Shown: positions 1-64,000 of the stretch, in pieces | How the letters are laid out: every line of letters starts with the position of its first letter | Numbering within the stretch: the stretch's first letter is position 1 | Assembly (NCBI RefSeq): GCF_039555335.1 | Contig: NC_092647.1 | Coordinates: forward strand, 15,734,094 to 15,798,093 | Length of the DNA: 64,000 nt | Origin: Amphiura filiformis | Taxonomy: Eukaryota; Echinodermata; Ophiuroidea; Amphilepidida; Amphiuridae | Direction: 5' to 3' | Notes under the pieces: model-generated | Database searches by the model: none | What the model was told of the DNA's origin: nothing | The model's input: the letters and a program-made list of their open reading frames with translations, nothing else | Made by a program: the position numbers and the translations under genes

Positions 1-1139
1 AAATTAGATCAAAATTTCGGCATATACTGAAGATTTTAAATGCTTAGATTTGTTCCAAGTTTGTGATTTTCGTGACTCGGTTGTCAGAAAACATGCCGAA
101 AATGCATGTTTTGGCTCTTTTTCAAGATATTAGTGAAATAGTGAACTTTTTCTTTTATCTCCAGTTAGGACTAACTAAAGGATTAGGATTTAGCTATGTT
201 TCATTTGCCAAACAGGATAATATTTTTTAATCGCAAAAAAATTAGTTCTGTATTTTTCTGGAATGGGGGGTAGACACTGTTTCTTTCGCAAATTTGAGTA
301 TTTACTTTGTTATGTTTTTCATAAATACAAGAAAAAATAATCCAGATTTGTTAACTCTAACTGTTCTATTTTGTGGATTTTATTTCACTATTTCACTTGT
401 TTCCGCAATTTAGAAGGAAAGGAAATCTTTGTTGTACCATCGGGGTACACGCGAGGAACAACACATCGCGTTTTGTAGTCGCGCAATTTGTTAACGCACG
501 GATACGCTACGCATACGCAACGATTATCTGCATGCGCTGCGCATCTTATGGAAGCACCACGGAAGCACTGATTTAAAAAAAAAACCTTGCGGTCAAAGGG
601 CTCCGTTTTAGCTACTGTGATTTTTTTTCAAGTTCTCTCCCCCGATTTTAACATCAAGATATGAAAAGATTTCGCCCAAACTTTTCAAGGGGCTGTGGAT
701 TTACTCGATGTTCACGTAATGTAAGGAAGAAAGACGAGAAATGCCGCATTCTCCTGTGATCTTTGATCAAAGTGCAAAATGTGACCACTTTAAACTTCAA
801 CTGCCTTTATTTCAATGTTCATTTTCTCGGTAAAATGACGATTTAGGTACACGATAACTCAATGAATACAGCATTTATTAAGCAATTGTGCTCATCATAA
901 AACGCATGATCGACTTAAGAAACGTTTTTCTCATTTTAGTCTATTTCCAATTTTAGGCATCATTTTGTGCAAATAGGCGTTTGTGAATTTTAAAAAGTAC
1001 ATTTTGATGCTTTATAGGCCTATGGTCAATATCTCAAAAAATAAGGCTAATATCAAAAAACTAAAAAAATTTTGGAAAGAGTGTTTTTTTTTGTTATGAT
1101 GTACAGAACAAAAATTGTCAAAAATTCATTTTGTAGGTA
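1..1139. other. AT-rich region, no gene seen
   Basis: Neither strand gives an ORF with recognisable protein sequence or a CTLD exon. There are scattered poly-T and poly-A tracts only. Confidence 0.5.
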
Positions 1140-2745
1140 AAAATCAAACAAATAAAAACAGACATGGAAAATACAATAATATACCAAATTATCTTTCCGA
1201 CTCGTCTCATGCTAAGTCTTATAATTTCCTCTTTTTTGTATTATTTCATTAGGTTTAAAAATGCTATCACCAGTAGATAGGCCTAACGAACAACCTTTCT
1301 CAATTTTTTTGTATTTTACTTGCGGAAAAACTAACAAGCAAACAAATAAATAAATAAACAAACAAAAAACATCAAAACATACTTTCCTAATAGACGTTTT
1401 CTAAATTTGTGAAATATTTTCTGGCCGTAAATAGGCTTTGAGCGGGTTTTTTGAGCAGATGATGCTTGGTGCCGCAAATCACACCGTAAATTCTACCTTG
1501 AGTAGATAACAAACAAACAAGAAATTGGTTCATACAATTCCAAATGGTATCATCAGTAGATAACAAAATATTGTCAACCTTTCTTACTTAGGCCTACTTT
1601 CTTTGTAATTTATCCCAAAAAAAAATCTTTAGTAGATAGCGGAATAAACAAACAAACAAAAAAAACACCTCAAAAACAACCTTTCCTAACAGATGTTTTC
1701 TAACTGTGTGAAATATTTTCTGTTGCTTTATTAGGCCCGCAATGTTATCTTCAAAAGATAGCCGTTTGCGCGAGCGCCTTCCGAGAAAATGATGCAGATC
1801 GTAAATGATGCAGGCCGTAAGTGGGCTCGTATCGCGCGTGTTCACAGATGCATGTCGCAACGGGTGATTTGCAAATCGCACTGTAAATGGTATCTTGAGT
1901 AGATAAAAAAACAAATAACAGACAAACAAACATGAAATATACAAAAACATATCAAATTATCTTTCTGACTCGTCTCATGCTAAGTCTTATAATTTCCTTC
2001 TTTTGTATTATTTCATTAGGTTTTATAATGCTATCATCAGTAGATAGGCCTGACAAAATATATTCAACCTTTCTCAATTTCTTTGTATTTTACTTGAGTA
2101 GATAGCGGAAAAACTAACAAGCAGACAAATAATAACAAACAAACAAAAAACATCAAAACAAACTTTCCTAACAGACGTTTTCTAAATTTGTGAAATATTT
2201 TCTGCGTTGTTTTATTAAGCCCGTAAAGCCGTTTGCGAGTGCCGACAAAATGATGCAGGCCGTAAGTAGAATTTGAGCGCGTTTTTTTGACAGCATATGC
2301 ATGATTCGTGATGTCGCAAAGGGCCTATAATGATTTGCAAATCACACCGTAAATTCTACCTTGAGTAGATAACAAACAAACAAGCAAACAAACAACAAAC
2401 ATGTAGTACAAAAAATATACCAAATGAAATTTCCGACTTCTTTGATTTTTTTAAAAAATTAGTTCATACGGTTTCAAATGGTAGATAACAAAATATTGTC
2501 AACCTTTCTTACTTTCTTAGGCCTATTTTATTATAAAAAACCCGCTATCTTGAGTAGATAGTGGAAAAACAAACAAACAAAACACACCAAAAACAAACGT
2601 TCCTAACAAGAGATGTTTTTCAAATGCGTGAAATGTTTTCTGTTGCTTTATTAGGCCCGCAATGCTATCTTCAGAAGATAGCCGTTTGCGCGCGAGCCTT
2701 CCGAGCTAGAAAATGATGCAGATCGTAAATAATGCATTTCTCGTG
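1140..2745. repeat. Degenerate long tandem repeat region
   Basis: Segments recur at about 770-bp and 925-bp offsets: CTCGTCTCATGCTAAGTC at about 1201 and 1969; CAACCTTTCTTACTT at about 1576 and 2500; CCCGCAATG-(T/C)-TATCTTC at about 1737 and 2656; and GAGTAGATA many times. AAACAAACAAA tracts intersperse. ORFs here are repeat artefacts. Confidence 0.7.
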
Positions 2746-3264
2746 CGTTATTATGCGTCACCGATCAATCAACTTGGCTTATCCGCGCTTGCGCGCAAAT
2801 TACGCGCCGGTACGCGCAATGAACTTTGCGTGGCGCTCTGCGCCACGTGAGTGGTGACTTGCGTAATACGCGATTCAGTTCTTCAAGCCATAAAAAAGTA
2901 AACAAAATTTTAAAAAGACTGAAATTTCAAAATTCATTTAATCTTCGCCAATACTTGTCAACCTCCCGGTTGATTTACGCCAATATGTACACTATTTCCG
3001 TGGTATTGTGTACAAAACCGTTTTATCTTTCATTGTGATTTTTAAGATTGTGTTATTTAAATTGCAAACAAAACATGAAGTTCAATAATGGTGTTTCTTC
3101 TTACTTTTGACTGAAACACACACTAATTTTTCATCTGAATAATCTTAAATCTACTTTTTTTTGCGACGTGCACATTTACTGGTTTGGTATGATAATTTGT
3201 CATTAGAGCTCTTTCACATAAAACAGCATTTGAGGGAGCTCACGACTGAACACAAATCTAAAAT

Positions 3265-3960
3265 GCATAAATGGAGCCGAAAACACCGTGAACCAGGACA
3301 GGAAATCATCTAACAATACATTGTTGTTCCAAAATAATTTAGGCCTAATTCTTGCAAATGAGAGAGCCCAAACTACCAATGCACCAGTAGGCCTACTATC
3401 AAAACAACACGGAGCCGAAACACCGGGAACCACCACAGGAAACCATCCAAAAATGCATTCAATGTTCCAAAATAATTTAAATCTTGCAAAGTAACAAAAA
3501 CATATGAAAGCACAAATCAACCAATGCACAATTACTATCAAAACAACACGGAACCGAAAACATCGGGAACCACCATAGGAAACCATCCAAAAATGAATTT
3601 TTGTTTTTGTTCCACTATAATTTAAATCTTGAAAAATAACAAAAACATCAAAGTACAAACCTGCAAATTCATAATTATTATCAAAACGACCTGGAGCCTA
3701 ACCCCGGGAACCACCACAGGAAACCATCCAAAAATTGCATTTTTGTTCCAAAATAAATTAGAATAATAAAATTAAAAACACATGAAAAAGAAATTCAATC
3801 ATCAGAAATAACTCATTTTTATACAAAATCGTTGTTTTGATTTATTCAAATTACAAAAACAAATGAAAACAAAGATCATGCAATGTTTTGTATGTTCAAA
3901 ACAATATGGAGCCTAAAACACTGGGAACCACCGCTGAAACCATCTAAAATCTCATTTTGT
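3265..3960. repeat. Degenerate tandem repeat, ~140-bp unit
   Basis: Five imperfect copies of a unit containing GGGAACCACCACAGGAAACC and a CATCCAAAAATG block (about 3285, 3425, 3565, 3705, 3925). The antisense ORF across it repeats the same peptides and is not supported as a gene. Confidence 0.7.
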
Positions 3961-4019
3961 TCAAAATAATACAAATCTATAAATCACCAAAAAATGATAA
4001 TGCCAACCCCTGCCAGATT

Positions 4020-4200
4020 GACACTTGCCAACCTGGTACAATTGGCAGATGCCAATGATTTCTGACACTCTGGATATTGATGGCAAATGCCAATTTGGCC
4101 CGTGACTGCAAATGCCTGGTTGTGCGTACCCTTGCACATTCTTCTTGGCCGAACCTGGCAAATGCCACATTGGCATCAGTTGGCAAGTGCCAACCTGGCA
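4020..4200. repeat. Cluster of TTGGCA..TGCCAA palindromes
   Basis: Four palindromes: TTGGCAGATGCCAA (4042-4055), TGGCAAATGCCA (4081-4092 and 4156-4167) and TTGGCAAGTGCCAA (4180-4193). Half-sites lie between them. It sits just upstream of the decayed exon copy. Confidence 0.65.
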
Positions 4201-4250
4201 CTATGTGGCATATTTTCCCTGTGTATATCATTATTTCTTTGTCTCTGTAG

Positions 4251-4343
4251 GGCTGGGTTGCATACCAATATTCCTAACTATGTTGAGAGTGATGATAAAG
4301 CAATGTGGGTTGGTGCTATTATATCATTGTCTTGTTTCTGTAG
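4251..4343 (+). pseudogene. Decayed tandem copy of the CTLD1 first exon
   Basis: After CTCTGTAG the sequence repeats the first ~80 bases of the 4344 exon including its acceptor, offset by 93 bp. Relative to the live exon it has lost two bases in the Cys-Tyr-Tyr region, which breaks the frame and removes the conserved cysteine. It lacks a donor before the next copy begins. Confidence 0.75.
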
Positions 4344-4462
4344 GGCTGGGTTGCATACCAATATTCCTGTTACTATGTTGAGACTGATGACAAATCAAAG
4401 TGGTCTGATGCTATTGACAAGTGTGACGTCAAAGGTGGAGACTTGATGTCCATTGCTGATAG
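4344..4462 (+). CDS. Gene 1 exon: start of CTLD1
   Basis: Phase 0 in, phase 2 out. It begins [13 protein letters not shown] and continues through WSDAIDKC to [10 protein letters not shown], the first half of a CTLD (Tyr/Cys strand, first helix with Cys, then G-x-x-L). The acceptor follows TTTCTGTAG and the donor is AG/GTAAGG. A decayed copy of this exon start lies 93 bp upstream. Confidence 0.85.
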
Positions 4463-7400
4463 GTAAGGCAAGATGTGTTTGCTATTTGATATCATTATTG
4501 CATTTGATTAGGCCTATGTAATCAGTGACGGCACCAGGATTTGGGGGGGGGGGGGCATTGGGGGCAAAGTGAATTTCAGGGGGCAAAATCGACAAATTTT
4601 GTGCAAAATTGCTGCAAAAAGTTGAAATTTACGTAATTTTGGGATTTTTGCCTCAAAAGTGGGGTGCAAGAAAAAAAATTGGCCTAGCTTGTGATTGTTT
4701 GTAACTCCTTATTACATTTAGGAGAGGTGTGGCAAAGAGCACAAATTATTTCTTTTTTCTGAATTTCAGATTTGAGCAATCAGTGCTTGCCAGTCAATTG
4801 GGTTTACAGGACGGTCAAATGTTCTGGATTGGATTCAGTGATTTGGCTAGTCCTGGAGAATATACGTGGAGTGATGGTAGTCCTGTGACATACACACACT
4901 GGGACCAAGGAATGCCAGGTAAATTTATTTCCAGTCAATGGACTAAGGAATGCTCAGTGCTTTATAGCAGAGTTGTTGCTAGAGTGGAAGAGGAGTGTGA
5001 TCATGTGATGGTAAGTCTGTGATATATACGGAATGGGATGAACAAAAATGCCAGTGTTAGAAAGAAGAGAAGGGTTTATGTGATTGTAGTCTGCCTGGGG
5101 TAGTCCAGTACAGTGTACACTCACTGTGTGTGGCAGTTTACGTCTTGAACCCAGCACGGTTGTTTGATGGCATGTAAAACTGAGTCGTTTTTAAGAAAAG
5201 TTAAGAAAAATGATGACGCTATTTATCTAAAATCTTGTTTGCATCTTTACAAGGGGTAGACACTTGTAAAATGGTATAAAACATCAGCAAACAGACTTTT
5301 TATCATGAAATGTAAGGTATAACTCATATTAGTTGACTTATTTAAATTTAAAATATATGTAAATAGCGCCCCCAATTTGCACACAAATGTACAGTTTATA
5401 GAATTAAAATTGCCACAAAAAAGCAGAAAAAGATGAATAATTTGATATAGAAACAAAAATCAATGTTAAAAATGTATATGTGTATATACAGTTTATTAGT
5501 GTGATAGCTGTTGGTATTATTAAGGTCTAGAATTGAACATTATAATAATGTTTTGTTAGAAAAAAATCATAAATGATCACTTTAAACAACAGGACTACTG
5601 ATCCCTGCTGACAGGCGGAAATATTGTTTGCCGACTAAAATTGTTAATTGTTGACCCCGAATTATGTTTGCCAGCTCGCAGAAGAATCTTTACAAAAAAT
5701 CTAAAATTCTTTTTTTTTTTGGTTTAATAGTAACTACTCTTCATCAGTACATGCCCGAATGAACTGCGACAAAGTACTGATGTCACTGTCTCGAGGAAGC
5801 CTAATGAGCAACACATTCAAAAAATTTCAAAAAGTTTTGTTAAAATGCTATATATTGTATTATGATTTGTTAAAATGCTAATATTGTATTATGTTAAAAT
5901 GCTAATATTGTATTAGGTCGCATGTCACAAATAGGTCACCCAAAAATGGAGGAGCCGTAACATGAAAATGCTTTCTTCCCACTTCAAGTTTAGTTTATTC
6001 TAAAAGTATGATACCTATTTTAGAAAGTTTGGTGTCATTTTGTAGATAATTATGTTCTTTGTCAAATGCAAAAAAACCCAAGTCAATTAGACAACTACTT
6101 TGAGATTTATACTTCAATATGTAAGATGTGTCAATGGAGGAGCTGGGGCGGGTGAGCCGGGGCGGGTGAGCCCCCATAGGGTTGTACACAAAATTGTGAA
6201 AATATGGCAAACTTCAAACCTTTGTATCTTAAAAAGTACAACTAGCATGGACACCAAATTGCACATTTATCATCCTAGATTGTTAATCTACCTCATAGTA
6301 GATCAACTGTAACAAAAGATGTAACTAATTAATTGCCTAATTAAATACTAATTAAGACAGTTTTCCCTATATGTTACTGTACAAAGTGTGTACGTAATGC
6401 TCCGACATTTCTAAATGGCCTATCTCTTGCCCGAGTCACCCTGCTTATTCAAAAGTACACATATTTTTAAGGAAATTTGATGAGGAATTCAATTATGCTA
6501 TTAGTTTTAGTGCCAGACATGGAGGAAAAAAGTTTTGATTGATAATGTCATACAAATTGTAAAATTATTTTTTCAATTTTTGACCACCCTGTATGTTTAA
6601 CGCAAGGGATACCAAACTCTTTCTTCCTAATTTGTTGGAAGGGCCCATGCAATGTCTTTCTGAATCCATATTTATTTTGAGCTACATAGCTTTCAGAAAA
6701 AGAAACTATGGGGTTTACCATGACACGAAAGATGCTAATTTTGTTGATGTTCCACCCTGTATATTTCTTACCCACCCTGTATTATGATATTATACTTTGT
6801 TGATTTGGCATCCTTGTAATATAAGCTTTCCAGAAATGTATACTTTTAATGGTCTAAAATGTATTCATTAAAAGTTGTGTTGAAGTGAATCAAGATTGGT
6901 GATATTTTTATCATAAAACAATATGTTACACAAAAGATGACCAATTCATGACATGCGACCATTATGATTTTCAGATAACAGCAATGGTGACTGTGTGGCA
7001 GCTACTTCTGGTGTTGTTGCTGGTATGTGGCAAGATAAAGCATGTTATGATGAATTGAACTATGTCTGTGAGAAAGGAAGAATTGGCTTCACAGCTCCCC
7101 CAGTAACACAACCTCCACCACCAACACAACCCAGCAATCAAGGTTGTGCAACAGGATGGATTGGATATGGGAATAACTGCTTTAGGGTAAGCTTTTGGTG
7201 TCTACCTGCTATGTTGAATATGAAATAAGGGTAAGGGTTGGGGTTAAATCTGACATAATGAACCTAATTGTTTTTAACATAACAAACCTTCAACATAGTG
7301 GGCTGTATCCAAGATTTTGGCTGATATTATATTTGGGTGTAGTGGCCTTTCACAAACTTCATTTTTTGTGGAAAAAAACCCTTCATTTTCTGTTGTTCAC

Positions 7401-10400
7401 AAGAACATCCAGCAAGGACTGGCAGATACATATTTCTTGTTCTCATTGGAAAAAAACATGAAATGCAGATACCTTAATTATTTAATATTTCTTTATTTAA
7501 TTGATTTTAAGTCAAATATGATAATGCATATTATTTTAAATTTTGATTTATTCCACTGTTATTTCATGGTTATTTGAATATTTGTAGCTTTCCAGAGTCT
7601 TAGCTAGGATTTGACAAGTGCCTGTCATTTTCTCCAAAACTACCTGTCCAAACATTGACCCTGAAAACATAAACCAGACATCTGTCCCTTCTGAGGATTT
7701 AACTCAAATAGCTATTGCTATAGCCCTTGATTTATTTATCTGGTCTTGTTTGGAGTTCACAGAACTTATTCAAGCATTATTTTTAGAATTTAGCATATGT
7801 CACAGGCATTAATTTTGCCTATTCCAGGAGTAAATTTTCTGTCCAAAATGATGGGTGAATGGGTGGTTAGCTAACACCCTGATGACAATACAGTTTCAAA
7901 ACTTTAAAAATTAATATCCAACATAATTGAACAGAGAAGTCTTAGAAAAGTTTTTGTTTTTTGATTTTTTTAATCATGATAATTAACATTTTGTTTCTTT
8001 TAAACTTCCCAGGTTGATGAAGTGCCAAATTCGGAAACCTTGTTCTGGGTAGATGCTCAACAACACTGTCGTAACATGGGAGCAGAACTGGCCAGTTTCC
8101 ATAGCGGAGATGAAGAAGACTATGTAAAATCACAAGCTAATGTTATGTAAGTTCATTTTCAGTTTGTTTTCAAACCATTACATTTTGTTTATCACATATT
8201 AAGTTCACATGTCCTCCTAGAAGATCAGTTGAGTGAATGTTCTTAGTCAGTTACCATTGCATTAATAATAATATTTAAATGTGTAAGCTATAAAGTTGAT
8301 GAAATTGTTTATCTGTTTCCAGTACCCCAGGTGCAGGTTTCTGGTTTGGGCTACATGATCAAAGTACCGAAGGTGGTGAGTAGTTTTATTTTAATCACAG
8401 ATGTCAAATAGGACAAATTAGGGATAAACAGCAAGTTTCATATTTCTGAACAATTTGTTTGCAGTTGTTTTTCACAATTGTTATCAATTGAATTTTATAA
8501 AAGAGTGCTTTTGCCAAAAACTGGGGATATTCTTGCTGGGAGTGTGAAACTTGTTTAAGAGTGTTGACAAAAATTATATAGTTATGTGTACACTTTCATA
8601 CTTACTGCCATTTGCATACATGATTTTCATTTTCTTTTTAAGTTGAATAAAATTACTTGACCATATTCTCTCATTCAAATAATTTCCACTTTAGGTTTTG
8701 AGTACACAGATGGTACACCAGTGGATCACACTAATTGGGGCCCAGGTGAACCCAATGACGTAGGGACTGGAGAGGATTGTGTGGAGATGTTTTTGGGTGA
8801 TCGAGGCTGGAATGATATGGATTGTAATTTCTATAGAAGCTGGGTCTGCAAAATAGCAAAAGGTATAAACAGAGAATGCAGTTACTAAATGTATATAGCA
8901 TACTGTGCCAAGTATATGCCCCAGGGGTGATATTTTTTCAATAGGGGACCTTATTAAGGATGAATTTCAATGAACTGGATGGAAGTTTAAGGTATTGGAT
9001 ATCAATATTTGCCCAGTAGTTTATGTGGGACTTTGGAGCACATCAGACACAACAAATTGCATACTGAATATGAGGAATGTCCTGAAGATTTTAATAGGAA
9101 CAAATTTTCTGGCAATTCATATTTGTTATATTTTTGATATTTAACAGTCCTCAAAGTAAAATGTATACATCTAATGATATATACTTTCAGTGTATATGTA
9201 GCTGGGAGGAAAAGCCGTCCATCATTTGAAAATTTTGACCGTTCGTATTGACAATATACATTTGTTCCCAAAAGGACCAGTATTTTTAGGTATTTTAGGG
9301 GGAAAATATATATGTATGTAAAAATATATTGACTATAATATTATGTAAAAGTATATATATAACCAAGGACCTTACCTTGCACACCCGAAGCTGAGCTCCA
9401 AAACTTGGACCCACTTGACATTTTACTATCCAACAGAGACTGGAATTTAATAACACTGGTGAACATGACATGGTCTTCTTTGCAATACACTGGTAGGGAC
9501 AGGGAACTGTGGACGTCCTCGGTTGATGGGTATCCTCGGTTGTGAAGTCATTTTCAGGGGTACATACTTATTTGCAGATCTTTACAAATGTGCCCTGACA
9601 CAAACAAAATGCACTTTGAAACTGTTTGTTATCTTACAAGGGCATTTCGTAACCGGTAACCCACAGCATCGCCCCCCCCCCCCCCCACTTTTCTCAATTA
9701 TACCACTGGAATCCTCTGGCTACTTAATGTTTATGTACAAAAAATGTTCTTGCAGATTAATTTACTTATTTGGATATCTACTGAAAAATGTCAAAAAAAG
9801 AGGATGCTAGGATCACGAAATACTCCTGTAAATCTGTTTAAAACAGGTAGCTTTTCACCTTTTTGTATTTTTTTTCCATAGGTGTTGTACCCTACACTAC
9901 TCCAGCTCCACCTACCCCTTCTCCTTGTAAGTATATAAAACAATATTATTACACTGTTAGCTGGGAGGTTAAATTGGCTGTTAATAAGTATGCAATACAA
10001 TTGAATATATGAATACAAAAGCCACCTAAGTCCATACTTAAACCAAATTGAGTTAAGCATGGGAAAGTGTTGCTTTACATAGGCCTGTCATATGTATGAA
10101 AGAACAAGTAAAATTTTATCCTCTGTGTCTATTGAGCATGTGAAAAATAGCATGTATGAAAGAATCACCCAATTCCATGATTTGAGTCTTGTAACACATT
10201 GATTAAAATCCAGTATGTATAAAAGTCCACTTGTAACACATTCATTGCTAGAGAGTGACTTTTGAAAAAAAATGGGTTTAATAAAAGAAAGTGTGTGGTT
10301 TATATTACATGGCAGAATGCTTATCAACATTATACATACCTGTGCGCTTTATTTTGTATTATCTTACTAGTGGTAATCTCATTCTAACATTGTTGTCTTT

Positions 10401-12728
10401 GTATATGATTCAAAAAACCACCTAAGTCCAAAATTTAAAATGAACCCCACGAAGTCCCTGAAATGCTAATCGTCATACCTAATACAGGTTAATCCACTCA
10501 TTTGCACGTAAAACTTACCATATTGACCAGGTAAATCTAACTGAAGGAATTAAAATGATACACAGGTTTTTCTCTCAAAATCACTTCCCATGGACTTAGG
10601 TGGCTTTTGTATTCATGTATTCAATTATTACACTCCTGGCAGGAGGTGAAATTGGCTGTTAGTAAGTATACGATACAATTATTGCACTCTTAGCTGGTAG
10701 GTCAAATTGGCTGTTACTAAGTATACAATGTAATTATTACACTCTTAGCTGGGAGGTGAAATTGGCTGTTAGTAAGTATGCAATACAATTATTACACTCT
10801 AGGCTGAGAGGTTAAATTGACTGTTAAGTATAAGAAACAATAATTATTACACCCTTAGCTGGGAGGTAAAGTTGGCTGTTAGTAAGTTAAGTATATGATA
10901 CAATTATTACACTCTAGGCTGGGAGTTTGAAATTGGCTGTTAGTAAAGATACGATACAATTATACATTCTTATGGGAGGTTAAATTGGCTGTTAATACAG
11001 GGTGTATCAAAATGATTGGTACCGGGCTATGTGACATTTTCAAAAATATATCAAAATTATAAAATTGCTAATTAATATAGTTTTTGTACTATAAATAGAA
11101 AGGGGCATATGTTAACTTATTGATCTATTAATCTGAAGTTAATAGGTTGATGCATCTGGGAGCTATTGCCATTTAAACGAAGATCGACGTAATCATGGTT
11201 TGAGTTACACAACACAAGATGAATAGGTTCACTGCTTGAACCATTTATTGCATACATATTCTTCAATATCTCACCTCAGTATACATAACATAAAATTGCT
11301 TAACACATGCTTTTAGAAAGATAGTTCCTGAAGTCCCTGCCTTCCGACTCTGGCAGTGTGAGGTGAAGCCCTATCGTGAAAGAACTTTTAATTGGGTCCA
11401 TTCTGCAACTGCCCATATCAAATATTGAAGCATTGCAAGTTATAGCATGTTTGCATGGGATACGCCTTGCTCTTAGAAACTGTCTCCTAAATCTTCTCTG
11501 CACTTCTTCATAGCTTCGTGTCGACCAGTAATTCTTAACTATGAATGCACACTGAAGTGTGGAATATTGTGGACCCATTCCAATAACTTTTACCAGGTCT
11601 AAACTAACCTACACTGTCTACAGTCTATAGCCATTCTGCCACACCATCTACTTGATACACAAACTTCTGTCACCCCACCTAAATTATTCAAGTCAATAAT
11701 ATTACTCTCAAGCAATAAATATTGATTATTACATTAATATATAATTATGAATGAAGAAATAGGCAAGGAAAATATTAAACATTTCCATGATTTTCAACAT
11801 ATCATCCTCACAAGGTATTTGCAGTAAAATAGAGCTTTGAAAATGGTGCGCTACTGATCCAGCGTTACGATGAAAAGTGTAAAAACACCTACTTTCCTTT
11901 AGAATCATGTAACTTCTGAATCGAATATGCTATCTTTATGATCTAAAATTCTTAAAGAAGATAAAACTACTATAATTACAAATATTTAAACAATTAACCC
12001 CAAACTGGTGCAAAAAGTAGATAAAAAATTCGGCAAAAAATGAGAAGTCTTCGGTACCAATCATTTTGATACACCCTGTAATATGTTTTGAAAATCACTG
12101 GTTGCACATGTGTACAATATCACTCTGATTGCCCCTGGGTTTCTACTGAGCATGATAATCGGTATTACTCCAAACCAAACCACATCAACCATCAACCTTT
12201 GCCCAGTAGAAACACGCTTGCCTGATTATGTCTTTGCTGTGTATTTCAGATCCTCCATGTCCTTCTAACTCTGAATGGATGTTGCGTGGAGACTACTGCT
12301 ATTATTACAGTGCAGAGATTGATGATAGAAGAGGCTGGGTGGAGGCTAACAGTTACTGTATGGATAATGGAGGCTATCTAGCATCAGTACATGCAGATGG
12401 AGAGAACGACTTCCTGACAGATATTGTAAGTTGTAAACTTATAGCCCTAATGTATGAAAATTTGTATTAAAAAAGGCTCAAAATTTCTGAAAAACATTCC
12501 ACCCTGGATATAAATGTTTGTGCGCACAGAAACATCCAACATTAAAGCCATAATGTATGGATTCCATCAAATTTGTATTTTGTTACTCTCTACTCAAATT
12601 GCTGAATTAATAGTACCAGAAGAGCAATATCTGGATATGCAAAAGTTGCAGGCCTTTTCGTAAAGAGTAGGGGATCAGCCCGGGCCTGTTGTCTGTCACA
12701 CTCAGCATTGAGGTCAACTTGCGCTGCC

Positions 12729-12789
<61 letters not shown>

Positions 12790-15700
12790 AGTAGTAATAA
12801 CTGTCAGGAAAAGTTTCTGTCCATTTTAAGCTGAAATAACAAGGTAAAGTGAAAGAAACCACACTGGCTATTTGGTTGTTTAACATATAGTTCTATGGGG
12901 AAATTAAATGTCTGAATACAACATTATGTCAACACAATGAATCTGGCTGATTCCATTTAGAATGTAAGTTGGGACATGTGTAAGGATGACAAATATACCA
13001 AAACAAAAATCTGGTTTGAAAAAAAAAAACAATTTCATATTATAAGATTGTGCATTATGGCTTTAAATATGACTGAAAACCAGTTTTTGTACAAGTGGCC
13101 TTTTAGTGACGATATGCATATAGTAGGGTTGATGCTTTGATTATTACTGGAAGGTATATAATCTGATTTTTGTCCATATTTCCTGATGTATTGATCACAA
13201 TTGGAAATGAAACTTGATCATTTTCATTCCACAAAAGTCATGCTGATTTAAACATTACATCAAACACAAAATATCTACCAACATCTATGCATTTCTGCAC
13301 CTGCTACTACCTGTAATTCATATGCCTTTTGAAGGGAACTTATATTGAAAAATATTGCTGGTGCGTGACCGTCAAAACACATTTAACCAATCAATTTCTA
13401 GCGACTTAAATGCATAGTTGATCAGGCAGTGGATACTGCATTCAACACCCCACGTCAAGCTGAGACGATAGGTATTTTCGTCTCAAACGTCAAGTAAGGG
13501 CAACACTGTACATCAAACGTACTGTTGCTAATGTGTGATTGTTCACTGCACACATTGTTTGAATTAGAAAAGATTTGCTGAAAAGTGCTATTGATAATTT
13601 GTCCACATATCTATGAAAGTTCAATCTTTTTACATCACAATATTTTAAAGTTACCCAAACTTTTATTTCAGAATACACATTTCTTGAAAACTTTTATACT
13701 CTGCTTTTGTTTGTAGACTTTAAGAAAGTATGACTACCATTCTCATTGGATTGGTCTGAGGACATATGCTGCAAATGGGAAATATTCGTAAGTAGACAGA
13801 ACCGTGACTGAAACTTAATTCAAAGAAGCTAGTACCATATTCTATTTCCATGTAACTTCCTTAAATAAGATAAACAGATATTTAAAAGAAAAAAAGATAA
13901 AAATAGAGGAGGGAATGTGAGGGGACAGAAGGTTTGAGAAGAGGAGTGGATGAATCAATCGACAACATTTGAGAGAAATAAAGTCACTAATTTACCTTGT
14001 GTAAATATGTTTTCCCTACTTTTAGACAAAAAAAGACAAATACCTGATTGGCCCATCAGTTCTTAGAAGGATTTTAATTCTATGCATTATATGAAATATA
14101 CAGATATTTACTTTGTCATGATAAGACGTGGGGAAGGTGATGATTTTAGTTAATTTTAAAAATATCTCCAAATCACAAATTCTGGGGCGGTCAGACCCCT
14201 TGAAACAGGGTTTTTTTCGTCGCCTAAGGGTGATCTTACATATGTATTTGATATCTTTACGCCCTTGCATTATTTTAGATGGTCTGATGGAACACCTCTA
14301 GACTACATCAACTGGTCACCAGGGGAACCAAATGATTTTAATGGAGAAGAAGAGTGTGCAGAATTCTATGTATATAGTAAGTTATGTGTTCAATAGATGA
14401 TAACCATGATAACTATGACACGCCAGTCAAGTTAGCGCAGTTGGTAGGGCATCAGACTTGAGTGTGAGAGGTCCCAAGTTCGAGCAATGGCATTGTTATT
14501 CTCGTGAAAATAATTGCACTAACTTAAAACTTCCCTGGACAAGGAACTAACTGCCTAATGTTCTCAGTTTATACCTGTACATTACTTGGGGAGCTGGTCC
14601 AGGTTATGATGCTTATTTGTGGGTAGACTAGGAGACAAGACTTCGCTTATATTGAGCTACTTCCCTGAATGTTGTTTAATGGTGTTTCTTGGGCCACAGA
14701 GGGCAGCGGAAATCTGTAAAGTGTGCGGAGGCCTGTGGGTTTGCATCGTGTTTTTTGTGTTGTGATTTTAATTTTACCAGTATTAGAGTAGCATGCACAT
14801 TATATTTTGGGTTAGATAGATGTCAGGGTATAACTTTTAACAGCTTATTAGAGTAGAGGCTAGTAGAATCACAACACCCCTCTAATCACACTTGTATAGT
14901 CCTAAGAAAACATTAATAATGCAGTCCTGTGTTTTCTACACATGAAGAAAGAGAGAAAAAGAGAAAGAAAATGAGATAGAGAAATAATGGTAGAAAGGCC
15001 AGCAGGGGGAGAGAGGAAGGTAGACTGTAAAAAGTAGACAGAGATTGGACAGAGAGTGAAAAGGGGGGAAGTGAAACGAAGAAAATAGAATTTACAATAT
15101 TTGGGAGCAAAAAGTTACCATCCTTGTGTAAATATTTAATTTGACTTTTGACTTTCAGCAACATCAGAACCAGGCTCATGGAATGACCTGAACTGTGGAG
15201 ACAAGATTCCATTTATATGCAAGAAAGCTAATGGTAACATTGTCCCTATCACCTATCCCCCTACTCCCACTCCTGTAGGTAATTGTCCTACAGGAGCCTT
15301 CAAATTTGACAATCGTTGTTACCAGTTCTTTGGGGAGGATACAGCAGATCGTGTTGGCTGGCATGATGCAAGAACACAATGCGAGTCATTGGGAATGCAG
15401 CTAGCTACTCTACATAGTCAACAAGTGCAATGTAAGTATGTTTGTTTGTTTATTTATTTGTTTAAGCAATTTAGAAATATGAGAATGGTAGCATTTGTTG
15501 GTTATTTCTCTGGAACCTGCTCTCTATTGCAGCCTCTTGTGCCCTAGGTAAAAGGTGCTACATAATGAAGTGTGTATATATTTTATGAAGTGTGTATATT
15601 AATGAATCTGTTCTTATAGCTTTCTTGACCACCCAGCTAAAGACTGTCACATACCGTATGTGGATTGGACTCAGTGATGTTACCACTACTGGTCAGTTCC

Positions 15701-18700
15701 GATGGGCTGATGGTACAGCTGTAGATTTCACCAACTGGAATAATGGGGAACCTAACGAAGCTGGTGGTGAAGTAAGTGTGCATGTTTAACACACACCCTA
15801 CATGCAGCTACAGTGTGATTTAAGTGTTTCTCCGGTTGACACCACAGACATCATCAATACACCCCTTTACTGGAAATACCAAGCAAACACAAAAATGCTC
15901 TTAAACATTTATTCAAAAGGTAACATTTAAATGTCAGGTTATATAAAGGTCATGAAAACGTTACTAAAACGTTATTGTAAGATATTTTGGGCAAACATTT
16001 TTGCAAAATATTTTGTCAACACTTAAAGAACATTCTGTTTAGAATATTTTACAGCAAGTTTTCAAAATGAATTTTGAATGTTATTAAAATGTTTTATACC
16101 CTTTATATATCCCGACATATAAATGTTTTCTGTAAAACGTTGTTTCCTGGGTATGTGTCAACCATGGACCAAAAAAAGCACTGGGGAAACGTGGACCCAA
16201 ATTTACTAACCAAGCAGTGGAACTATCGATCCATAGACAGAAGAGTGTCCATTCAGCCTCATTATGAAATCGTGTTATTTTTTGCAGGAAGATTGTGTAG
16301 AAATGTTAAACAACAAAGATGATGTTGGTGAATGGAATGATAATGCATGTGGGAAATTGGAGAATGGATTTGTTTGTCAGAGGAACCCAGGTAGGAACAA
16401 ATACAACTAATGCATAGCATCATATAAGGGGACAAAAAGTAAAAATCAGGCTCGCTGACTCGTGGTTCTTGGCACTGTAGATGTGTCTTACTCTGTATCT
16501 TTAAGTACATGTCATATTGTGGGTTAAACTTTTAGACAGACCTTTCTTAAAAGAATAACTGCCACCACCTCAACAGATTAAGGTTAAGATAATGGTTGGA
16601 ATGGTGACCACTATTCTAAAGTTCAAACGTTTTCACTAACCAAAGTGTAAATCATTTTGATTCACCAATTTGCTGATGTAGTGATTCGCTGATGTAGTGA
16701 TTTTGTAATACTTCCTTAGTTACTGGTACACGTTTTGACACCTGTGGATCTGTTTTGTAACCAAAGATGGAAGTTAGCCTGAACAAAGTTGCTAAGTGAT
16801 TAAAAAAAAAGGCTCCGCTGTGAATATCCAAGATATTGTAAGCCTAAACAAGACATAATCTGATCCACCCAGGCCAAAGTCAGAAATTTTGGAATTAAAA
16901 TATAAGCAAAATAAGGAACAGAAAACAATAGAATGCATAAGACAAACTTGCTATACCTTATTCACCCATTTTGTACAAATATATTGTACAAATAGCTCAA
17001 TGTCTAAGTTTGTTCATCCCAAATCTGAAATCAAATCAGACTTACTCTGATGTTGGCTACAATTTTGCAATTATGTATCTTATGCATAATTTTCACTGCC
17101 TCATACAGATTTAAGTCTACCTGACCCAGGTGATCTTCCCAACAGCTGCACAAAGACAAACTATGTCCAGTACTATGACAGTTGCTTCCGAGTCATTACA
17201 TTACAGTCATCGGGAATGTCTTTCCAAGATGCACAGAGCGCCTGTAAGTCGGATGGCACAGATTTGGCTAGTATTGTAGATAGTTATGAGCAAGCTTTTG
17301 TGGAGACTCGACTACACATCATGGGAGATAATCCACTGTGGATTGGATTGGTGGATGATAAGGTGAGCCTGATTAATGACTGGATCGCATGATTATTAGC
17401 ATTATTTACACATAAGCAGTAGCATATCTGTGATTTTTGTCAGCAAACCAATTTCCCCCATCAGGGATGCAGCTTAAAAACACATGTAGAACCCTGATCA
17501 GCCAGCCAACATTATAAATACAACATTGTTTCCAAATTCAGGATGTAGGCCAAATATTTTACTGGTCTTGCTATGAGATTTAAAATATTGGGCTCGACCA
17601 TGTCTTGCTAAATATTTTTAACTCATAGCTCTGCCAATAGATATGGGCTCAATCGATCCAATTTTATATCAGTATTTGTGTGAAATAAAACTATTATTTA
17701 TTTAATTTTGATTTTACAGGTTGCAGGGGAGTACAGTTGGGTGGATGGTTGGCCTGTATGGTATACAAACTGGGGTCAAAGTGAACCAAGTAGAGGACCA
17801 GGAGAGGGCTGCGTGGCTGTGGAATTCGACGGGTCTTGGGATGACACAGACTGCAGCAGGAAACTATGCCTCTCTGCAAATATTCCACTGGTAAGTGACA
17901 AATTCATGTTTGTAATTAAAAGCAATATTGTAATATTGCCATAAAAAGTAGATTTTTATTTTTTGTTCGCAGAATATTATTTTTCACTTGGTTTTAACTG
18001 TAATTTAATTCCAGTGCCTATATTGCAAATCCGTGTATCAGTCTGTTGATCATTAATGAGGTTGATTTGTGTAATGAGTTATGAACATCCAAAGCAACAA
18101 GACATTTCGTCAGATTCATCATATAGTGTGTATCATGAGAAAAACTGTGAAATAAATTTTGGAGAAAAATAAGTTTGAAAAAATGCTGATAGGGTTATAT
18201 TATGTGTTTTTGCACTAATTTCAAACTGTTCTTAAGTGTTCAAAGCACCTTCCAGTTCTATGTAAATTTGAACTGTTAGTTTTTTTGGTAATGTGGCATT
18301 TTGTGAAACAGATCCCCCCAATACAATAGCTGTATTAATAGTGGTGCATTTATGATAGTTTTAAGTGTATCACATAATAAGCATATTACGCCACTATGTG
18401 GCACATTGTACAATTGTGTCATACATTTACTCTGTGATACACAATGTTTTTAATATTGGTCATACTTAATTTTGATTGTAATGTATTCTACAAATTCAAT
18501 TGTTGCAGTTATTACAAGACGTCAGTAAAATATTGAATCAATTATTGTTTGTAAAATATGAATGATTGTACACTACTTTAATAAGAGAACACGAAAGCAG
18601 TTACAAACTTGCTTGCTTGATTATATTCACAGCAGACCAATATATTTTGTACAAGTAGGTTTGCCACACTTGAGCTTTGTATGATGCACCAAACTAATCA

Positions 18701-21700
18701 CGGGGTACCAGACACGAGTGGCACGTGTTGTACAAGTGAACTGTTTCCACAAAAGGAAACAATATCAAATTGTTCAGGTTCTTAATATTGTGTAAGAGAT
18801 AAATAGCATTTTTTTTATTTTGCTATGCATACTGAGCTCAATTCAATACATATATTTCAGCACCCATGCCTACCGATCCACCTATTGCCCCTGGAACATG
18901 TGATGATGGTTGGTCAGCCTACGGCAGCTTCTGCTATAGTCTAAGTGCAGATATGAAATCATGGCCTGAATCTGAGTACCAATGTGAGAAGTATGGAGCT
19001 ACAGTTGCATCGGTACATAGCAGACAAGATAATGAGTTTATTAAGAATCTAGCTAAGGATGGATGGAGAGATTTGTGGATAGGATTGCATCGTGATGATA
19101 ATGGTAAGCTTTAATAATTGAAGCCATAAAATACAGTCTTTTTTAACATAAATGTCATTCTTTCTTGTTCAAACCTGATTTATTGGCATATTTTTTACAC
19201 AGGTTTCACTTTAGACCTTATTTGGAACTTATTTCATTTGTGTGTGTTTGTAGGAATGTAGAGCTACTTGATACTATTATTATTATTTTCATAATTGTTG
19301 CAATCACATCTCCCAAATGGGCAAGAAATTATTATGGAGGAGATGTAAGAGGTGGATGTTGTGGCACCCCCTTGGTTCCGGGGGTCAGTATGTTGTCCTA
19401 GACAGGGCCGGGTCAAGGTCTAACCCTTTGTCATGGTTCAGTCTGGGTCTTTTTGTTCTGCTTTGGATAGCTTCCAAAACCCTACAAGGGAAGTCCTTTA
19501 CGTCATCTACTTCTGTGATGTCATCGGAGGTGTTTCAACAACATCACTAGCAACAACAAATATTCAGAGCAATAACATCCGCTGGAGACGCCACAATTTT
19601 ATATAATATGACAATCTCTCTATATTTGCACATAGGTGCTTTTATGTGGCATGATGATACAGCAGTAGACTATGTGAATTGGGCAGAAGGGGAGCCAACG
19701 TGGGAGTGGAACGGTGAACATGAAAATTGTGTAGAGATGTGGTCTAGTGGATATTGGAATGATATTGACTGTCTCTATGACCAGGCTTATGTCTGCAAGA
19801 AAGACAAATGTAAGTTGTTTGCTTTGCTAATTCTTTTGCACAACTCGGATTCCATCACTCTCCAAAAAATACAGATGCTTGTGGAAAAAGGTGATTACAA
19901 CTGCAAATTTTTGCAATTCTTTTTTGTGAAAAAAAAAAAAAAGGGTATTGTAAAATTCTTGATGATCCTGAATAGGGGTATATTTAGCCCTGGTCTGTTG
20001 GTCAGAGAGCATCTTCATTGCGCTTGGTTTTGAGTTCTGGTATGCATGGTAAGTCACCCCCTGATAAATTTTGTGACTAATTTTACATTTTTCTCAAAAA
20101 ACACACTGTGGTAACAAAAGTTATGTATATTATAGGGGCAATGAATCCAATTCAATGAAATTTCGGTGATTCAAGACAAGTAGTTCATTATATATTTTAA
20201 GAAATGAGGTACATTCTAGCAGTACCTCTTTTCTTTTCATAAATAAGTCTTCAGTCTAACATGTTTTCTAAAATGTCATGCAAAATCATCCTGCTTTAGA
20301 CAGATTTCAGCTACTCAGCTCCCTCCCCACATACACTCAAATCCGGGATAGTCATTTGATGGACATGTGCCTCTGTAATTATACAGGAGCTGTGCAACAT
20401 TTCGATTGCTAAATGGTCAATATCAACCAAAATGCATTATTAATCATTACCTGATGGATGCCATCATTAAAATTGGTTGTCTGCCCGATTAGGCAGTTTG
20501 TATTTTGTTCACACTTGTATTAAGTTTTTTTTTTTTATCTTTTATTTTATTTGCTTCGTTGATTTCATCACATTATATATTTACATAACTCATTTGTTCT
20601 CACTTAACTAATTTCTGACTTTACTGATTTCTACAATTTTTACTACATAAGCTTTCTGATTCTTAATTCAGAGTGTAATAGACTGATCAAATCGGATATT
20701 TCCCGTAACGATATTTACTAATTGACAGTTTACTAACACTTATTATTTTATTGATAGTAGTATTACATTTTCCTGCACGGTAGTAACCAAAGATAACATC
20801 TGCTTGTGTGGTTTTAATTTTAACATTGTAGTGTTGCAAAATTATTTTGTCCACTTCGCTCCATATCTTTTAATTTTTTTGCAACCAAAAAAAAGTGTTC
20901 AATATAATCTACTTCGTTACAAATTTCACATACATTACTTTGTTCTTTTCCTATTTTGTTAAGAAAGACTTTTGTTGCATAAATATTACTGGTTATTTTC
21001 CAATTCAATGTCATTAGCCTAGGTTCTTTTGTTGCCAGAATATTTTTCCAAATTTTGCCCCAATTGAATTTCATATTTTTGAATTTATTTTCCCAAAAGG
21101 TTTGACATATTGGTTTAGTCGAAATCTTTGATAACATAGCTTTCCTATATAATTGTGTGGTGCAATTCATTATTGCAACAAAAGTTTTTCCATCATAAAA
21201 GTATATGTCCTTGTTAATAACATTCTGATATTTATTTTTGCATGTCTTTAAAATTGCTTGTTTTAGAGCTAAATATTGTATACAAACACTGGCTTGCTGT
21301 GGAAACCTACTTTTGATTTCGTCTAGTGAATGAAAGACACCGTTTTGATCATACAAGTCTGAAATACATATTATACCTCTTTTAGCCCACTCCTTGTAAT
21401 AAAATGTCTTACCCCTTCTAATTATACAAATATTATTCCAAATAACTTCATCTCCCCAGTTTTGCACTTGGTTTTTGTCTTGAGTACTTTTTGTTGACAA
21501 CCACACCTTGATTAGATTTCGGTAAAACATGGGCATCTCATTTATTATATATCTTACCACTGCATTGATATTTTCAAAATTACAGTTGCACTTAAAAATA
21601 TGTACGCCTAACTGGGTTTTATTAATAATATATAAAGGAATATTTTTTCACGTGCTGATTTCTGGCGATGCCAACTTTTTTATCCATAACAACTTCAATG

Positions 21701-24700
21701 AGTCCAGAAATATTTTAAAATTGAACATTTTTTGTCACCGTTGTCGTACTCGTTTACTAGTGTTGTTCTTTTAACCTTTTCCGAACCTCCCCATACAAAC
21801 TTAAAAAACATACTATTTACTTTATTTACAAAACATTGTGGTAAGTCTATAATTGAACCTATATATGAAAATTTTGATGCCATCAAATTTTTTACTATGA
21901 GTATTTTACCAACCATTGATAGGTTTCTCATTGTCCATGCTCTTATGGACTTTTCTATTGAGACCATTTTCGGTTCCCAATTTGCAGACAACTCTTCAAT
22001 ATTAATTGATGGGTTAACTACTACACCTAATAATTTGACACTGTTGTTTGGTTCGAATTTCCAATTGATGTCACCGACCTTCTTTTTCAAACTTTTGCTT
22101 GCGCCAATCCAAACTGCGTCACTTTTTGTTTTATTAAGATGAGACCTGAAATTTCTGTAAAACGGTCAAGGATTTCTATAACTCTATGTATTGACTTTTC
22201 ATCCCTCACAAAGATTGTAGTGTCGTCGGCAAATTGAGTTATTTTAACTTCACCTTCCCCATAGTCTTTAAGGGTAATTCAATACCCCGTATATCATTTG
22301 TTTGTCTTATCTTACTAGACATAATTTCTGACGCTATAAGAAATAATAAAGGAGATAAATTACAACCTTGTCTTAAACCTTCTTCTTGAAAGAAGAAATT
22401 TGACAAATGACCATTGTGTAATATACAACTTACAGTGTTCTTAAACATAGTGGTAATCCATTTTTCAATTGCATACCAAAATTTAATTTCTCAAGTGCAA
22501 ATAAAATCAAATCTCTGTTTATCGTATCGAATGCTTTTCGAAAATCAATGCAAATCATAGCCCCTTCTACATTTTCCTTTTCTGTATATCTCAAAACATC
22601 TTCAACAAGGCGTATGTTTAAAGCTGCACCACGTTTTCTTAAAAAGCCATTTTGGTCTGTGTTAATTACGTTGGGTAAAACCTGATTTATTCTTGAGGCG
22701 AGCACTTTTGCTGCAATCTTGTAATCTATATTCAGTAATGTTATCGGTCTCCAATTATCCAATTTGTTTCTAGTAAGTCCCTTCCCTTTGTGAATTAATA
22801 TAATAATACCTCTTTTATGCAATGCTGCGAGTTCGCCAGCTTCATGTGCTTCATTAAACGATTTACAATCAATTGTCCTACCAATCTCCAATGACATTTA
22901 AAAAATTCTGAAGTTAATCCATCAATCCCGGGGCTCTTACAATTGGCCATTGTTTTAAGAGCCTTTTCACATTCATCATTAGTAAGTAAACTCTCACATG
23001 ACTCTTTATCTTCCTCAGATAACTGTTCAGAGTTCATATTTTCAACGAAATTATCAAACATAAGTTTTGTCGTTTGACCCCTTTTTTTGTACAATTCTTT
23101 GTAATAATCAACTTGCACTTTAATAATGTCTTCTTGATTACTTACATCATTTCCACCTGTATCAGTCAGATAAGTGATAGTTTTATTACTTACATTTCTT
23201 TTTCAAGATTCATAAAATATTTTGTACATCTTTCCCCTTCTTCTGTCCATTTTGCTTTGCTTCTTATGATAAGTCCCTTCATGTGATGGTGATACAGTAA
23301 TTCATATTCTAGTTTTACCTTGTCATATTCATGTACAAAACAATCATTATTTGGATCATCAGTTATCTTTTCAAATAACAGTTTCATTTTCTTCTCCAAA
23401 TTTCTCATTTTAACTTCTTTATCTTTTTTTACTATCTTTTGCAAAGTTAGTAGAAAAAGTTCTTATTCTATTTTTTGCAAAGATCCCACAATTGTCTGGC
23501 ATTCAATATATTTTGACATTCCTGTGTAGTACCATTAACAAGTTTTTCTATACCCTCATTATATTCTTGGTCTTGCAGTAGGCTATTATTTAGCTTCCAG
23601 TAACCAAGCCCTCTTTCTTGTTTTTGTAAAAGTAATTCCATTTCTACCGCCATATGGTCCGACCCAAAGCCCGGTATAATATCAATTTTTTCTGCATAGC
23701 TTTCAAAAGTACACGGTATCAACCAATAATCTAAAGTTGATTTAACCTTTGATGATTTTCTGCTCCATGTAAACCTTTTTTTATTTCCGTTTTTTCTTCT
23801 CCATATATCGATGAGATTTAAAGTTTCAAAAATCTCTTTAATTTTGTTTACACACTCGGATTTATAATATGAGTTGCTTCCAGTACCTAACATATCAAGA
23901 TCTGGGTCAAATACAGTATTAAAATCCCCGCCTAATACATTGTGCTCGTTTAAGCCCACTCCATGCATCAAAATACTTTGCTTAAGAAACTCAAAGAACC
24001 TCTTTCTGTCTTGCAGCTCATTTGGAGCATATATATTCCATATATTAAGATTAACATTATCCATTTCAACTTTGACTCCGAGAAGTCTTCCCTCATTATC
24101 TGCAAAAAACTGATTTGCCTCAATATTACTTTTTGGATTTATGAGAGTAAGTACACCTTTACTTCTATTAGTTCCATAGTTACCAAATATTTGACCTTCC
24201 CACTCTTTTGACCATTCAGAAATGTCATTTGTATTACAGTATACTTCTTGTAATATAGCAATATCATATTTATTACGCTTTAACCAGTCAAAGACAATAG
24301 CACGCTTTTTCTTGTTCCGAAGTCCCGATACATTAAAGCTAATTAAGAAAAGACGCTCCATGATCATTGGTGGTTAATCGTCTCGCACATAATGTCTTCA
24401 TTTGAAGATAGGACACATATACATAATACAATTCTTTTTTTTTTAAATTTTTTTTTTTTTTTTTACATCAGTCTAACTGTTTTATGGAGGGTCCTCATAT
24501 GGTGTTTCATCCGAGGATGCCGACTTCATGGATTCATACTCTGACATACTGGCATATGGCGATGCATGTTCTGTTACATTTGGTGACGCTTGGTGTCCTT
24601 TCTTCTTTTCTTTTTGATCTCTGGGTGAAGTTGATATTTTTCTCTTCTTCTTGTCTTTCTTCTTTTGGCTGCTTCTGCTTTCCGCGTGACTAGTATCTTG

Positions 24701-27493
24701 GGCGAGATTGGAGCCGGCTCCTTGCAAATGCGACCTAATGTCCGTTTGTTTTGTCAGCGTTTTGCTTTGTTTCTCAGTCTCAGGTACAGGGTCTCTCTGA
24801 TCGGTTTTTTCTTCATTGCGATTTTGTCTAGGTTCGGATTGTCTTTTCTGCGGTGATGCGGCTGATATTAACAAATCTTCTACTTTTTTTCAGGATCTCT
24901 GGTGATGTGGGGCCTGATGCTGGTTGAATGCATTTGTCCAACAGTTCATGCAGGATTACAATCGATGGGTTTGGCGGCGGCGATTGAGGTGCCATATGTT
25001 GTGTCTTCTGATCAGGTGTTTGGTGAACTGCAACTGGATGGATTAAAAGTGCAGCTTGATCTACAACAGGACGGGCAGATGCAAGAGGTACTAGAGGCGC
25101 AGGAGCTTGGTCACAGTTGCTCTTGGTGTGCCCTCGTTCATTACATCTGAAACATGTCGGGCCAAGGTCCGCTGTTGGGCAGTTGTGCTTAGTATGTCCA
25201 TTGTTATTACAAAGAAAGCATTTTAGTTGCGGTTTGTCTGGGCATTCTCTTGCTGGGTGGTTCAAATAACAGTGATGGCAATTTATAGGTGGCTGTCCGT
25301 TGTAGTAGACAACTACCTGCGCATCAATTAGTTTGTTCTGGTTTCTTGGGTCGGAGATTTGTATGTCCGAGTAACGTAACTTATGTTCATATATCTCCGA
25401 CACCATACATACTCTATGACCTGTATATAGGTGTTTAAAGCGCTTTGTAATGTCGTTTTCTTCTCTTCTACTCCGATCCTCTTCCTTATGTCTAGATACC
25501 ATGGTTTCACGCTTGGCCCATGTATCGACCCACTGCTCAACGTATTCGTCCGATATGGACTGTGGTAGTTCATGAATACTCAGTCTTATTCCTCTTTTTT
25601 TGCGCATTCCGTGTATCAAACTGTAATCTTCTAGTGGACAGGCTTTGTCCTTTAACGTGATCACATCATTTGCCAATACACGAACCTTTGCCTGCAGAGT
25701 TGATACTGTGACAATCCATATACTGTAATCAGAATGGTATTGGGCTGATAATATATCGTTCGGTGTAATGGCGTCTTTATCATTTGCAACTGTATTCTCG
25801 TATATCGCCTGTGCCATCTCTATATTTGTTAGTCTGATATTGCGCGGTACTTTTACCCTGATCCACAGATCCGGGTCTTTCAATCGCTTTACTGCTAGTT
25901 CCTCCTCATTTGTAATCGTGTTTTCTGCATTATCCAAGCTTACCGTTTCGTCCTTGTCCGCCATGACTACAAACCGCGGTAGGTTTGAATGGTGATCAGT
26001 GAAGTGTGGATGTGCATATAGCATACAGTGAACACGACACGTACAGCTATGCACAAGCTACGCTGTTATAGCAAGTGCACGATGATTGTTTTAAAGTTGT
26101 TTAAGTTGTAATTTCTTCAATTTTGCGACAGTTTTTATCAGAATTTACCTCAAGTGGATCCTGTTGCTACAAGTAAAGGACAGATATATTGTAGTCCTTA
26201 TATCTCAACCAAATTTCATGAAAAAAAATTAGGTTTTACTCGCACACGATGTGAACCACGTCCGACGTTGATGACTGCATCAACATAAAGTATACTTGTA
26301 TTAATTTTTACCTTTCTATCTTATGTTCAGCACCCTTTGAGACTGACAAACCGCCACCTGGTACTCTACCAACAACACGCAGACCTCCACGTACCTATCC
26401 AACAGGCTGGACTGGCTCAACAGAAGCAATTCCAACAACACTACCACCAGGAACACCAATAGACCCAGGAAAACAAACTGGTAGGTTAAGGGCGTGGCCA
26501 TAAATCACAGGGGAGGAGGATATACCCCGTTTTTGACTGGGGTGACTGATGTAATCACCTCCACTTATATTATTAGGGCTATTTTCAACTAATTAGTCAA
26601 TCGCCTGCAGATGAATGGATTCTCTTTTTTTAAATTTCATTGTTAACCTTTTGCAGACATTTTTTTTGAGTGATTCCCTGTCAAAATAAGGGTCAACATT
26701 TGTGTTGCAAGCTAACAGCCCCAGTAGAAACAGATCGGGTGAAGGGTAATGCAATAGAAACAGACTGGAGCAATAGGTGATACAGGGTGATGCAAGGAAT
26801 ATGCTGTAACAGCCCCAGTAGAAACAGATCGGGTGAAGGGTAATGCAGGGTGATGCAATTTTTGGGGTGATAAAGTGATCAAAATCTGGCCTAAAAACAG
26901 ATTGAAGTTCACGAAAAAGTTTTCTGTACTTTCGTGGATAGTCAATCGTGGGTATCAATCGTTACCTTGCATTTGCAGCACGTACAGCAGGAACAACCTG
27001 GGTTGATTAAGAATGCAGGGGTTGCAATGCACAGTAATGCAAGGTGCTCAGTATAAACATGCCCATTGTTTCAAACCCAACCACTTACCCAGGTTAAGAT
27101 TCTCCATTCGATTTATTTAAATGTACCCTCAGGTTAATAACTTGGAAAAATTGTTTTATGTAAAACATGAGCTATATGGTAAGTTACAACACAATGATTT
27201 CACTGCCGCATGAAATCTTTTTCATTTTAACTGCCAAAACTTCACTATTATCTATTGCAGGCTTATCATCTGGCGCCATTGTAGGCATTGTCATAGGGAT
27301 CTTAATCTGTGTGGTGTTGGTTGGTACTATCATCTTCTTTATCGTCAGTGGAGGAATAAGCTTACCAGGCAAATCTAAATCCCCTCTTGATATTGGCAGT
27401 GTGGGATTTGACAATGCTTTGTATAATGCTGGCGCAGGATCAGTACAGGTTAATGATAGTGCCACTGTTGGAGATCCGACCAGTGTGGCATAA
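4344..27493 (+). CDS. Mannose-receptor-like multi-CTLD transmembrane protein, 3' part (19 exons, gene span)
   Basis: Spliced from 19 exons: 4344-4462, 4770-4918, 6975-7186, 8013-8146, 8323-8375, 8695-8862, 9882-9926, 12250-12425, 13717-13787, 14279-14376, 15159-15431, 15620-15771, 16288-16390, 17109-17362, 17720-17890, 18861-19103, 19636-19809, 26331-26480, 27261-27493. All have AG/GT borders, and phases agree at every junction but one (17890/18861). The product is about 990 residues: six CTLDs, short Pro-rich linkers, a Thr/Pro stalk, a 24-residue membrane helix and a cytoplasmic tail of about 48 residues. Each CTLD has the WIGL-type core and the expected cysteines. Family knowledge: mannose-receptor proteins are type I endocytic pattern-recognition receptors at the cell surface with tandem CTLDs and an FxNxxY tail signal, as here. 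The first exon enters in phase 0 with a stop just upstream, so a 5' exon is missing; no signal peptide, ricin-type or FNII domain was found. Function in glycan uptake or immunity is inferred. Confidence 0.88.
4770..4918 (+). CDS. Gene 1 exon: middle of CTLD1
   Basis: It completes the split Arg codon and encodes the second helix ([10 protein letters not shown]), the core FWIGFSD, and the [14 protein letters not shown] loop, ending in GMP. The donor CCAG/GTAAAT is phase 1. The alternative of reading on past 4918 keeps an ORF to 5022 but loses the CTLD pattern, so the splice is preferred. Confidence 0.87.
5821..5915. repeat. Short tandem repeat, ~24-bp unit
   Basis: TGTTAAAATGCTAATATTG followed by TATTA recurs about three times, ending at the ATTA that flanks the next element. 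Confidence 0.6.
5916..6960. mobile_element. DNA transposon/MITE with TIRs, next to a splice acceptor
   Basis: Both ends start GGTCGCATGTCA (left 5916, right in reverse ending 6960), with similarity over about 25 bp. They are flanked by ATTA on each side (5912-5915, 6961-6964), a likely 4-bp target duplication. The interior is noncoding and includes two tandem GGGCGGGTGAGCC units near 6145-6172. The acceptor of the next gene 1 exon is only 14 bp past its end. Confidence 0.72.
6975..7186 (+). CDS. Gene 1 exon: end of CTLD1, Pro-rich linker, start of CTLD2
   Basis: It starts D-N-S-N-G-D-C-V, giving M-P-D-N at the junction where classical sites have E-P-N. It then gives MWQDKAC (WND position changed to WQD) and NYVCEKG, which ends CTLD1. 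A linker rich in Pro, Thr and Gln follows, then [11 protein letters not shown], which opens CTLD2. The altered calcium-site residues suggest CTLD1 does not bind sugar in the canonical way. The acceptor lies 14 bp from the end of a DNA transposon. Confidence 0.87.
7187..8012. other. Gene 1 intron, nothing recognised
   Basis: AT-rich intron between the start of CTLD2 and its helices. No repeat pair or coding segment recognised. Confidence 0.5.
8013..8146 (+). CDS. Gene 1 exon: CTLD2, first helices
   Basis: Phase 0 in, phase 2 out. It encodes FWVDAQQHC (first helix with conserved Cys), [17 protein letters not shown] (the typical L-A-S-x-H-S segment) and the second helix. The acceptor is preceded by a T-rich tract ending TTCCCAG. 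Confidence 0.88.
8323..8375 (+). CDS. Gene 1 exon: CTLD2 core strand
   Basis: A short 53-nt exon encoding the G-F-W-F-G-L-H-D core strand and S-T-E-G. Two overlapping donors exist; GGTG/GTGAGT is preferred because it keeps E-G-G-F-E-Y, the usual spacing before the WSDG/YTDG loop. The alternative GAAG/GTGGTG would drop one Gly and keep the frame. Confidence 0.85.
8695..8862 (+). CDS. Gene 1 exon: CTLD2 ligand-binding half
   Basis: It encodes [14 protein letters not shown], then [24 protein letters not shown] and [12 protein letters not shown] plus WND are the residues that, in the family, bind Ca2+ site 2 and mannose/GlcNAc/fucose-type sugars. All late cysteines are present. Donor AAAG/GTATAA, phase 1. 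Confidence 0.9.
8986..9300. mobile_element. Partial copy of the TTAAGGG palindromic MITE
   Basis: One arm only: GTGGGACTTTGGAGCACATC, then GTATATGTAGCTGGGAGG and AAAAGCCG, matching the arm of the full element at 27770-28431. Diverged, so an old copy. Confidence 0.6.
9636..9832. mobile_element. Internally shortened MITE (GGGCATTTCGT family)
   Basis: It shares ends and interior (CTCTGGCTAC, GTTTATGTACAAAA, GGATGCTAGGATCACGAAAT) with the longer copy at 57761-58080. It contains a poly-C run near 9671-9687. Its end is about 50 bp before the linker exon acceptor. Confidence 0.65.
9882..9926 (+). CDS. Gene 1 exon: interdomain linker
   Basis: A 45-nt phase 1-1 exon encoding [14 protein letters not shown], a Pro/Thr linker between CTLD2 and CTLD3. 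The acceptor follows TTTTTTCCATAG and the donor is CCTT/GTAAGT. Because it is symmetric it could be skipped without shifting the frame. Confidence 0.8.
10001..10624. mobile_element. MITE with ~34-bp TIRs
   Basis: The left end TTGAATATATGAATACAAAA and following GCCACCTAAGTCCA are mirrored at 10591-10624. It is inserted within an array of ~62-bp repeats. Its right ~115 bp is nearly identical to 38302-38413. Confidence 0.72.
10625..10995. repeat. Minisatellite, ~60-bp unit
   Basis: About six copies of a unit with TTAGCTGGGAGGT and AAATTGGCTGTTAGTAAGTA, then CAATACAATTATTACACTC; a further copy lies at about 9940-10000 on the other side of the MITE. Confidence 0.75.
10998..12078 (-). mobile_element. 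Tc1/mariner-type element with perfect 27-bp TIRs
   Basis: CAGGGTGTATCAAAATGATT plus seven more bases is repeated in inverse at the right end, and both ends are flanked by TA. At 1081 bp it is too short for a complete transposase and carries only an N-terminal remnant, so it is non-autonomous. Confidence 0.78.
11300..11578 (-). pseudogene. Transposase helix-turn-helix remnant
   Basis: A 92-residue ORF starting [20 protein letters not shown], then [14 protein letters not shown], resembles the N-terminal helix-turn-helix domain found in metazoan mariner-like proteins (DUF4817 type). No DDE/D catalytic part follows within the TIRs. Family call from memory of the motif. Confidence 0.5.
12250..12425 (+). 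CDS. Gene 1 exon: start of CTLD3
   Basis: It encodes [19 protein letters not shown], then GWVEANSYC and [20 protein letters not shown], the first half of CTLD3. Acceptor TATTTCAG; donor ATT/GTAAGT, phase 0. Confidence 0.88.
12542..13066. mobile_element. MITE with TTAAAGCCATAATG TIRs
   Basis: Perfect 14-bp inverted ends. Its interior (GACATGTGTAAGGATGACAA and CTGGTTTGAAAAA) also appears, diverged, near 34405-34470. It contains an (ATT)n microsatellite. Confidence 0.68.
12729..12787. repeat. (ATT)n microsatellite
   Basis: About 19 uninterrupted ATT units within a MITE in an intron of gene 1. Confidence 0.95.
13717..13787 (+). CDS. Gene 1 exon: CTLD3 core strand
   Basis: A 71-nt exon encoding [20 protein letters not shown] and GKYS. 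It contains the WIGL core. Acceptor TTTGTAG, donor TTC/GTAAGT, phase 2. Confidence 0.87.
14279..14376 (+). CDS. Gene 1 exon: CTLD3 ligand loop
   Basis: It encodes [20 protein letters not shown], then [11 protein letters not shown]. The EPN motif is intact. It is split from its WND partner by the next intron, which holds a tRNA-derived SINE. Confidence 0.88.
14421..14660 (+). mobile_element. tRNA-derived SINE
   Basis: GTTAGCGCAGTTGGTAGGGC fits a tRNA A box and GGTCCCAAGTTCGAGC a B box with normal spacing, so the head is tRNA-like (about 14430-14500). A non-tRNA body follows. The 3' end is not sharply defined. It lies in the gene 1 intron between the EPN and WND exons of CTLD3. Confidence 0.65.
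15159..15431 (+). CDS. Gene 1 exon: end of CTLD3, linker, start of CTLD4
   Basis: It encodes [20 protein letters not shown] (WND motif and final cysteines), a Pro/Thr linker ([11 protein letters not shown]), then [26 protein letters not shown] and [12 protein letters not shown], which open CTLD4. Phase 1 in and out. Confidence 0.9.
15620..15771 (+). CDS. Gene 1 exon: CTLD4 core and ligand loop
   Basis: It encodes the second helix, [20 protein letters not shown], and [15 protein letters not shown]. The EPN motif is intact. Acceptor CTTATAG, donor GAA/GTAAGT, phase 0. Confidence 0.9.
15878..16153. mobile_element. MITE, CAGCAAACACA/AACGTTTT family (copy 1)
   Basis: Starts CAAGCAAACACAAAAATG, contains ATGTCAGGTTATATAAAGGT and its inverse, and ends near GTTGTTTCCTGGG. 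It is a diverged relative of the element at 46591-47283. Confidence 0.65.
16288..16390 (+). CDS. Gene 1 exon: end of CTLD4
   Basis: It encodes [21 protein letters not shown], and [11 protein letters not shown] and the terminal Cys are present, so CTLD4 has a complete canonical site. The preceding intron carries a MITE of the CAGCAAACACA family. Confidence 0.9.
16391..17108. other. Gene 1 intron, nothing recognised
   Basis: No coding segment. A short direct repeat GCTGATGTAGTGATT occurs near 16672-16702. Confidence 0.45.
17109..17362 (+). CDS. Gene 1 exon: linker and first half of CTLD5
   Basis: It encodes a short Pro-containing linker, [37 protein letters not shown], and LWIGLVDDK. It carries the whole first half of the CTLD in one exon. 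Donor AAG/GTGAGC, phase 0. Confidence 0.88.
17720..17890 (+). CDS. Gene 1 exon: second half of CTLD5
   Basis: It encodes [16 protein letters not shown], then [24 protein letters not shown] and KLCLSAN. EPS/WDD replace EPN/WND, so canonical Ca2+/mannose binding is doubtful. The donor CTG/GTAAGT leaves phase 0, but the next recognised exon needs a phase 1 entry. Confidence 0.85.
17891..18860. other. Gene 1 intron with phase conflict
   Basis: The flanking exons do not agree in phase (0 out, 1 in). A tiny linker exon could hide here; a 16-nt candidate with AG/GT borders starts after ...TTCAAAG near 18245, but it is weak. No CTLD sequence is seen. Confidence 0.4.
18861..19103 (+). CDS. Gene 1 exon: linker and first half of CTLD6
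   Basis: It encodes [49 protein letters not shown] and [10 protein letters not shown]. The acceptor ATTTCAG/CACCC requires one base from the preceding exon, which the exon ending at 17890 does not supply. Confidence 0.87.
19104..19635. other. Gene 1 intron, nothing recognised
   Basis: Both strands read without a protein match; ORFs here are short and without family features. Confidence 0.45.
19636..19809 (+). CDS. Gene 1 exon: second half of CTLD6
   Basis: It encodes [14 protein letters not shown], then [25 protein letters not shown] and [11 protein letters not shown] replaces EPN while WND is kept. Donor AAAT/GTAAGT, phase 1. The next intron (6.5 kb) holds an antisense LINE. Confidence 0.88.
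20820..24367 (-). pseudogene. LINE ORF2, endonuclease-reverse transcriptase, broken
   Basis: 24367-23468 is a complete APE-type endonuclease: [31 protein letters not shown] and SDHMAVEM in order. The reverse transcriptase follows in pieces: [12 protein letters not shown] (about 22930), [29 protein letters not shown] (about 22545), [11 protein letters not shown], then FADDTT near 22220. It continues with KLLGVVV and a C-terminal region with [14 protein letters not shown] (20930-20880). Stops or shifts separate at least six blocks. It would copy its RNA at a nicked target if intact; this copy cannot. Confidence 0.88.
24482..25964 (-). pseudogene. LINE ORF1, nucleic-acid-binding protein
   Basis: From M-A-D-K-D-E (first base 25964) the protein carries three knuckles: [13 protein letters not shown] (one residue short of the classic spacing), [14 protein letters not shown] and [14 protein letters not shown], both C-x2-C-x4-H-x4-C. 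A Lys/Arg/Ser-rich tail follows in another frame (24874-24482), so a frameshift lies near 24830-24870. An upstream in-frame ATG at 26054 exists, but the 25964 start gives the acidic N-terminus expected. Confidence 0.8.
26331..26480 (+). CDS. Gene 1 exon: Thr/Pro-rich stalk
   Basis: A phase 1-1 exon encoding 50 residues dominated by Pro and Thr ([19 protein letters not shown], then [17 protein letters not shown]). It is a likely O-glycosylated stalk lifting the CTLDs from the membrane. The acceptor follows a T-rich tract and the donor is ACTG/GTAGGT. Confidence 0.82.
26707..26860. repeat. ~102-bp tandem duplication
   Basis: AACAGCCCCAGTAGAAACAG followed by ATCGGGTGAAGGGTAATGCA occurs at about 26715 and 26814, in the intron between stalk and transmembrane exons. 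Confidence 0.75.
27261..27493 (+). CDS. Gene 1 last exon: transmembrane helix and cytoplasmic tail
   Basis: It starts G-L-S-S-G, then a hydrophobic run ([20 protein letters not shown] followed by FFIV), a Lys-containing stop-transfer region (LPGKSKSP), and GFDNALYN in the tail. FDNALY fits F-x-N-x-x-Y, the internalisation signal known from mannose receptor tails. Stop TAA at 27491-27493. No canonical AATAAA follows closely; AATAAT runs near 27527 and AATAAA near 28405, inside a MITE. Confidence 0.9.
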
Positions 27494-27769
27494 TTACTCT
27501 GTCTGTCATTTTTTGTTTTGACTTTCAATAATAATAAGGACGTTTTGTGCATAATTTTGACATTTTTTTACTAAAACGTCGATTTCTCAGAGTTCACTTT
27601 TGACAATATTGCACGATTTTTGTGACAAGATAACTCGAAAAATATGCAAGCAAAAGGTAAACTTTTTGCACTATCGTTTAGAGTACATCAAAGCCTAGGG
27701 AAGGTTTTCTCATTTTTCAAAGTATTTGTTTAAAACAAAAATATACACCATTCTGTGCAATTTTTAGCT

Positions 27770-28431
27770 TAAGGGCTGGGGTATGAACGTTTGGACAGTA
27801 TTTATTGTGGGACATTAGAGCACATCAGACATATCGAATTGCATTCTGAATACGAAGAATGTCATTCTGATATCAAATAATTTAGATTTTTGAAATTCGC
27901 AATTTAATACACATTTTATGGCAAATCATTAAAATTGATATTTTTGATATTTAACAGTACTTGAAGTAAACTTTATAAATCTGATGATTTATACTTAAAG
28001 TGTATGTAGGTGGGATGAAAAGCCGACGATCAATTGAAAATTTTGACCTTTCGTATTGAAAATATGGATTTTTTTCCCAAAACACCAACAAAAATTAGGT
28101 CTTTTGGGAAAAAAATCCATATCTTCAATATGAAAGGTCAAAATTTTCAATTGACCGTCGGCTTTTCCTCCTGCTACATACACTTTAAGAATATGTCATT
28201 AGATTTATATAATTTACTTCGAGGACTGTTATATATCAAAATTTGAAAAATATCAAATTTTTTAATTTGTCATAAAATTTGTATTATATTGTGATTTTCA
28301 AAAATGAAAATTATTTGATATCAGAAAGACATGCTTCGTATTCAGAATGCAATTCGATAGGTCTGAAGTGCTCTCATGTCCCACAAAAAATACTGTCGAA
28401 CCGCAATAAACGCTCATTTTAGATCCCTTAA
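27770..28431. mobile_element. Full palindromic MITE (TTAAGGG family)
   Basis: About 660 bp made of two ~320-bp inverted arms meeting near 28100. Ends TTAAGGG / CCCTTAA. The arms include CATCAGACATATCGAATTGC and GTGGGACAT. It begins about 280 bp after the gene 1 stop codon, so it may lie in the 3' UTR. Partial copies: 8986-9300, 38518-38645, 51259-51645. Confidence 0.8.
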
Positions 28432-30060
28432 TAGAGTGACAAAATTGCTTTTTTTCACATGTTTTTTCAATATTTCGAAAAAGAGACTAATTTCAAAAAA
28501 TAAAAAACCTTCCCTAAGTTCATGTCTCTTCTTTATGAAAAGCTAACTGAATTTGTTTTACTCCGAACGGATTTTTTTCTAAGTTGTCAAAAAAAATTGG
28601 GGTAAAGAAGTGATTTTTTGTGATTTTTTCAAAAACTCGAGATTTTTGAACAAATCTGACGTCACCATGGGATTCCGTGACTCAACTTCCACAAATGTAT
28701 AGTTTTATATACTTTTGACATACAATTCAGAAATAATGATGCTCGAAAAGGTCCATGTTCTCTCCCATGACACTGGCCTTAATCACGCGAACTTAAACAG
28801 TTGTTCTTTTCTCTATTTCTAAAACATTTGGGTTGACTGTATTGTGTTAATTATAATCAGGGCATACCAGTATCAGAGAGCAAAATTTCCCATTCGTCCG
28901 AACCGACGCAAATATTGTTTGCTGACTAAAATTGATAATTGTTGACCCAGTTTGGTTCTGTTGTTTAATAATTGTTTAAAACAATACAAAGTCCAATATC
29001 ACCAGCAATGAAAATTCAAATTTTAGGACTAAATTTAATACTACAATGACTACAATGGGAGAAGAATTATGGCCATTGCAGCTATTTCATTCCAGTATAA
29101 TATATAACCGTATTTACTGTTGTCCTGGCATTTACGAGCCGGGGCAACATCACACCCCCCATCAACAGATTCCCAAAAGAGGATCATATTTATTTGATCA
29201 CAAATGTGGGGGAAACTCACAAATAGTGAAATTAGAAAGGATTACACTTTTCATTTGTTCTTAAAATTGACCATGCCATTGTTTTTTCCACAATAAATTT
29301 TGCTTGTCATAAATTTACCAGATAATGTTTGCATACAAAATTATTCTAATTTTCTTACAGTTACATAACTGTAATGATTTACATTTGACAGTTCTTATAC
29401 ATAATTTATTTTTGTAATAAAAGAAGAAAGAAATGTATGAAAACAACCACAATAAAGAGTAATTTATACACACGTTTGTGGTGTATTTTAGCTCATTTAT
29501 AAGTTTGTATGTTTGATAGAAAGTGAATATGGTGTGAAAAAGACACAAAACACATCAAGGATCAATAAATGATACTAGAGGATATCTATGATATGATCAA
29601 TGATGTAAATAAACAGACTCGGTAAACCAAACAACCAATGTAGGTACAAAAACAGGCAAAGTTCGAGTGGCCAAAAATTGCCAATTTCAGAGCCCACAGA
29701 AGTGCCAGCAAAACAGTACAAAAGTAACCTGGAGCAGACAAACAAAACCAAACAGACAAAAAACAAGCCATTTTTCAAAATGATTTGAATATGATCTGAT
29801 TTGATAAATAACCTTATCTATGTACATTGGTTCTGTGACTAATAAATGGGCATCTGTATTTAATTGCATAATGGTGTGCTGCTTAAATGTGAGTAGAATG
29901 GGTGAAAGGTTCTTTAATTACTTTTGATATGGTACTGCAACTCTCAAGTTAACTTTAACCCACTTCTTTTACACTAAAAAAAAGCTAAATTTTGTTGATT
30001 TTTCAAAACATAGCATTTCAAACTTATTCATTTCATTTCTACATGCATACTGAATTATAT
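28432..30060. other. Intergenic, AT-rich, between the two lectin genes
   Basis: No supported gene. A ~50-bp segment with AATATTGTTTGCTGACTAAA (28910-28960) also occurs at about 5618-5670, so it is a dispersed repeat. AATAAA words near 29290 could serve as distal poly-A signals of gene 1. Confidence 0.45.
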
Positions 30061-31344
30061 GACCTAGTGCCAGTGCCGCCGACAAGGACAAGGGAATTAA
30101 GGGGATGCGTTACCCCCGGGCCCAGGGTCCTAGGGGCCCGTAAAAATAAAGAAACATACTTTACTATGGGGCAGTAAAAGCAAAGTAAAGGGACCTCAGG
30201 GGCCAGTAAAAAAGCAAAGAAAAGATACCTTGTAATTCAGAGGCAATAAGCCATCTTTTCTTTCTTTTACTATCTTCTTTGCTCTTTACGGACCCTCCGA
30301 GGTCTCTTGTTTTTTTTTTTTACGGGTCTATTAAGTGTCTTTTCTTCGCTTATTAAGCTGTTTTTACATGCTCATAAAGGTCTATATTCTTCCTTTTACG
30401 GGCGTATGGTATGGTATGGTACAGGTCCACTACGGTCTCTTCTTTGCCTTTACGAGTCCATTATAAGGTATATTTTTTTCTCTTTTATGGCACATAAAAA
30501 GCAAACAAAAGTAGTGGGCCCGTAAAAAACAAAGAAATTAGACGCCTTTTAAAAAAAATACAAGATAGCCATGTGACTCACACTTTCTAATAAATATTTC
30601 ACTTTATGTTACTGTTTGCTTTTAAGAAAATGATTATCCTCGCTATAATGAAGACTTTGAGAATCAGGGGAGTGCAACTTAATAGTGGGAAAACAAATTG
30701 CAAATTTTTGCGCGTTTCGTTGTTTAATCATTTAGCTTAAAATTGGCAATTTTTCCGCACTTCGCAAGGAGTTTGTTTCAATAAGTTTCATCTTGGAGCA
30801 AAGTCGCTATTTCGAATTGCAAATTTTCGCGCGCTTCGTGCGCATTTGTCAAATTCAACGGTTCATACTTGATCATTTTAGCTTCAAATTGGCTTTAATA
30901 TTGGCAAATGTTTTGCACTTCGAATGGAAGCTGTTAAGAGAAACTTAATCTGTGAGCAAAATGCCACTTTCAAATTGCAAATTTGTGCACGCGAAGCGCG
31001 CATATGTCTCCTTCAATGTTCATATTTGATTATTGGCAGCTAAACACTACTTTAGCTCCGCTTCAACATGTGTTCAAGGATTTTACACTAACCTCCCTCC
31101 CCATGTCACAAAGCCCCCCCCAACACCCACACACACACTTAAAGCCTTAATGTACGATCTTCTTAAATTTTTAGATTTGTCTTTTTTTCTTCCAAAATGA
31201 TAATATGCAATCATTATGAAAGTTCCCAATACATTTGGACGCGAAAAACATTGGGAATTTGCAAAGAAACAACATCATAAACTTCACCTCTATCACTCGA
31301 AACATCTCGCACTATTTGGATTAGGACAGCGAGTGCGGCCTCAG

Positions 31345-34295
31345 AGTTAGTCTCCTACGCGGGCAGTTTGGTTACGCTCCCTCATTAGGCCAGTAAAATC
31401 AGCTGAAAAGGTCAAACAAATTGCAACATGGATTTTTTTGCGGAAAACATTTCTATTAGGTGCCCTTATTAACATACTAAAAGTCTACCAAAATCAACCT
31501 CTGCGAAATATGGATATATCGATTTTTTTTTTTTTTTTTCAAAATGTCCTCCAAAAATGATTAAAATGATGGACAAAATATAGAAAACAGATTCACTATG
31601 TCACTTATTAGTAATAGTAACACGATTCGTATGTCTCAGGCCATGCTTAGAGGGTCTGAAATAAGATTCATCACTTTTTCTCACTTGTAAGTTTTCAAAA
31701 TGGCCGCCAAAATAGCTAGAAGTAGAACGGTCATTATTCCATAACTAAATATGGAATTAAATAATTAGTAAACACAAAATGATAGTTTGGGACCACAAGA
31801 AACCCCACGTACCAGAGAAAAAGGTTTTGACACCCCCAGAGGAACGGGGAAGCCCAGTAACCCCAAACCCTAACGGCATATCGCCCCCACCAATGCATGT
31901 TTCTTGTGACCCTCTACGTATGAACGTATGACAATCTTGAGGGGTGGAACGCCTAAATCGCGGGTCAGTATCAGGTCATGAGAGGTAAGTATTGTGCGCT
32001 TGTGTATCTCCCTCTCACTTCTGAGTGGGAGGAAAGCACTGAGCACCCTCTACTTACCTCCCACGATCTCCTTGATACGCGCAAGGTACCCTCTGAGGAC
32101 CCTGACTGGACACGTCGGTTTCATCGTATATACCCGCAATGAGAACCAGATCAGGGAGGCATATCGGGTAAGGAGTAAAGGACAGGCATGGTCTGGTTCT
32201 TGTTCAGGAACCCAGCCCGAGGAAGGATAAAGACTACCCCGGTGGTGAAGCGTAGGTGGTGCTCGTCTATAGACAGAGCATGTACATAACTAGACAACGT
32301 CAACCGCAGGCCACTGTCATCAAGAACACAGTCTTGAGTGTTAAGTCCTGCAGCGAGAGGTCCTCCGTGGGTTCGAAGGCCTTAGGTAGATACTGCAACA
32401 CCAACAGGAGGTCCCATTCCGGAACCAGGGAGCGAAGGTCTTTCAGCCACCATGCTCTTAATGAGGTCGGAAAGTGCTGGACTCGATAAGACCGTCATAG
32501 ACCCCCCCCCCAAAAAAAAAAAGCCATGATGAACCGCCACAATGGCAGTCCTGTAGGCTGAAGCGGTACAGTTCCCGTGGTAAGGAAATATGTGACTTGT
32601 AGAATCGGCAAAGTCGCGAATCGTAATTCTGTCCAGTTGACTGTTGCCTTGTCTTTCAGCAAGAGCAGCAACCGAATATTAATGGCCCGCTGTCGGGACG
32701 AACTGGCGGAAATACGCCAAACAGTCAGGTGGAGGTTGTTGATCACCTCCATCTGTACCTGGTGCCGGTGGCGTGGCGGAACTGTGAGAAGATCTACGCG
32801 GCATAGACGACTGTCTGGTTTTCCCACGAGAAGGTCCCAGAGGCGGGAGAACCACCACTGCTTGGGCAAGAGGGGAGCGGCGAAAAGGAGTAATCAGTTT
32901 CGAGAATTGGCTACCTTCAGCAGAATCAGAAGGATCATGGCACTGAGAGCGAAGGCATAACCGAATATGCCCTCCCAACTCTCCTGCATGGCGTCCCTGC
33001 CTACAACCATTAATCCCGGGTGAAGTAAGTCAAAAGCTGATGGTTCTGATGGGACGATCTAACCTCTGAAAGATGGACCGACATATGCATACTGCTGAGT
33101 GAGGTGCCACTCTATTAGACAAGAGAGAGGATGACTGACCCCCCCGACGAGGAATCGGCGAGTCAATCCCGGCCAGAAGCTCCGTACCACCTCCACTGAC
33201 ACCACAGAAGGAGGGACACTGTCACCCTGCAAATGTTGGTAGCTGGGACTTTTGGTGCCCCCTCCTTGTTGATGTAAAAACGCAACGGTCATGCTGTCAC
33301 ACTGAGTTGATTTATCCACCAGGAGAGGCAGGAGTGGAGCTGCCGAGACACCGCAATTATGAGGCTCTGAGGATGCCGCCACGCTTGGAACTGCCCGAGG
33401 AAGTATAGCTGTATCTCCTTCGTACGCAAGTGGCAGCGCCGAACGCTGGTCACCAGCCCTAATAGGCAAAGCCACACCCGAGCTTGAATCGATGCCGCCT
33501 GCCTGATAATCAGAGCGCAGAAACAAACATCAGCGATCCTCAAGCCTATTGGAGAGACCCGGACCCTGGCGAAGTCTATCGTTGCCCCAGAATTATTAAA
33601 GTGGAACAGTAAAAATAAGTTACAGTCATGTTGCAGTCATACTGACAATTAAATCACCTGTTCGAATTACCCCTGATGTATAGGTCTTTAGAATCGACCC
33701 TGTAGCTCTTTGTGGGATAAATTTTTGACGATGCTGTATTGAATGTTATATTAGAACCGCCTATCCAATTACCATTCAAATATTTACTCTAAAGTAGCCG
33801 ATGTACATAATATGTGGATTATAACTTACGAGCGTATATGTATTATTTACTGATTCAGCTTCTATGGGGAAAAGTTGATTGCCCTGTCTGTATTCACAAC
33901 CCATAATGAACGTATTTGGCGGCCATTTTGAAATTTTTAACAAAAAATACGCAGCAAATAAATATTTATGAAACGGTTAGGGCATAAGAGCATTTGTAGG
34001 TCAAAATGTCACCCAATTCCCACATGGACACTCATATATATTGAAATCACAAATGTCTATTATTTTACGACAATTTTGAAAAAGTCAATTTTATACATCT
34101 TTTGCAGAGGTTGATTTTGGTAGACTTTGAGTATGTTAAAATAGGGACTTACGAGCAACATTTTCTGAAAATAGAATTCATGTTGCTATTATTTTGACCT
34201 TTGGAGATTTTGGGGCTGATTTTTACAGGCCTACATGTGGAGGGAGCGTGACCAAACTAGTTTTGTAGGAGCTTGTAGGAGACTACGGTTTGCGA
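31345..34295. mobile_element. Third nested element with ~350-bp inverted arms
   Basis: The left arm (TAGTCTCCTAC ... GTTACGCTCCCTC ... AAAGTCTACCAAAATCAACC ... TTTTCAAAATGGCCGCCA) is mirrored at 33915-34295 (TGGCGGCCATTTTGAAA ... GGTTGATTTTGGTAGACTTT ... GAGGGAGCGTGACC ... GTAGGAGACTA). It encloses the DIRS-like remnant. A short hairpin (CCGACATAAAATCATAAT and inverse) follows at 34301-34345. Confidence 0.65.
31850..33600 (-). mobile_element. DIRS-like retroelement remnant (RT, RNase H, tyrosine recombinase)
   Basis: GC-richer than its surroundings. On the minus strand, broken frames give, in order: CLLGLVTSVRRCHLRTKEIQ LYFLGQF (RT, about 33480-33410), MTVAFLHQQGGGTKSP (RNase H, about 33295-33245), RSFWPGLTRRFLVG and IEWHLTQ (about 33185-33090), LPKQWWFSRLWDLLVGKPDS (about 32870-32810), NNLHLTVWRISA, then WDLLLVLQYLPKAFEP and LTLKTVFLMTVA (start of the recombinase, about 32425-32310) and VRVLRGYLARIKEIVGG (about 32100-32050). 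This order matches DIRS-type elements. Many stops; not functional. The family call rests on recalled motifs. Confidence 0.65.
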
Positions 34296-34675
34296 TCGTG
34301 GCCGACATAAAATCATAATCTAAAAATTATGATTTTATGTCGGACCAACAGAAAATCATCCCGTTTTACTACAAATAGGGCGAATTTGACAGTTTGCTCA
34401 TAGATTTAAGTTAGAACATGTGTAAGTATTACAAATATGCCAAAAAAAAATCGGGTTTGAAAAAAATAAAGGTAATTCTGAAAAAGATCGTACGTTAAGG
34501 CTTCAAGTCCTACACCGTAATCGCTGATCAAAGGGGCCCGTGCGTTCACTTTGCCCCGGGCCCGTAATGGCTCTCGGCACTGCCTAGTGCACACAAGAAT
34601 ACTTTTTGGTTATACAAATAGAGAACTTCCGCCTCTGTAAATCCCTACAAGAACTAAGGGTACTCTTTATTAACA

Positions 34676-35150
34676 GTGCAAAAGAAACAAATTTCTATTG
34701 TTTCTATCATGTCTATTGTTGACCCCAATTTTTTTCACCAAAGCCTTTCATTTATCAACAACAACAGTGCCGGATTACTACCCCTTACACGTGGGTTGTC
34801 AAGAGTAGGATCTACCACTATATCCATTATTATTACAAAACTTGCAACGTGTCATATCGGTCGACACACAGGTTCAGTGTTTATATTCGACACCTTTGGA
34901 TATAGCTAATCTACAGCCAAAGAGCAAGAGCAAAGTGCATTTTTTTAAATATCAAATTAAATCACTGATAAATAAATAATTCGCAAATCTTAATTCACAA
35001 TCATGACACATGCATCCAAACATTCATTTTCCCGTATAAAAAAGTGGAAAACAAGATTCGCTCTCCCGTTCTGTCGCATGCAGGGACTTTTTGATCTTAC
35101 CCGATCATAGTTTCCCATTTCTGTTACGGACAAGGATTTGTTGGAGTCTT
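34676..35150. other. Upstream region of gene 2
   Basis: No coding exon recognised between the nested elements and the TATA-like box. It may hold the promoter of gene 2. Confidence 0.4.
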
Positions 35151-35153
35151 GTA

Positions 35154-35170
35154 GGATATTATATACAGGA
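35154..35170 (+). promoter_or_regulatory. TATA-like box of gene 2
   Basis: GATATTATATACAGG lies about 60 bp upstream of the ATG at 35224. That spacing suits a start of transcription near 35190 and a very short 5' leader. This is a sequence match only. Confidence 0.5.
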
Positions 35171-35223
35171 GGAAAGGAGGAGGAGGTATCCTGGTTTCAC
35201 AGTATACTAACATCATCGCCAAC

Positions 35224-35269
35224 ATGAAGCTTTGGCAGTTGGCGGTGTTAGTTGTTGTATTACCAACGG
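35224..35269 (+). CDS. Gene 2 exon 1: signal peptide
   Basis: ATG context CCAACATGA has A at -3. It encodes M-K-L-W-Q-L-A-V-L-V-V-V-L-P-T-G, a short Lys plus hydrophobic core typical of a signal peptide. Donor ACGG/GTAAGT, phase 1. No other ATG lies close upstream in frame. Confidence 0.78.
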
Positions 35270-38200
35270 GTAAGTTTTTAGATAAAATATCGTAAAATCT
35301 TAGTGCTATACCTCATCTTAACAAAACATACAAGTTTGGATTTCGTCTTTGTTTATATAAATTAGCCAATTGAGCAGCTTTTAGTATTGATGTCTTTAAT
35401 AATTACAGCTACCCCATCCCACCCCATGCCCAATTACTGGATGGATTCAATCTTTCCATCCCCTCCACTGCATGGTGATATATTGTATCCAAGAGTATGT
35501 GAACACTTACAACAAAGGCCATCTTAAAGACACTAAAACTAAATTACAAAATAAAGTAGTTTATAGGTAGAGAACTTTGTTCTGCGTATTTTGATACCTC
35601 ATTCGGTACGATACGGCTTTATTTTCCTAACTTCTAAGTAATTTGAATAAAAAGAGCTTTTCAAAGTAGGAAATATCTACATTTGTCACTTTTGAAAGTC
35701 GACCATTTGTCATTCAAGTGAGTAAAAGTGTGCAGAACATCTAACCACTTTATTTTGCAATTTAGAATTAGAGTCTTTAAGATATGATGTTTGTGTTAGG
35801 TCTTCGGATACTTATTGGGCGCAGTATATATGAGATCTCTTTTATGAAAAGAAGTGACGATATTGATAGAGTAGTAAGCAAGCATTAAAATGTCAGGTTA
35901 TATAAAAAAGGTCATGATTTTTAAAACGTTTTTGTATGGCTTTCTACTACAACAATATTTTTAAATGTTTCAAAAAAATGTTGTGTAAACTATTTTTGCA
36001 AACATTTTGCCAAATTTGTGTCAATACTTAAATAACTTATTATGTTAAAATATTTGAACCCAGCAAACACAGAAATGTTCTTAAAATCATTTTGTCACGA
36101 TTTATAACAACTTGCTTATTTCAAAACAACTGATTATTATATCAGTATTAGCCTATATTTTATACAAATCCCATTCACACCCCTTCAACGATAACAGTGT
36201 ACCACGATGTTCCACTGCACTGAGGTCTATCAGTTTGCGATCAAAGTCTGTCTTCGTAATCATGATAATAGATCAATAATAATTATCAAGTCAACAGTAA
36301 GATCATTATTTCTTGTGTTTGTGTAAAAGTTCGAGCGCACACGTACGAATATGCTGAAAAGAGGGCTAAGTTGGAACTTTTCATGCTTTTAGCATGTTCT
36401 GTCTACCTTCACCCTGGACTTGTGTTGACAAAATATACAGTTCCGTGCCCGGAATTTAAAAAAAAGGTAAAGTAAAGGAGACGATCCTGTATAAACAGTG
36501 ATCGGAGTGCCCATCTCTCTTTCATTGGCGATTGGGTCAGACTCCTCAGTGTAATGTTGCTATAGGGGGATCGCTACACCTCCTCCACAGCGAGTCTGTT
36601 ACCTTCCCAGCATTTAAGAATGCCGGTACCCATTTATACACCTGGGTAGAGAGGAGTAATCGAGATAAAGTGCCTTACTCAAGGGCACAACACGATGGCG
36701 TCGCCGGAGCTCGAACCCGCAACCTTTCGATTATGAGTCAGGACCCGTTCCGCTCGGCCACCGTGCCCCTCAAAGCAGGAATTAGCAGCTTTAATCAAAT
36801 TAACTCTTACTTAGAATATTTCCAGTGATGGGAACAGCCCGCGTTTTCAATTTTAAAACTTATTATACTACTCAAAATCGGCAATCGACAATTACTCGGC
36901 AATGGGAAATAAATTTGTCGATATTTCCCGACGACTCGTCGTATTACTTTAAATACAACAGCGCTGAACATTTTCCAAGAACACGTCTTGAATATCAATC
37001 TATGGTGTCTGGAAACATCAAACTTGCAAACTTATTTTTATCGGATAAGAGAAAGTCCCCGCGTTTTGTTTTTGTTTTGTTTTTTTATTTAAGATTTGAC
37101 AATTATTGAGCAAAAAGTAGTCCAATTCCACGAGTGCCCACTCGAGTAGTCAATAGCGACAACACCAATTACACTATATCTGTGCATCCTGAGTGTACGT
37201 GCATGCGTGAAGAAGAGTCAATTATTATATAGAGAGCTTTCGACTTTCAAACGTACAAATCAAACGCCCGCGCATCAATTCAAAATCCCGTCACATGACA
37301 TTGATTTTGAATAGATGCTCTCTAATAGACGGATTCTATGTAATTGATAACCGCCTAGACCGATTGGAGCAGGGCTCGAACCCGGAACCTCAGTGATGCA
37401 AGCTCACCGCAGAACCGCTATATGTACTATCCCGCCCTGTGCCCCGTGCCCACCCACCCCCTGTGCCGCATGATATTAAAAGGGTCGCCATTCTTACATG
37501 TGTATTGCTGTTCTTTTTTTCTCACAGTATTCTGTCAAAAATGTCGGAATGGTTGGATGCAATACAATTACCAGTGTTTCCAGTTGTTTTCAAATAAACT
37601 GAATTGGTATGAAGCCCGGATGGCTTGTCAAGGTCTCGGAGGTGACCTAGCAGCATTAAAAACTACAGATGTTAATGTAAGTAAAGGGATACTAGAGCAA
37701 TCATTTCGCATTTTGCACAGGAGTAATTATGATTCTAGCATCCTCTTGTATGATATCCACGAAAAAAGTTTATTCACAGAATTTCAGTTGATTCTGATTT
37801 TGCATTTGCGAGTTTAGTCATGATTACATCACTGCATAGACCACTGTGCTGTAATTTCGTTCTGCTTAGGGCTCGGATAGCGAAATTTCAACATTTTTTT
37901 TTTTCTTGCCAAAATTATGAAACAACAGTCTTGTCAGGTTTTCTGGTCATTTTAAGACCAAATAATAGATAAAATGAGAGAAAACACACTTTCTACCTTG
38001 GCCGCTTAACTGTGGAGCTCTATGTGTAGAATTTTATGTATAAAGACATTAATTCAAAATTGTTTCGTTTTCCTACAATACAAACACAATGAATTTGGTT
38101 GATTCCAATCAGGTGTAAACTTCGGGTCCCGTCAGTCCGAAACACCGTCAATCCGAACCACCGTCATGACGTCCGAAAATCTAATTGAAGTTAGGGTTAG

Positions 38201-41200
38201 GATTGGGGTTAGGCGTAGGGTTAGGGCTTGGGTTAGCTCTAGGGTTAGGGTTAGGGTTAGGGTTGACGTCTTTTTCAATTCGGACTTACGGGGTGTAAAA
38301 CGTACCATATTAACCAGGTAAATCTAACTGAAGGAATTAAAATGATACACAGGTTTTTCTCTCAAAATCACTTCCTATGGACTTAGGTGGCTTTTGTATT
38401 CATGTATTCAATTAGATTTTCGGACTTACGGGGTGTACCCGTAAGCTTGGACTTACATAAATATTAGAAATATGCCATAAAAGATCAGGTTTGAAAGAAA
38501 TAGCCAAATTCATTTGAGGGCTCGGATTGCGACGTTTGCGCAGTATTTTGTGGGACCTGAGAGCGCATTCTGAATACGTGGAATATCGTTCTGATATCAA
38601 ATAATTTTGATTTTTTTTTTAATTCTTGATATAATACAAATTCTATGACGGTCCCTGGTTTAAGTATTTCCGGTGTTAGAGATGCTATGCACTTTTGCTG
38701 CTTGCCTGAACACCTTTTAATTAGTCAAAATATTCACTTTCAGCTTCCCAAATTTACACACCATTTCAGGCTTTTTTCACAGGCTTTTTGGTTAGCCCTA
38801 AGCAGCCAAGTGGCATCTCTGCGGTATATGGTATTCCCCGGTATTTTCCGCCCAAGCAGGCAGGTAAAAGAATTTACTAGCAGTTTGCAGTATATGGCTA
38901 AACCTTAATTATATCGACCTGTTTTCCTATCAGATTATTTAAATGATATAAACCCCAAATGTTACACAAAATAATTTAAATAAAAGGCTCAGGTGGAATC
39001 ACAACTGATAATGTATTCTTTCAACATTTTAAAGTAAAGATTGATTACAGGAGATTATTACCAAAATCAACACTGTTGCTGATTTGTGCAAGCTCAAAGA
39101 CTTGAAGTAAACAATGTATAATGGATTAAGTTTCAAATAATGTTTTTCGTCTATTAAAAACACACACCATTCAAGAATCTAAGAATTTTTATCTGTCATA
39201 AAAAAACCGCACGCGTTTACGCCCAAACGACCTAAGCTAATCGTAGATACATCCTTTGCGCTCATTTTGGTGGTAACATTTTTACCCCAGCACTTTACCC
39301 GGGGTAGGACCGGCCATCAAAGATGACCATAGAGGGGCGGAGGTGGTGAGGCTCAATGATTTTCATTACGCTCTTGTGAAATTAACTCAAGAGCTACTTA
39401 CTTTTACTTGTTAGTTAGGTGAAAATAGCCACGTCCCTTTAAATTAAGCAGAAAATTTGGTGAAAATCGCATTTTTGAAGAATTTTTGCTGAAAATCAAT
39501 GTTGCCTATACTTTTGTACATAGTGAAACGGTATTGGTAAATCAAGTCAACACATAATATTATGTTTAGGTAATCCCCCTTTCATTTTCCTACCCAAATC
39601 CCGTAGTACTCCTTTAAAATTCATTTCTGCATTACGTCATTTAATGGGCGCTTCTGCGCATGCTCGATTCAATTATTAACCAATCAATTAACCGTCAGCC
39701 AATCAGCTCGCCGTACGTGCTAGCTGGCTGGGTTCCCGCATGTCATTCTCGTCCTTGCTGCAGGTAATTATACACAGGTTTTCTTAGTCGTAATTTTAAT
39801 TTCATTATTTTTAGAGTATTAAAATTGTTTCGGAATTAAATCGTTCCAAATTACGTTTGGATATTGTGCATAGAACGCATTGAGGTGTTTTTGAGATCGT
39901 GAGATTAATTTCAAAATGTGTTTTGGACGATTTTCATCATACGTAAGTTGAGTGGGGCGGTCTTGTTGTTTCACACGTGTATACGGTATACAGTACGCAT
40001 CCATGCAAATTTCTTGTCGTTTATGTGTTCAAATGCACCTCCAAAATCATGATTTCTCATTATAGTATTTTATAATCGTACAGCTCAACTGATCATACTT
40101 TTCCTACATTCGACCTTGCATGATTTTTGAGTTGACACAGTCATGAAAATAACTATAGATACTTGACAGACTATTAGTAGCCCAGTTCTGAACCTTTTCA
40201 TTGATCATTCATAACAATAGGTATATAATATAATATATCCGTAACCTTGATATTATAGTACATCTCGAGGAAAAAGTGCAATGGACATGTTTTCATTTTA
40301 TGTTTCAAATATCCCGCGCATGAAAATTGAGTATTTAACCCAAAATGGAAAATGGAACAATTTATTGGAAATCTGTTTCAACAGATTTTTTGACATCTTT
40401 TTCTGCACTGTATTATACCTAAATTAAGAAATTTGATAAATATTCAAAGAAAATATAGGTCATCCAAAAATGTTGATTTTTACACATTTTGGGGCAAAAA
40501 AGGAAAAATAAGCAAAAATATCAAAATCTGTTTTAACAGCTTCATTCATCAGGTCATAACAAACGGCCTACATGCTTAATTTCTAATAAAATATTGAAAT
40601 TGTGAAAAATATAGGTATTTATTGATTTTCATGTTTTTCTTGCAAATATGCTAATAATATGCAAATTATGAAATTGCAAAATAAAGTTTCTACATAGCAT
40701 ACATCTTTCAAGTGTGATGTTCAAAATGACAGACATCAAAAAGAGATTCGATGAAATGTAAAGGTGTAGTAACAATTTTGGCATGGACTGTCTGGTTAGG
40801 AAAAGTACGGTAAGTTGAGCTGTAGGTTCTAAACAAGGCAGCATACCTTTTCCCTTATTATGGTGTGCAATTCAGCTTTCTAGGTAAAGTGGAGAGTGAG
40901 AAAGAGCTGGATTAATTTGGTGTTGTGAATTATTTTATTTGTGTAATTAAATATGGTTTCCATTACTGTGTGCTTGCTTACGCGGCGACATGGATTACGT
41001 GCAGGTTTATGTCTTCGAGGTCAAATGTGCGTATACAGTACAGGTGCATTACTGGGAGTGCATAATACAATGTACATGTGCTAATTGCGTCAATACGGGG
41101 GGTCCCTAAAAGACATACCAAAGGATTACGGAGTAAAGAGGTAACATCGTGTGGGACGATGTTATGCCTAAAGGACATACCAAAGGATTGCGGAGTAAAG

Positions 41201-44200
41201 GGGTAACATCACGCTGAGGGGCGGTGTTATGCCTAAAAGACATACCAAAGGATTGCGGAGTAAAGGGGTAAAATGTTATGCCTAAAGGACATACCAAAGG
41301 ATTGCGGAGTAAAGGGGTAACATCACGCTGAGGGGCGGTGTTATGCCTAAAAGACATACCAAAGGATTGCGGAGTAAAGTGGTAACATCGCGTGAGGCGA
41401 TGTTATGCCTAAAGGACATACCAAAGGATTGTGGAGTAAAGGGCTAACATCACGCTGAGGGGCGGTGTTATGCCTTAAAGACATACCAAAGGATTAAGAG
41501 CACAGAAATAAATCAAATGCTGGAACTTACGTTTCGTTAACACGACGTTTCGTCCGAAACCATCGGACATCATCAGGTGACTGAGGTCGATTGGTCACGT
41601 GATCAGTCACCTGATGATGTCCGATGGTTACGGACGAAACGTCGTGTTAACGAAACGTAAGTTCCAGTATTTTATTTATTTCTGTACTCTTGATTTACCA
41701 ACTGGATGATTAATCTACACCAAGATATACCAAAGGATTGCGGAGTAAAGGGGTAACATCGCGTGGGGCGATGTTATGCCTAAAAGACATACCAAAGGAT
41801 TGCGGAGGAAAGGGTAACATCACGCTGAGGGGCGGTGTTATGCCTAAAAGACATACCAGGAAAGTTGAAAAAGAAGGAGGGAGAACGGAATTATATCCTT
41901 GAGATAATCCCGTAGGTAATCCTGTCGCACCTATTCATAGTCCTTTATTCTCAAGTATTTACACATCTACTTGAAAGTAGCCTTTGATGTGATGTGTGTT
42001 GCCGACTACGGTTGATTAATTTTCACTCCAGAATTGAAACCATATCCAATGTTTCTATAGAGAATCCCTTGAAAGTATGACACGTGTGTGTTAAGTACCT
42101 GATGTTGCTCTGAAGGGATGCCACACGTGGATACTATAAGAAAGAAATGTAGTTTTGTAAAGATTCCAAAAAAATCCGCCAATTTTGGAACATATATTAA
42201 TTATTTAGGAGAGGGTTTTAGGATTTTGTTAGAAAAGGGATGATTTTTGATCATCTATATTTTATTGTTTTATGTATTTTCCTGTCATTTCCTGCAAACC
42301 TAATAAAGATATTTTGATAATTGAAAATAGGCTGTATCATAAATCGTAGAGGTTGAAAGCGTAACCAAGCGTGCAAAATTGTTATTTGCCATGGAACTTC
42401 GGTCATATTTTATTTGAAATAAACTGGATGTTAGGATCTGCATGCATGGTATGCAAAGTATTGATGGTATACAGACACTGACCTTTCCCTAAAACTAGTA
42501 AGCAGCAACTTGTGTATCACACCCGTCACGGGTTCGAACCCTTTTGTTGTATTTTATTGTTAAACCTAAATAGCGTGATTGCTTTTGAATGAGCGGCAAC
42601 ACACATATTTTGTTTGAGGATAGCTGGATCTATCTCCTTTCTTCACATCTTCTCTGGACATACCAAAGGATTGCGGAGTAAAGTGGTAACATCGCGTGGG
42701 GCGATGTTATGCCTAAACAGGAGGGTGAAAGTGCATAGGAACAATGCCGGAAACTACGTCACGCTATTGTTCGACTTAGACTACATATTTTTAACGCATG
42801 CGTGTTCGTCAATACAGCTTTTAGTCTCCTCCACCTTCGCAACACGGTAGGCCTACGTGAAGTGTCTGGAATCACACTGACGGCGGAGGAGAATACTAGC
42901 TGGTCAGACAGTTTAATTTTTACAAGCATATAATACCTGAACAATCACCGTCATTTGATCGATTTACTACAGAATATATTGTATATTCAAAATATAATTT
43001 TAATATTGTAAACCTGTTAACTTGTATATTTGTGTACTAAAGTATAAGGACACGTGAATAAAATCACGTCGAAGACAAAATGGCCGCTAATCCGCCTATT
43101 GTCTAGACCTAGGATACATATTTCAACAGAGGGCAGCAGTCTAGGATTCCTATCCCTTTGTCTATTATTCCTGGCCTAAAGGACATACCAAAGGATTGCG
43201 GAGTAAAGGGGTAACATTACGCTGAGGGGCGGTGTTATGCCTTAAAGACATACCAAAGGATTAAGAGTACAGAAATAAATCAAATACTGGAACTTACGTT
43301 TCGTAAACACGACGTTTCGTCCGAAACCATCGGACATCATCAGGTGACTGAATTAGGTCGATTAGATACCTCAACTAAGTCTGAGGAGTATTGTGGTTTT
43401 TGAGAGGATACCATTTTGGTGAGTTATATATTTTATAATCAAGAGATGATATTATTTGGTGAGTCGTGTATATTTTTATTATGCTATGTGATGGTAGTGC
43501 ACATTCTGTTGGAATCATATTGGGGTTTTTTTTGTCGTAATTTTAAGATCATGATGCATGATACCTTGCCATACATGCGTGCCGTGTTTGCAAGTGTCAT
43601 TACATTAGCATGCGCTGAGCGGGGCTACTATGCCCAATTTTCGTTTGCCAAAAAGTAGTTGTGTTTTATATAATATTTGATTAAGATTATGATGATACCT
43701 TGCCAATACATGCGTGCCATGTGTTTGCAAGTGTCATTACTATTAGCATGCGCTGAGCGAGGCTACTATGCCCAATTTTTCGTTTAGTACCAAAATAACC
43801 TTGCCAATACATGCGTGTCATGTGTTTGCAAGTGTCATTACTATTAGCATGCGCTGAGCGAGGCAACTATGCCCCGGGACTATGCCCAATTTTTCGTTTA
43901 GTACCAAAATAGGCCTTTCATATTAAATTGTATTAACACATTTTTTCTATTGATTGTCATTCTCGTCCTTGCTGCAGAGAGGGTGCTAGCTGTGTAGTAT
44001 TGCAGAGGTAGTGGTAGGAGTAGGAAGCTAGAGTATAGGATAGGGGTGTGACTGAGTCTTGTATGTTGTAGTCTGGAAATAAGTAAATAAAGTACTGTTG
44101 AAGTTAAATTGGAATTATTTAGATGCACTTCTGTTTGTAAAAGATACTCTGAAGGTGGGGTTCTGCCCCCACGACTTGCCACGTCTCATTACAAAACTTT

Positions 44201-47200
44201 TCGTGTTCCCATTTTGGGAACTGGTGTCAACCCGGCCACCTGACTTTCATATTCAAAGTTACCGACCAATCAGGTTTCATAATTAAACATACATTGAGAC
44301 AGTTCCCAAATTTGCATGGGCGTCCTCACATTATGACATCATAGCGATATTATGTGGGGAATGTTTGTACCTATTTGAGATTACTGGATAGAAGAGACCC
44401 ATAGCTATACATTAGTACCAAATATAACGGTACACGACGTTTATAATTATAAGGGGGTCGCAACAACCCCCCTCTTCGTAGTGCCTGTTACAAAATATGG
44501 CTCAATAGTTCTTGGGTTAATGTCTGGCATATATAACATGAAAATGGAAGGTATTTTAAAAGAGCCATGTACACCAGTAGCGTACCGTGGCCGCTCCTAC
44601 CCTGGGGGCTGAAGAAAATTCAATTTTGCCGCCCCTTCCTCAACAGCCCGAAAAGGTTCACCCAATTTTTTTTTTGGTGGTTTGAAAAAGTGAAGAGCAA
44701 AAAAACAAAAACAACAAAAACAACAACAAAAAAAACAGGATTTTAGGTGCTAGCGCCCAAAAAGCAACACATTGTACCATTTTTTCACAATTTTTATACT
44801 TTTTCAAATTTTTCCGCCCTTTTTCTTTACTAATTCTTTTTGCCGCCCTACTTTTTTGCCGCCACCGTTTTTGCCGCCCTTCTTCTTCCGCCGCCCCTTC
44901 GTTTTGGCCGCCCCCTGCTTTTACCCCGTGGGGCTCGCGCACCCAAAGCTCCCCCCCAACAAAAATACGCGCATGTACACGACCCCCCAGAGTATTTAGT
45001 TTTAAGTTTGAGTTTCTTATATCATTGTGTACTGTGTTTATTCCTGATTCAAAGTTGCAACTGGATAAATTTTATGAAAAAACACTTTGATCATTATTCA
45101 ACATCACTTGCAAAAAGCAACTTGATTTGAAGATCTGGTGCTACATTTATGATAATTATTATATGGTGCCCACTTTTGTGGGCAAAAAAATCTACGTTAT
45201 TGGGCAATGGGCAAGTTGAATTTACAGGACGGGCAAAATAATTTACTGAGTGGGCAAATTAATACTCACCCAGTTTCCTGTTATTTACCTCCCTGAATTC
45301 TTTTTATTACTATTTATTGAATTATTTACTTACGATAAATATCTCTTTGAGCTCAACTGAATGCATTTATTGTGATTAAAATATGTTATTGTCTATGAGA
45401 GAGAGAGGGGTAGTGAGTGAGAGAGAGGGGAGGTGGGGTATTATGCAGTCACTAGATAGATGCACACATCTTTATCATATTATGGTGTGGTTTACTTCAA
45501 TTCTCTGTGTCAACTATGCGCTGAACCTGGGTTTGACCCGTTTTGTCGAATTATGAACTAAAATTGGTGAACTAGTCTGATGATTCTTTTTAATATTGTT
45601 GTTTTTACACACTATAGCTCTATATAGGTCACACCATACACTCCCTCTTCTGAGTTTAAGTTTCTCTTTTCTTCAGAAACCAAAAATCAGGGGATTCAAA
45701 ACAGGACTCAGGTCTTGTCTGCAATCATAACGCCTAAAGGCTGAATTTATACTACATCGCTGAGCGATAGAGATTTGTTTGTAGCCAATGAGGTAGAGCG
45801 CTTTTTGTTGCGTTGGGAAAAGCGCTGCTACCTCATTGGTCAAATACCAAACGCTTTTCGCCCATCAAATTCAAATTCAATGTAGGCAGGACACCCACTC
45901 GTGTATTATAGTAATATAACTATTGTCATGATTGTAAGCATACATTTTTATTTTTTTATTTTTTATTTATAACATTCGGCCGAAGCCAGGCTAAACCCAA
46001 TAGTGCTCAGAGGCTACTAAATTCAAGGGATGCCTTCAGATATGACGGGACAGGGATATGGGAAGAGGTCCGATTTTAGAAGCAGGAGGAAAACCGGAGC
46101 ACCCGGAGAAAAACCTGCGAGGACGAGCATGGATCGGCAACCAAACTCACATGTGGCACCGCGGGGAATTGAACCCGGGCCACAGTGGTGAGAAGCGAGT
46201 GAGAAGACCAGTGAGAAGTGGTGAGAAGCAAGTGAGAAGACCACTACACTAACCCGCCCTCCCATATCCACCAAAAAAACGTTGACAACGTTAAGAAAGC
46301 AGCAAGTTTAAAAAGCCCCCACCTCGGCTCACTTTTTGAAACTTGGTCCCATTTGTAAAAGATACTGATTTAATCTTTGTCATAATTATCAACTTAAAAC
46401 ATTTCCAGAAGTGTTATGTATCTTTAATGTGCCGATGAGATATTAAGTTGTTAGCATTCTGGAACGATCAGAAAGGTTATTATGTTGTTCTTGGCCAATA
46501 TCCTATATATGTTTTGTTTTATAATAATTATTTAGTTCATGACCAATGATTGAATTAAACGAATAACAAGTAGGCATGTTAATGGCAATGATCCCAGCAA
46601 ACACAAAAACTTTTTAAAAACGTTTTAAATAAGTTATATTTTGGCTTTTGGTTTAGGTAAAACGTTTTAATAACATTAAAATGTCGGGTTATATAAAGGT
46701 CATGATAACTTTTAAAACGTTTTGTATGAAAACACACTACAACAATATTTTTAAATGTTTTCAAAAATGTTATTGTAAACTATTTTTGCAAACATTTTTG
46801 CCAAATATTGTGTCAATAGTTAAATAACATTATGTTAAAATATTTGAACCCAGCAAACACAGAAATGTTCTTAAAATGTTTTTCAAAACCTTTTAATAAC
46901 ATTTAAATGTCGGGTTATATAAAGGTCATGAAAACGTTTTTAAAACGTTATTGAAAATATTTTGGGCAAACGTTTTTCGCAAAATATATTTTCAACCCCA
47001 AAATAACATTCTGTTTAGAATGTTTTGTATCAAGTTTTCAAAAATGTTTTTGGAATGTTATTAAAACGTTTTTATACCCTTTATATAACCCGACATTTAA
47101 ACGTTTTCTGTAAAACATTTTGGTTTGCTGAGCAGTAGATTATCAAAAAATGATTTTTAAGGTTATGAAAACGTTTTATACTCTTAATATACCCTTTATA

Positions 47201-50200
47201 TAACCCGACATTTAAACGTTTTCTGACAACCTTTTATAACCTTTTTGCGAATGATGTCGAAAACGTTTTGTGTTTGCTGGGATGCTATTGTTTAAACGTT
47301 AAAAACACCGATTTGCTGTTGATATTCAAAATGGGACCAAGTTTCAAAAAGTGAGCCGAGGTGGGGCTTTTTAAACTTGCTGCTTTCTTTTACGTTGTCA
47401 ACGTTTTTTGGTGGATTTTCTTTCTTTTTATGAATGTAGCCAAGCAGCTCTAAGCTTGGAAAGTCATCGGGTTACGAAGTACGTTAACGTTACGAAATAT
47501 GTTATCCTTGATTTATGACAGTAAATAATTTAATAAAACTTTATCAGCCGTTTATTTTGTATACTTGCTGGTCACTGCTACCGCGTGACTGTAATGTTAA
47601 TAGGGATACATATACATTTTAATATACTTTAATTATTCAAGGTAAAATGTAAATACGAACAACACATACCCAATGTTGACGATACCAGCGAGACACAGAG
47701 TCAGTCCGATTTACTTCAAATTGAAACTATGTAGCAAGGCTTATACTACGGAAGCGTCTAAGTGCCACGACTTAGCAAGATAATTATGTTTTAATGATTG
47801 TGGTTTTGTAGCCCTGCGGGCAATCTAGTTGGATATCCAAATTTCGCGGTTGATAGTTCTTTGTAGCCCTGCAAGGGGCAATCTAGTTGGATTTCCTATT
47901 AAGCGGCGGTTGTTGGCGGTCTTTCGCGGTTTGTAGTTTTGATTTCCCTCATTCTTCATGCCTTACCTTCAATCGGGGGTTAATTTATAGTTTAAGCTTG
48001 TTGGATAACTATACTTCGCGGTGTGTGGTTCTTTGTAGCCCTGCCGGGCAATCTAGTTGGATATCCAAATTTCGCAGTTGACAGTTATTTAGATTTATAT
48101 ATCTAGTTGGATTTCCCTATTAAGCGGCGGTTGTTGGCGGTCTATCGAGGCTTGTGGTTCTTTGCAGCCCTGTGGAAAATCTTGTTGCACATTCCTATAG
48201 GCTGTGGGGACAGTCCCTCCTTTCAATAGGCCTTTGTGTATTTTTGCCGCTTTGCTAATTTGTCTTTACGTATGACTTTAATGGCCTTCCATATTTGGTT
48301 GTCTCTTTTTGGATACGTTTTTGTCCCTGCTGGCCTTCCATATTAGTGGAACAATTTTTCACACCTATAGAGTGTATGCAACAAACCAACCGGAACGGTA
48401 TAACAATTGAAATGACAGTCATGTAGGAATACAGTTCTACGATAGCTGAAGATGACAGAGGGACAGGTCTCTAGATCGATTCAACAACCATTCATACATA
48501 TAACATGTTTTATTGTCCTATTATCATGCGAATCACCCCGTGGTAGGACAGAACTTTATCTAAATGAGAAAATATTGGTAACCTGATCTAGTTTCTAGAT
48601 TGTTGTGTTGTTCAGATTTAAATAAATAAAGAAAGTAATAAAGAGATTTCTTTTATTATTTGTTCTGCTAGCGGCTGCACTATAGGTTTTTTTTTTAAAT
48701 AGGCCCTTAATATAATAAATAAAACCTGAGAATCAAACATAAAAAAAATAATATCACAATAGCACTGGATGATTAAAATTGTGTTATCCTTGATTAATGA
48801 CAATAAAGTTATTGTTTAATACAATATTGAAAAAAACAGTTGATCATCGGGTTTCGAACTCGGATCCCTGGATCCGGAGTCGAACGCCGAAACCGTTGAG
48901 CTACGGGACTCTGATATAAATTGCTGTGTCGAAGTACATTATTTATTATATGAATGGGTGCATCGTCCGGAAAGAACAAAAGAATTTTTATCTAGGGTAT
49001 CTCAGAATATGTGGCACATATATGGGCGCTAAGTTGTAAATTTGCCCATTTTGGCCCCAGATGTTTAAGGCTAGGGGACCCAGAGGCTCAAATGTTAAAA
49101 TAAAGGGCATGTCGTTTCTCAGCAAATAAAGGAGCTACATGGTTTAGATTTGGTACACTAATTAGGTCTAAAGCATTATATTGTTATATGTATATATGAA
49201 CCCCGTGTGTCACATAATATGGGCCCCAGGGCCTCAAACGCTAAAACATAGGGCCGGCCGTTACTCCGTAAAGAAAGCAGCTACAATGTCCAGCTTGAGT
49301 CTGCTGATAGCACTTGAGAATTATATTTCAACATATGCACATGAGCCCCAGAAGTCAAATATTATGGGCCCCGGGGCCCCAAATGTTAAAGCAAAGGCCC
49401 AGCCGTTTTTCATCAAATAAAGCAACTTTAGAGCTCAGAGTTTGTACACAGATTGCACCTGAGAATTATATTGTTATATGTACATATGAGCCCCATATGT
49501 CACTCCATTGATGGGCTGACGTTAGGCATTCCACACTGGTAACAAATCCAAGTCATGCTTGAATTTGCATGCGCTTCATACTGCAGTTACTGTCCGTTTT
49601 CCTATACACAATACACAGTGCTCTCACCATTGAGCTGTGACCTCTACAAATCGTGCCACGTTAAAAGGATAGGCATTTGCCTAGTTAACGTCAATGTGTG
49701 AAAAATACCCGGCCAATATTAAAAATACTCTCAAAAACTTCTAGCAAATATATTTCTCTAACATGACCTAAAATTACAGCTAGGTTAGATGTTCAGAAAT
49801 ATTCGTACTTTGGTAAAACAGTGAGTGAGGGCAAGGCATAGCTAGCCAAATCGCGTGTTAATTGAATGGAGATTTGACCGAAAATTTTGGTAAACGGACC
49901 GCTCACTTCTGAAGAATGCCACACGAAAACGGTACAAGCTACATTTAAAGTACTCTCTGTTCGATCATCATGATGAGTTTTTTTAATAGTATGCCGAAAT
50001 TTGGTACTGTAGGTAATTGACAAAGGGTCGTACTTCGCTGATGAGTAAGTGACAGTGAACATGAAAATCAGGGCCCATAACCCAAGTTAGTAGCTAGTTA
50101 GTGGAGGCCGTCACGGGACTGATTATTGATTATTGAAGTGCCTTATTAATAGATACGCACGATTTAGGGCAAGAAAAAAAAAACCGGGACACTTTTGGAG

Positions 50201-50201
50201 A

Positions 50202-50250
<49 letters not shown>

Positions 50251-52567
50251 GACATCATCATCATCATCACTTTCTACATTTTTTCTAAACAACATAGGGC
50301 CTACCGTTTTAATAAGATTTTTTTCTTGAAATGCATGTAACTATAATTATTGTTTAGAGCGTGATGAAATAAAACATCACGATTTTCATCACAAAACAAA
50401 TATAATGCATAAGAAATCGTTTGTTTTAGAGCGTGATGATGAAATAAAACATCACGGTTTTCATCACGAAACAAAGTAATACATAAGAAATCGTTTGTTT
50501 TAAAGCGTGATGAAATAAAACATCACGATTTTCATCACAAAACAAAGTAATAGGCCTACAAAAGAAATACATTTTTCGAGAGTGATTAAATAAAACATCA
50601 CGATTTTCATCACGGAACAAAGTAATACATAAGACATCGTTTGTTTGATTGCAATCAACCGCGACAGTTCGTCTCACACACATAACAATGCACTGCGATC
50701 AAATAGGTTGATGACAACATTTGATTGAATGGACTGCACTGCGCCATCCTTTGTTTGGAGCCAATCAATAATTTCACGTACAGCCTCTATGCAAATTAGA
50801 GTTTACACACGCTGCAGCTGGGGTAATCGACCGAAGCTGGTTGCCGTTAGTGATCGAATGCATGAGCTTATTTGCTTTATTGAATCGATTTACTGGATTA
50901 ATTTCCTGTTAACTGGGTTTAATGCCACAAAGGTCGAATCGGGCTTGCCATGGACCATAAGTGCATCATGTCGTAGATTGCAAATGGCATCTTCATGCAC
51001 TGCACGTGGTACCAACCACAACATTCATCGCACTGTAAGGGTCGGTTCATAGTGCATATTCGAAGGCGAATATTCGACTTCGAATACTTTTTGTGACGTC
51101 AAAATATATACGGCAACGAATAAAATATGATGACAGGCCGAGTTGAACCGGATTAAATATCGCGCAACTGATAGCGAGATACTATTGATTTATATGAAAG
51201 GCTCGAGGTCACCTGAATATCGTTCGACGAACGATGATTTCAAAATCCCCAATGAAAATTAAGGGATCTGGAATGAGCGTTTTGAGCGTTTCGACAGTAT
51301 TTTTGTGGGACATGAGAACACATCAGACATATCGAATTACATTATGAATACGAAGAATGTCTTTCTGATATCAAATAATTATAATACAAATTTTATGACA
51401 AATTATTAAAATTTGATATTTTTCACATATTGATATATAACAGTCCTCGAAGTAAATATTATAAATCTAATGATATTTTCTTAAAGTGTATGTAGCTGGG
51501 AGGAAAAGCCGACGATCAATTGAAAATTTTGCCTTTTTCCCCAAAAGACCTAATCTTTTTGGTGTTTTGGGGAAAAATCCATATCTTCAATACGAAAGGT
51601 CAAAATTTTCAATTGATTGTCGGCTTTTCATCCCACCTACATACAGGGCCGTTCCTAGGGATTTTGCCGCCCTAGGCAATGCCTCTCCCTGCCGCCCCAC
51701 CAAAGCATACCAAAAAAAGTATTAAGGGGGTTACCCCCTTGAAAACTCCTCAGTTTTGACCTATTTGTATACTGCCCACGACCGTTTTCCTCAGTGGCGT
51801 AGATTTCTTTTTGACATTGGAGGGATGGGGTTGCCATGAAAAAATAAATCTTGAATTATAATGCGCGTGAAGCGCGCGAAAAATATTCCCATTTTTAAGC
51901 TAAACTGTTGAAATGTGGTGCAAAAATGAAATAGATTCGCGCGAAGTGCGGAAAAATTGCAATTTTGGGACTGAAATGGCCAAATAAGAGGTGAATTTGT
52001 CAGAAACCCACATACATGCGTCAACATTGGGAGGGGGGAGGGGGATGATTGTATGGACCATCCCCTGGCAAAATATTGGGGATTTACCCCCCCCCCTGGA
52101 TCTACGCCTATCAGCCAATGAAAAAAGTATTCACCGGAAATATATTTGTGAAACTATGCAGAACAACCAAAACCACGAGCGTTGGTACCCTATCATTGCG
52201 TGTTCTTTTAAAATAAATTCTTGTTTATTTCTATAATTTGTGAATCGATCAGACATTAAAACACACTTAGGCCCTAGCAATGTAGGTCTACACAAGTTCG
52301 GAACGAGACGTTTTATCTTTTGACGCGTATTTCGGTCGAATGCCAAAATTGATTGCTCAATGAATCATGAAATGAGAGCAATACTACTTTTATGATACCG
52401 ATCTCAAGTGGATATCAGCCAATGTATATTTGTGGGAGTTGAATTTTGTTGAACTCGACAGATATATATTTGGTGGGTCACCGTGGGTGGTCTCATATAT
52501 AACACTTGTGAGGGCTGTCATATTTGCCGTCGCTTCAATCATAGGCTATCTTATGATATTTATATAT

Positions 52568-52650
<83 letters not shown>

Positions 52651-55600
52651 TCTATTTATTGATTTATTGATTGATTTATTTATATTTATTGATTGATTGA
52701 TTGATTTTTTAAAATTATTTATGCATTTATTGACTTATTTATATATTTTTTATTTATTTATTTATTTATCTATTGAATCATTCATTTCTTGATTTGCTTT
52801 GCAGTTGAAACCTACAAGAAGGTATGGGTCAACCTCCGCGCCTGTTACAGGCAGGTCGTAAATGCCCCGAAAAGCAAATCTTTTTGACTCCTATTCAGGT
52901 CAGGTGCGTAACCAGACCTGACCTGGGGGGGCAAGATTGAAAAATTTCCCAATTTCTGATCAAAAGTTTTAGTATTTATGTTCGAGAGAAAGCTCGCTTG
53001 CCACGAAGCGTTAAACGGGTGGGGTCCAGGGGTCCAGGGGCAAAGCCCAGGCGGGGGTCAAGGGGGCTGAGCGTCATGAAGCTCCTGGTTTTTTGGCATA
53101 TTAGAAAATATCAGTGTTTCAGAGTACACATTTCACAATGAAAGTAATAGGCCTATAGATCTTCTCTCTTTCTTTCCCTTTCTCTTCTCCCTTGAGTCCC
53201 TTCCCTTTCTCTCTCCCTTCCCCTTTTCTTCCCTCTTTTTCTTTTCTTCTTTCCCTTTCTCTTCCCTCTTTCTTTCCCTTTTTCTCTTCTCCTTCCCTTT
53301 TTTCTCTTTTTCCCTTTCTCTTCCCTCTTTTTTCTTTCCTCTTTCCCCCTTCCCAATTTTTGACTCTTCTTCCAGGTTTTTGTGTCCGGCGGCAGCTTGC
53401 ACCCCCGGCCCCCACTGGTTACGCCACTGCTCCTATTTAGACCCATTTATACAGACATTAAATCATGACAATAATTCAATGGAGTTCACCTATTATGATT
53501 TTATTAACTTCGTTAAAGAAATTCTCTAAATTTTGCTTACCTTGGTCAACGGGCAATACTTGTTAACAGTCGGGCAACGCTGTGAATTGTAGAAATATAT
53601 CTTTCTCCGGTTCATAGTTTTATATTCGAAGCCGCATATATTTTGACGCCCAAAACGTATTCGAAGCCGAATATTCGCCTTCGAATATTCACTTTGAACC
53701 AGCCTTAAGCAATCCTGACCCCACTTGGCAGCTTTTTCGCAGACAAGACAGGGATACTTAATAGGGCGGGGCCCAGGGTTTAATTCGGTGTCGCCTGCCA
53801 GTAACAGGAGGATAATGAAGAATGACGAATTCCTTTCAATTTTGAATTTGGGTTTCACAACACTGTGCTTGAAACTACTGTTGAATACATTCAATGATTG
53901 GGTGGGGGTTACATCAAAGTCAGAAGTTGTAAAGTGATGTAGAAAAACAAAGTTCAAGCCGTTTGTTTTGGTCAAATACAGGCAGATGTCAATAAAACCA
54001 AAAACACAAGTGGTTTCATTACTGCTGTTGTTGTGGGGGTGACCATATGGGGCACGTAAACTGTTGTTCATTACATCATCGTATGGAAAAGTGTTATGAG
54101 TTCCAGTAGAAATGTGCCATACACTGATGACAAACTGCATTAATGTCAACAATAGAGTTATTAGTGGTTGCATCCTGAGGCTGAGCAATAACAACCAGCA
54201 ATGTCAATGGATAAACAATTTGATGTTTCTCACTACATATTAAACAAATAAAGCATGGGTAGATCTCACCAGTCAGTGATGGACAATAAACTAGCAGAAT
54301 TCCACTATCCACAGAGTAAAGCCCCAGGTTCAGTGATCCGTATCTTCCGCGGGAATGAGGTTGCCGAATTATGCAGACATGCACTTGCACAGAGATTTGG
54401 TATGTGCAAGATAATCCAGAAAAATGGCATTTAAAATCCACAAAATGGAATGAATCCGAGTTCATACGGTGGAGAAATCATAAACACACAAGGTATGATG
54501 AGAAATGAGGCTTAGATTATCAGCTAGGCAATAAAAAGAAAGCAAAAATGTGGGATGATGCACAAGGTAACTCCGGCACTGCGCACACGCATCAATATAC
54601 AAAGAAATGAAGCAAAAGTGTTTGTTTATTATTAAACAATGGTTGACTGTAGGATTGGTGTCCCTTTTTGAATTAATGAGTTGTCAAGATATTACATTTG
54701 GGACTCTAAATAACATTATACATGGTTTTAGACACACTTTGTACCCAGCGAAAAATATCATAGAACAATAGAAGTCAAATGTTTTAATGTTAGGTGTAAA
54801 TATAGTGTCGCGGGAGCATCTTATTAGTCTTCTTTAACAGTCTTTTTTTTTAAAAACTTGCTGGTCACGGCTACCGCGTGACTCTAATCCGTCTTTGTGT
54901 TATGTTGAATGTAGACAACATGGATCGGATATCAATCACACGCGTGCACGGTGACTGGTGCATTCATAAGCGACATTCAAATGTTTGTTACACAGCCGTG
55001 ACATTAGTCACGGCTGTGTCTTTTTTCTTACAGGATCTTCTTCTTTCTTTCTTTCTTTGTTTATTTCTTTCTTTCTGTCGACCATTACATTTGCTCTAGC
55101 ACTGACATGCTTGCACCGATTTTGACCTAACTTGGTCACAACCAGCACTGACCATGCCCCAACATGTCACATGAAAGTCGTTTGGTCAAAGGTCACGTAG
55201 GGGTCACAGAGGTCCAAAACGTGATTTCAACTCAAAATGCTACTTCTCCCACAAATTTTGCAGGACAGTAACGCCACTTGCACACATGCATTGTTATTAC
55301 CCAGTGTATATGAATCATACACAGATTTGAGGTCAAAGGTCATTCAGGGGTCACTTCCTGTATAAAACCAAATTCCTTCAAAAAATTTTATTAGCTAAGA
55401 AAAACATAGGAGAGTGACGGTATGTGCACACATGAATTATGTTTACCTTATGTATATGTGGTATTTTTTTTTTTAGAGTCAAAGGTCATTAAGGGTCACT
55501 TCCAGTATAAAACGAAAAACCTTCAAAATTGTTTATTTGATAAGAAAAACACAGGACAGTAACAGTATGTTCACACATGAATTGTGGTTACCCAATTCAT

Positions 55601-58600
55601 ATGTGGTATTTTTTTATTTGGGGTCAAATGTCACTTCCGGTCTGAGACGGAAAACCTTCAAATACCCCTTCTGCCACAAGTAACAAAGCAAAGTGGTGCC
55701 ACACGTGCACCCATGCATTGACATTAGCCAATGTCTATGGGCGTTTTCATATATTTTGGGGTCAAAGGTCATTAGGGGTCACAACACGGCTGTGTTCGTG
55801 GGTTAGACCACAGCTAAGTCTAGTTTTGTTTTTAATCTGACAGAATTTCATAGCTCAATATGTGAAACCAACGGGCATCCAGCATTGGATTGGTCTTCAT
55901 GATATTACCACTGAAGACGTGTGGACCTGGAGTGTGGATGAGGAAGTAATGGACGATGCACAAAAGTAAGTTGTAGGATTTTCAGGAAATGGTATCAGTC
56001 TGTGCTCCAATCTCTTATAAAAACTCTCACATAGTATGTGATGCGATCAAGCAAAATCAGTCGGAACTCGGCAATCCTAGTTTTGAGATATGGGCGAAAT
56101 AATATATGTAGGGGTAGAAAAATCAAAATTGATTTTTTTTTGTTGCAAAAATGAAAGGGAAAAACATTTTTCTTTCACATGAACATAATTTTGATGAAAT
56201 TCCAAAGGAAAATGGGATTTTTGACCCCATACAACTTCGATGATTGTCAAAAATCGTGAAATTATTCCAAAAGAAGCTCGGATTTAGCGTTTTATTATGC
56301 CAAATGTGTGCTAAAAATAACTCAAGTAAAGTACTCTAACTTTAAACTTGATTTTCTCCTTTATTTTTTATTATTTTATTATTACTGTACCGGTATTCAC
56401 ATTGTTGTAACTTTGTAACCAAAGGTCGTATTGAAATGGGGTTTTCACTAATGTGGAGCTTTAATACGCTTAATGAAAATATAAGAATCCCAGAATTGAC
56501 CTGGGCCTATTTTAGACTGATTTTGCTTGATCGCATCACATATGAAATATCCAGAGGGTTCATTTTCCCCACTACCTAGAACTCTCCGCACAGCGTCATC
56601 ATCCCCATATCTTCGTGTCAAAAATTGCCGGGATAGTACGGCGAATCTTCTCGTTTTTCAATAGCTACGCATGGCGATTTTGTTCGAGATTGGCCGAGTG
56701 ACTCAGGCTAAGCATACCATTTACACCATACGACTATCATATGAGATACCACCAAGTTTCTATTCTACACATTATTACGATTTGCGCATGCGCTAGTTCC
56801 CCATTATAATGTTGCTATTACAAGAAAATTCGATTTGTTTTCATGTAAAACCCAGGTTTTATTTTTAATACACTAACTTGAAATTAAATACACTAATTAG
56901 TGGCCATGGCTGTTTGATGTGGATATATTTTACTGCATTTTATAAGTAACGATTTTTAAATCGTAAAAGAAATTGTGATATATTTAATTTTGAGAATTTA
57001 CAATTATATAAAGGAACACATTTAGCCCATTTACCTAAGATCCAGGTGCTTGTATAGAATATTCAATCATCATGGTCTATAACACAATGCATATGTAAAC
57101 TTTATTTATATGTGTCAATAAGGCCAAAAAAAAGGTTTGTCTCAAAGCTCACGAGAAATTTAAAAACAAATGCGAAATGCGATTTTTTTAAAAAATTTTT
57201 TATTCCCGACTTTTTTCATGAGAAAAAAGTTTGATTTTCACCGATTTTTATGGAAAAAACTAAAAAACATTTTTTTTGGGTCAAATCTTGCGATTTTGCA
57301 AACGCGCGCGCAATCTTTGAGACAAACCTTTTTTTTTTGGCCTAATAGAGTATTGATTTCAATATAATCACCAACGGAGTATGGAGCTGTATGGAAAAAA
57401 TATTTATAACATAGGGTGTTGACACTGTGCTCCGTAGCTCACTTGTCATTATGCATAAATGATAAATCTGATTTGTGTTATTTGTTCACAATTATTTTCC
57501 TGATCTTTACTCCCTTTGTTTGCTTGATACACAAGTGATATGATATTTGCTCGGGATTTCGCGATCAATAAACTGGTAGACCCCTAAATCAGAAATGTTA
57601 GGCAGTATGCAGACTCCGACTAATAGACGTATACTATTTGATGTAACATATCTACGTTATTAAATCTAGTCCCATTCTATTTCCAGTAATGTTTAAGTTC
57701 TAACGAATGTTTGATGACGTAAAATCGATAATATGTTACGTATAATATCTAGTAGAAATATTAAAGGGCATTTCGTGATCCACAGCCTCATCCCTCCCCA
57801 CTTTTCTCAAAAAAAGTTGAGATTTTTATATCACTGGAAACCTCTGGCTACATGTTTATGTACAAAATATTTCTTGCAGATTAATTCGTTTTGCAAAGAT
57901 ATCGTGAAATTTGAATTTACAACGCATTGTCTATGGAGCAGTGTAATACACATAATCATGCATAACTCGCAAACGCAAAATCGGAATCAACTGAAATTTT
58001 GGGAATAGGTTTTTTTCGTGGATATGTACTGAAAAATATCATCAAAAAAGGATGCTAGGATCACGAAATCCTCCTTTAAATAGAAAGATTAAATAACGTA
58101 GATATGTTACATCAAATGTTTTACGTCTAATAAGTCTGCATACGGCCTAAGTATAAAGTAAGCCCTTATTATAATTATAATTATACCAAGACAAGTTGCA
58201 TTCGTTAAGATACATATACTTTATTGTCATTAATTATATGAACTTTTTATGACCATTTATTGAATACTTTACTTGTGATAAATATCTTAAATAAACTTAA
58301 AGATTGCAGGGTTGCCTATAGGCCAAGAGGGGGGTGTCTCATCTCATTTATATTTATCTGTTGTCTTGTCACTCTGTCCTACATTTTTACTTGAAAATGT
58401 TATTGTCTCAAATTGATCAAATTGCTGCAAACACGAAATGTGTGCTGCCTACATGAAACAAACTTTTTTAGCCTTATGATAGTCTAAATCTATATGCCTA
58501 TCAAATATCTGCATGTTCGTGTGTTTTCATTGATAGTATGTGGGATGCAGGACAACCTGATAATTATGGTAGTGGCGAGGACTGTGCAGAGATGCGAACA

Positions 58601-58667
58601 AACGGGAAGTGGAATGACATACCTTGTCCTGCCTATGATCGACCATACATTTGTGAAAGTCCCAATG
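35224..58667 (+). CDS. Second CTLD gene, 5' part (4 exons in window, gene span)
   Basis: Exons 35224-35269 (signal peptide), 37528-37676, 55844-55965 and 58537-58667 join in consistent phases (1, 0, 2, then 1 out) and encode a signal peptide followed at once by one complete CTLD. The CTLD has GWMQYNYQCF, HWIGLHD, GQPDN, GEDCAEM, KWNDIPC and YICESPNG. QPD with WND is the galactose/GalNAc-type signature in the family, unlike the EPN of gene 1. The open phase 1 donor after the CTLD shows the gene continues past the window, so it may hold more CTLDs and a membrane anchor, or be secreted. It is oriented like gene 1 and lies 7.7 kb downstream, probably a paralogue in a lectin cluster. The second intron is 18.2 kb and crowded with transposons. 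Confidence 0.82.
35885..36090. mobile_element. MITE, CAGCAAACACA family (copy 2, partial)
   Basis: Contains ATTAAAATGTCAGGTTATAT, AAAGGTCATG and ends CCCAGCAAACACAGAAATGT, near identical to parts of 46591-47283. It lies in gene 2 intron 1. Confidence 0.65.
36505..36772 (-). mobile_element. tRNA-derived SINE, antisense
   Basis: On the minus strand it starts GGGGCACGGTGGCCGAGCGG (A box like a Ser/Leu-type tRNA), then GGTTGCGGGTTCGAGCTCC (B box), then CCTTGAGTAAGGCACTTTAT and ACCCAGGTGTATAAATGGGT. These last two resemble the conserved body of V-type SINEs. It lies in gene 2 intron 1. Confidence 0.7.
37528..37676 (+). CDS. Gene 2 exon 2: first half of CTLD
   Basis: It encodes V-F-C-Q-K-C, GWMQYNYQCFQLF, WYEARMACQGLGGDLAALK and TTDVN. 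The acceptor follows TTTTTTTCTCACAG and the donor is AAT/GTAAGT, phase 0. An in-frame readthrough to 37817 exists but lacks CTLD sequence. Confidence 0.87.
38174..38275. repeat. Interstitial telomere-like (TTAGGG) tract
   Basis: Imperfect GTTAGG / GTTAGGG units end in four clean GTTAGGG copies (about 38238-38265). Flanked by inverted words CCGAAAATCTAATT and AATTAGATTTTCGG. Confidence 0.8.
38302..38413. mobile_element. End fragment of the 10001-10624 MITE family
   Basis: About 112 bp almost identical to 10513-10625 (AATCTAACTGAAGGAATTAA ... GGACTTAGGTGGCTTTTGTA), bounded by repeated CGGACTTACGGGGTGTA on both sides. Confidence 0.7.
38518..38645. mobile_element. Partial copy of the TTAAGGG palindromic MITE
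   Basis: GCAGTATTTTGTGGGACC ... TTCTGATATCAAATAATTTT matches one arm of 27770-28431; the rest is missing. Confidence 0.6.
38646..41100. other. Gene 2 intron 2, no gene seen
   Basis: AT-rich with no recognised coding sequence. A 23-bp word beginning TGTCATTCTCGTCCTTGCTG at 39741 recurs exactly at 43955. Confidence 0.45.
41108..41500. repeat. Hairpin minisatellite, ~62-65-bp unit
   Basis: About six copies of a unit with GACATACCAAAGGATTGCGG, AGTAAAGGGGTAACATC and GATGTTATGCCTAAA. Each unit contains an inverted pair TAACATCGC/GCGATGTTA or a variant with partly matching changes. More copies: 41725-41865, 42658-42716, 43169-43260. Confidence 0.85.
41496..41691. mobile_element. Near-perfect palindromic MITE
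   Basis: Two arms of about 88 bp (GGAACTTACGTTTCGTTAAC ... CATCGGACATCATCAGGTGA) mirror around about 41594. It interrupts the hairpin minisatellite. A single arm recurs at 43260-43350, again next to a minisatellite unit. Confidence 0.8.
43545..43915. repeat. Tandem repeat, ~110-120-bp unit, 3 copies
   Basis: Each copy has ACCTTGCCA(A)TACATGCGTG, GCAAGTGTCATTAC, TTAGCATGCGCTGAGCG, CTATGCCCAATTT and TCGTTT. Confidence 0.8.
44625..44935. repeat. Low-complexity GCCGCCC/poly-T tract
   Basis: Repeated TTTTGCCGCCC with A-rich and T-rich runs. The ORFs on either strand are compositionally biased and unsupported. Confidence 0.7.
44940..45780. other. Gene 2 intron 2, no gene seen
   Basis: A GAGAGAGAGGGG stretch near 45398-45435 and otherwise AT-rich unique sequence. 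Confidence 0.4.
45787..45840. repeat. 22-bp-stem hairpin
   Basis: CCAATGAGGTAG..GCGCTTTT is mirrored by AAAAGCGCTGCTACCTCATT, with a 12-base loop. It probably represents a small foldback element. Confidence 0.7.
46020..46266 (-). mobile_element. tRNA-derived SINE, antisense, internally expanded
   Basis: On the minus strand: GGGCGGGTTAGTGTAGTGGT, repeated CTTCTCACTGG-like units, GGGTTCAATTCCCCG (B box), then TCTCCGGGTGCTCCGGTTTT. The A and B boxes are pushed apart by the GTGAGAAG repeats. Confidence 0.65.
46267..47415. mobile_element. Foldback element with 88-bp arms
   Basis: The left arm TCCACCAAAAAAACGTTGAC ... CTTTTTGAAACTTGGTCCCA is mirrored at 47329-47415 almost base for base. It carries the next element inside. 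Confidence 0.8.
46591..47283. mobile_element. MITE, CAGCAAACACA family (full copy)
   Basis: Perfect inverted ends ATCCCAGCAAACACAAAA. The interior has repeated TGTCGGGTTATATAAAGGTC and AAAACGTTTT in both orientations, plus a second internal CCCAGCAAACACAGAAATG. Reference copy for the partial ones at 15878 and 35885. Confidence 0.8.
47800..48180. repeat. Degenerate tandem repeat
   Basis: GTAGCCCTGC(G)GGCAATCTAG followed by TTGGAT recurs at about 47808, 47862 and 48034, with a diverged copy near 48165. TTAAGCGGCGGTTGTTGGCG occurs twice. Confidence 0.75.
48850..48915 (-). tRNA. tRNA-like pseudogene or SINE head
   Basis: On the minus strand, GAGTCCCGTAGCTCAACGGT fits the acceptor/D-arm and GAGTTCGAAACC the T-arm B box. 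The 3' acceptor half does not pair well with GAGTCCC, so an intact tRNA is unlikely. Confidence 0.4.
49030..49510. repeat. Tandem repeat, ~160-bp unit
   Basis: Three to four diverged copies with ATATGGGCCCC(A/G)GGGC, AAATGTTAAA, CAGCCGTT and GAGAATTATATTGTTATATG. The ORFs at 49181-49511 are by-products. Confidence 0.75.
50201..50270. repeat. (CAT)n microsatellite
   Basis: About 23 CAT units with one CGA interruption. Confidence 0.95.
50350..50645. repeat. Tandem repeat with hairpins, ~75-85-bp unit
   Basis: Four copies of GTGATGAAATAAAACATCAC plus GATTTTCATCAC, CAAAGTAATACATAAGA and ATCGTTTGTTT. Each contains the inverted pair GTGATG/CATCAC. Confidence 0.8.
51259..51645. mobile_element. TTAAGGG palindromic MITE, truncated
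   Basis: One full arm plus the start of the second, matching 27770-28431. It is cut at about 51645, where a GGGCCGTTCCTAGGG repeat begins. It lies inside the TTAA transposon. Confidence 0.7.
51790..52100. repeat. Dispersed repeat (AGTGGCGTAGATTTC family)
   Basis: Shares AGTGGCGTAGATTTC, TTTTGACATTGG, GGATGGGGTTG, AAGCTAAACTG and GTCAGAAACCCA in order with 63715-64000. Confidence 0.75.
52556..52760. repeat. (TTTA)n microsatellite
   Basis: More than 25 TTTA units followed by degenerate TTGA/TTTA units. The ORF across it is simple repeat. Confidence 0.95.
52905..53425. mobile_element. GTAACCAG-ended repeat with pyrimidine-rich core
   Basis: GTGCGTAACCAG at the left is mirrored by CTGGTTACGCCACTG at the right, and G-rich next to C-rich runs also mirror. 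The core 53155-53345 is a CCCTTT/CTTCC tract. Overlapping antisense Lys/Glu/Arg ORFs are low-complexity artefacts. Confidence 0.5.
53769..53792 (-). other. 2A-like ribosome-skipping motif
   Basis: It encodes D-T-E-L-N-P-G-P directly after a Leu-rich hydrophobic stretch and A-G. It fits D-x-E-x-N-P-G-P with Thr where Val/Ile is usual. Activity is unknown, and the host ORF is broken. Confidence 0.7.
54990..55019. repeat. Perfect 13-bp-stem hairpin
   Basis: ACACAGCCGTGAC, ATTA, then GTCACGGCTGTGT. CACGGCTGTGTTC recurs at about 55786, near the other end of the following repeat block. Confidence 0.85.
55100..55800. repeat. Tandem repeat (~150 bp) carrying DR1-like motifs
   Basis: Four to five diverged units of GGTCAAAGGTCA, GGGGTCACTTCC(T/A)G, CCTTCAAAA, AGGACAGTAACGG and CACACATG. 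It ends 44 bp before gene 2 exon 3. Confidence 0.75.
55844..55965 (+). CDS. Gene 2 exon 3: CTLD core
   Basis: It encodes NFIAQYVKPTGIQHWIGLHD, then TTEDVWTWSVDEEVMDDAQ. It joins exon 2 in phase 0 after an 18.2-kb intron. Donor CAAAA/GTAAGT, phase 2. It was found by matching the WIGL core, because no ATG-initiated ORF covers it. Confidence 0.85.
56035..56542. mobile_element. MITE with 28-bp perfect TIRs
   Basis: TATGTGATGCGATCAAGCAA plus AATCAGTC is mirrored exactly at the right end. It lies 70 bp after gene 2 exon 3. Confidence 0.78.
57119..57345. mobile_element. Short MITE with ~28-bp TIRs
   Basis: AAGGCCAAAAAAAAGGTTTG plus TCTCAAAG is mirrored at 57315-57344. It has an AT-rich core with a second inner inverted pair (GCGATTTT). 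Confidence 0.75.
57761..58080. mobile_element. MITE, GGGCATTTCGTGATCC family (long copy)
   Basis: TTAAAGGGCATTTCGTGATC at the left and GATCACGAAATCCTCCTTTA at the right are inverted. The interior matches the shorter copy at 9636-9832. Confidence 0.75.
58537..58667 (+). CDS. Gene 2 exon 4: CTLD ligand loop and end
   Basis: It encodes MWDAGQPDNYGSGEDCAEMR, then GKWNDIPC and RPYICESPNG. QPD predicts galactose-type specificity by family precedent. Donor CAATG/GTAAGA, phase 1; the following exon lies beyond the window. Confidence 0.87.
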
Positions 58668-58689
58668 GTAAGAAGCAATGTGCATCAAT

Positions 58690-59025
58690 TTGCAATAAGC
58701 CCAATCGGCATTGTAACTTCCGGTTTTTGAGCGCAGTTTTGGGACACTTTGACCTGTGACATATCGGAAAAATTACTGTAATTATTATTAATTTATTTAT
58801 GATTGTAATAATGGGTAGCTCCTAATGATGTTATCATTAAACATATATAGTTAAATAATTAATTTATAAAATAACCATATTTTTGGTTTGATTTTATTCT
58901 TGTACAACATTATATTTTGTACACACAAAAACCAAAGAGGGCAAAAAGTAAAAAAAAAAAATGCAGAAACTGTCCCACAATGCATTGCAAACTTCCAATG
59001 CCAATTTGGCTTATTGCCAGTGCCC
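58690..59025. mobile_element. MITE with GCAATAAGCC TIRs
   Basis: TGCAATAAGCCCAATCGGCA at the left is mirrored by GCCAATTTGGCTTATTGCC at the right with mismatches. It is followed by a poly-A run. Confidence 0.6.
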
Positions 59026-59227
59026 TTCCTCAAAAAAAAAAAAAAAAAGTACCATTATGATAAATGAAATGAATTTGTTGTTTTTAACGTGTGATATTTC
59101 ATCTGACGGAGTAATCGATGCAGTACGACGGCCACTCACTTCCAGAATTTTTACCGGCGTGACCTCTGTTTTCAACAAAATGTTGAAAATAAACCGGCAA
59201 ATACGATGTTTTGGAAAACACTCAAAA

Positions 59228-61680
59228 ATGGAATACATGAGTCGTCGTCGTCGTCGATCTACTCATATCTGAGTATTCGTGACCTTTCTGATGAAGTTTC
59301 TCCACTCATGTCGATCTTGTGCTTTGGTGTAACAACTGTAAATTGACATTTTGGTTAACGAAACAATTCCATCTGTCCACCTGAGTCTCTGTCTTCCTCT
59401 GCTTCTCTTCCCCTCAACTTTTCCGAAAAATTATCACTTTCTCTAGATTGACTCCTTCTCGCCTGGCAACATGTCCAAAATACTGTAACTTCTGTTTCCT
59501 CACTGAATTGATGAGTGAGACTTTCTCTCCTATTTCATGCCGAACACTCTCATTTGTCCTTTTGGCGGTCCATGGGATGCATAGAAGTTTTCTCCAGCAC
59601 CACATCTCAAATGCTTCAATCCTTCTTTGATCTGCCGCATTGATCACCCACGTTTCACACGCATATGTTGCGATCGGGAAAATCAAAGAGGAGACAAGTC
59701 TAATCTTTGTTGACTTGCTGATACTTCTGTCCTTCCATAACTTGTGCATGGTGCATATTGATGTTTTTGCCATTGCTATGCGACGTCTGATCTCAGTAGA
59801 GCATCCGCCTTGGTTTGAAATCATGGATCCAAGGAAGTTGAACTGTTTGATGACCTCAATTGCTTGGTTTCCTGCATGAATAGTGGTGTTCTCTTCTTGT
59901 TGGTTGATGACCATCACCTTGGTTTTGCTTACATTTAGAAAAAGGCCAAAGTTTTCACTCTCCGTTCTCACTCTTTCAATCAGCTCCTCAAGTTCACAAG
60001 CACTGTCTGCTAGTAGGGTAGTGTCGTCCGCATACCGTAAGTTGTTGATGGTTCTGCCTCCGACAGATATTCCAATGCTGCAACTCTCAAGGGCCATTCG
60101 CATAATATACTCTGCATATGCATTAAACAGATGAGGAGACAAAATGCATCCTTGTCTCACCCCTTGCTCGATTTTGAACCAGGTACTGTCATCACATGTT
60201 GTTCTAACAATTGATTCCTGATCGTCATAGAGTGTCCTAAGCAGTTCTTCCACATGTTTTGGGAAGCCCATTGATACTAAGGTGTCCCACAGTTTTTGAT
60301 GTTGAACAGTATCAAATGCTTTTGAATAGTCGATGAAGCACATGTAGACTGGACGGTTGAATTCAATAGCTTTCTCTGTAATATTTCTGATGTTTGCTAT
60401 TTGGTCTCTTGTGCCTCTGCCTTCCACAAAACCGGCCTGCTCTGGGGGAATCTCACGACGCATGTGCTGTTTGATCCTCTCAACCGTGATGTACAGCATG
60501 ATCTTACTTGCATGGGAGATTAGAGAGATGGTCCTGTTGTTTTTGCATTCTCTTGTGTTGCCCTTTTGGGGAGTGGTAGGAATATTGATCTGGTCCAGTC
60601 TATCGGCCAGCTCTTGTCTTTCCATAGAAGATTGCATAATTTGTGCACCACATCCACTCCTTCATCTCCGGTTTCTTTGATCAACTCTGCTGGGATATCA
60701 TCATATCCTGGTGCTTTACCTGTCCTCATTTTCTTCATTGCCATCACCACTTCTGATCTCAGTATGTCAGGTTCATTTTCATCAACCTCAATTGGTTCTG
60801 TTTCACCTCCTAAACCATCTTTACTTGCATACAGCCCTTGACAGTACTGTTGCCACCTCTGTTTGATTTGATCACTCTCAGTTAGAATTTCACCATCTTC
60901 ATCTTTGATTACATCCAGCTTTGGTGTTTTCTTCCCTGTGATTTCTTTCACTGCTCTAAAGAGATCCCTGTAGTGGTTGGTAGAAGAATGTGATTCAACC
61001 TCTTTGCATTTCCTTTCAAGAAAATCCTGTTTATCTTGTCTGGTTCTGCGTTGAATTCTCCTGCTTAGGTCTTTATACTGCCTTTTGTCCTTCTCCGTTA
61101 GTATGCCTCTTGCTTTCACCTGTCGTCTTTCGTCTGCCATTGTACCCACTTCCTCTGATATCCATGGCGATCGGGTTTTCTTTGGTTTCGGCAAGTTGTT
61201 CTGTGCTGCTGTAGAGATTGCCTTCTTGGTTTGTTCCCATAATTCATTAGGTGTCCACTCTTCTTCCTGTTCAAGGAGTATCTGAAAAGAGTTCCTGACT
61301 TCCACTCGGTACTGTTCATTAATACGATTAACATCATATCTACGTGGAGGAGTGTCCCGTTTGACTGACTTCAGCTTTGATCGAATTTCAGCAACCAGAA
61401 GCTGGTGATCTGAACCACAGTCTGCTCCTGGGTATGTTTTTGCTACCTTCACACTCGACCTCCATCTTCGTTTGATTAAGATGTAATCTATCTGATTTCT
61501 GGTCCTCCCATCTGGAGATATCCAGGTGTAAAGCCGTCTAGGATACTGTTGGAATAGCGTATTTGTTACGATCAGCTCATTTTCGTTGCAGAAATCAGCT
61601 AGTCTTTCCCCTCTCTCATTAGCTTTGCCCAGTCTAGAGCAACTTTGATGACTTATTAAGAAAAGTAAATCTCCCATAGA
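59228..61680 (-). mobile_element. RTE-like LINE, 5'-truncated
   Basis: Antisense to gene 2 in the intron after exon 4. It keeps the end of the endonuclease, the whole reverse transcriptase and the C-terminus, and finishes in a short (GAC)n-type repeat (59240-59260), a kind of tail seen in RTE elements. At least two frameshifts make it defective. Confidence 0.82.
59269..61677 (-). pseudogene. RTE-like endonuclease-reverse transcriptase, frameshifted
   Basis: The 61677-60520 frame holds RTRNQIDYILIKRRW and GSDHQLLVAE (endonuclease end), then GKAPGYDDIPAELIKE (RT start). A shift near 60560 moves to the 60637-59414 frame with NNRTISLISHASKI, EQAGFVEGRGTRDQI, CFIDYSKAFDTV, GVRQGCILSPHLFN, LRYADDTTLLA, NFLGS and MWCWRKLL. 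A second shift near 59428 leads to GRQRLRWTDGI and the natural stop near 59269. The YADD catalytic motif is intact. Confidence 0.85.
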
Positions 61681-61689
61681 ACACCACAG

Positions 61690-62600
61690 TTAGGCGGTCA
61701 AGATAATAAGTGTTTTCTTTCATTTTCATTTTACCTCGTTATTTCTGCTTCAAATGATACAGAAAACCTTCCTGACAGTTATATTTTACCCGAAATCGTA
61801 TATTATGGCTTTAATAAAAGAATATGAATAATAGGATTAAAAAAACCAAAAACGAAATAAAATCAAAAATCAAATAGAGGTGCTAGCGGGGTTCGATCCA
61901 AGATCGCACGTCAAATATTTATCACTAAGCCTAAAACTGAGTGATTCGTTAGATTCGGTATTAATAGCTATCTTATTCTCACTCAGTTGCTCCCTTAATT
62001 CATTCTATTTCTGGAATGAATTAAGGGGTACTACACCCTGCCCAAATTTGTGCCTATTTTTGCATTTTTCTTTAAAATGATAGCGCATTGGGGACAAGTA
62101 AGATATGTATATTATAGGGGAAGGACTACAACAACTTCACTGTAAATTTTATTTCTATTTATTACAATAGGCGGCAGAAGCGGGAGGGGGCATGACCCTC
62201 CTTAAGATGAGAAAACTGGGAACAACTATTATGATATTTATTCCCACTTTAGGAGCTTGCAGACTTATTGTACTCTGTTGCCAGGGACTTATGGCAATGG
62301 AATTTTTATGGTAAATGACATAACTGGTTTGATATTTAGATAGCCGAGTGGGCACGATTTGCTTCCGCAAACTGTAAATTCTTACTGTTATGTGAATAAT
62401 CATTCATGTCATATAGTTCATTTGCGTTGGACTGTACAGATTGAGTGAACATGAAAGCCCAGATTCGTAGTAACCAAAATGATGTGACAGGAAAAGGCCT
62501 TGGCTATTGCACGACTATTGCGTGCGGAGTAAATATCACAATAGTTGACCCCCTAAAATCCTAGTAAAACAGAAAGTAAATAATTGCCCTCTGGTTCAAT
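61690..62600. other. AT-rich intronic sequence, no gene seen
   Basis: A GGGGTTCGATCC word near 61889 resembles a tRNA B box, but no A box was found upstream. Confidence 0.4.
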
Positions 62601-62869
62601 CAATCTTTATTTCAACACAGCAAGCGAAATACATACTAGCAGGAAAAAACAATAAAGATTGGATACAAATGCCCAGGACATGTACCAGGACATGACAGCA
62701 AAGCTGACCCGGATACGGTGCAGGGCTGCACGAAGACAATAAATTAAAACACAAAACAAGGTCTAATTAAGGCAATATATACAATAATGCAAGAGGCAAA
62801 TGAACGCAAAACACTTAAAGCTTGAGATGGGGTTGCAAATAGTATAAATGGAGAGGATATCAAGTTTGC

Positions 62870-63226
62870 TTATGTCCTTTTTGATTGACCTTCGGGTGGT
62901 TTGGCTTTGACAAAGGAGAAGATATTTATCCTTTTGATGATATCAGGTGTAAACAACCCACGTGACCCGATTTCTATGCAGGTGAGATTGCAGGTGGAGC
63001 CATTCTCGGAAATGTCTGTTATGAGGTCGGTATATTTTTTAGTTTTCCGTTCATGAGCCTTATTAATATTTTGTTCAAATGGGACTGTCAACTCAAGCAA
63101 GTGGACATACTTCTTTATATTAAAACAATATCGGGACGGAGTTTTGAGACTATGACATTGACAGGAAGTGTGCCACGTCGGAAGAGGGCATGTCGGAAAA
63201 AATCTGGATAGTTGTTGTACTGGCAT
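62870..63226 (-). pseudogene. PD-(D/E)XK-like domain fragment of a retroelement-type ORF
   Basis: The minus strand gives RPDIVLI, a one-frame jump near 63120, then HLLELTVPFEQNINKAHERK, TKKYTDLI and CIEIGSRGLFTPD. The string RPD-x-V, ELTVPFE, AHERK-x-x-KY and EIG-RG recurs in proteins from transposable elements and looks like a restriction-endonuclease-type fold (D, E-x-x, then K). Family recalled, not searched. Only this piece is present. Confidence 0.6.
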
Positions 63227-63714
63227 TTTTAGATGTTGTAGAAGCTTAGGATTGAATCATGGCGCCACTTCCATCATTGTAAAAATACCGAGTTTTGGGC
63301 CAAAATAGGGTAATCTTGCACAATTTTGGGCGTTTCGTGCGCACTGGTGTATCAAATAGCAAAATAGTCTGAAATTGAAATAATATTTTCATGCACTTCA
63401 CGCCCAAATGTCCCAGTATTAAAGACCAGAATGAAATATACCTAACCCTTGCCCTTACATTTTGATGATTCCACCGCCACTGATTATGACCAAAAGAGTT
63501 TATTTCACATGGTAAATCATGGTAAAATTTTCAGATATTTCCAATAAAAAGTATACAATGTAATAATATGAATGTGTACATCAAAAAATTCAATCATGGC
63601 AACTTCCTGACACCAAAGGATTTTTCTGTCTATAGACACATGGTTTAGCATATGCCCATCATGAGATTTAATATATGAAAGTTGTAGTGTGGTGACTGTG
63701 GTCTTTATCCTGTT

Positions 63715-64000
63715 GCAGTGGCGTAGATTTCATTTTGACATTGGGGGGATGGGGTTGGAAAAAAATCTTAAAGTATAGTGAATCCAGCACCTTTTGGCGA
63801 CATAATAAGTTTATGGTACAAATGCGCGAAAATTTTTGCTATTTTGAAGCTAAACTGATGAAATATGGTGCAAAAGTGGAATAGATGCGCGCTAAGTGTG
63901 CAAAAATTTGCACTTTTGGGGCTAAAATGGGCAATATGAGGTTAATTTGGTCAGAAACCCATATTCAGATGTCAACATTGGTGGGTGATGATTGCATGGA
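63715..64000. repeat. Dispersed repeat (AGTGGCGTAGATTTC family), second copy
   Basis: Parallel to 51790-52100 in order and wording; it runs off the window end. Confidence 0.75.

Follow-up and report, generated by a model that had tools for sequence, protein, structure and literature searches.

We consider it probable that the 2A-PHD part of a CR1/L2-type LINE remnant was invaded at a TAA by a non-autonomous TIR element with arms of about 95 bp, most likely of the PIF/Harbinger superfamily, and that the TAA was duplicated in the process. The element occupies 2.67 kb of the window (the whole stretch of 64,000 nucleotides that was analysed) and separates two halves of a minus-strand coding sequence for a PHD-type zinc finger; its long TIR arms, the exact TAA copies at its edges, and a hAT-type copy nested within it are directly visible in the sequence (Table 1).

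Table 1. Coordinates of the interrupted open reading frame, the insert and the elements within the insert (positions of the window).
Feature	Position	Strand	Remarks
Upstream half of interrupted ORF	53709..54203	-	Hydrophobic stretch, GDTELNPGP (NPGP at 53780), first PHD ligands CLVC
Downstream half of interrupted ORF	50921..51038	-	LQCDECCGWYHVQCMK..., terminates at stop
Inserted TIR element	51039..53705		2.67 kb; probably non-autonomous PIF/Harbinger-like
Left TIR	51039..51133		GGGTCGGTTCATAGTG...
Right TIR	53612..53705		Reverse complement AGGCTGGTTCAAAGTG...
Left target copy TAA	51036..51038		GTAA if 4 bp from 51035
Right target copy TAA	53706..53708		TTAA if 4 bp from 53705
Truncated copy of palindromic TTAA-flanked family	51259..51645		Begins at TTAA 51259; far end missing
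Piece with presumably hAT-like ends	51792..52114		Ends CAGTGGCGTAGAT.../...ATCTACGCCTATCAG
(TATT)n 4-bp tandem repeat	52557..52774	+	
Nested hAT-type element	52896..53429		Ends CAGGTCAGGTGCGTAACCAG / CAGTGGCGTAACCAG

The interrupted reading frame can be followed on both sides of the insert. A minus-strand open frame (53526-54203) leads from a hydrophobic stretch through GDTELNPGP to CLVCEKAAKWGQDCL at the insert edge, and the minus-strand frame LQCDECCGWYHVQCMK picks up again at 51038; the first two cysteines of the finger are thus encoded up to 53709 and the remainder from 51038, both on the minus strand. When the flanks are joined with one target copy kept, a single frame crosses the break, which bears out the proposal of the initial annotation that the finger halves come into the same frame once the insert and one target copy are removed; its statement that the upstream ORF stops at a TTAA has to be corrected, as this ORF continues into the insert, to 53526. 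The NPGP motif occurs once in the six frames of the whole window, within the upstream half. The stop-free pattern C-x(1,2)-C-x(7,21)-C-x2-C-x(4,5)-H-x2-C is absent from all six frames of the window as it stands and appears once when the flanks are joined. As a control, the downstream half was fused in frame to 127,780 window positions, on both strands and with the true site included; the cysteine pattern spanned the join in 2,452 cases (1.9%), and because of this background it is by itself no more than suggestive. Of 18,146 sampled frames, 147 (0.8%) held open stretches of 165 codons, the sample including real LINE ORFs and the interrupted ORF itself.

Searched against Pfam, the joined stretch of 103 residues matched the PHD family PF00628 with an E-value of 6.6e-6 and 26.5 bits (cut-off 24), covering profile positions 1-34 of 47; five further families were listed for this stretch, all under their cut-offs. 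Since the downstream half alone, with 24.2 bits at profile positions 14-36 of 47, already exceeds the 24-bit cut-off, the upstream half contributes just 2.3 bits, and the upstream ORF alone matched no Pfam family at an E-value of 1. The C4HC3 ligand set of the PHD finger is incomplete, with the last two zinc ligands absent in frame ahead of the stop that ends the downstream half. The finger sequences were also compared with solved structures by phmmer, with matches listed up to an E-value of 10; here the joined finger found the Pygopus PHD structure 2vpb as the first of 37 listed matches (E 0.0021, 21.9 bits). The upstream half alone yielded 11 listed matches, headed by a Gag polyprotein (E 0.066) and with Pygopus at best at E 0.68; the 18 matches listed for the downstream half alone began with origin-complex subunit 1B (E 0.051), followed by several named PHD proteins, and Pygopus was missing among them.

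In its hydrophobic stretch followed by GDTELNPGP, the upstream half resembles the 2A / StopGo peptides of APE-type LINEs, reportedly the subject of Odon et al. 2013. The 2A-like motif as worded in an excerpt of PMC4981915 is D[V/I]ExNPGP; DTELNPGP differs from it by a threonine in place of V or I at the second residue, and agrees in the rest. The finger is likewise reminiscent of LINEs of the CR1/L2 lineage that carry a PHD domain: the portion of PMC4120745 consulted names 2vpb_A as the top match for the PHD domain of five out of nine PHD-bearing CR1 and L2 groups, by a profile-profile method rather than the phmmer comparison used here, and describes two groups with apparently one ORF and an N-terminal PHD. 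In contrast to these LINEs, the present sequence is a stub that lacks the last two ligands, and neither an EN nor an RT domain was detected beside it. With stops read as X, and with the reduced sensitivity that reading through stops and frameshifts entails, a Pfam scan of the three minus frames of 48040-51039 at an E-value of 1 recovered the PHD half only (17 bits, below cut-off), and nothing appeared at an E-value of 0.1 in the three minus frames of 43002-48100, the three plus frames of 48002-51000, or the three minus frames of 53704-57002. Because these scans revealed no APE endonuclease or RT downstream of the stub, its membership among the LINEs is claimed by layout; the "2A-bearing LINE" of the initial annotation is thus retained for the 2A-PHD arrangement and qualified for the missing EN and RT. 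We infer from this layout that the interrupted sequence is a decayed LINE remnant of the CR1/L2 type. Given the missing last two ligands, the threonine in the 2A motif, and the EN- and RT-free scans, the insertion is probably not the sole cause of the stub's decay.

It is highly improbable that the two halves were joined by chance, or that the interrupted gene is a host gene with a 2A sequence rather than a LINE. The frequency of the cysteine pattern among the control joins would permit the former; the latter would agree with the lack of detectable EN or RT near the stub, and with the 2A-like signal sequences that are also carried by sea-urchin NLR genes (excerpt of PMC4981915). Against both speak the shared frame of the halves with a 2A-like motif immediately upstream, the long TIRs and target copy placed precisely at the break, and the match to a Pygopus-type PHD, as published for the PHD fingers of LINEs (PMC4120745, in part).

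Elsewhere in the window, a minus-strand LINE-like series at 20820-26057 contains a CCHC zinc knuckle, an endonuclease match (PF03372, 2.8e-12), a zf-RVT match below cut-off and an RT-like ORF at 22430-22897; a second LINE at 59414-61689 carries a reverse transcriptase (PF00078, 1.1e-37) and endonuclease matches under their cut-offs. The C-type lectin exon-like ORFs (PF00059) at 15152-15547 and 19551-20033 probably belong to host genes; together with the LINEs, they give the window its animal-like character.

The two TIR arms of the insert match over 50 nt at 92% identity without gaps and over 98 columns at 84.7% with gaps; insert boundaries near 51039 and 53704/53705 are confirmed. The duplicated target can be read in three ways: as GTAA/TTAA with one mismatch and ends at 51039/53704, as an exact TA/TA in the register 51038/53705, or as an exact TAA/TAA in the register 51039/53705. 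The joined sequence is identical under all three, except for TTAC or TTAA at the break. Only the TAA reading is both exact and in the ungapped TIR register, and MAFFT aligned the arm ends without a gap; the gapped BLAST alignment of the arms extends via a gap to 51036/53707, a register that suits TTAA or TA. The TTAA reading requires a mismatch in the duplication as well as a one-base gap in the TIRs. The registers were compared in a simple model in which all bases are equally frequent, indel rates are assumed to lie between 0.005 and 0.03, and the arm divergence is 0.143 (12 mismatches in 84 aligned bases; 72 matches and 1 gap in 85 columns). The lead of TAA came to ln 3.5 to 6.4 against TTAA and, with specificity left aside, to ln 1.9 to 3.8 against TA; since TTAA has the higher specificity, a deduction of 2.1 leaves TAA a lead of approximately ln 1.4 to 4.3 over it. 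The insertion target was thus probably TAA rather than TTAA. Two further candidates, a 4-bp TAAG/TAAG and a 3-bp AAG/AAG duplication, were rejected since they lie one and two bases, respectively, off the ungapped TIR register. For the "TTAA transposon" with a 4-bp target of the initial annotation, the right copy is indeed TTAA, but the left copy is GTAA, and the exact TAA pair scores higher; the insertion target is not proved, contrary to what that annotation claimed.

The TAA reading, one of the three, gives the 3-bp TAA/TTA target duplication of PIF/Harbinger elements and their MITEs. In the part of PMC2213677 that bears on this, elements of this superfamily were mined in M. truncatula by the motif G(N)5GTT together with TAA/TTA duplications; the left end of the insert, GGGTCGGTT, fits this motif, which stems from a plant study and fits 409 of 127,982 window positions, whereas the right end starts with A and reads A(N)5GTT. 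The insert differs further from the autonomous plant elements in its arms of about 95 bp, which exceed the 14-25 bp that the same source gives for the TIR arms of those elements, and in the lack of a detectable transposase; with stops read as X, the insert had no Pfam match in the three plus frames at an E-value of 0.1 or in the three minus frames at an E-value of 1.

The main rival to a PIF/Harbinger-like origin, with a real but minor share of the probability, is a non-autonomous, TTAA-targeting element of the Kolobok kind in whose left copy a mutation turned TTAA into GTAA (coding strand: TTAC). Kolobok elements combine TTAA with an RR terminus, and one published full-length copy has a mutated ATAA (excerpt of PMC6004289). 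In the register 51039/53704 the insert has purine GG at both ends and TTAA on its right edge, like Kolobok and T2-MITE elements, and the gapped BLAST alignment of the arms is in keeping with that register; unlike them, it has GTAA on the left edge and needs a gap in the TIRs. The window also contains a second, TTAA-flanked family, whose full copy is bounded by TTAA on either side, and a copy of this family inside the insert, together with the TTAA on the right edge, keeps the TTAA reading alive; against it stand the substitution in a 4-bp copy, the one-base TIR gap, and the lower score relative to TAA. The exact TA/TA pair in the register 51038/53705 would be accounted for by an element of the Tc1/mariner kind that targets TA and has the ends AGGG/AGGC, yet it too needs a TIR gap, and, placed below TAA by the model, it is a quite improbable source. 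The piggyBac-type parent that had been suggested is disfavoured: TTAA at one insert edge is shared with piggyBac and the coral CMITE elements, but the insert ends begin with GGGT and GGCT instead of the CC[C/T]T that piggyBac ends generally carry (PMC2872659, in part).

Returning to the PIF/Harbinger-like element inserted at TAA, a transposase from a parent element would have acted in trans and made a staggered cut, and insertion at the TAA of the 2A-PHD coding part would have duplicated this TAA. Later, a hAT-type element inserted into the TIR element, as probably did the palindromic TTAA-flanked element, and simple repeats expanded.

The elements inside the insert record this later phase. 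The nested hAT-type element is bordered by exact 8-bp copies, CTCCTATT, at 52888-52895 and 53430-53437; the 8-mer has one further occurrence in the window, at 59527, three in all. The target duplication of hAT elements is 8 bp long, which is the length found here. The palindromic copy within the insert is truncated, and since its far end is missing, its arrival by insertion is presumed; the complete copy of this family, approximately 655 bp, lies at 27769-28431 with TTAA at both ends, and another copy is located at about 8986-9306. The ends of the piece between the palindromic copy and the tandem repeat are those that we take to be hAT-like termini; this piece has no exact flanking duplication of at least 6 bp, and a relative with 71% identity at 63716-64000 runs off the end of the window. 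In order of arrival, the stub is the oldest, followed by the TIR element and then by the hAT-type element; the palindromic copy probably also postdates the TIR element. The nesting, the shared frame, the TIR arms and the duplicated target uphold the earlier proposal that the 2A-PHD sequence preceded the insert.

Within the window, a search for the TIR at up to 3 mismatches returned two matches, both of them the arms of the insert itself. Two TIR patterns gave no match each in viral_contigs, and none was found in genome_contigs; these collections are viral or prokaryotic, and such misses carry little weight. In the same viral and prokaryotic collections, a pattern of the joined 2A-PHD peptide matched 11 stretches of viral_contigs and 122 of genome_contigs, none of which was upheld by tblastn, and the pattern of the palindromic TTAA family had no match in the viral collection viral_contigs. 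The window had no Rfam match at gathering scores, and no tRNA was predicted by ARAGORN with the bacterial code. Two more long inverted-repeat pairs, of 92 and 90 nt and about 96% identity, at 41603-43351 and 46266-47416, are probably other DNA transposons; at 31365-34258, inverted repeats at 76% identity surround a stretch of 49% GC (other 2-kb window steps range from 31 to 41% GC), and its three ORFs have no Pfam match.

It could be asked whether the insert represents a putative undescribed family of animal DNA transposons with PIF/Harbinger-like ends and ~95-bp arms made up of repeated GAATATTCG-type blocks, a family that would have grown to 2.7 kb by collecting other transposons; we regard this as rather unlikely. 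The split of the finger coding sequence is real, and the case is an ordinary nested insertion that raises no new mechanism. As a clear worked example of such nesting, from stub to TIR element to hAT-type element, it demonstrates that an AT-rich edge can mimic TTAA where the ungapped TIR register yields an exact TAA, and that the superfamily assignment changes with this reading.
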